Below are positions 1 to 40,358 of a stretch of DNA of 40,358 bases, piece after piece; position 1 is the first letter of the stretch, and the number at the start of each line of letters is the position of its first letter. Position numbers and translations under genes: made by a program. The notes beneath the pieces are model-generated. The model ran no database searches. It was given only the letters and a program-made list of their open reading frames with translations, and was not told the DNA's origin. Location: positions 1 to 40,358 of the forward strand of contig MGZZ01000003.1 of assembly GCA_001802795.1 (NCBI GenBank), in the 5' to 3' direction. This stretch comes from Ignavibacteria bacterium GWC2_36_12 (GTDB lineage: Bacteria; Bacteroidota; Ignavibacteria; Ignavibacteriales; Ignavibacteriaceae).

Positions 1-2192
1 AAAGAAATCTGATCATATTGAGATTGATCGCCAAACTGGTAGAAACGTGCACGGATATCGTAGGGGTTAGGAACAACACGAACTAATTCCAACAAGCTTC
101 CACCTGAAATAGAATAAGGAGTAACAAAATTAAACCCTCCGTATGAAACTACATCCCGGGCATTATATGCCGAACCGGAAACCCATTCTCCAACATATGT
201 GGTTACCTTCCAATTAACATAATCAGAATCTGGAGGCTGGTTAGTAGAATCCATACACACATAGTTTAAACCATTATAAATTACTGCCTGATAGGGTACA
301 TATAGAGAATCTGAAACCCAATCAACCGGTGAAAAGGATTTCCAATTAGTAGTATCATTTCCCGGAGGCATAGGCGGCGCTGTAACAGCCGGTCGCTGAA
401 GAGTAGCCGGTGTATTAGTTATAGTCCATGCAAAACTACTGAAATTATCATTAGATTTTGATTGGATATAATAGTAATAATCAAATCCACGCGTTGCAGT
501 TACATCATCAAAGCTACTAGCATCAGGCCCGAGATCTGTAAGCCTTTCATAAACAGTCCGATAATCCAGAATATTCCCCCGGGATCTATAAATTACATAC
601 CCCGTGGCTCCTTCAACGGGGGCCCATTCAAGTCTAATGCGGTCACCGCCCGAAATTACTGAGAAGGAACTTGGAGGAGGAGGGGATTGAATAAATCCGG
701 GAGTGTTATAATTATCTATAGCATTACGAAAAGTTTTAATAATAGAATCTTTCCCTGTTTCGACCCATCTGCGTTTATATAGATTAAAATCAGTAGTTGT
801 TGAACCATCCGGCATCCTTAATTCTGGTGTTCCGGTTCCATTTCTCCATTGAAGCCATCTTATACCGACTTCACGTCCTTTTTCCCACGAAATACCTGAT
901 ACACCTTCAGCAAAAACAATACGAATACTGTCCCCTGGATTTAATGTGTAAGGTCCAAACCCTTGTCCCTGACTTGCACCCCCGCCGGCTTGTCTGACAG
1001 GATCACTATAATTAAATGGATAGTTATCACCAACCAGTACATCATGCTTAACAGATGGATGACCTTCAGATATAATATCGAATCGGTCCTGCATTTCCGA
1101 TTCATTATACTGACTTACATTTTGGTCGACATGAGTACCATCGGAAGAGATAAACCAGGTAGTTTTCGGTTGAAGAGGATCATTACTTTGATTTTGCGAA
1201 CTAACATCGGCATGAAGTGTTACAACCCCGGCATATTTGGCTGTACCCAAAGTACCAGCATCAGGGTCATCAAGTTTTGGCGTACCCCAATCTTCCGCAT
1301 AACTTGGACGAGGAGCACCTTCAAATGGACCCGGCCATGAAAAAAAACCTCTCATCGGATTTCCATCATTATCTGTATACTCAGGATTACCGGGATCTTC
1401 GCCAAAAGAATGATTAATACAGTTAGGGCCCCATGTTGTATTAAAATGCCCCCATGTCGAAGCAAAGGCTAATGAGGTCACTCCTGAGAAAGCATATCTA
1501 TAAAAGAAATAAAACCAGACATCTTGCAGCGTTTGCTGTTGTACATCTCCCTGCCGGTTATAAATTCCAGTATTTTTAAAAACATACTCGTTAATGAAAT
1601 AATTACCATGTTCTGAATTAGCAAAAGCATATACCTTCTTTGTAACAGAAATGCCGATAGATGTATTGAATTCTACTAAAACCATTCTATCAGATGGTAA
1701 ATTTGGATCTATTTCGTCAACTAAATCGTAAAGTGAATTGTCTGATGCTTCCTGGTTATCAACAAGCACTTCCGGACGAGCATCTCTACCAATTAATCTT
1801 ATTTCAACCGGAAAGATTTGGTTAATACGATCAGGAAAATCTCTTGGTCCTGAACCAATAACTTTTGCACTTCTAAGAACATTATCGGCTGGATCATTAA
1901 AGCTTCTGCAGCCAATCCATAATCCTTTCATTCTCGATGTTGTCTGGTCAATGCTAAATTGTGCTGGCCATGAAAAGAAATTATTAATATTAGTACCTGA
2001 AGGAATTTCACCTTCAAATTCCGCTCCGATTTCATTAATAGGGGCTTGTAAATCACCAACATGAAGCCATCTGATTGCCTGAGAGTATCCTGAATTATTA
2101 CCAAACAGAATCAAAAAACCAATAAAAAATGCTAAGAACTTACCCCTTTTAAAGTCTTTTTGATTTCTAAATTTTTGAATTATTTTTTTCAT
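1..2192 (-). CDS. Secreted FN3-containing protein with CBM5/12-like repeats and PNPY-type C-terminal domain; 3' end truncated by window edge
   Basis: Not in the ORF track because it runs off the window. Manual translation of the minus strand from ATG at 2192-2190 gives MKKIIQKFRNQKDFKRGKFLAFFIGFLILFG... and stays open to base 1. It contains an FN3-like stretch (GGDRIRLEWAPVEGATGYVIYRSRG...), two W..S..Y..G..V.Y.G..Y repeats, and RVVPNPYDIRARFYQFGDQSQYDQIS, which is homologous to the 11042-13543 product. Confidence 0.88.
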   Translation of the reverse strand, partial: MKKIIQKFRNQKDFKRGKFLAFFIGFLILFGNNSGYSQAIRWLHVGDLQAPINEIGAEFEGEIPSGTNINNFFSWPAQFSIDQTTSRMKGLWIGCRSFNDPADNVLRSAKVIGSGPRDFPDRINQIFPVEIRLIGRDARPEVLVDNQEASDNSLYDLVDEIDPNLPSDRMVLVEFNTSIGISVTKKVYAFANSEHGNYFINEYVFKNTGIYNRQGDVQQQTLQDVWFYFFYRYAFSGVTSLAFASTWGHFNTTWGPNCINHSFGEDPGNPEYTDNDGNPMRGFFSWPGPFEGAPRPSYAEDWGTPKLDDPDAGTLGTAKYAGVVTLHADVSSQNQSNDPLQPKTTWFISSDGTHVDQNVSQYNESEMQDRFDIISEGHPSVKHDVLVGDNYPFNYSDPVRQAGGGASQGQGFGPYTLNPGDSIRIVFAEGVSGISWEKGREVGIRWLQWRNGTGTPELRMPDGSTTTDFNLYKRRWVETGKDSIIKTFRNAIDNYNTPGFIQSPPPPSSFSVISGGDRIRLEWAPVEGATGYVIYRSRGNILDYRTVYERLTDLGPDASSFDDVTATRGFDYYYYIQSKSNDNFSSFAWTITNTPATLQRPAVTAPPMPPGNDTTNWKSFSPVDWVSDSLYVPYQAVIYNGLNYVCMDSTNQPPDSDYVNWKVTTYVGEWVSGSAYNARDVVSYGGFNFVTPYSISGGSLLELVRVVPNPYDIRARFYQFGDQSQYDQIS

Positions 2193-2211
2193 TGAATCCT
2201 CTGTTGTATTG

Positions 2212-5200
2212 CTATTCACCAAGATTAAATGAGAATCTTAATCCGAAGAAGAATCTTCTTGGATTTAAGAACCAGAATGTAGACGCATTCGGCATGTCTA
2301 TATAAGCTTTGTCTTCATTCATCTTATCAATTCGGTTTTGATCGACTTGTCTCCATTGATCATTTACGTATTCTCTGTAAACACCGGTTGAAATTTCATA
2401 GTACCATGCTTGAGCGAGGTCTTGAGACGGAGGCTGTGTGGGATCCCAAACATCAACACCAATTAAAGGTTGAAATTCAGTACCCGGTTCTCTATAATCT
2501 CCAACTTTATCATTGCCGGGAATATTAGGATAAGCATCACTTTTCGGCAGATGCAGGGATGCCATATAAGCCTGGTCGCCTGTAGTATTCCACAATCTTA
2601 AAGTATTTAACACATTATCTGCGTCAATAAATAAAGTGATACCAAACTTCCCTATATTAATTGTTTTATCAAGCCGGAGATGAACGTCAAAGAAATCTCT
2701 TGCCTGAACATTATAAGCAACATTTAAGAGTCCATTTGGATTCCATGTAGTCCAATATCCATTCTGCCAATCAGCTGTAACATTTAATCCGAAGCCCCCA
2801 AGTATTTGATGTCCTAAAACTTCCGGTCCAAAATCTTCAGGAGAATTAATATTGATATTAGCTCTTGCGTAAGGCTGAGGTATGGGACGGTCTTGATAAA
2901 GGTTAACGGTTTTGGAATCATAATTAGCTTGCTGCTGTTTGCCAGAAAAGATCCGCGCACTTCCAAAATGTCCTGTGGTTCTAACCTGGTAAGTATAATT
3001 TATAAAACCATTCCACCAAAGCCCTGCTGTTTTTCGTAAAGTAATTTCAAAACCACGAACATCTTCATAATTATTTGAAGTTGATTGTGTATATTCCAAA
3101 CCAGTTCCCTGAGAAGTATACCGTGTGAAGTCTTGCTGGTCAGTAATATCATTATAAAAAGCAGCTAATTGGAGCAAGTATTCCTCAAACAATATATGAT
3201 CATAACCCAATTCGTAAGAAATTGTTTTAGCTAAAATTAAACTGGGATCGCCAAAACTTGTCACCTTACGCGTCTGATCCCGCTCAATTCTGAATAAGCT
3301 TTCATATTGTGGTACCTGCTTAAAATGGCCATAATTAAAAAACAACTTGGAATTTTCAGTTATAGGATGTGAAATACCTAAACGAGGACTTAACTGCCAT
3401 TGCGGCTCTGATTCCTTTTTAGGAAACAAGTTGGTGTCATCATAATTAATATTACCTGAGTTATCAGATAAAAAGAAACGGCCGTCAAATGGATTTAAAT
3501 CCCACCAAGCTGCCTGTGAATCAGTGTAATCCAGTCGCAATCCTGCGTTTACTGTAAATTCTTGAAATTCAATCTTGTCCTGAACATACATAGATGCACG
3601 AATTGGAAATACCTGCATCAATACCCTATTCGAATAACCTTTGTTAGGATCCAGATAATTTTCTAATTGTGAGCCGGAATTTATAGTTCCATAGTCGAAA
3701 TTAAGATCATTGTAATTAAATTCTATTCCTGCTTTTATTAAATTCTGAAAATTGAGCTGAGTAGTAAAATCAGCTTTAATTGTTGTACTATTAACCTTTG
3801 TATTGTCCCGGGCTTTAGCATAATGAGAACCTTCTCCCCAATTTAGAACACTAGTTACATCTTTAGGCCAATATCCCAAAGGGTTCGAATCCTCGAAAAA
3901 TCCCGGGACTATTTCAAACCTGCCCAAACTATCTCTCAACCCTGTTGGACGAGTGTTATAATCCCTTCTAAAATGTTCTATAGAAACTTCATAAAAAGTA
4001 GTGGCACCTAAAGTATGAGTAAGTTTGCCTGCATAAGACTGATGTGAGATATCAGAAAGAGAAAAGTTAAAATTGGAAAACAGCCCAAATAAATCATAAG
4101 TATTGGCTACAGCACTTGCAACATTTGCAATCTCATTTGGGAAACGGGGATAATAATAAATACCCACAGCATCCCAATTATGTCTTATTGTAAATTGTTT
4201 CCCTATCAGGCTTGAAAATCGAAGTGTCATCTCCTTAGAAATATTGGAAGTTAATTGTAATGTCCAATCGTAATCCCTATAATCAGGCCTTGTCAGAGGG
4301 AAGAGCAACATCTCTCGATTGCTTCGAAAAGATGTAAAAAATCTTAAATCACCAAGAGATTTACTTATAAAAGGAATTGGTCCCCCAAATCCAGCATCAA
4401 TTTCAAAGTCAGGCTCATCATTAATTTGCCTCTTTCTTGTTTCATACATAAAAGCCCTTTGAGCTGCTTGAGGGGTTAAATCATTATTTGGATTATTATC
4501 TGAATTTAAATTTTCAGCAACCTTATTCCATCCTTGAAATATGGGGTATTGATCGCGAGTGTATTTATCCCATGCACCATTTTGAGTACCTGTCCAGCAC
4601 ACAGCAGGATCAAAGAAAGGTCTTAAAACATATGAATATGGGTCAAGAATATCCCTGATACCTTCGCCTCTCCAATATTTGGGAGCGGGCGGGCTGTATC
4701 TTATTTGAAAACTTCCGGAGTAATTCTCTTTACTTCCTTCCTTGGTAACGACATTAACTACTCCTGAACGAACCTGGCCATATTCGGCTTGAAATCCACC
4801 ACGCTCAACTGAAATTTCTTTTACAGAACTAAGGGGAATCCGGGTCATAGGTTCATTGTTTCTGGGATCCCGTAAAGTAACCCCATCCAGTTCAAAAAGA
4901 ATATTATCACCATCGCCGCCGCGAATGTTTAATCCTCCCTGTACGCTTACTTTTCCTCTTGCGGTAAAATCTGGATTATTTCCTGTGAGGAAAGTCGGTT
5001 GAGCAGCTCCGTCAGTAAAAGAACTCCAACCTCCACGAATACCAGCCTGCAATCCAATAGCACTTATTACACTATTAATGGGTAATCTCTCAATTTCCTC
5101 ATCGGAAACTGAAGAAACACTTGTAGATACATCTGGCCTGATTGTATTCCTTTCGGCTGTAATCACTACTTCACCAACTTGAATGGTTTCTTCTTCAAGT

Positions 5201-5514
5201 GCAACATCTATACGTGCAGTCTGGTCAATAAATACTCTGACTTCATTTATTTTAATCTTCTGATATCCGACGAAGGATATTTGAACATCATATGTCCCGG
5301 GGGGAACTTCCAGGATTGTGTACCGACCATCAAGGTCTGTAGTGGTTCCTAATGTTGTTTCAATAACCACTATGTTAGCACCGGGTAATGGTTCCCCGGT
5401 TTTTTTATCGGTTACAGTGCCTGCAATTTTTCCTGTTGTTCCTGACCAAAGTGGTGATACAGATGCAATTGTCAACAGAAGAATCACTACAATCAAGTTC
5501 TTCAGTTGTCTCAT
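2212..5514 (-). CDS. TonB-dependent receptor with N-terminal carboxypeptidase-regulatory-like domain
   Basis: Signal peptide, then GTTGKIAGTVTDKKTGEPLPGANIVVIETTLGTTTDLDGRYTILEVPPGTYDVQISFVGYQ (CarboxypepD_reg), plug motifs (NIRGGDGDNILFELDGV) and a beta-barrel ending in FFFGLRFSFNLGE. The track start at 5520 is TTG; ATG at 5514 with an upstream GGAAGGAG is the more likely start. Confidence 0.93.
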   Translation of the reverse strand: MRQLKNLIVVILLLTIASVSPLWSGTTGKIAGTVTDKKTGEPLPGANIVVIETTLGTTTDLDGRYTILEVPPGTYDVQISFVGYQKIKINEVRVFIDQTARIDVALEEETIQVGEVVITAERNTIRPDVSTSVSSVSDEEIERLPINSVISAIGLQAGIRGGWSSFTDGAAQPTFLTGNNPDFTARGKVSVQGGLNIRGGDGDNILFELDGVTLRDPRNNEPMTRIPLSSVKEISVERGGFQAEYGQVRSGVVNVVTKEGSKENYSGSFQIRYSPPAPKYWRGEGIRDILDPYSYVLRPFFDPAVCWTGTQNGAWDKYTRDQYPIFQGWNKVAENLNSDNNPNNDLTPQAAQRAFMYETRKRQINDEPDFEIDAGFGGPIPFISKSLGDLRFFTSFRSNREMLLFPLTRPDYRDYDWTLQLTSNISKEMTLRFSSLIGKQFTIRHNWDAVGIYYYPRFPNEIANVASAVANTYDLFGLFSNFNFSLSDISHQSYAGKLTHTLGATTFYEVSIEHFRRDYNTRPTGLRDSLGRFEIVPGFFEDSNPLGYWPKDVTSVLNWGEGSHYAKARDNTKVNSTTIKADFTTQLNFQNLIKAGIEFNYNDLNFDYGTINSGSQLENYLDPNKGYSNRVLMQVFPIRASMYVQDKIEFQEFTVNAGLRLDYTDSQAAWWDLNPFDGRFFLSDNSGNINYDDTNLFPKKESEPQWQLSPRLGISHPITENSKLFFNYGHFKQVPQYESLFRIERDQTRKVTSFGDPSLILAKTISYELGYDHILFEEYLLQLAAFYNDITDQQDFTRYTSQGTGLEYTQSTSNNYEDVRGFEITLRKTAGLWWNGFINYTYQVRTTGHFGSARIFSGKQQQANYDSKTVNLYQDRPIPQPYARANININSPEDFGPEVLGHQILGGFGLNVTADWQNGYWTTWNPNGLLNVAYNVQARDFFDVHLRLDKTINIGKFGITLFIDADNVLNTLRLWNTTGDQAYMASLHLPKSDAYPNIPGNDKVGDYREPGTEFQPLIGVDVWDPTQPPSQDLAQAWYYEISTGVYREYVNDQWRQVDQNRIDKMNEDKAYIDMPNASTFWFLNPRRFFFGLRFSFNLGE

Positions 5515-5876
5515 ATCCAATTACTCCTTCCAATTTAGGTAAACTCTAATGTAATGTCTATGTGGTTAATTTCAAGCATTCGTAAATCTTGCGGTTTTTT
5601 GTATTTACGATTATACATATATGTTGGTGAAATAGCTGGTAAGAAAATAATAAAAGATACATGGAATATCTATAGTAACAATAATGATCAATAACTTTTT
5701 CCTTTTCCTATTTTCTTTTTTGCCCTACTATAAAAAATATATTATTCTAAAATATAAATATTATACACAATGATTATACCGGTAGGGATAAGCTAATAAC
5801 TATGAGTGTTTGATAACGTTGCGGTACAAATTTCTTTATAACTATATCATAAAGATAAAACCGGATTATACCATTT

Positions 5877-5893
5877 TATATCAAATTGATATA
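5877..5893. promoter_or_regulatory. Candidate operator: perfect inverted repeat TATATCAA-A-TTGATATA
   Basis: 8-bp arms with a 1-bp spacer in the divergent intergenic region 5515-6194. Further half-sites TATATCA at 5843 and 6009, and TTGATATA at 6051. Confidence 0.35.
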
Positions 5894-6194
5894 GAACTTT
5901 AAAGTATGGTGCTGTATTGTGATATGCTGCTCAAAAAATAGAAAGGGAAAAATTATCTTATTTCTTATGAAAATAAAAAATATAAATGTTCCAAGAATTT
6001 TCTTCAGTTATATCATTTTTATATAAAATACTTTTTATGCTCTTATCTTATTGATATAAATTAGATGCTCATCCCAAAAACTTTTACCCAAAATATGAAT
6101 TTATCGAATCTTTTGGTATCGGTATGATCATTGTGTAACTAATAAGACTTAATTGTACATAAAAAAATTAAAAGGACTTAATTAGGATTACATA

Positions 6195-7772
6195 TTGTTT
6201 GGTTTATCTACAGTAGGTGTTTTTTTATATTTTTTATTTTTTGTCTCTCTTATTTCTTTCAGTATGTATGTTTCGCGTACAAAAGAAGTGACAGTTGAAA
6301 GTTATTTTTTTGCTAATAGGAACATACATTGGTTGATGTTAGGGGTCTCTCTTTTAACACCAAGCTTTTTCAGCCCTTATATTTTCGGACTGAGCCTGTC
6401 CGGGACTTCAGAATTAATAATTGTTTATGGAATAATTTCTGCGATAATGCTTGTTATTTTAGGCTGGTTTTTAATTCCTCTCTATCTGAAATTAAAAATA
6501 AATACTCTTCCTGAATATTTCGAAAAAAGATTTAACAGGGCTTGCAGGCTTTTTATTTCATCGCTTTATATTTTCTATAACATTTTTATCAGGCTGATAG
6601 TTATTCTTGTAACCGGAAGTATTATCATAAGTACAATTAGGGGCGTTGACACTTATTCTTCTCTTCTTTTTTTTCTAATTATAACGGGTATTTATGTTAT
6701 TACCGGCGGATTGCACGCTGAAATTTATGTGAACGTTATTTTAGTATCACTCATAGCAATTGGAATAGCAGGATTTTCCTTGTGGGCTGTTTATCAAAGC
6801 GATGGAATTAATTCGGCAATCTATAAAATTGCTCCTTCGACCAACTACAATTCCGGGTCCACCTCGACGTGGTCTAACCTAATGCTCGGTCTTCCCATCC
6901 TCGGTTTTTGGTTCTGGTGCACAGATCAATTTATAGTTCAAAAAACCTTAAGTGCCCGCACTACTTCTTTTGCGAGGAAGGCAACACTCTTTTCAGGATT
7001 TTTACAAATAATTCCAATTTTGATTTTTATTTTACCAGGTATTATTTCAATAAAACTCTTTCAGGATGCTGCTTTTGAAAGTTCAATGCATTCCTTGTTT
7101 TCGGGTAGTATTCTTCCGGAAACTATTAAAGCGGGAATAATAATAGCTGTAGCAGCCGTATTAATGGGTTCTTTTGCCGGTCTTTTCAACAGCACTTCTT
7201 CACTAATCACATTCGATTTTTATCGGAATCTAAGACCTGCTGCATCTGATAGAAAGCTGGTCCTTGTGGGCAGGTTAACAACAATTTTCCTGGTGTTATT
7301 CTCAATTTTGTTAATTCCATTATCTCAAAACATGGATTTTAATTATTCGTTAAAACTTTTTGAGACCTTCGCATATTTTGCTGCACTGGTTACGGGAGTA
7401 TTTCTCACCGGTTTATTGAATAAAAAAATTAATTCATTTAGTGCCTTGGCAACTTTATCTGTAGGAACAGTAATAATTTTATTAAGAAGCTTGCTGAATA
7501 TTATTTTCGATTACAATCCTGCCGGTAACGGTTTTTTCAGCTGGTTTATTGAAGTTAATTTCCTGGTTTTTTCATTTTTTATTTTTTTGCTTTCGATTTT
7601 CTCTTTATTTCTTTTTTCCAGGTTAACCTTGGTTCAACTTGCCTCTGGTTCTTTTTTAAGAATACTAAAAGAAATATTCTTGAAATTAAAAATTAGATGG
7701 AATTTTAATAAAACTGTTTTTTTAATTCTATTAGTCCTTGTAATAATTGTTACATGGGGGGTATTATTTTAA
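6195..7772 (+). CDS. Sodium:solute symporter family (SSS/SGLT-like) transporter
   Basis: Many hydrophobic TM segments; SSS-like N-terminus (LYFLFFVSLISFSMYVSRTKEVTVESYFFANRNIHW) and SGLT-like FWFWCTDQFIVQKTLSARTT. Start codon is TTG at 6195. Confidence 0.9.
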   Translation: MFGLSTVGVFLYFLFFVSLISFSMYVSRTKEVTVESYFFANRNIHWLMLGVSLLTPSFFSPYIFGLSLSGTSELIIVYGIISAIMLVILGWFLIPLYLKLKINTLPEYFEKRFNRACRLFISSLYIFYNIFIRLIVILVTGSIIISTIRGVDTYSSLLFFLIITGIYVITGGLHAEIYVNVILVSLIAIGIAGFSLWAVYQSDGINSAIYKIAPSTNYNSGSTSTWSNLMLGLPILGFWFWCTDQFIVQKTLSARTTSFARKATLFSGFLQIIPILIFILPGIISIKLFQDAAFESSMHSLFSGSILPETIKAGIIIAVAAVLMGSFAGLFNSTSSLITFDFYRNLRPAASDRKLVLVGRLTTIFLVLFSILLIPLSQNMDFNYSLKLFETFAYFAALVTGVFLTGLLNKKINSFSALATLSVGTVIILLRSLLNIIFDYNPAGNGFFSWFIEVNFLVFSFFIFLLSIFSLFLFSRLTLVQLASGSFLRILKEIFLKLKIRWNFNKTVFLILLVLVIIVTWGVLF

Positions 7773-7807
7773 AGTGATTTTATAGAGTCTTATAAAAGGA
7801 GAAAGCT

Positions 7808-10800
7808 ATGCCATCGGGTAAATGCCGAATTATTCGCTTATGTGTAATAATAATCTTATCCATTTCTAATATTCTTTTTGCGGGAACCACAGGAAAAATA
7901 ACAGGCAGAATTTTGGATAAAGATACGGGTGAACCTCTCCCGGGTGTAAATGTAATTGTTGAGGGAACAACACTCGGTTCAACCACCGACATAGACGGTT
8001 ACTATGTTATTCTTCAGGTACCGCCCGGTTCATATAATGTTGTTGCAAGCATGGTGGGATATGCAAAAGTAATTGTTTATGGAGTACGCGTTCATATAGA
8101 TCAAACAAGTCCAGTTGATATTGAAATGATTGAAGAGGCATTTGAAATTGAAGATATAACTGTTGTAGCTGAAAGAAATATAGTAAAAAAGGATGTATCT
8201 ACCAGTGTAGCTGCAATTTCACCTGACGAAATTGAAGCCCTTCCCGTTACTTCGATAGGTGACATTGTAAGTTTACAGGCAGGAGTTGAAGAGGGTTTTA
8301 TTGTTAGAGGAGGCCAGTCTGATGAACTTTTATATCAAATAGATGGTGTTACTTTACGCGATCCTGCAAACAATAAACCCATAACTACAGTTGCTCTATC
8401 ATCAATTCAGGAAGTATCGATAGAGCGTGGTGGATTTAATGCCGAATACGGACAAGTACGATCAGGAATAATAAATATTGTAACAAAAGAAGGTGATTAT
8501 AGTGCTTATCATGGATCAGTACAATTAAAATATAGTCCTGCAACTCCAAAGCATTTTGGAATGTCTGTATATGATCCTAATTCTATGTGGAATCGTCCTT
8601 ATCTGGATGATGCAGTAGCCTGGACAGGTACTGAAAATGGTGCGTGGGATCAATATATGCAGCGTCAGTATCCTAATTTTGAAGGTTGGAATGCGATTTC
8701 AAAACGGCTTTTATCTGATGACAATCCTAATAATGATCTTTCTCCCTATGCCGCCCAACGCCTTTGGATGTGGGAACATAGAAGAAGACCCAGCACAGAA
8801 GCCCCGGATTACAACATTGATGCAAGCTTTGGCGGCCCGGTTCCTTTCATAAGTAAACAACTTGGTAATTTACGTTTTTTTACAAGCTTTCGCTTCGAAA
8901 GAGAGATGCTTCTAATCCCTCTTAGCAGAGATGATTATCAGGAGTATAATGTTTCGGCAAAAATAAATTCTGATATAAAAAATGATATGAGATTGACGCT
9001 GTCTGGCTCATATGGAAAATCTTATAATGTTGCTATTAATGCCGATGATTCCCAGTTTAATAATAACCAATTTGGTGTAAACGGAGCTCAATTCTGGAAT
9101 CCGACTGATTATTTACGGACACCTTTATCAATTGCACAGCAGCTCAGCGATCATAGAGCCAGTAGAATTTATACCGAATCCTGGTATAGCCCTGCCGATG
9201 TCAGTCACTTTACACTATCTGGAAAACTAACTGATTTCATAGCCAAATCTACATTTTACGAAGTTAGTTTTGAACATGTAAACCGCAAATATGAAACAGG
9301 ACCTCTTGAAGAAAGAGATCTTTCAAAAATATACGAGATAATTCCCGGGTATTTTGTAGATGAAGCTCCGTATGGATGGAGCAGCAGTGCTACTGCAGGA
9401 ATTGGCGATCCTGATATGTTCTTCGGCGGGCATTCAGCTCAAATGCGCGATTCCAGCAAAACCAATTCGTATACCCTCAAGTTCGATCTATCAAGTCAAT
9501 TTACTAATGAGCACTTATTTAAGTTAGGAGTTGAATTTGCTTACTTTGATCTTAACTTAAATTACGGTAAAGTCAGCCCTGCTTTCGATGATATAAATTA
9601 TGTAGAAGAGCAATGGAATCCTTACAGGATTTCTGCTTACATACAGGATAAGATTGAAATGCTCGGCTTTATTGCTAATATCGGATTAAGAATGGATTTA
9701 AGCAATCCAAATACTGAATGGGTAGATGTTGATCCCTTTGATAAGTCTTACTTCTCAGGGGACTATGATGAAAGTATTAGTTATCCGACAAAGAAATCAG
9801 ATATTGATGTTGCCTTCAGCCCCCGCATAGGTATTTCCCACCCTATTACTGATAATTCTAAACTATATTTTAATTATGGGCACTTCAAACAACTGCCTGC
9901 CTATCAAGAAATTTTCAGATTAGGTCGAGGTGGTTCAGGAGCGTTATCTAATTTTGGTGACCCTAATTTAATAGAAGCAAAAACAATTGCCTACGAGTTA
10001 GGCTACGACCATGCTTTGTTCGATTTATACTTATTACAAATCCAGGCCTTTTACAGGGATATATCGAATGTACAGGCTTACACAAACTATACGAGCGAAA
10101 GAAAAGGCATAGGGTACTTCAAAGTTACAAATGATAATTATCTGGATGTAAGAGGTGTTGAGGTAACACTTAAAAAATCTATCGGCGATTGGATACGTGG
10201 TTTTGTTACGTTTACATACCAGGTAACTACTAACGGCGCATTTGGTAGTGGAAGGATTAATGACAATCCTGCAGATCAAAGGATAATTGATCAGACTACT
10301 CAAAATGTTTATCAGCAAAAACCGGTACCCCAGCCGCGTTCAAGAGCGAGCTTAACATTTTTAACACCTCATAATTATGGAGCTGACTTCGGCGGCATTC
10401 AACTCCTTAGTGATTGGTCACTCACAATTTTAGGAGACTGGAGAGCTGGTCAATATATAAATTACAATCCAAATCAAATCCGTACAATTTCAAATATAGT
10501 TCAGAACGTTCAGACATCAGATTATTTGAATATCGACTTTCAATTAAATAAAACATTTGATTTTAATTCCTTTTCTGTAATGTTCTTTATAGACGTGAGG
10601 AATTTCCTTAACACGAAGAGACTGTCTGGCGCTAGTTTTTACGATGCGAGAGACCAGCAGTTTTATATGGAATCGCTTCACCTGCCTAAAAGTGACGCTT
10701 ATAATAATATTCCTGGTGATGACCGAGTTGGTGATTACAGGGAAGATGGAGTGGAATTTCAGCCAATTATTTACGACTACTCAACAATACAGCATGTAAG

Positions 10801-11008
10801 CAATCCTCAAACACGTCCATTCTATTACGAAACTGCTACGGGCAGGTATATGCAGTATGTTAGCGGCAATTGGCAAGAAGTAAATAAAGATAAACTCGAT
10901 CAAGTACTGGAGGATAAGGCGTATATAGATATGCCTAATAACACTTCCTTCAACTTTTTGAACCCAAGACAAATTTTCTTTGGAATTAATTTATCATTCA
11001 AATTATAA
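7808..11008 (+). CDS. TonB-dependent receptor, paralogue of the 2212-5514 receptor
   Basis: CarboxypepD_reg domain (GTTGKITGRILDKDTGEPLPGVNVIVEGTTLGSTTDIDGYYVILQVPPGSYNVVASMVGYA), plug VRGGQSDELLYQIDGVTLRDPANNKP, and C-terminal SLHLPKSDAYNNIPGDDRVGDYRE...EFQP shared with the other receptor. ATG preceded by AAAGGAG. Confidence 0.94.
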   Translation: MPSGKCRIIRLCVIIILSISNILFAGTTGKITGRILDKDTGEPLPGVNVIVEGTTLGSTTDIDGYYVILQVPPGSYNVVASMVGYAKVIVYGVRVHIDQTSPVDIEMIEEAFEIEDITVVAERNIVKKDVSTSVAAISPDEIEALPVTSIGDIVSLQAGVEEGFIVRGGQSDELLYQIDGVTLRDPANNKPITTVALSSIQEVSIERGGFNAEYGQVRSGIINIVTKEGDYSAYHGSVQLKYSPATPKHFGMSVYDPNSMWNRPYLDDAVAWTGTENGAWDQYMQRQYPNFEGWNAISKRLLSDDNPNNDLSPYAAQRLWMWEHRRRPSTEAPDYNIDASFGGPVPFISKQLGNLRFFTSFRFEREMLLIPLSRDDYQEYNVSAKINSDIKNDMRLTLSGSYGKSYNVAINADDSQFNNNQFGVNGAQFWNPTDYLRTPLSIAQQLSDHRASRIYTESWYSPADVSHFTLSGKLTDFIAKSTFYEVSFEHVNRKYETGPLEERDLSKIYEIIPGYFVDEAPYGWSSSATAGIGDPDMFFGGHSAQMRDSSKTNSYTLKFDLSSQFTNEHLFKLGVEFAYFDLNLNYGKVSPAFDDINYVEEQWNPYRISAYIQDKIEMLGFIANIGLRMDLSNPNTEWVDVDPFDKSYFSGDYDESISYPTKKSDIDVAFSPRIGISHPITDNSKLYFNYGHFKQLPAYQEIFRLGRGGSGALSNFGDPNLIEAKTIAYELGYDHALFDLYLLQIQAFYRDISNVQAYTNYTSERKGIGYFKVTNDNYLDVRGVEVTLKKSIGDWIRGFVTFTYQVTTNGAFGSGRINDNPADQRIIDQTTQNVYQQKPVPQPRSRASLTFLTPHNYGADFGGIQLLSDWSLTILGDWRAGQYINYNPNQIRTISNIVQNVQTSDYLNIDFQLNKTFDFNSFSVMFFIDVRNFLNTKRLSGASFYDARDQQFYMESLHLPKSDAYNNIPGDDRVGDYREDGVEFQPIIYDYSTIQHVSNPQTRPFYYETATGRYMQYVSGNWQEVNKDKLDQVLEDKAYIDMPNNTSFNFLNPRQIFFGINLSFKL

Positions 11009-11041
11009 TAACGAATTGTGACAAACAAAGGAAATAATCAA

Positions 11042-13543
11042 ATGATTATAAAAAATTTAAATAGAGTAATAACTGCCCTGTTTCTTTGCTGTGCTTCTAT
11101 CATCCTGAACCCCGGTTTGCTGTTTGCTCAAGCCGGTGTTCAAGGTACCCAGCAGAATGTAATAAAATGGATGTGGGTAGGAGGATTACGTTCCTGGTTT
11201 TCAAATTCTGGATCAGAAGGTGAGTATTTTAGGCGTGATAGAACTACCTACGTAGCGCAGGATCAGATTGACGGAATGTTATACCCGGGCGAATATAACA
11301 ACAGGATGAAGGGAGTGAAAATTTCTAAAGCATTTTGGCTGGGAACTACTAATTTTCTCGATCCGGTTTCAAATGTTCTTTATCCCCATAAAATTATAAG
11401 TGCGGGGCCTGCGGGGGTATATATGGGCACAGAGATAATTGCAGAGGAATCATTCGGCAATGTAGGTATAAAAATGCTAGGTAAATTTGATCATCCCAAC
11501 GTATACGTAGATAATACTAATTCTTCCGTAATCGAATTTAATGATGAAGTAGATGAAATAGACGATGCCTTGCCATCAGACAGGATGCTGATAAGTAAAT
11601 TTCATACGAGTATAGGAATAACTGTAACAAGAAAAATTATTGCATTTTCGCAGCAATACCACGATAATTACTATATTTATGAATACACACTAAAAAATAC
11701 AGGAATCATAGATAGAAGCGGCGAACAAAAGATAAATAAAACCCTTACCGGAGTAGTATTTTATCTGCTCGGCAGATATTCCTTCGCCGGTGAATCGTAT
11801 ACAGGTACTGGAGTAGGCGACTGGTTTCCCGCGGGATCTTCTTGGGGTAGAAATACATTAATCGACCACGTGGGGCAGGATGAGAGTCATCTGTTGGCTC
11901 CACCGAACGATTTCCAAGCCATGTTGACTTATTATGGACCTCATTCAAGTACTCTATTCGGAAGTCCGTTAAGCGATATTGGACTTCCAGGTCCAAGAGC
12001 TACAAACGTATTGACTCTTGCAGGAACTCAATTTTCCGGAATTGTTTTACTGCATGCAGATAAAGCACCGGGTGATACGACGCATGACAAATCCAAACTT
12101 ATTTCAACAGTATCTGTAGGCGCCGATGCTACAAGAGATATAACTAATTCCCCAGGCTTTCAATATAACCAGGCTACTATGACGAGGAAATACCTCGAGT
12201 ATATGACCGCCGGACATCCCAATCAAACTCTGGCTGAACAAGTTGGAAAAGACCCTGTAACAGGCTGGCCAAATGCTTATGCTAATACATTTGGTACTGA
12301 TCCAGGAGGCTCTATTGCAACTCAGGGTTTCGGTACTTATGATCTCGCCCCTGGAGATAGTGTGCGTATAGTAGTTGCAGACGTCGTTGCAGGGATCAGC
12401 CGCAATAAAATTTTAGAGGTTGCCGAAAATTGGTTCACTAATAACACTTCAGAATTTGTTTTGCCACAGGGTTATAAAAATGGAACTACTACTACAGATC
12501 GCGATGAATACAAAAACGCATGGGTATTTTCTGGTAAAGATTCTTTGTTCCAGTCTTTCAGGAGAGCAATTGCAACCTATAACAACAACTACAATATACA
12601 ACAGCCACCACCACCACCGGATAATTTTGAGGTTAATTCTGGAGGAGACAGAATAAGACTTTCCTGGTCTAGCAACGCAGAATCCTGGCCAAATTTTGAT
12701 GGATACAGAGTATATAGAGCCGAAGGACGAAATGATACAGTATTTACGCAAATTTTTGAATGCAGCAAAAATAATGTTGTAAATTCTTATGATGACAAAA
12801 ATGCAATCCGTGGATTTAATTATTACTACTATGTACAAACAAAAGATAATGGTTCAACGAATGATATTGAGCCTGGAGTTCCCCTTGTTAGCAGCAAATA
12901 TTATACAATGACCTCCAATCCGGCGTACTTGACCAGGCCGGCAGGTGTTACATTAACAACGGTTGCACGAGATACTTTTTATACAGGTGATGGTTTAACA
13001 ACTGAGTTTATTTTACCTATGTCTGTTGCAGACACCAGTGGTACTGTTATACACGGCTTATCAATAAACGTAAACGGTGTTAAACAAATTCCTGCCTCAT
13101 ACAGTGTCACTTTCGATACATTGAGATTTATTAAGGCCCCACTTGGCACTATTGAAGTAAAAGTTATTTCTCCTACTGAAGAAAGAAGCTATAAACTTTC
13201 GGAAATTAGAATAGTTCCTAACCCATACAATCTGAAAGCAAGAAACATACAGTTTGGTGAGAATGACCAAACTACACTAGATAGATTAGCTTTTTATAAT
13301 CTTCCACCAGTTTGTAGAATAAAAATTTATACCGAAACAGGCGACTTAATAGAGACCATTGAGCACACCAATGGCAGCGGGGATGATTACTGGCATTCCC
13401 TCACCTCTTCAAGGCAAATTGTAGTTAGCGGGTTATACATTGCCTATTTTGAAGTTACTGAAGATTATAGTGATGATATCACAGGCGAGTTTCTCTATCG
13501 AAAAGGTGATAGTATTTTCAAAAAATTTGTAATAATAAGATAA
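11042..13543 (+). CDS. Secreted FN3-containing protein with PNPY-type C-terminal domain; paralogue of the 1-2192 product
   Basis: Track start 11018 is GTG; ATG at 11042 gives a clear signal peptide (MIIKNLNRVITALFLCCASIILNPGLLFAQ). FN3-like region GGDRIRLSWSSNAESWPNFDGYRVYRAEG; C-terminus RIVPNPYNLKARNIQFGE...VSGLYIAYFEV...KFVIIR. Confidence 0.9.
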   Translation: MIIKNLNRVITALFLCCASIILNPGLLFAQAGVQGTQQNVIKWMWVGGLRSWFSNSGSEGEYFRRDRTTYVAQDQIDGMLYPGEYNNRMKGVKISKAFWLGTTNFLDPVSNVLYPHKIISAGPAGVYMGTEIIAEESFGNVGIKMLGKFDHPNVYVDNTNSSVIEFNDEVDEIDDALPSDRMLISKFHTSIGITVTRKIIAFSQQYHDNYYIYEYTLKNTGIIDRSGEQKINKTLTGVVFYLLGRYSFAGESYTGTGVGDWFPAGSSWGRNTLIDHVGQDESHLLAPPNDFQAMLTYYGPHSSTLFGSPLSDIGLPGPRATNVLTLAGTQFSGIVLLHADKAPGDTTHDKSKLISTVSVGADATRDITNSPGFQYNQATMTRKYLEYMTAGHPNQTLAEQVGKDPVTGWPNAYANTFGTDPGGSIATQGFGTYDLAPGDSVRIVVADVVAGISRNKILEVAENWFTNNTSEFVLPQGYKNGTTTTDRDEYKNAWVFSGKDSLFQSFRRAIATYNNNYNIQQPPPPPDNFEVNSGGDRIRLSWSSNAESWPNFDGYRVYRAEGRNDTVFTQIFECSKNNVVNSYDDKNAIRGFNYYYYVQTKDNGSTNDIEPGVPLVSSKYYTMTSNPAYLTRPAGVTLTTVARDTFYTGDGLTTEFILPMSVADTSGTVIHGLSINVNGVKQIPASYSVTFDTLRFIKAPLGTIEVKVISPTEERSYKLSEIRIVPNPYNLKARNIQFGENDQTTLDRLAFYNLPPVCRIKIYTETGDLIETIEHTNGSGDDYWHSLTSSRQIVVSGLYIAYFEVTEDYSDDITGEFLYRKGDSIFKKFVIIR

Positions 13544-13552
13544 TTTTTAACC

Positions 13553-13578
13553 CCTGACCTGAACGAAACACAGGCAGG
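13553..13578. repeat. Small GC-rich hairpin CCTGaCCTG-(9 nt)-CAGGCAGG
   Basis: Intergenic between 11042-13543 and 13619-14617; 8 bp of pairing with one bulged A. Confidence 0.4.
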
Positions 13579-13618
13579 TAACTATCAAAAGAGTGTGTAT
13601 TGAAAAGGAGAATAAAAA

Positions 13619-14617
13619 GTGAAATGCTTACATAAATTATACTTAACAGCTTTAGTTCTGGGATTGGCTGCATCCACATCATTCAGCCAGACAAAATTAG
13701 CTCAGACGGGCTTTAATTTTCTAAGTATATCCTCCGATGCAAAATCCAGCGCGATGGGTGATGCTGTAAATTCTTTGTCTGGCTTTTCAGGGGCTATGGC
13801 TCACAACCCGGCTTCTATGGCTGAAATGCCGAATTTGCTCGGTGCTACTTTTAGTATAAATAAATGGATAGCGGATATTAATTACCTATCGGCAAGTTTT
13901 ATACTCTCACCTTACTCCGGCGATTATGGCACAATTGGTTTAAGCTTTCAATCGGTTGATTATGGCGATCTGGAAGGAACTGTTGTCGACAGAACTAATC
14001 CAAATGGTTATTCCGAAACGGAAATTTTCAGTCCCTCGGCTTTTGCAATAGGAGTTGGGTATGCTAAAATGATCAGCCAGCAGTTTGGCGTAGGTGCCCA
14101 GATTAAATATGCACGCCAGGAACTTGGTGAAAGCTCTTTTATGACTGAAGAAGGAGATGTAACATCAAAGAAGAATAAAGCAGATGCCGTTGCATTTGAT
14201 TTCGGTACTATTTATAAAACCGGCATTAAGAGCATTGCATTTGGAATGTCGGTAACAAATTTTTCGAAGGAAATAAAATATGAAGAAGAAGGTTTCCAGC
14301 TACCTTTACTTTTCACAATCGGTATTTCTGCGAATGTTTTTGATTTCTTCGATATGCCGGCTATAAATCAGGATTTGATGTTATCTGTTGACTGGACTCA
14401 TCCACGGTCTCATCCGGAACAGATAAAAATAGGATTAGAATATAAAGTCTTTGACGCATTTTCCCTAAGAGGCGGCTATATTGGCGGAAATGATGAAAAT
14501 GATTTCACATTTGGAGCGGGTGTATCTTACTTCGGAGTTGAATTTGATTATGCTTATACTCCTTTCGGAGTGTTTAACGAAGTTCAAAGATTTACAGCAC
14601 GTCTTTCATTGTTATAG
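13619..14617 (+). CDS. PorV/PorQ-like outer-membrane beta-barrel protein
   Basis: Signal peptide, then QTGFNFLSISSDAKSSAMGDAVNSLSGFSGAMAHNPASMAEMPN, typical of the PorV/UPF0164-like family (SSDAR..AMGDA...NPA). C-terminal barrel strand ending FTARLSLL. GTG start after AAAGGAGAATAAAAA. Confidence 0.78.
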   Translation: MKCLHKLYLTALVLGLAASTSFSQTKLAQTGFNFLSISSDAKSSAMGDAVNSLSGFSGAMAHNPASMAEMPNLLGATFSINKWIADINYLSASFILSPYSGDYGTIGLSFQSVDYGDLEGTVVDRTNPNGYSETEIFSPSAFAIGVGYAKMISQQFGVGAQIKYARQELGESSFMTEEGDVTSKKNKADAVAFDFGTIYKTGIKSIAFGMSVTNFSKEIKYEEEGFQLPLLFTIGISANVFDFFDMPAINQDLMLSVDWTHPRSHPEQIKIGLEYKVFDAFSLRGGYIGGNDENDFTFGAGVSYFGVEFDYAYTPFGVFNEVQRFTARLSLL

Positions 14618-14633
14618 AATAAAGGGTATAAAC

Positions 14634-16001
14634 ATGAAAAACAGTAACACATTAATTCATTCAGTTAAAACTTCCGGAATATACAAAATAGTTCTACACT
14701 GTAGTTTAATTTTTTGTACTATCATTACTCTGAATAGCTGTGTCAATTTCGAGGAACCGGGTATAATATATGAGCCTTCATTCCAAAGAACCAGCAATCC
14801 GACTATTACAGGAGTTACGCCCGAAGGGATAGCATTAGGCGGTGTAAGAGAGATTACTATTTCAGGTCAAAATCTGGGAGTGAAGAATGGTTCGGATACA
14901 GATTGGGTTTATGTAGGAGGCAGACAGGCAGTTATTAAAGAAATAATCGGGGATCAGACAATCGTAGTATATAGACCTCAATTGCCTAATAGTAATTACG
15001 ATACAAAAATTTATATCAGTGTTACAGCTCCGAAAGCTATCGATACATCAGCTAACGCTGAGTATATGGTTGAGTCACCTGGAGAAACTGTTGGAGACTA
15101 CGGTACAGCTTTCAGTAGTTATCCTATTACTGCCGTTGATTTTGACAACGATGATAATATTTATTTAATAACTGCTTCTACATCCAGCAGATCAGTTTGG
15201 AGAAATGATCCTTCCGGTGTTTCTTTAACTCAAATGACAGGAAATTTCTCTCCTTCATCTGCTTTTAGCATAATTACAGATGCAAAATTTGGACCCGGGC
15301 AGATAGGTTACAACCTTTATGTGGCTAATGGAACAACTACTATTTACAGGCAGCGTGTCGATTCAGTTGTTACTGGTACAATAAGGCCCGAAGCGGTTGA
15401 CACACTACCGGCGGCAGTTAGTAAACTAGATGTTGATGAAAACGGTAATGTATATACAGCCGGCAGCGAGGGAGTTTTTATGACAAATTTAAGTGATGGC
15501 ACCACTTCTCAAAATCTCGGCTACGAAGGAACTCCGAATCTTATTGGCATTCGAACGTATTACGAAAGTAATAACGGCTATCTGTATATTGCAGATACTC
15601 TTAATATATGGCGAAGCCAGATTAACCCTGATGGATCGTTAAGTGGAAAGGAATCTATAGTAAACCTTAACAGTATACCGGATCTCAGTAGTACTTATAT
15701 AAGCTCATTTACTATAGATGAAAATGGAAGTATCTACCTTTGTTTAAGAAACCATCCGACTCATTCGATATTTTTCAGAGAGAACGATGGTTCGATTACT
15801 CCCTATTATTATGAAAATATCCTGCCAAACTCTGTTGATTTACTGGTTTGGGGTAGAGACAGATATCTTTATTTAATAAGCTCGATATTAGGCCCTGATG
15901 GAGTTAGAGTTACAAGGTCACCATACGCTTCAGGCAGAGTTTTCAGAATGGCATTAGATAAAAACGGAGCTCCCTATCAGGGGAGAAAATTTTTACAATA
16001 A
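14634..16001 (+). CDS. IPT/TIG-domain lipoprotein with NHL/beta-propeller-like repeats (candidate surface glycan-binding protein)
   Basis: Lipobox LNSC after a hydrophobic stretch; PTITGVTPEGIALGGVREITISGQNLG (IPT/TIG); repeated 'D..GNVYTA/YLYIAD/ENGSIYLC' blades. The 14481 start in the track overlaps the upstream gene; ATG at 14634 fits the signal peptide. Confidence 0.8.
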   Translation: MKNSNTLIHSVKTSGIYKIVLHCSLIFCTIITLNSCVNFEEPGIIYEPSFQRTSNPTITGVTPEGIALGGVREITISGQNLGVKNGSDTDWVYVGGRQAVIKEIIGDQTIVVYRPQLPNSNYDTKIYISVTAPKAIDTSANAEYMVESPGETVGDYGTAFSSYPITAVDFDNDDNIYLITASTSSRSVWRNDPSGVSLTQMTGNFSPSSAFSIITDAKFGPGQIGYNLYVANGTTTIYRQRVDSVVTGTIRPEAVDTLPAAVSKLDVDENGNVYTAGSEGVFMTNLSDGTTSQNLGYEGTPNLIGIRTYYESNNGYLYIADTLNIWRSQINPDGSLSGKESIVNLNSIPDLSSTYISSFTIDENGSIYLCLRNHPTHSIFFRENDGSITPYYYENILPNSVDLLVWGRDRYLYLISSILGPDGVRVTRSPYASGRVFRMALDKNGAPYQGRKFLQ

Positions 16002-16125
16002 TAAATATTGTTTATTACTTAAAAGGCATCGTTAGAGAAAGGAGGTTCTTAGAAAAATTATAAATATTTTCTAAATGTTCTAAATCATCTTAATTCAAAT
16101 TATTTAAACTAATTAGGAGGTAGAC

Positions 16126-17895
16126 ATGACAGTCAGAAAAACCTTACTATTGATATCTTGTCTGGTTTTTGTTGCTGGTACTGCTCAAGCCCAGTTGTCG
16201 AAAGTAGTTTCAGACAGCATATATCAGATCCCTAAAACAACAGTTGCTCCTGTAATTGATGGAGTAATTGATGACGTTTGGAAAACCCTTGACTGGAATT
16301 TCCAAAGGACATATGTTGTTGATAATGACGCAACTCCGCCTGATGATCGCACCGATCTTACAGGAATGAGCAAAGCATTGTGGGATGATGATAATCTATA
16401 CATATTGTTCTATACACAGGATGACGATATCCAGGATAATCCCACTGTTGTAGGACAAACCTGGAATAAAGATGCCGTTGAGATTTATATTGATGGCGAT
16501 AACAGCAAAGTTGCAGATAACACCGGATGCGATCCTGGCGGCGGAAGATGCCCGGATGACCATCAGATGACTATACCTCATGAATTTATAGATATTGAAG
16601 CTGATACAGTAGATGGTATTGGTTTAGACGCTTCCGTAGATCTTACGGGTATTGAATTCAAAATTGCCGAAGTTGATGGTGAAGCCGGTTTAGGCGGCTG
16701 GCTGGTAGAAGTGAAACTCCCTCTTGAAAATCTCGGCGTACCCGCAATTGAGGGTTCACTGATTGGCTGGGAACTGCAGCAGGATGAATCGGATGCAGAT
16801 CACGCAGGTGCACGCGGTGATATGTCTAAATGGTGGAATGAAAGCAACAACTCATGGACAGATGCCAGTATTTGGGGAACCGCTGTTCTTAGTGGAAGGG
16901 TTGTAGATGAAGCGTACGAAATTGGAAAAGTTCCGGCTGGTACAACTATAACGATAGATGGAGTAATGGATCCTGTTTACTGGGGTGCCAATCCTGCTAC
17001 TATGAATGAATTCAGAGTAGGAGATCCTCCAACCGGTACTGAACCGGACAACATAGATGATGCCCTTTTAACAGCATATGTTCTATGGGATGATAATAAT
17101 ATTTATTATTTCATAGATGTTGTAGATGACGATATACAGGATAACCCCACTGTTGTAGGACAAACCTGGAATAAAGATGCAGTTGAGATTTATATCGATT
17201 CCGATAATAGCAAAGTGCCAGATAATACTGGATGCGATCCTGGAGGCGGAAGATGCCCGGATGATCATCAGATAACTATACCTCACGAATTCATTGGTTT
17301 TGAAGCTGATACAGTAGATGGACTCGGCTTTGATGCTTCTGTAGATCTTACAGGCGTTGAATTCAAAATTGTCAATAAAGAAGAAGGCGGCTGGTATTTA
17401 GAGTTGAAGATCCCTCTTGAGAATGTTGGCATTCCTGCTACAGAGGGTTCTTTATTAGGATTCGAACTGCAGCAGGATGAATCTGATGCAGATGATGCCG
17501 GCGCCCGTGGAAGTATGGAGAAATGGTGGAATTTATCCAACAACTCCTGGACAGATGCCAGCATTTGGGGAACTGCAAGGCTTGGCGGAGAGGTTACTGT
17601 TGGAGTTAGAGAAAAACCATCACCGGTTCCAACAAAATTCGAGCTTTCTCAAAACTATCCTAATCCGTTCAACCCAGGTACAAAAATAACTTTCAGTGTT
17701 ACTGAACCCGGTTTGGTTACTCTAAAAGTATTTAACCTGCTTGGAGAGGAAGTTGCCACACTCGTAAATGAACAACTTTCTACAAGTACTTATGAAGTTG
17801 ATTTTAATGCAGGTAATTTACCAAGTGGTGTATATCTCTACAGAGTGACTACAGGAAATACTTCTATCACTAAAAAGATGATGTTACTTAAGTAA
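16126..17895 (+). CDS. Secreted tandem CBM9-like (DOMON-like) protein with T9SS type A sorting domain
   Basis: Two copies of an approximately 220-aa module (VIDGVIDDVWK...; ITIDGVMDPVYWG...) with near-identical NPTVVGQTWNKDAVEIYID.DNSKV.DNTGCDPGGGRCPDDHQ. C-terminus FELSQNYPNPFNPGTKITFSV...LPSGVYLYRVTTGNTSITKKMMLLK. RBS AGGAGG. Confidence 0.9.
   Translation: MTVRKTLLLISCLVFVAGTAQAQLSKVVSDSIYQIPKTTVAPVIDGVIDDVWKTLDWNFQRTYVVDNDATPPDDRTDLTGMSKALWDDDNLYILFYTQDDDIQDNPTVVGQTWNKDAVEIYIDGDNSKVADNTGCDPGGGRCPDDHQMTIPHEFIDIEADTVDGIGLDASVDLTGIEFKIAEVDGEAGLGGWLVEVKLPLENLGVPAIEGSLIGWELQQDESDADHAGARGDMSKWWNESNNSWTDASIWGTAVLSGRVVDEAYEIGKVPAGTTITIDGVMDPVYWGANPATMNEFRVGDPPTGTEPDNIDDALLTAYVLWDDNNIYYFIDVVDDDIQDNPTVVGQTWNKDAVEIYIDSDNSKVPDNTGCDPGGGRCPDDHQITIPHEFIGFEADTVDGLGFDASVDLTGVEFKIVNKEEGGWYLELKIPLENVGIPATEGSLLGFELQQDESDADDAGARGSMEKWWNLSNNSWTDASIWGTARLGGEVTVGVREKPSPVPTKFELSQNYPNPFNPGTKITFSVTEPGLVTLKVFNLLGEEVATLVNEQLSTSTYEVDFNAGNLPSGVYLYRVTTGNTSITKKMMLLK
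16230..17600 (+). repeat. Internal tandem duplication of the CBM9-like module within the coding sequence
   Basis: Segments around 16433-16590 and 17140-17295 are nearly the same at the nucleotide level (e.g. ccactgttgtaggacaaacctggaataaagatgc in both). Confidence 0.9.
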
Positions 17896-17908
17896 TTAGC
17901 TGAAACCT

Positions 17909-17943
17909 AAAGCGTTTGTGGTTTTGACCACAAACGCTTTTTA
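17909..17943 (+). terminator. Rho-independent-terminator-like hairpin
   Basis: AAAGCGTTTGTGG-TTTTGA-CCACAAACGCTTT followed by TTATT; perfect 13-bp stem just after the CBM9 gene. Confidence 0.85.
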
Positions 17944-17972
17944 TTAACTACTGCAACTCGGAGCTCCTAAAA

Positions 17973-19937
17973 ATGAATCTTCATATTGTTGATGTGGGAA
18001 TTATCCTTCTATATCTAGCCACCACTATTTTTATCGGGTTTTATATTTCAAAGAGAGCTTCTAAGAATATTCATAATTACTTCCTTGGCGGTAACAAAAT
18101 TCCTTTTTGGTTTCTCGGTGTATCAGACGCATCGGGCATGTTCGATATAGCAGGAACAATGCTTATTGTTTACTGGCTTGCTGTTTATGGATTAAAGAGC
18201 ATGTGGATACCCTGGATATGGCCTGTCTTTAACCAGATATTCCTGATGGTTTACTTATCACCGTGGCTGCGACGATCGAATGTAATGACAGGAGCCGAAT
18301 GGATGAAAACCCGTTTCGGAACCGGAAGAGGAGCTACTCTTTCCCATTTTATCGTAGTAATTTTTGCGATCATTAGTGTAATTGGTTTTCTTTCTTATGG
18401 ATTCAAGGGAGTTGGAAAATTTGCAGCGGCGTTTCTTCCGGCTTTAGTAACAAGTCCTGATACATTAGCTCAATACCCGCAGATTAATGCTAATCTTTAT
18501 GCTCTTATCCTTATGGCTATTACAACTTTATATGTTGTAAAAGGCGGTATGATGAGTGTTGTGGCAACTGAAGTAGTACAATATTGTATTCTTTCTGTAT
18601 CTGCAATTGCGATAGGAATAATAGCTATGTATCACGTGTCTCCCGAAATGATAAACAGTGTAATACCTGAAGGCTGGAAAAGCATGGCTTTCAATTGGAA
18701 TTTAAATTTAGACTGGACAACAGTACAATCTTCAGTTGCTACAAAAGTAACAGCCTTTAATCAATGGATAGAAAACGACGGTTACTCACTCTTTGGATTA
18801 TTTTTTGGAATGATGCTATTTAAAGGATTATTTGTGGCAACAGCTGGTCCGGCACCAAACTATGATATGCAGCGTATTTTATCTACGCGTAGCCCGGTTG
18901 AAGCTGCTAAAATGAATTCACTGGTTAGTGTTGTTTTAAATCCTACACGTTATTTTATGGCTGCAGGTTTAGCCATACTTGCACTTACAAGTTTCGATGC
19001 TTTATATAAAACATCAATTACTACCCCGGATTTTGAAGCAATACTACCCGAAGTTCTGGCTCACTATGTCCCTGTCGGTTTGCTCGGACTTTTGATGGCT
19101 GGATTTATTGCCGCCTTTATGAGCAATTTTGCCGCAACTGTTAACGCAGCACCTGCATATATCGTGAATGATATATACAAGCGATATATCAACCCTAATG
19201 CCGATCCAAAAAAATATGTTCACATAAGTTATATTGCTTCAGTTGCTGTTGTAGTTGTAGGTATTTCAACCGGATTTTTAGTCGAATCAATAAACCAGAT
19301 TGCGTTGTGGTTAGTTGCATCTTTATGGGGTGGCTATACTGCCGCAAATGTTTTAAAATGGTATTGGTGGCGATTCAACGGTTACGGGTATTTCTGGGGA
19401 ATGGTTTCAGGCATCGCCACTTCACTGATTTTGCTTACTCTTGAGAACTTAAATTTAATTCCGTTCTTAAATGACTGGCCTTTACCTGCCAACCCGAGTA
19501 TGAATTCATTCCCGATAATCTTCTTCAATTCAATTGTGGGATGTTTTATTGCTACATTGATGACCAAACCTGAAAGCGATGAAGTACTGATGAAATTTTA
19601 CTGCACTGTTCGTCCCTGGGGGTTTTGGAAACCAATTTATGAAAAAGTTATTAAAGCTGATCCACAATTTGTTTCAAACAAAAATTTCAAGCGCGATATG
19701 TCCAACGTTTTTGTTGGAATAATCTGGCAGATAACACTGATGGCAACCCCTGTATTTTTGGTAATACGAGAATTTACTTCTTTAGTAATTTGCGTTGGAG
19801 TTTTGATATTGACTTCAATTATATTAAAGCTTAACTGGTGGAATAAACTTGAAGAAACCTATGGGGAAAGTAAAAGTGAAATAAAAATTGTGAGTCCGGA
19901 AACTAAAGCTCCCTTTTTGAATTCAGATTCAAATTAA
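17973..19937 (+). CDS. Sodium:solute symporter family (SSS) transporter, long form
   Basis: SSS N-terminus (VDVGIILLYLATTIFIGFYISKRASKNIHNYFLGGNKIPFWFLGVSDASGMFD), multiple TM helices, 654 aa. Confidence 0.92.
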   Translation: MNLHIVDVGIILLYLATTIFIGFYISKRASKNIHNYFLGGNKIPFWFLGVSDASGMFDIAGTMLIVYWLAVYGLKSMWIPWIWPVFNQIFLMVYLSPWLRRSNVMTGAEWMKTRFGTGRGATLSHFIVVIFAIISVIGFLSYGFKGVGKFAAAFLPALVTSPDTLAQYPQINANLYALILMAITTLYVVKGGMMSVVATEVVQYCILSVSAIAIGIIAMYHVSPEMINSVIPEGWKSMAFNWNLNLDWTTVQSSVATKVTAFNQWIENDGYSLFGLFFGMMLFKGLFVATAGPAPNYDMQRILSTRSPVEAAKMNSLVSVVLNPTRYFMAAGLAILALTSFDALYKTSITTPDFEAILPEVLAHYVPVGLLGLLMAGFIAAFMSNFAATVNAAPAYIVNDIYKRYINPNADPKKYVHISYIASVAVVVVGISTGFLVESINQIALWLVASLWGGYTAANVLKWYWWRFNGYGYFWGMVSGIATSLILLTLENLNLIPFLNDWPLPANPSMNSFPIIFFNSIVGCFIATLMTKPESDEVLMKFYCTVRPWGFWKPIYEKVIKADPQFVSNKNFKRDMSNVFVGIIWQITLMATPVFLVIREFTSLVICVGVLILTSIILKLNWWNKLEETYGESKSEIKIVSPETKAPFLNSDSN

Positions 19938-20053
19938 GGAATTCTTCGAGGATTGTTTATAACACATAAATGGAAATTTAAATCCCTGTACAAGGAATTT
20001 TAAAAAATAAATTGCAAATTCCGGATGTATTTTGTATTATTTTGTAAATACAG

Positions 20054-21994
20054 ATGAAGGACAAGAGAAAGAAAAAAAAAGCTGTCATTAATCCGCCTAA
20101 ACCAAACTTATCAACTGCAAAAAAAAGAATTTTCTGGATTGCTACAATTTCATTACCATTTCTTATTTTTTCTATTTTAGAAATAAGTCTGCGTATTTTT
20201 AACTATGGAGGGAACTTAGATCTTTTCATAGATGGTCCTCCAGGATATGAAAATTACATAAGGTGTAATCCTGAATTCGCACACAGATATTTTTATACAC
20301 AATCAAATGTACCTACGCCGCCGCTGCAGCTTTTTAATAAATTAAAACCGAAAAATGGGTATAGAATTTTTGTCCTTGGCGAGTCGAGCGCTGCAGGCTT
20401 CCCTTATAGCAATAACGCTTCATTTCCAAATATTCTGCAAAGAGGACTTTCAAATACTTTCCCCCAAAAAAACATCGAAGTAATTAATGTTTCGATAGCA
20501 GCAATAAACAGTTATACGTTGCTTGATCTGGTTGATGAAATTATTGAGCAATCGCCGGATGCTATTCTTATTTACACCGGTCATAATGAATACTATGGAG
20601 CGCTGGGTGTTGGTTCTGCACAGTCACTCGGTAATTGGCGATGGTTAATAAATTCCTATTTAAAGCTGCAGTATTTTAAGACTTTTATTCTCTTACGTAA
20701 CTTTTTGGGATGGGCGAAAACACAGTTCAGTAATCTATTCTATAAAGAAAATGAATCCGACCCTTCCGCTACATTAATGGAACGTATAGTTGCAGAACAG
20801 ACAATACCTTACGGCAGTAATCTGTATGAAAAAGGGAAAAAACAATTTGAAGAAAATATAGAAGCCATAATTCAGAAGGCAGTTGATAAAGATATTAAGG
20901 TTGTTCTAAGTGAACTCGTCAGTAATTTACATGACCAGGAACCTTTTATTTCTGTTAAAGACAAAGATGGAAATTCTGCGGAATTATTTTTCAATTTAGC
21001 ACGAAGCCAGGAAGCAAACGGGAAATTTGAAAAAGCGAAAGAAAATTATTACAAAGCAAAGGACTATGATGCATTACGTTTCCGTGCACCGGAAGATTTT
21101 AATGCAGTCATAAAAAATTTAGGCGACAAATATTCACTTCCTGTGGTATTATTGAAATTATATTTTGAAAATGAATCCCCTAATGGTTTAATTGGTAAAG
21201 AATTAATGCTTGAGCATCTTCATCCCAACAAAGATGGCTATTTTTTAATTGCAAAAGACTTTTACGATACTATGAAAAAAAATAAGATGATATCAGCTGA
21301 GTGGGGCGAGTATGACATAAACAAAGAAAAAAATTATGGTATTACTGAACTGGATAGTATTTACGCTGACCTTGAAATTCGTCATTTAAAAGGAGGCTGG
21401 CCTTTTCATCCCAAATCAGTACCAAACAGGTTTATTCAAACCTTCAGTCCAGCTAATCGTTTGGAGGAAATCGCATTCAAAGTATTTCAAAACAAGCATT
21501 ACAACCTGCTGTCTATACATATGGAACTGGGAGAATATTATGAAAGACAAAGCAATTTTGATAAAGCCTTTGCTGAGTATAATGCTTTAATTACATCCAT
21601 TCCGTATGAAGTTGACTTTTATGAAAAAGCAGCTAAGGTTCTGATAAAAAAAGAGGAATACGGTAGGGCTTCGCAGCTATTAAAAAGATCGTTAAAGTAT
21701 AAAGAAAATCCATTCGCTAATAAATGGGTCGGCCAGATCGCTTTAATGAACAATAACTATAAAGAAGCCATTTCATATTTAAGTAAAGCAGATTTACTAG
21801 ACCCTCAGGTTGTATTCAATTTAAGCCGTGCATTTTATCTGGATAATCAATGGGATAAAGGTGAAGAATATTTCAACCGTTTACAGGATTTATCTCCAAA
21901 CTCTAAATATATGGTTTACCTCAATAAACTTCGTACATTATCAATGATGAAAAAAAATAAAGTCAAACCAAATCAGAGAACAGAGCAAAATTAA
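20054..21994 (+). CDS. Membrane-anchored SGNH/GDSL-type hydrolase-like protein with C-terminal TPR repeats
   Basis: N-terminal TM; block I FVLGESSAAGFPY, block III IYTGHNEYYGALG, C-terminal EHLHPNKDGYFLIAKDFY; then TPR-like helices (EYYERQSNFDKAFAEYNALI...). Confidence 0.8.
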   Translation: MKDKRKKKKAVINPPKPNLSTAKKRIFWIATISLPFLIFSILEISLRIFNYGGNLDLFIDGPPGYENYIRCNPEFAHRYFYTQSNVPTPPLQLFNKLKPKNGYRIFVLGESSAAGFPYSNNASFPNILQRGLSNTFPQKNIEVINVSIAAINSYTLLDLVDEIIEQSPDAILIYTGHNEYYGALGVGSAQSLGNWRWLINSYLKLQYFKTFILLRNFLGWAKTQFSNLFYKENESDPSATLMERIVAEQTIPYGSNLYEKGKKQFEENIEAIIQKAVDKDIKVVLSELVSNLHDQEPFISVKDKDGNSAELFFNLARSQEANGKFEKAKENYYKAKDYDALRFRAPEDFNAVIKNLGDKYSLPVVLLKLYFENESPNGLIGKELMLEHLHPNKDGYFLIAKDFYDTMKKNKMISAEWGEYDINKEKNYGITELDSIYADLEIRHLKGGWPFHPKSVPNRFIQTFSPANRLEEIAFKVFQNKHYNLLSIHMELGEYYERQSNFDKAFAEYNALITSIPYEVDFYEKAAKVLIKKEEYGRASQLLKRSLKYKENPFANKWVGQIALMNNNYKEAISYLSKADLLDPQVVFNLSRAFYLDNQWDKGEEYFNRLQDLSPNSKYMVYLNKLRTLSMMKKNKVKPNQRTEQN

Positions 21995-21999
21995 GCAAC

Positions 22000-24234
22000 G
22001 TGAAGATTGAAATTAAAAAGAAAATATTTTTTTATTCTGTATTAATATCAACTCCACTTTTTTTAGTAGGGATACTGGAATTTTCCCTAAGGTTGTTTTC
22101 ATATGGAGATAACTTAAGCCTTTTCATCCCAGCTTCAAACCCGGATTATTTAACAATAAATCAAAATGTAGGCAAAAGATACTTTACTAAAGTTGAGGAA
22201 ACTACTCCATTAAATGACTTTTTCCTAAAAGAAAAACCTGTTAATGGTTACCGGCTATTTATTTTGGGAGAATCTTCCGTACAGGGTTTTCCGTACGATG
22301 CAAATCTCGCTTTCTCAAGAATTTTGCAGAGGCGCCTCAAGGATGTTTTTCCTAATCATAAAATTGAAGTAGTCAATCTCGGTATGACTGCCATAAACAG
22401 TTATACATTACTGGACTTTACCGATGAACTATTGAAGCAAAAACCGGATGCGGTATTAATTTATACTGGTCACAATGAATATTACGGTGCGTTGGGTGTT
22501 GCATCGATGGAAAACGGTGAAATTGCTGTATGGTTAAAAAAGTTACATCTATATTTTATCCATTTCAGAACTTACCAGCTTCTTCGAAATGTGATTGGCG
22601 GTTTTTTCAAACTAATTCATCCGCCTAATCAAAACGAAGCTAAAGAAACATTAATGCAGCAAATGGTCGGTAAGAACATTATACCATATAATTCAGAAAT
22701 GTATAATGAAGGATTAAGCCAGTTCAGAGATAATATGAGCCGTCTATTTACAAAATTAAAAAAAGCAAAAGTAGCTGTAATTATCAGCGATCTTGTAAGC
22801 AACATTAAAGATCTCCCGCCATTTTATTCATTAAAATATGAAGACAACCCCCCGGCAGATTCAATTTATTCAATGGCTAAAAGATTTGAAGCGGATTCAT
22901 TATTTGGAATAGCTAAAGAAAATTATGTTAGAGCAAAAGATCTTGATGCTATCAGATTCAGGGCACCTGAAAGTATCAATAAAATAATTTCTGATCTCGC
23001 TGATTCATTTAATCTTTACCATATTTCATTAAAATCACTTTTTGAAAAAAATTCTCCCGGTGGTCTTATCGGAAACAATTTAATGGCTGAACATTTACAC
23101 GCTAATATTGACGGACATTTCCTGATGGCAGAAGGCTTTTTTAATGGATTGAGAGAATATAAAATGATCGGTAATGAGTGGGATTCACTGAATATTAAAC
23201 CATGGTCATATTACAAAGCCAATTGGGGTTATACGGAACTCGACAGCATGATAGCAGAAATAAGAATTAAACACTTAAAAGCCGGATGGCCTTTCAAACC
23301 CGATACTACCGTAAACAATTTTAAGTTTACTTATAAGCCAAACGGTATAGTAGATTCTCTCGCATTTATGACTGTAAAATACTCTGATGCGAGCATAGAA
23401 AATGCCCATAAAAATCTGGCAAAGTTTTACGAATCTAAAGGCGAATTGAAGAAAGCATCAGATGAATATTTGTCGTTGGCATATATGTATCCTATGACTG
23501 CTTCATATTTTTATAGTGCCGCCAATTTATCATTTAAAGCCAAAAACTATGGTAATTGTATAAATATACTGAAGGAATCACCTAACCCCGATACTAGTGC
23601 TTTCGCCCAGTTTATTCTTAGTAACTCATATTATATGCAGGGTAAATACGATGAAGCTTTGTCAAGTGTCAATAAGCTTCAAAAGCTTCCTCAGAACGAA
23701 TCTAACAACCTGCTTTCTGAAAAATTGAAATATAAGATTCTGATAGCATCAGGAAATAATTATGAAGCAGAAAAAATATTAGCTTCCATCAAAAAATCAG
23801 AACCCGGTTTTAGCGGCAGTGGTGGGAACAAACCATTGATAATTTTAATTCCTGAAAAAATAAAACCTTATATTGAAAAGGCTGAAAGGTTAAGAAGAAA
23901 CGGGCAATTATCGGAGGCACTTGCCATTTTAACTGAAGCAAATTCAATACAGGAAACAGCTTATTCAAATCTTCTTATCGGGAAAATATTATTAAGGCAA
24001 AACAATCCTAACTCTTCAATTTACCTGGAAAAAGCATCTAAAGAAATCAAGGACGATCCTTCATTGTCTTATAATCTGTGTTTGTTATATTTAATGAAAA
24101 AAGATTTTCCTAACGCAAAAGTAGCAATGAATGATTTCATAAGAATTAAGGGAAATGATGATCCGCAATCTGAACAATTACAAATTTTGTATGAGAAACA
24201 GTCGGGGAGAAAACCTTTATCAAGTGAGAAATAG
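22000..24234 (+). CDS. Membrane-anchored SGNH/GDSL-type hydrolase-like protein with C-terminal TPR repeats (tandem paralogue)
   Basis: Same architecture: FILGESSVQGFPY, IYTGHNEYYGALGVASM, AEHLHANIDGHFLMAEGFF, then TPR-like region. GTG start 5 nt after the previous stop. Confidence 0.8.
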   Translation: MKIEIKKKIFFYSVLISTPLFLVGILEFSLRLFSYGDNLSLFIPASNPDYLTINQNVGKRYFTKVEETTPLNDFFLKEKPVNGYRLFILGESSVQGFPYDANLAFSRILQRRLKDVFPNHKIEVVNLGMTAINSYTLLDFTDELLKQKPDAVLIYTGHNEYYGALGVASMENGEIAVWLKKLHLYFIHFRTYQLLRNVIGGFFKLIHPPNQNEAKETLMQQMVGKNIIPYNSEMYNEGLSQFRDNMSRLFTKLKKAKVAVIISDLVSNIKDLPPFYSLKYEDNPPADSIYSMAKRFEADSLFGIAKENYVRAKDLDAIRFRAPESINKIISDLADSFNLYHISLKSLFEKNSPGGLIGNNLMAEHLHANIDGHFLMAEGFFNGLREYKMIGNEWDSLNIKPWSYYKANWGYTELDSMIAEIRIKHLKAGWPFKPDTTVNNFKFTYKPNGIVDSLAFMTVKYSDASIENAHKNLAKFYESKGELKKASDEYLSLAYMYPMTASYFYSAANLSFKAKNYGNCINILKESPNPDTSAFAQFILSNSYYMQGKYDEALSSVNKLQKLPQNESNNLLSEKLKYKILIASGNNYEAEKILASIKKSEPGFSGSGGNKPLIILIPEKIKPYIEKAERLRRNGQLSEALAILTEANSIQETAYSNLLIGKILLRQNNPNSSIYLEKASKEIKDDPSLSYNLCLLYLMKKDFPNAKVAMNDFIRIKGNDDPQSEQLQILYEKQSGRKPLSSEK

Positions 24235-24260
24235 CTAAACAATTTTGGAAAGGAAATAGA

Positions 24261-25619
24261 ATGACTAAACCTTATGCTTTTAAAATAAAAAGAATGAAAT
24301 TTCAATTAAGTATTCTTCTAAAGAAATACTGTTTAATCTTTCTCACATTTATTTTTTTCATCTCGAATACGTTAGTCTTTTCAAAAAATTCGATTGAAAC
24401 TGACACGACAGTCGTTGAAAGATATGGTCAACTTCGGGTGGAGGGGAATAAAATAGTTGATAAAAATAGCAATCCTGTATCTTTAAGAGGAATGTGCCTT
24501 TTTTGGAGTCAATGGATGGGAAGGTTTTACAATTATGACTGTGTCGAATGGTTAAAAGATGATTGGATGTGCACTGTAGTTCGGGCATCTATGGGAATAG
24601 AATCTGGCGGTTATCTTCAAAACCCGACCATAGAAAAAAATAAAATTACAGCTGTTATAGATGCCTGTATTGATTTAGGCATTTATGTTATTGTTGACTG
24701 GCATGATCATAATGCACATAATCATCAACAGGAAGCAATTGATTTTTTTACAGAGATAGCTGAACAATATGGAGAATATCCAAATTTAATTTATGAGATT
24801 TACAATGAACCTACCCAGGTTTCCTGGACGAATGTTATTAAACCTTATGCCGAAGCAGTTGTAGATAGCATAAGAGCAATCGATCCCGATAATATTATTA
24901 TTGTAGGAACTTCAACTTGGTCACAGGATGTTGATATAGCATCACAAAGCCCACTGGAATTTGACAATATTGCTTATGCGCTTCATTTCTACGCAGCAAC
25001 TCATAAACAATCATTAAGAAACAAAGCCTCAACTGCTCTTAATAATGGTATTGCTCTTTTTGTAAGTGAATTCGGCACTTGCGAATCAACAGGAGATGGA
25101 CCAATCGATTATACTGAAGTGGAAAGCTGGATGAATTTTATGGAGACAAATAAAATAAGCTGGTGTAATTGGTCTATAGCGGATAAAGTTGAAACATCGG
25201 CTGCTTTAATGCCGGGGGTATCTTCAAACGGCGGCTGGTCTGAATCTGATCTTACTGAATCAGGATCTTTAATTAGAGATAAGATAATATTTTTTAATGA
25301 TACTACTAACACTGGTATTGGAGATTTGAGAGAATTGCCTAAGAATTTCAAATTATACCAGAACTATCCTAACCCCTTTAATCCCATTACTACAATTGAA
25401 TACGAGTTACAAAATAACGGGCAGGTTATTCTTGATGTGCTCGATTTAAATGGACGAAAAATAAAAACATTAAAGCGTGGCTTTGAAACGAAAGGCAATT
25501 ATAAAGTAAGCTGGGATGGAAGTTCTGATAAAGGAATAAAAGTTTCGAGCGGAGTATATTTTTATCGTCTCTTCTTCGAAAACAAAAATAATTATAAGAA
25601 AGCAATTTTATTAAACTAA
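24261..25619 (+). CDS. GH5 family endoglucanase (cellulase) with T9SS type A sorting domain
   Basis: YGQLRVEGNKIVDKNSNPVSLRGMCLFWSQW; YVIVDWHDHNAHNHQQEAIDFF; acid/base LIYEIYNEP; nucleophile FVSEFGTCESTGDG; C-terminus FKLYQNYPNPFNPITTIEYELQ...SGVYFYRLFFENKNNYKKAILLN. Confidence 0.93.
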   Translation: MTKPYAFKIKRMKFQLSILLKKYCLIFLTFIFFISNTLVFSKNSIETDTTVVERYGQLRVEGNKIVDKNSNPVSLRGMCLFWSQWMGRFYNYDCVEWLKDDWMCTVVRASMGIESGGYLQNPTIEKNKITAVIDACIDLGIYVIVDWHDHNAHNHQQEAIDFFTEIAEQYGEYPNLIYEIYNEPTQVSWTNVIKPYAEAVVDSIRAIDPDNIIIVGTSTWSQDVDIASQSPLEFDNIAYALHFYAATHKQSLRNKASTALNNGIALFVSEFGTCESTGDGPIDYTEVESWMNFMETNKISWCNWSIADKVETSAALMPGVSSNGGWSESDLTESGSLIRDKIIFFNDTTNTGIGDLRELPKNFKLYQNYPNPFNPITTIEYELQNNGQVILDVLDLNGRKIKTLKRGFETKGNYKVSWDGSSDKGIKVSSGVYFYRLFFENKNNYKKAILLN

Positions 25620-25631
25620 GGAAGGTTGAAC

Positions 25632-28100
25632 ATGAGTTATGGATTTTTTGACGATGATCAAAAAGAATATGTAATAAATCGCCCCGACACCCCCCTACCC
25701 TGGATTAATTATCTTGGCACAGAAAATTTCTTCGGTATAATTTCCAATACTGCCGGAGGATATTGTTTTTACCAGGACGCCCGCTTACGCCGTTTAACAC
25801 GTTACCGTTATAACAATATTCCGATGGACAGCAACGGTCGTTACCTGTACATAAAAGATGGAAATTCTTTATGGAACCCCATGTGGAAACCGATGCGTGT
25901 ACCGCTTGATAAATATGAATGCCGTCACGGCATGGGATATACCAAAATAACCGGTGTAAAGAATGAACTTGAAGTTTCGGTTCTTTACTTCATTCCATTA
26001 AATGCCAGAAATGAAATCTGGCATGTTCAAATAAAAAACCATTCAAAAAAAACAAAGAATATCAGGTTGTGGAGTTATATCGAATGGTGCTTATGGGAAG
26101 CTTACGATGATATGACAAATTTCCAAAGAAACTATTCAACAGGACAAGTAGAAATCGAGAATGGAACTATTTTTCACAAAACAGAATACAGGGAACGAAG
26201 AAATCACTATGCTTATTTTTTCTCGAGTGTACCGGTTTCAGGTTTCGATTCAAGCCGCGATGCATTCATCGGTGTTCATAATGGTTTGGATACGCCTTGT
26301 TCTGTTTTAGATGGAAATTGTAAAAACAGTATTGCATACGGCTGGCTGCCAATTGGAGTTCATCAAATAGATATTGAAATAAAAGCCGGGGAATCGAAAG
26401 ATATTAACTTCCTATTAGGCTACGCAGAAAATCCGGATGACAAAAAGTTTCTTGACAATGGTAAAATCAGGAAAGATGAGTTTGAAAATGTAAAATCAAA
26501 ATACTCAAACTCCCCTGCTGTTTTGAATGCTTTTGATGCTCATAAAAAATATTGGGATAATCTTCTTTCGTCATATCAGGTTGATACGCCTGATCCTATA
26601 ATAAACCGTGTTGCAAATATCTGGAACCAGTATCAATGTATGGTTACCTTCAACATGTCGCGCTCCACTTCTTTATACGAATCAGGTATAGGACGCGGAA
26701 TGGGTTATCGTGATAGTAACCAGGATGTCCTTGGGTTTGTTCATATTATCCCAGCCAGGGCACGCCAGCGTCTGCTCGATATTGCATCAACACAACTTTC
26801 CGACGGAACTTGTTTTCATCAATATCAACCTTTAACTAAAAAAGGCAATTCCGATATTGGCGGCGGATTTAACGATGATCCATTGTGGTTAATTTTATCA
26901 GTTATAACGTATTTAAAAGAAACAGGTGACTTCAGTATCTTAGATGAAAAAACAGGTTTTGCTGACGGTCTATCCCCAACCCTTTCCTTCGCGGAGAGTT
27001 CTGGAGAGGCTTCTACTTTGCTCGATCATTTACATATTTCATTAAAATATACTTTAAATAATCTCGGTCCTCATGGATTACCTTTAATTGGGCACGCTGA
27101 CTGGAATGATTGTCTTAATCTCAATTGTTTTTCTACAACTCCGGGCGAGAGTTTTCAATTAGCCGGTCATATTGAAAATAATAATATTGCAGAATCTGTA
27201 ATGATTGCAGGTTTATTTTGCAAGACTTGCGGCGAGATGGCTAATCTTTTACAAAATATTAAGCAGGAAGAGCAAGCTAAGTATTACCTGGAGCAAGTTG
27301 AAAATATGAGACAAACAATTTATAAGCACGCCTGGGATGGTGAGTGGTTTCTAAGAGCTTATGATGCCTACGGAAAGAAAATCGGTTCAAAAGAAAATGA
27401 AGAAGGTAAGATTTTTATAGAGAGCCAGGGCTGGTGCATTTTAGGTGGTGTAGGATTTGAAAACGGTTATGCTATAAAAGCTCTTGATAGTGTGAACAAA
27501 CACTTGGCAACTCCTAACGGTATAATTTTACAACAACCTGCTTTCCAGAGATATTACCTTAATTTAGGTGAAGTCAGTTCTTACCCCCCCGGCTATAAAG
27601 AGAATGCCGGAATTTTTACACATAATAATACATGGATACAAATTGCTGAGACAATGATTGGCAGGGGTGACCGGGCAATGGAATACTATAAAAGTATATG
27701 CCCTCCATCCAAAGAAGAACAAATAGATATTTATCGTTCCGAACCTTATGTTTATAGCCAGATGACAGCGGGAAGAGATTCTCAAACTCCTGGAGAAGGC
27801 AAGAATTCCTGGCTAACGGGCACTGTTGCTTGGTCTTTTGTAACTCTTTCCCAATATATTTTAGGCATTCGCCCGGATTACAAAGGATTAATAGTAGATC
27901 CTTGCATACCCAAAAATTGGAAACAATTCAAAGTTGTTCGTAAATACAAAAGCTGTACATACAATATTATAGTCAGTAATCCGAAGAACATTAATAAAGG
28001 CGTGAAAAGTCTATACCTTGACGGAAAACTTATAATAGGCAATATGATATCTGATCTTAATGATGGAAAAGAACATAATGTTGAAGTCGAACTTGGATAG
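25632..28100 (+). CDS. Cellobiose phosphorylase (GH94)
   Basis: Collinear with known cellobiose phosphorylases: YGFFDDDQKEYVINRPDTPLPWINYLGTENFFGIISNTAGGYCFYQDARLRRLTRYRYNNIPMD, IWNQYQCMVTFNMSRSTSLYESGIGRGMGYRDSNQDVLGFVHIIP, HGLPLIGHADWNDCLNLNCFSTTPGESFQ. Track start 25626 is TTG; ATG at 25632 follows GGAAGG. Confidence 0.96.
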   Translation: MSYGFFDDDQKEYVINRPDTPLPWINYLGTENFFGIISNTAGGYCFYQDARLRRLTRYRYNNIPMDSNGRYLYIKDGNSLWNPMWKPMRVPLDKYECRHGMGYTKITGVKNELEVSVLYFIPLNARNEIWHVQIKNHSKKTKNIRLWSYIEWCLWEAYDDMTNFQRNYSTGQVEIENGTIFHKTEYRERRNHYAYFFSSVPVSGFDSSRDAFIGVHNGLDTPCSVLDGNCKNSIAYGWLPIGVHQIDIEIKAGESKDINFLLGYAENPDDKKFLDNGKIRKDEFENVKSKYSNSPAVLNAFDAHKKYWDNLLSSYQVDTPDPIINRVANIWNQYQCMVTFNMSRSTSLYESGIGRGMGYRDSNQDVLGFVHIIPARARQRLLDIASTQLSDGTCFHQYQPLTKKGNSDIGGGFNDDPLWLILSVITYLKETGDFSILDEKTGFADGLSPTLSFAESSGEASTLLDHLHISLKYTLNNLGPHGLPLIGHADWNDCLNLNCFSTTPGESFQLAGHIENNNIAESVMIAGLFCKTCGEMANLLQNIKQEEQAKYYLEQVENMRQTIYKHAWDGEWFLRAYDAYGKKIGSKENEEGKIFIESQGWCILGGVGFENGYAIKALDSVNKHLATPNGIILQQPAFQRYYLNLGEVSSYPPGYKENAGIFTHNNTWIQIAETMIGRGDRAMEYYKSICPPSKEEQIDIYRSEPYVYSQMTAGRDSQTPGEGKNSWLTGTVAWSFVTLSQYILGIRPDYKGLIVDPCIPKNWKQFKVVRKYKSCTYNIIVSNPKNINKGVKSLYLDGKLIIGNMISDLNDGKEHNVEVELG

Positions 28101-28227
28101 AGAAATAATAAAGTATAAATAAGATAAGTCAGAAGATAAGAGTTGCACAAGTCGGTATAATTTAAGAGTTTTGTGCAGTTAAATATGGTTGTTCACGAGT
28201 TATTAAACCAATCCTTTTAATAGTACT

Positions 28228-30096
28228 TTGACAATCACTAAACCTTTTTTTCAAATCCTTAAAAGAGTAACCAGAAGATTTCTTCTTCTCATAGTCATAC
28301 CTCTGAGCGTTGCTTTAACCAGTTGTTCATCAAGCAGATTTGCAAACTTTATATCAACCAATAAAGACAAACTAATGGATGGGGAGAAAGAGTTCCGATT
28401 TGTTTCATTCAACATTCCAAATCTTCATTATATAGAAGACTACCTCGCGTTCGATTCTTCAAATCCGTGGCGTCTTCCCGATGAATTTGAAATAAGAGAT
28501 GCACTTGAGTCAATAAAGCAACTGGGCGGTAAAGTTGCAAGAATATATGTTTTATCTGTACGAAAACAGGGCGAGTCAAAAAAAATCATACGTCACGTTG
28601 AAGCTCCGGGTATCTTTAATGAAGATGCATTCAAAGCTTTAGATAAAGTAATGCAAATTGCAAATGAAGTCGGGGTAAGAGTAATTATTCCTCTTGTTGA
28701 TAACTGGTGGTGGTGGGGCGGTCCGCTTGAATATGCAGCATTCCGGGGTAAGAAAAAAGAAGAGTTCTGGACTGATCCACAATTGATATCGGATTTTAAG
28801 AAGACTGTTGAGTTCATGGTTAACAGAAAAAATACTTACACCGGAGTTTTATATAAAGAAGATAAAGCTTTGTTTGGATGGGAAACAGGTAATGAACTTG
28901 AATGCCCTTTTTCATGGAATGCCGAAATTGCACGGTATATTAAAACTATGGACAATAATCATGTTGTTATTGAAGGAACTCATTCACAAATTTTATCCGA
29001 AGAAGCAATTAATAATCCTGATATAGACGTTCTTTCCACTCATCATTATTCAGAAGTTAATAAGTCAATAAAAAATATTTTGAAGAATAAGGATTTATCG
29101 AAAGGTAAAAAACCATATTTCGTTGGTGAATTTGGTTTGACTTCTCCTGAGAATATAAAAGCTATTGTTGATACTGTCATAAATAATGATGTATCCGGAA
29201 TTATGATATGGAGCCTAAGATTTCATAACAGGAACGGTGGGTTTTATATGCACAGGGAGAATACCGGTTCAGGTCCATACCGCTTCCCGGGATTTTCTTC
29301 AGGTGATATTTATAACGAAAAAGATATTATCAATTTTATGAGAACAAAAGCCTATGAAATTGACGATAGGAAAATTCCACCTTTAGAAATTCCAACTGCC
29401 CCACATTTACTTGAAATAACAGATGTTTACGATATTTCGTGGCAGGGTTCAACCGGTGCTTCATCTTACAATGTGGAAAGAAGAGAATCAAATAGCGATA
29501 ACTGGATTACTATTGCTACGAATATCTCCGACGCGGAAATTGCATACAAACCTTTGTTTATGGATACTACTGCAGTTTTGGGCAATGAATATTTTTACAG
29601 AATAACTGCTCTGAATGAAAGCGGAACATCTAAGCCTTCAAATGAGGCTGGTCCTGTAGGAGTTAATTCATTAAAAATTGTTGATGAATTGGCAGACGCT
29701 TCTAAAATTCTTATGAATGAAGGAAATATTGAGTTTTTAAACTACCAGGATATTAATAAAGCTAAAGAAGATAATAGCAGGTTAAAAGCAGATTCAGGCG
29801 CTTCAATAATTTATATTTCTCCAAAAAATATTTCATTATTCAAAGTATTTGCTTTTACTGATAATTCAGCATGTGGGGTTACAATCTTAGCTTCTGAATC
29901 ACTGGAAAATTTCTCTCCACTAATAACAAAATTGGAGACATTTCCTCCCTATAAAAATTTCTATGGTTTCTTTGCTCCAGTCGTTTATACATGTGAAGAA
30001 TTTCCAGTAAATTTGAAATACATAAAAATCTTATTTAATAAAGGAGTTCAGTTAAGCAGAACCGAAATTGAATATACCGGGAATAAAACTAATTAG
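28228..30096 (+). CDS. GH5 (GH5_7-like) beta-mannanase lipoprotein with FN3-like domain
   Basis: Lipobox LTSC; RIYVLSV...IIPLVDNWWWWGG...FWTDPQLISDFKKTVEFMVNRKNTYTGVLYKEDKALFGWETGNELECP resembles the GH5_7 mannanase core; nucleophile-like YFVGEFG; FN3-like ISWQGSTGASSYNVERRES. Start codon TTG with no clear RBS, so the exact start is uncertain. Confidence 0.82.
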   Translation: MTITKPFFQILKRVTRRFLLLIVIPLSVALTSCSSSRFANFISTNKDKLMDGEKEFRFVSFNIPNLHYIEDYLAFDSSNPWRLPDEFEIRDALESIKQLGGKVARIYVLSVRKQGESKKIIRHVEAPGIFNEDAFKALDKVMQIANEVGVRVIIPLVDNWWWWGGPLEYAAFRGKKKEEFWTDPQLISDFKKTVEFMVNRKNTYTGVLYKEDKALFGWETGNELECPFSWNAEIARYIKTMDNNHVVIEGTHSQILSEEAINNPDIDVLSTHHYSEVNKSIKNILKNKDLSKGKKPYFVGEFGLTSPENIKAIVDTVINNDVSGIMIWSLRFHNRNGGFYMHRENTGSGPYRFPGFSSGDIYNEKDIINFMRTKAYEIDDRKIPPLEIPTAPHLLEITDVYDISWQGSTGASSYNVERRESNSDNWITIATNISDAEIAYKPLFMDTTAVLGNEYFYRITALNESGTSKPSNEAGPVGVNSLKIVDELADASKILMNEGNIEFLNYQDINKAKEDNSRLKADSGASIIYISPKNISLFKVFAFTDNSACGVTILASESLENFSPLITKLETFPPYKNFYGFFAPVVYTCEEFPVNLKYIKILFNKGVQLSRTEIEYTGNKTN

Positions 30097-30112
30097 AAAA
30101 AGGATGTAAACA

Positions 30113-32119
30113 ATGAATCTTATTGCAGTTATTTTTTCATTTTTAACTCTCATTAATTCAACTGAGAAGACCACAATGGAAATTCCTTCGATTTTTTCAG
30201 ACAATATGGTTCTTCAGCAAAACTCGACTGCGAGTTTCTGGGGAAAGGCTGAACCGAGAATTAAAGTAAACATAAATGCAAGCTGGGGAGAATCGGCAAC
30301 AACAAATGTAAATGATGACGGATCGTGGTTAGCAAAAATAAAAACTCCGTCTGCAGGAGGTCCTTTCGAAGTTAACCTGACAGTAGGAGATTCAACCATT
30401 ATTTATAAAAATATTTTGATTGGCGAAGTATGGCTTTGCTCCGGGCAATCAAACATGGAGATGCCATTACAGGGCTGGCCACCTAATGATTTGATTTTGA
30501 ACTCACAGGAAGAAATCAAAAATTCTTCCAATTCTAATATCAGGCTCTTTAGTGTTTCGCGCGCTTATTCTGTTGAAAAAGAATTTAATGTTGACGGGAA
30601 ATGGGAAGAATGCAATCCTCAAACGATCGCAAGTTTTAGTGCTACTGCATATTTCTTTGGTAAAAGATTACAAGAAAAACTAAATATTCCCATTGGGTTA
30701 ATCCATTCGAGCTGGGGAGGAACTCCTGCTGAATCATGGACAAGTAATGAATATCTTGAGTCTATCGATGATTTCAAACCTATTCTTGCTGATATAGAGA
30801 ATAGTAAAGGAGATATTCAAAAATATAAAGTGTGGCTCTCTGACCACCCGGTTATTAATATAGATAAACCTCTTGAAACAAGCTGGGAGAACCTTGACTT
30901 TAATGATGAAAAATGTTCTTCAACTAATTTTAAAGATAGTATGTGGCGGGAGGTAGACCTTCCGAGACTATGGGAAACCAGCGAGGTTGGAAATTTTGAT
31001 GGGGTTATTTGGTTTAGAAAGAAAATCGAAATACCCGAAAGCTGGAGAGACCAAAACCTTGTTATTGAACTCGGGCCGATAGATGATATGGATAGAACCT
31101 ATGTAAACGGGGTTTTGATAGGTGCCCACGAAAAAAGTGGTTTCTGGAGAAACGATAGAATTTATAATATTCCGAAAGAATTATTATCAAAAGAAATTTT
31201 AATTGCTGTAAGAGTACTCGATAATCAAGGAGGGGGCGGATTATATGGAGACATAGAAAAATTAAAAATACATCCTACTAACAGTGATGAAAGTATATCC
31301 TTAAGCGGCAAATGGAAATACTTACCCGTGGCTGAATACCATGGCCAGAAGTTTTATGCCTTTGATATAGACAAGATGGATTATTACTCGAGACCACTTA
31401 TAAAAATTAGTCTCTCCGCCAATACACCAACTACACTTTTTAATGCAATGATAAATCCTTTAGTTCCCTATTCAATTGGGGGCGCAATCTGGTACCAGGG
31501 AGAATCGAACACAGGCAGATCAGAACAATATACAACCCTGTTTCCCTTAATGATAAAAAACTGGCGCGAAGTATGGGGTTTGGGCGATTTCCCTTTTTAT
31601 TATGTTCAGATTGCTCCTTATAATTACGGTAGTGAAACACATTCTGAATTCCTCCGCGAGTCTCAATTAAAATCCTTATCTGTTCAAAATACGGGAATGG
31701 TTGTTACACTGGATATTGGTAACCCCGTAAATATTCATCCTTCTAATAAACAGGATGTTGGAAAAAGACTCGCCGACTGGGCGTTAGCTAAAACATATAA
31801 TAAAAACGTTCCTTACTCAGGCCCGCTTTATAAATCAATGAAAGTTGAAAAAGACAAGATCGTTATTTCTTTTGATCATTGTGATGAACTGGTTGTAAAG
31901 CAATCAGAAGACAACAACAATTTTTTGATTGCAGGTACTGACAGTGTATTCAAAAATGCTGAAGTAAAAATAGATAACGACCAATTGATTTTGTTTAACC
32001 CCGAAATAAAAAATCCTATTGCTGTAAGGTATGCCTGGAGTAATACTGCAACAGCAACTTTGTTTAATAAAGAAGGACTACCGGCTTCATCATTTAGAAC
32101 GGATAATTGGGAAAAATAA
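30113..32119 (+). CDS. Sialate O-acetylesterase-family SGNH esterase with inserted beta-sandwich domain
   Basis: IFSDNMVLQQNSTASFWGKAEP, GEVWLCSGQSNMEMPL, GLIHSSWGGTPAESWTS, GGAIWYQGESNTGRSEQY, DIGNPVNIHPSNKQDVGKRLADWA; jelly-roll-like insert around 30880-31320. Confidence 0.92.
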   Translation: MNLIAVIFSFLTLINSTEKTTMEIPSIFSDNMVLQQNSTASFWGKAEPRIKVNINASWGESATTNVNDDGSWLAKIKTPSAGGPFEVNLTVGDSTIIYKNILIGEVWLCSGQSNMEMPLQGWPPNDLILNSQEEIKNSSNSNIRLFSVSRAYSVEKEFNVDGKWEECNPQTIASFSATAYFFGKRLQEKLNIPIGLIHSSWGGTPAESWTSNEYLESIDDFKPILADIENSKGDIQKYKVWLSDHPVINIDKPLETSWENLDFNDEKCSSTNFKDSMWREVDLPRLWETSEVGNFDGVIWFRKKIEIPESWRDQNLVIELGPIDDMDRTYVNGVLIGAHEKSGFWRNDRIYNIPKELLSKEILIAVRVLDNQGGGGLYGDIEKLKIHPTNSDESISLSGKWKYLPVAEYHGQKFYAFDIDKMDYYSRPLIKISLSANTPTTLFNAMINPLVPYSIGGAIWYQGESNTGRSEQYTTLFPLMIKNWREVWGLGDFPFYYVQIAPYNYGSETHSEFLRESQLKSLSVQNTGMVVTLDIGNPVNIHPSNKQDVGKRLADWALAKTYNKNVPYSGPLYKSMKVEKDKIVISFDHCDELVVKQSEDNNNFLIAGTDSVFKNAEVKIDNDQLILFNPEIKNPIAVRYAWSNTATATLFNKEGLPASSFRTDNWEK

Positions 32120-32135
32120 ATTTCCGGAGAAAATG

Positions 32136-32175
32136 AATAAAAAAAAGGGTGATCTTTTTGAGATCACCCTTTGGA
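32136..32175 (-). terminator. Rho-independent terminator between convergent genes, best oriented for the minus strand, possibly bidirectional
   Basis: AAAGGGTGATCT-TTTTG-AGATCACCCTTT; the A-tract upstream on + becomes a U-tract for minus-strand transcripts. Lies between stops at 32119 (+) and 32199 (-). Confidence 0.85.
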
Positions 32176-32198
32176 ATTTACTCACCTTGGATAAATAC

Positions 32199-34757
32199 TT
32201 ACTTAAGCAGCATCATTTTCTTATTGAACTTATAGTCGCCTGCTTCAAGACTATAGAAGTAAACACCTGAAGCCAGACGGCTTGCATCAAAATTAACAAT
32301 ATACGCTCCTGCATTCATATAAGTATCAACAATTGTAGCAACTTTCTGACCCAGAATATTATAGATTGTTAACCTTACATTTGATGCTTTATCCAGATCA
32401 AAGTTAATCTTTGTCGTGGGGTTAAATGGATTCGGGTAGTTTTGCGATAGCGAGAAACCGTCAGGCAACTCTGGGCGTTCCGTAACAGAAGTAATAATCT
32501 TGTTCAGTTGAATCCAATCAAGTAATACTTCGCCTGCAGATATGGTTACATTATTTGCCCCGGCTGCTAACGTAAACTGACCGGAGAAAACACTAAGACC
32601 ATCAGAATTTCCTGCCTCGCCTTCAAACGAGATATCTAATGTTTGTCCATTTGTTTGAAGCTGACCTGCTTTTGTACCGTTCGGTGCCTGATAGAATATT
32701 GTTACAGCATAAGGTCCTTCTGCTTCAGCATCAATTGAAAAAGAAATAGTTCCATTCGCACCCATATTTACATATTTGAATCCGCTTGGAACATATATAT
32801 TCGGGTCTGGACTAATTAAAGCTACAATGTCATATGTAGTAACATTACTGGCATTTAAGGAAATTATATTTGAACCACCGACTACAACATCAACAGAAAG
32901 GAATTCCTGATAGCCCCAGGAAGGTTCAATTCTAAAAGTATTCTCTCCTGCCTGTAAGTTTAAACCTGCGGCTCCTTCAATAAGCCCCGCAGCAGTTATA
33001 GTGTATTCATTCCAAGCAACTGGAGCCAAATCACTCCAATAATATTCGCCGTAACCTGAATTATTACGCATATTAGTTCCATTCATGATTAGTCTTTGTC
33101 CTCTTACAGCATCCTGACTCCTGGTTTTCACTACCAAATCAACAGTAGCAGCTTCAGTCATGTTAAACTTCCATTCTATGAAACCACCACCATCCATATC
33201 AAAGTACGGTAAATCACCGGCATAATTTTCAACAACTGCCGATCCGCCTATTGTAGTGTTCTCAGCTTCTATTGACCCAATTACGCCAACACTTACGCCG
33301 CCCACCATTCCTTCAATATCGGCTACATATTGATCTTTGTTAGCTTCAAACTGGTCTTTTTGAGTTGGAAACCAGTTTAAATCGCCCAGAGGTAAATTAT
33401 CTGTACCTGCATTCATTAGGCTTGCAGTTGTGTAACTAAAGTTTTCAGGAACACCTCTTGGTGTATTTGCAGGCCAACTTGGACAGGTATGACATGTGTC
33501 ACCACCATCCATAGGGTACATCCAAAAATACGTTGTTGAAGGCGTTGGACCGCCATAATATTGAGATGCCCTAATTTCAGTTATATAAGCAGTCATATTG
33601 TTGAATATGCTTTCAGTTGGGTAAGTAGGGAAATCCGGTCTACTATCCAACCAGGTAGTATCACTTACTACAACACCTTCATAAGGATCTATAAAGTCTT
33701 CTTTTAACACCGGGCCTACAAAGGGTTGTGCTCTTATAGTATCGGCATACCAAGCATCGAACATTGGATCTCTCCATGCAGCAGTATGTGTAAACAGAAT
33801 TTTACGCCCGAGTTCAGGACCATATTTAGAGGGTAAATCACTAAAGCCAAATATTCCACTGGCATATTGTCTCGGATCGCGGCTCGGATTACCTATTTCA
33901 TCTCTATCTGAAGCCTCGCCATCCCAAAAACCATTAATAATTAAATTGTTAGCGAAGTATGCTTTATACAGCCAGGGTGTTGTGTTTATGCCACGTCCTA
34001 TATTTACTAAAGTGTTGTGGTTAAATCTCAGATAGTTTGCAATGCCGCTTTCTATTTGCAAAGCAGTAAAAGCAACATTAAAGAAAGTATTATTCTCTAC
34101 AATAACTGTATCCTGATCTGCCCAAATTGAAAGACCACGCCCCGTCCACATTTGTGTAGGGGGAAATTCCAGTAAATTTCGATAGATGTTATTTGTTACA
34201 AAAATATCATTGTTTTTACCTGTCCAGGCAATTATCGAAAAATTATTACGTTCAAATACGCAGTTATCAATTACAAAGCGAGAATCGCTTGCATCTATTT
34301 GTATCGGTTGGTAGAGAGAACCTTGTGCCCCGCCATCATCACTACCAATTATATACAAATTTTTAAGAGTAATAGAACCATTTCCTGTAATCATTCTACC
34401 ATTAAGTGTTCCATCCTCCCTGGCAACCTGTTGTAATACTGCAGGAAAAGCGTTGGGATCGTTAGGATCAGGATCTTCGCCTACAATTCTTAGATGCCAT
34501 CCGGGATTTTCAATTGTTTCATCGTTCCAGTAAAATCCTCCTCTCCTTAATTTGTAAACACGGTTTGGGTTAGCTCTCGAACCATCTGCAGATGTATCCG
34601 CTGCAATAGCTAAACGAAGAGCATTGGGAATAAAATTACCTCCTCCATCCAGCCATTCAACATCCAACGTATCAGACTGAGCCTGAATGTTTTTTACCGG
34701 AAGAAAAATAAACCCCACAAAAAGTATAAGAAGTATAAATAAGTAACTAGGTTTCAT
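32199..34757 (-). CDS. Secreted parallel beta-helix protein with CBM6/35-like beta-sandwich regions and T9SS type A sorting domain
   Basis: Signal peptide; beta-helix repeats (ITLKNLYIIGSDD.., FVIDNCVFERNNF, IFVTNNIYRNLL, VIVENNTFFNVA, LRFNHNTLVNIG); IEAENTTIGGSAVVENYAGD..; C-terminus FSLSQNYPNPFNPTTKINFDL...LASGVYFYSLEAGDYKFNKKMMLLK. Confidence 0.85.
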   Translation of the reverse strand: MKPSYLFILLILFVGFIFLPVKNIQAQSDTLDVEWLDGGGNFIPNALRLAIAADTSADGSRANPNRVYKLRRGGFYWNDETIENPGWHLRIVGEDPDPNDPNAFPAVLQQVAREDGTLNGRMITGNGSITLKNLYIIGSDDGGAQGSLYQPIQIDASDSRFVIDNCVFERNNFSIIAWTGKNNDIFVTNNIYRNLLEFPPTQMWTGRGLSIWADQDTVIVENNTFFNVAFTALQIESGIANYLRFNHNTLVNIGRGINTTPWLYKAYFANNLIINGFWDGEASDRDEIGNPSRDPRQYASGIFGFSDLPSKYGPELGRKILFTHTAAWRDPMFDAWYADTIRAQPFVGPVLKEDFIDPYEGVVVSDTTWLDSRPDFPTYPTESIFNNMTAYITEIRASQYYGGPTPSTTYFWMYPMDGGDTCHTCPSWPANTPRGVPENFSYTTASLMNAGTDNLPLGDLNWFPTQKDQFEANKDQYVADIEGMVGGVSVGVIGSIEAENTTIGGSAVVENYAGDLPYFDMDGGGFIEWKFNMTEAATVDLVVKTRSQDAVRGQRLIMNGTNMRNNSGYGEYYWSDLAPVAWNEYTITAAGLIEGAAGLNLQAGENTFRIEPSWGYQEFLSVDVVVGGSNIISLNASNVTTYDIVALISPDPNIYVPSGFKYVNMGANGTISFSIDAEAEGPYAVTIFYQAPNGTKAGQLQTNGQTLDISFEGEAGNSDGLSVFSGQFTLAAGANNVTISAGEVLLDWIQLNKIITSVTERPELPDGFSLSQNYPNPFNPTTKINFDLDKASNVRLTIYNILGQKVATIVDTYMNAGAYIVNFDASRLASGVYFYSLEAGDYKFNKKMMLLK

Positions 34758-34804
34758 AGGATGTCCTCCAATAATTTTGATTATTGATTAGTTAATTAAA
34801 TTAC

Positions 34805-37800
34805 TTACTGTAAATTATATCGAATTCCTAAATCCATTGTAAATCCGTAGTACTCAGTATAGGAAGCGTTAGTTTCTACGTTTCCTCTGTAATTTCTGTC
34901 TGCTCTTTTATTTAGATTAGTTAAATTTGCATATACCTGAAGACCCCAGTCCAGTTTTTGCTGCAAAGTTAAATCCCATCGATAGTAAGTTCCTGTAGAT
35001 TGATCTAATGCGGCATCATTTGCTATCCAGGCGGTCTTATCGCTTTGATATAAATAAGAGAGTCGTAAAGAAAAGTCTTTAAAATCATATCCAAAGGTCA
35101 CATTGAGAATATGTGCAGGTTGATAAGGCATACGGCTTGTTCTTATAGTATCTGTGACAATATAACTTGATCTGGGTGGAATGCCCGTAATTACTCGTTG
35201 GGTAGAATATATTTGCTTATCAATCTCAGAGAAAATTCTTGTATAATTTACATTTAGTACCAAACCCTGCAGGACAGATGGCAGATACCAGAACCGGGTT
35301 TGCCAATCGAGTTCAAAACCTTTATAGTATGCCGGGTTAGGGTTGTTAACATAAGTATCCATGTATGGATTATTAGTACGCCAATCATCAGGTATATTTG
35401 ACCCTTCTAATGTCGGAACACCCGCTCGCAGTTGATAGCCAACCTGAAAAATTAAGTTTTCAATTCTTTTATGGAAGCCGGAAATGGTAAAGAACCCAGT
35501 ATAGTTTTCATAGATTTGAACAGAGGCATCCAGGTTTACAGATCTAGCGGGCTTCAAAAGTGCGTTGTTAGCACGGATATAATTGCCATAAATATCTATC
35601 GAGGTAATAGGAGCATATTGAATATAATCTGGTCTTGTAAGAGTTTCTGTTCTTGCCAAACGAATTTTCAACCAATCGGCTGGACTAACTATTAAATGAA
35701 CTATAGGCAGCCAAAATTCGTTTTCTCTTACATTGTTTAGTTTTGTATAATCCGGCGGAGTTACACTGGCTGCACTGCCAGCACCTCTGAAACGTTGTCC
35801 GTTATATTCAGAATAATCTCTTTCATAACGAACTCCCGGAATAAGTGTAAAAAAATTCCAGGAAAGTTCACTCATTATATAAGCTGCCTGGTAACGTTCA
35901 ATACCATCGTAATCACCACCATCAGAGCCATAATCTCCATAACCTGTACCTGTAGAATAAGAAAGCCAGTTATTTGGATATTGGTCGGCATTACTCTTGA
36001 AAGCATCTGTAAACTGCCGTAATATTCTTTCATTAATCATAAATCCCAAATTATACTCGCCATTTAGAAAATGCGGACTTGGCTCATTTAAAAGAAAACG
36101 GGAAACAGGGAAAGCCGCATAGTTTCTCGCGAGTGCAGAATCACTTTCCCAATTCCAATCATCCGGGTAATGTTCGGCTAAGTATTTAAGTGCAGCAACT
36201 ATTGAAGCATTTTGATATGCACTACCTCCATACTGAAGATTATCCAATCCCCATTTTTCCTGATCATTCAGTCTGTCAAGCCACCGGAATTTTCCTCCGA
36301 GTTTAACATATCCTTTAATATCCGAACCAATCATAAACGGGAGCTGTGTGTTAAATTGGAATGAAGATTCATTTTCTTTTCGTGTGGTACTATGAATAAA
36401 GACATTTCGAAGCCCTGTAGTCAAAGTATCAATTGTTTGAAGAGCAGGAATTTCATGCGGATCCATTCCGGCATAAACACCCCCTGTATTAAAAGCAACA
36501 TTTTCCTGAATAAAATTCCACTCATAATTTCCCGGGTTATCAGTCAAGGATGAAGTTCTGGCAACAGTAAAATCATATTTTATCCAATTAAAATCCTGCT
36601 CAATACCTACAGTACCAGTAAAAATTGAAGTGACATCATCTTTATTCTCAAGTGTATATTGATGCCTGTTTTCTGCCACATTCATCACGTTGATACGGTT
36701 GATGGATTCATTATTAAGACGATTATAAAATGAATTGGCAATAACTTTACCTGAAGGAATTCGATAATCAAGAAGAATGCTTGCTCCAGTACGACGGCGC
36801 GTTACGTTCTCAGCTCTTAATCTTATATTTGTAGGCTTGACAACAATATCAGGAGCTACACCTGTTTGATTATAATCCCCCTGAAATTTATCTGCACTAC
36901 GATTGTAATCATCTAAATTAAGGTTTGCAATAACGCCAAGACTATTATCCAGGAATCGGTTACTTACACTTCCGGTAAGTGCATAATTACCATAATAATC
37001 CTGAAGCTGATTATAACCGCCTTGCACAGAAGCGCTAAACTGAAGTCCTACCGGTGCTTCTTTTAATCTTAAATCTACTGTGCCACCAAGTGCATCAGCA
37101 TCCATATCCGGTGTATTTGCTTTTTTCAATGTAATACCATCCAGCATATTAGATGCAATCAGAGAAAGATCAATACTCCTATCGTCACTTCCAGTTGCAG
37201 GAAGGCGAACACCATTAACTGTTACTGAATTATACTTTGGCTCTAATCCTCTAATTGATATCTTGTTAGCTTCACCTCCTGAACGTTCTATAGAAACACC
37301 GGGCAAACGACCGATAGTCTCTGCTGCATTAACATCAGGGAGTTCCTTAATACGATCCCTGGCAACCACATTAGCTATAGTATTTGAGTTAAACTGTTGA
37401 TTAATAGCTCCGAGTTGCCCTTCTGCCTGAGCAGTTATTGTAACTGTTTCTCCCTCTATAGTTTTGTACTCGAGATAAAAATTTTCTTCGAAACTTCTGT
37501 TCTCAATAATGTTCACATCGATACTAACTGAGTTATATCCGATATATGATATTGTTAATGTTTGACTTCCAACTGGAATATTTCTAATAATGAATTTACC
37601 TTCTAAATCCGTTGCAGCACCTATACTTGTACCTTTAACTATTATGTTGGCCCCCACCAGTGGTTCTTCCGTGTTTTTGTCCATTACCGTTCCCCTAACA
37701 ACACCTACCTGGGCAAACAAAAAAGACTGGGATAATAACAAAAGTAACAACACTAAAAGAGTACCAGAATAAAATTTTCTTCTACTTTTATAGAAGGAAG

Positions 37801-37810
37801 TAATTAGCAT
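34805..37810 (-). CDS. TonB-dependent receptor (TIGR01782/TonB-Xanth-Caul-like) with CarboxypepD_reg domain
   Basis: GVVRGTVMDKNTEEPLVGANIIVKGTSIGAATDLEGKFIIRNIPVGSQTLTISYIGYNS; plug RIKELPDVNAAETIGRLPGVSIERSGGEANKISIRGLEPKYNSVTVNGVRLPATGSDDRSIDLSLIASNMLDGITLKKANTPDMDADALGGTVDLR; C-terminal barrel strand GFTMDLGIRYNLQ. Confidence 0.94.
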   Translation of the reverse strand: MLITSFYKSRRKFYSGTLLVLLLLLLSQSFLFAQVGVVRGTVMDKNTEEPLVGANIIVKGTSIGAATDLEGKFIIRNIPVGSQTLTISYIGYNSVSIDVNIIENRSFEENFYLEYKTIEGETVTITAQAEGQLGAINQQFNSNTIANVVARDRIKELPDVNAAETIGRLPGVSIERSGGEANKISIRGLEPKYNSVTVNGVRLPATGSDDRSIDLSLIASNMLDGITLKKANTPDMDADALGGTVDLRLKEAPVGLQFSASVQGGYNQLQDYYGNYALTGSVSNRFLDNSLGVIANLNLDDYNRSADKFQGDYNQTGVAPDIVVKPTNIRLRAENVTRRRTGASILLDYRIPSGKVIANSFYNRLNNESINRINVMNVAENRHQYTLENKDDVTSIFTGTVGIEQDFNWIKYDFTVARTSSLTDNPGNYEWNFIQENVAFNTGGVYAGMDPHEIPALQTIDTLTTGLRNVFIHSTTRKENESSFQFNTQLPFMIGSDIKGYVKLGGKFRWLDRLNDQEKWGLDNLQYGGSAYQNASIVAALKYLAEHYPDDWNWESDSALARNYAAFPVSRFLLNEPSPHFLNGEYNLGFMINERILRQFTDAFKSNADQYPNNWLSYSTGTGYGDYGSDGGDYDGIERYQAAYIMSELSWNFFTLIPGVRYERDYSEYNGQRFRGAGSAASVTPPDYTKLNNVRENEFWLPIVHLIVSPADWLKIRLARTETLTRPDYIQYAPITSIDIYGNYIRANNALLKPARSVNLDASVQIYENYTGFFTISGFHKRIENLIFQVGYQLRAGVPTLEGSNIPDDWRTNNPYMDTYVNNPNPAYYKGFELDWQTRFWYLPSVLQGLVLNVNYTRIFSEIDKQIYSTQRVITGIPPRSSYIVTDTIRTSRMPYQPAHILNVTFGYDFKDFSLRLSYLYQSDKTAWIANDAALDQSTGTYYRWDLTLQQKLDWGLQVYANLTNLNKRADRNYRGNVETNASYTEYYGFTMDLGIRYNLQ

Positions 37811-37973
37811 GTCTCGCCTCCTCGCCCGATACTTGATTTACATAAATTTTAAGGTCTTTAAAAATATAAATACCAAAAAAATCAATGTAAAATTTATTTT
37901 TTTGCCCGTTTCAATGGATTTTTTCCTCACTAATCAATTAAACAAATCAATAATAATACCATCGAATGAGCAA

Positions 37974-37985
37974 GAAAACGTTTAC
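37974..37985. promoter_or_regulatory. Candidate LacI-type operator GAAAACGTTTAC
   Basis: AAACGTTT palindrome, 164 nt upstream of the 34805-37810 receptor start in the 37811-38144 intergenic region. Confidence 0.3.
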
Positions 37986-38144
37986 TAAACTGAAATAATT
38001 AAATCTTGGAGAGTGATGAATTTATCATTTTAATAAAAAGTTATAGCTATAATAAAGCTTGCTGGTCTCTTACTTCTTTATACTAAAAGCTCACACCCAA
38101 CAATTATTAGAAGGCATCATGCAGGGATTTTAGATTTTATAATT

Positions 38145-39536
38145 TTACTTTTTTTGATTCTTTAACCTTGCAATACAATTTATCAACGCTCTTGAAGTAT
38201 GATAATTAGCTTTCCATATTGTGGCTTTGCGAAAATATTTATTACTGGGAACTTTATCTATTCCTCCCCAGTACCAATCACCATTAATTTGATCAATCAA
38301 ATATCTTTTAATATAGCTCCACTGAATACAAAATCTTTCATAATAATTTAATTCATCTTCCGGGAACAATTCCGACATCATCAATAAAGAGTTAAGAGCT
38401 TCTGCCTGAGACCACCATTCCTTTGTGTCTCTGATTATTGATGCCCTGTTTTCTTCACCATAATAATATCCGCCGTCATACAATCCTCCATATTCCTCAT
38501 CCCAACCGTTTTCTAATGAGTGATCAACCATCTTCTTAGCCTTATAAAGAGTAGTAATATCATTTTTGATTCCCAACGTTCCGGATGCTTCCAACATTAA
38601 ATAAGCTGTCTCAATATCATGTCCAAATGAAACATGGTCAAATTCATAATTTTTATTTCTGATTTCTGCAGTAGAATCACGATACGAAACGGGAGTCCAA
38701 TCCTTCTTAAAGAAAAGATTCAAGTAACCTTTATTTGTAGTAGCGATATCTCTTATTATATGCAACAAAGAAGTAAGTCGTTCTTTTAGCTTCTCGTTAT
38801 GCCAAACGCTGTACAGTTCAGTAAAAGCTTCAAGAAGATGAATGCTGCTGTTTTGATCTTTAGGAGGATCGTTTCCGTATCCATCTGTATAGGGAACTCC
38901 CTCTCTTGAAATGAACTGAAAATAACCACCATAAAGAGAATCATAACTATTCTTCTCAAGCCAATAAAAAGTTTCTTCAGCTAATTTTAATGCTGAAATA
39001 TCACCGGAGGCTTTGTAGTAGGCTGCTAATCCATATATTGCAAAAGCATTGCCATAAACTCTTTTTATGATCTTTCCGTTTTCTTTTAAAGGTTCTCCTT
39101 CCCTGTTCACCAAATCATAAAACCCGCCAAACTCTTTGTCCCACATTGTGCTTTTTAAGAATTCAAAACCGTGAGCAGCGACTTTCAATAACAAATTCTT
39201 TTTATTACTGTCTTTATAAAACTGTGCTGCATTAGATGCTGACCAAACGTGGCGCGCTTGGGTGACAATCATTTTATTTTGCCTGCCTTGCAATTCCCAT
39301 TTATAATTTATGTCGCTAAAAAAACCACCGTAAACAGTATCAATGGATTTGGGATACCAAAGTTCGAACATATTATCGAGATTGGTTTCCATTTCTATTA
39401 GTACGCTATCGCAACCTGTTAAGAAACCATCTGGATTACTTATACTTTTGGATTGTGTGGGTAAAGCGATAACAAAAATGAAAAGCGAAATCAAAACTGA
39501 TCTTCTTTTATTTATTTGAATGTTCTGTATCTTCAT
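38145..39536 (-). CDS. AGE-family epimerase, cellobiose 2-epimerase-like, with N-terminal signal peptide
   Basis: Signal-like MKIQNIQINKRRSVLISLFIFVIALPTQSKS; GGFFSDINY; TQARHVWSAS; VYGNAFAIYGLAAYY; NSSIHLLEAFTELY; EFDHVSFGHDIETAYLMLEAS; WWSQAEALNSLL; WKANYHTSRALINCIARL. These are conserved motifs of cellobiose 2-epimerase/AGE proteins. Confidence 0.85.
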   Translation of the reverse strand: MKIQNIQINKRRSVLISLFIFVIALPTQSKSISNPDGFLTGCDSVLIEMETNLDNMFELWYPKSIDTVYGGFFSDINYKWELQGRQNKMIVTQARHVWSASNAAQFYKDSNKKNLLLKVAAHGFEFLKSTMWDKEFGGFYDLVNREGEPLKENGKIIKRVYGNAFAIYGLAAYYKASGDISALKLAEETFYWLEKNSYDSLYGGYFQFISREGVPYTDGYGNDPPKDQNSSIHLLEAFTELYSVWHNEKLKERLTSLLHIIRDIATTNKGYLNLFFKKDWTPVSYRDSTAEIRNKNYEFDHVSFGHDIETAYLMLEASGTLGIKNDITTLYKAKKMVDHSLENGWDEEYGGLYDGGYYYGEENRASIIRDTKEWWSQAEALNSLLMMSELFPEDELNYYERFCIQWSYIKRYLIDQINGDWYWGGIDKVPSNKYFRKATIWKANYHTSRALINCIARLKNQKK

Positions 39537-39634
39537 TTTCTAATAATTTTACCAATAATCGATCATTTTCAAAAAACGGTTGAATATTTTTTATTTCCTA
39601 GCCGGCAGATATAATAAATATGAATAAATAGTAC

Positions 39635-39683
39635 AAGAATTTTCAAAAAAATTATTGTGTCAATTCATATTCAGAAAATTCTT
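39635..39683. promoter_or_regulatory. Inverted repeat AAGAATTTTC ... GAAAATTCTT in a divergent promoter region
   Basis: Perfect 10-bp arms (39635-39644 and 39674-39683) separated by 29 nt, between the epimerase (-) and SDR (+) genes. Confidence 0.35.
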
Positions 39684-39773
39684 AACTGATAATCGCGGAA
39701 AAAGAATATCCGATACATCGTTATATTTAAACATTTTATTTATGATATTTAGGAATAACAAACAGGAAATTAG

Positions 39774-40358
39774 ATGGAATATTTGAAAACTCTTTTTAAT
39801 TTAGAAAATAAAGTAGCAGTTATAACAGGTGGAAGCGGAATACTCGGCAACGAAATGGCAAAGGGTTTATTAAATACAGGGGCTAAAGTTGTTATACTTG
39901 GTACAAACGAAGAAAAACTTAAGCATAAGGTTGAAGTACTAAACAGCATAAGCAATAATATTATCGGGCTGAAATGTAATGTCCTCGATGAAAAAAATAT
40001 CAGGGATGTAAATGAAAAAGTTTTAAGTAAGTTTGATAAAGTAGATATACTGATTAACGCAGCCGGTGGTCATTTGCCGGGGGCGGTAATTGGCGTTAAT
40101 CAAAATATATTCGATCTGAACATTGAAGATATGAATAAAGTTACCAACCTTAACTTAAACGGTACAATTCTTCCCACTTTAATTTTCAGCAGAAGCATGG
40201 CTGATCGGAAAAAAGGTTCAATAATTAATATTTCTTCAATGGCTTCCTACAGGGCTATAACCCGTGTTGTAGGATATTCAGCTGCTAAAGCAGCTATTGA
40301 TAATTTCACCCGCTGGATGGCTGTTGAAATGGCATTAAAGTTTGGCAATGAAATCAGG
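39774..40358 (+). CDS. SDR-family oxidoreductase (possibly mannonate/fructuronate-type), 3' end truncated by window edge
   Basis: ATG at 39774, open to the window end: MEYLKTLFNLENKVAVITGGSGILGNEMAKGLL (Rossmann TGxxxGxG), INAAGGH (NAG), INISSMAS, YSAAKAA (YxxxK). Substrate assignment is weak. Confidence 0.88.
   Translation, partial: MEYLKTLFNLENKVAVITGGSGILGNEMAKGLLNTGAKVVILGTNEEKLKHKVEVLNSISNNIIGLKCNVLDEKNIRDVNEKVLSKFDKVDILINAAGGHLPGAVIGVNQNIFDLNIEDMNKVTNLNLNGTILPTLIFSRSMADRKKGSIINISSMASYRAITRVVGYSAAKAAIDNFTRWMAVEMALKFGNEIR

Follow-up and report, generated by a model that had tools for sequence, protein, structure and literature searches.

The window, that is, the whole stretch of DNA analysed here, an entire contig (C3) of 40,358 bases, encodes two divergent copies of a SusD-free gene pair in which a TonB receptor is followed by a large secreted protein containing a fibronectin type III domain (FN3) and a PNPY tail (hereafter the FN protein). 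The gene content, the fixed gene order and the co-inheritance of the pair, together with the apparent nature of the FN protein as a cargo of the type IX secretion system (T9SS), point to a hitherto unreported mode of surface sugar capture by a receptor and a T9SS-exported partner. SusCD is the textbook route of glycan import in Bacteroidota, SusD being the all-helical lipoprotein used by Bacteroides. A sizeable and sparsely cultivated portion of the phylum has no SusD, or has it rarely, and yet degrades polysaccharides; the model described below, if true, would explain how oligosaccharides are imported in the SusD-poor bacteria of this phylum.

Gene composition of the two cassettes and the adjoining glycan-utilisation cluster

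The source genome (3.83 Mb, 94%-complete) has Melioribacter and other Ignavibacteria as its nearest named relatives. Re-examination of the open reading frames recovered all five genes of the preliminary description, namely two receptors, two FN proteins and a symporter, unchanged in position, and its divergent, duplicated arrangement was borne out by the similarity of the two copies: identity reaches 45% between the receptors (1102 columns, E=0) and 33% between the FN proteins (747 columns, E=2e-97). The left receptor (2212..5514, minus strand; the reading frame starts with either TTG at 5520 or ATG at 5514) precedes the left FN gene (3..2192, minus strand), the product of which is included in a 69-member family alignment. 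An intergenic region without any open reading frame of at least 100 aa (5515..6194) separates the left cassette from the right one, which consists of a sodium:solute symporter of the SSS family (6195..7772, plus strand; PF00474, E=1.3e-41; TIGR00813), the right receptor (7808..11008, plus strand) and the right FN protein of 833 aa (11042..13543, plus strand). The contig end interrupts the PNPY domain of the left FN protein, so that the full neighbourhood is visible for the right cassette only; owing to the same contig end, PorV and TIG genes are not visible in the left cassette.

The right cassette extends past the FN gene to ~16 kb. The next gene encodes an outer-membrane barrel of the PorV/PorQ family (13619..14617, plus strand) that matches NF033709 with 193 bits (cut-off 90), scores under both the PorV and the PorQ equivalog cut-offs and is the proposed cognate shuttle or anchor of the FN protein. 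It is followed by an IPT/TIG-domain lipoprotein (14634..16001, plus strand; PF01833, E=2e-8) with a signal peptide ending in LNSC, which is possibly a surface glycan-binding protein. Among the 57 TIG proteins encoded downstream of FN genes in related loci (see below), a lipobox regular expression recognised 33, but this expression is too strict, and several of the proteins that it missed also show a cysteine right after the signal. Beyond the TIG gene follow a CBM9-domain protein with a canonical type A T9SS tail (16126..17895, plus strand; PF06452, PF18962), a second SSS symporter that is kept in sister loci (17973..19937, plus strand; PF00474), two GDSL/TPR proteins, a GH5 enzyme (24261..25619, plus strand; PF00150, E=4e-64), a GH94 phosphorylase (25626..28100, plus strand; PF17167, E=1e-156), a GH5-like protein and a SASA-type esterase. 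The two GDSL-lipase + TPR proteins lie in tandem (20054-24234) and have relatives in the corresponding cluster of the sister loci L040, L041, L042 and L047.

Because of the presence of GH5 and GH94, the right-hand cluster is most likely a polysaccharide-utilisation locus for beta-glucan or cello-oligosaccharides, judging from its predicted enzymes. The shared CBM9/SSS/GDSL-TPR cluster is headed by the receptor-FN module in the window copy and in L040, L041, L042, L047 and L093, and GH94 is also seen in L040. A sub-clade of loci additionally encodes a protein of ~275 aa between the FN and PorV-like genes (L041, 3735-4577; L042, 6890-7726; L047, 10229-11044). Generic FN loci of other families (L134, L120, L095, L111 and L118) encode GHL10 proteins that are secreted and end in T9SS tails; L118 also has a gene for a CBM48 protein near an alpha-amylase-like gene. 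These observations suggest that the ancestral substrate of the module could have been an alpha-glucan or another compound.

The paired receptors and their apparent T9SS-exported partners

Both receptors contain a CarboxypepD-like N-terminal extension (CarbopepD_reg_2), a Plug domain and a barrel, as detected with Pfam, and the motifs LHLPKSDAY.NIPG.D.VGDYRE and EDKAYIDMPN, which had been described as common to the two, are indeed present in both. The C-terminal ~130 aa of the right receptor hold a clade-specific SLHLP...GDYR...DKAYIDMPN segment; in the FN-linked receptors, this conserved segment (SLHLP ... GD.PGDYR ... DKAYIDMPN) sits ahead of the last strand. SLHLP is found in 52 of 57 FN-linked receptors, as is MPN, and both are missing from the 26 further receptor ORFs of the source genome that were scanned. 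The segment, which comprises the motifs noted in the preliminary description, might serve as a docking loop. Against the SusC/RagA model (TIGR04056), the paired receptors score only 93-108 bits, with a cut-off of 368, and the alignment covers only the N-terminal extension and the plug; they show no match to TIGR01782.

Neither Pfam nor NCBIfam contains a family that matches the FN proteins as a whole. The FN3 assignment is backed by a profile search, which hit an Fn3-like chain of the PDB (3mpc, E=3e-6). The signal peptides of both window copies are SPI-like and lack a cysteine at the cleavage site, and a lipobox-like motif is present in 2 of 72 FN ORFs, so that, unlike SusD, these proteins do not appear to be surface lipoproteins. 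An AlphaFold model of the right FN protein built on 69 homologues reached a pLDDT of 82 and a pTM of 0.78; an earlier model from 10 sequences was discarded (pLDDT 59). In our interpretation of the model, a Sec signal peptide is followed by a beta-supersandwich (~33-451), a helical linker (454-514), an FN3 domain (~520-632), a lineage insert (634-717) and a C-terminal domain (CTD, 719-833). A fold search of the PDB matched carbohydrate enzymes of the GH94, dextran dextrinase and GH116 types (best E=4e-7) as well as fibronectin type III arrays and, over the predicted CTD region, PorU (6za2) and PorZ (5m11), with TM-scores over the whole query that are low (~0.2); SusD is not among the fold matches listed. 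Comparison by hhalign detected no sequence relation between the N-terminal domain of the FN protein and the GH94 enzyme of the same cluster, so that the supersandwich likeness is one of fold only. The predicted combination of beta-supersandwich, FN3 and CTD stands in contrast to the helical SusD.

The PNPY region of the right FN protein spans 13196..13540 (plus strand). When 18 PNPY domains of the family were scanned singly, 17 matched the PorZ model, 14 matched TIGR04183, the model of the T9SS type A tail, and eight matched PorU, all of these matches being weak and below the curated cut-offs; the nearest solved structure to the PNPY profile is the CTD of PorZ (5m11, E=0.018). Given these matches, PNPY most likely represents a sub-class of T9SS sorting domains near PorZ and PorU, which would make the FN protein a T9SS cargo. 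In the source genome, the PNPY-type tail (IR[VI]VPNPY ... NLP..CTIRIYT..GELV ... KFAIIK) is visibly distinct from type A tails (QNYPNPFNP ... KKMMLLK), which are commoner. The genome encodes the T9SS translocon SprA (837 bits) and the sortase PorU (966 and 955 bits) along with 12 PorV-family genes above the cut-off, one of which adjoins PorU. PorZ and PorU themselves retain their CTDs and are complexed with PorQ and PorV, respectively (PMC5562754), and it has been proposed in a review that cognate PorV-like barrels shield such CTDs from cleavage (PMC10202324).

Conservation of the pair and the absence of SusD

The same genome contains five more loci in which a receptor is followed by a protein with a PNPY tail (contigs C74, C33, C46, C84/C116 and C141/C61), and wherever the sequence continues, a PorV-like gene comes next. 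The C33 set lies with GH3 (Pfam) and, as read from the sequence, a GH16-like gene, and the C74 set adjoins what appears to be a sugar-type ABC importer; on C127, there is a related but rearranged set. The contigs C84/C116 and C141/C61 (L052/L056 and L054/L055) have overlapping ends, each splitting one receptor or PNPY-protein gene, so that the assembly breaks fall inside repeated receptor/PNPY cassettes. Further PNPY proteins of this genome were not counted as members of the FN family, since hmmsearch shows that it is mainly the CTD and FN3 that they have in common with it.

The third receptor in the window (34805-37810, minus strand) is of the TIGR01782 type (335 bits); the gene behind it, which completes the pair at 32199-37810, encodes a beta-helix/CBM35 protein ending in a type A T9SS tail. 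Its relatives are encoded on about seven other contigs, where a type A T9SS protein comes next as well; the TIGR01782-type receptor and the type A T9SS protein thus make up a second SusD-free pairing. Altogether, about 15 of some 33 receptors in the genome have a CTD gene next, compared to about 2% of genes that carry a CTD (binomial probability of about 1e-18, with estimated gene totals).

In a first scan of species-level genomes, nine loci were identified in Ignavibacteria, KSB1 and one further MAG, and the receptor is directly ahead of the FN gene in all nine. A search with the FN profile across the phylum gave matches in 132 of 297 genomes; judging from the E-values, those stronger than 1e-70 come from 63 genomes of about 20 families whereas the weaker ones are largely CTD-only. 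The resulting set, from 60 extra regions, the first loci and the window, comprises 72 FN ORFs that correspond to 71 distinct full-length genes, given that a frameshift splits one FN gene in two in L047. The regions were selected on FN alone, independently of receptors. A receptor is encoded immediately upstream, on the same strand, in 70 of the 71 cases (median gap 24 bp), which are not 70 independent events because the regions are partly redundant at the genus level. The script recognised 68 of these, and L103 and L124, missed because the FN reading frame as extended at its start runs into the receptor gene, were added by inspection. The only exception is the 1113-aa FN-family protein of L145 (5636-8977), which has no neighbouring receptor. 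A PorV-like gene is found within 1.5 kb downstream of FN in 58 loci and upstream in three, and a TIG gene is found downstream in 57. The module is thus widespread, occurring in about 20 families of the phylum and also in KSB1.

The pairwise distances of FN and receptor are correlated at 0.91 among 57 loci (0.87 when cut to the length of PorV) and the FN-PorV and receptor-PorV distances at 0.68-0.74 in the same loci; shared species history inflates all these correlations, but the excess of the FN-receptor value was measured within the same loci. The adjacency and the distance correlation put the co-occurrence of FN and receptor far above chance.

The preliminary description had noted that no SusD accompanies either receptor, and this holds for the window and for the whole genome: no SusD family matched the proteins of either cassette, ten FN members gave no match to SusD families at E<=5, and PF07980, PF14322 and PF12771 have no match anywhere in the 94%-complete source genome. 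The notion that the FN protein is a SusD under another name is ruled out by the Pfam, NCBIfam and whole-genome searches and by its fold. Within the class, the PF14322 cut-off is reached in 8 of 80 genomes, and in Melioribacter roseus SusC, SusD and SusE have been annotated beside cellulases (PMC3534657). In the two class SusD loci whose upstream receptor was in reach (L169 and L170), the SusD-linked receptors match SusC/RagA over the C-terminal half (289-299 bits) and do not match the profile of the FN-linked receptors. The SusC-SusD and the receptor-FN pairs consequently consist of different proteins.

Proposed mechanism, alternative readings and comparison with known systems

Taken together, these data are best accounted for by a SusD-free uptake pair, the extracellular partner of which is exported by the T9SS and held by the co-encoded PorV-family barrel, a model to which we assign about even chances. 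The TonB receptor would be the transport channel, and the FN protein would cross the outer membrane via the T9SS. The PorV/PorQ-family barrel encoded two genes past the receptor might keep the partner uncleaved on the surface, by analogy with PorZ, which is held by PorQ, and PorU, which is held by PorV. The beta-supersandwich and FN3 body, placed over the receptor, would catch oligosaccharides or present them to it, and the TIG lipoprotein would bind glycans at the surface in an accessory role. A beta-glucan oligosaccharide that feeds the symporter and the GH94 phosphorylase is the likely cargo of the right-hand copy. The broader proposition, that KSB1, Ignavibacteria and further classes of the phylum outside Bacteroidia have a distinct outer-membrane machine for nutrient uptake, in which the receptor is capped or fed by a T9SS-secreted supersandwich partner that replaces SusD and is tethered uncleaved by a PorV-family barrel of its own, is put forward more tentatively and falls somewhat short of an even prospect.

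The earlier suggestion that the FN protein is a dedicated partner of the receptor in place of SusD is in keeping with the lack of any SusD match and with the co-occurrence beyond chance. The notion of a SusCD-like pair built from different parts has to be modified: the receptors are not SusC proper, their resemblance to it being confined to the N-terminal extension and the plug, and the partner, rather than being a lipoprotein, is apparently a T9SS cargo encoded with a PorV-family barrel and an extra lipoprotein. Operon partnership alone is no proof of contact between receptor and partner. The FN protein could be an ordinary T9SS-secreted surface protein or enzyme that is co-regulated with the receptor and never touches it, given that many T9SS proteins are present in these clusters, that the beta-supersandwich fold is known from carbohydrate enzymes and that we infer the receptor-FN interaction from genomic data. 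We regard such an association without contact as rather unlikely since FN alone is fixed behind the receptor in nearly all loci whereas the other secreted proteins vary, no catalytic family can be assigned to it, and its co-inheritance is tighter with the receptor than with PorV.

The roles of the two surface proteins might also be reversed, with the TIG lipoprotein acting as the true receptor lid, in the manner of SusD or BtuG, while FN would be an accessory surface binder. Known lids are lipoproteins (PMC10404256, PMC7618045) and the TIG protein is widely kept, but its gene is separated from that of the receptor by two genes' distance and is missing from view in several loci with room for it; furthermore, no TIG homologue occurs in the regions read of the other receptor, PNPY and PorV sets of the genome, which makes this assignment improbable. 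The family of the barrel and the PorZ/PorU-like CTD, along with the non-carbohydrate neighbours in some distant loci (e.g., L108 and L141), would also be compatible with a module related to the T9SS that serves delivery or sensing, marks lineage-specific loads and takes no part in glycan uptake. Such a function seems highly improbable considering that the receptors possess the TonB plug and N-terminal extension typical of transporters and that many loci encode GHL10, CBM48, CBM9, GH5, GH94, GH3 or sugar transporters.

Should the uptake model hold, T9SS protein export would be linked directly to nutrient import, with the T9SS becoming a part of the import apparatus, and a function would be gained for the numerous PorV paralogues and proteins with PNPY-type CTDs that are currently annotated as hypothetical. 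Finders of polysaccharide-utilisation loci that demand a SusC/SusD pair will overlook these loci. The literature searched contained neither a T9SS-delivered SusD substitute nor loci combining PorV with a TonB receptor, an absence that is no proof of novelty.

The system resembles several known ones in part, the nearest published parallels being BtuB-BtuG for a lid other than SusD and PorP/SprF with type B cargo for a cognate shuttle whose gene comes straight after that of its cargo. As in SusC-SusD (RagA-RagB), the gene for a large extracellular protein lies directly behind that of a TonB receptor with a CarboxypepD-like N-terminal extension, within a glycan cluster; however, the predicted partner consists of a beta-sandwich and a T9SS CTD whereas SusD is an alpha-helical TPR lipoprotein, the receptor barrel is not SusC-like, and a PorV-family barrel is co-encoded. 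The BtuB-BtuG system of vitamin B12 uptake similarly combines a TonB receptor with a beta-rich surface partner other than SusD (PMC10404256), but BtuG is a lipoprotein beta-propeller and the partner described here has an ordinary signal peptide and an apparent T9SS CTD. The binding of a protein with a retained CTD to a PorV/PorQ-family barrel, as in PorZ-PorQ and PorU-PorV (PMC5562754), is proposed here by analogy; in the present case, the cargo is no component of the T9SS itself and goes together with a TonB receptor. The type B cargo SprB and its partner SprF offer another parallel in that the PorP/SprF shuttle gene directly follows the cargo gene (PMC12618676, PMC9143113), but the CTD of the FN protein appears to be of the type-A-like PNPY class, and the barrel belongs to the PorV/PorQ rather than the PorP/SprF family. 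Finally, the sugar receptors of the Xanthomonas/Caulobacter type (TIGR01782) are likewise SusD-free, and the third receptor of the window belongs with them, in contrast to the paired receptors, which do not match this family.
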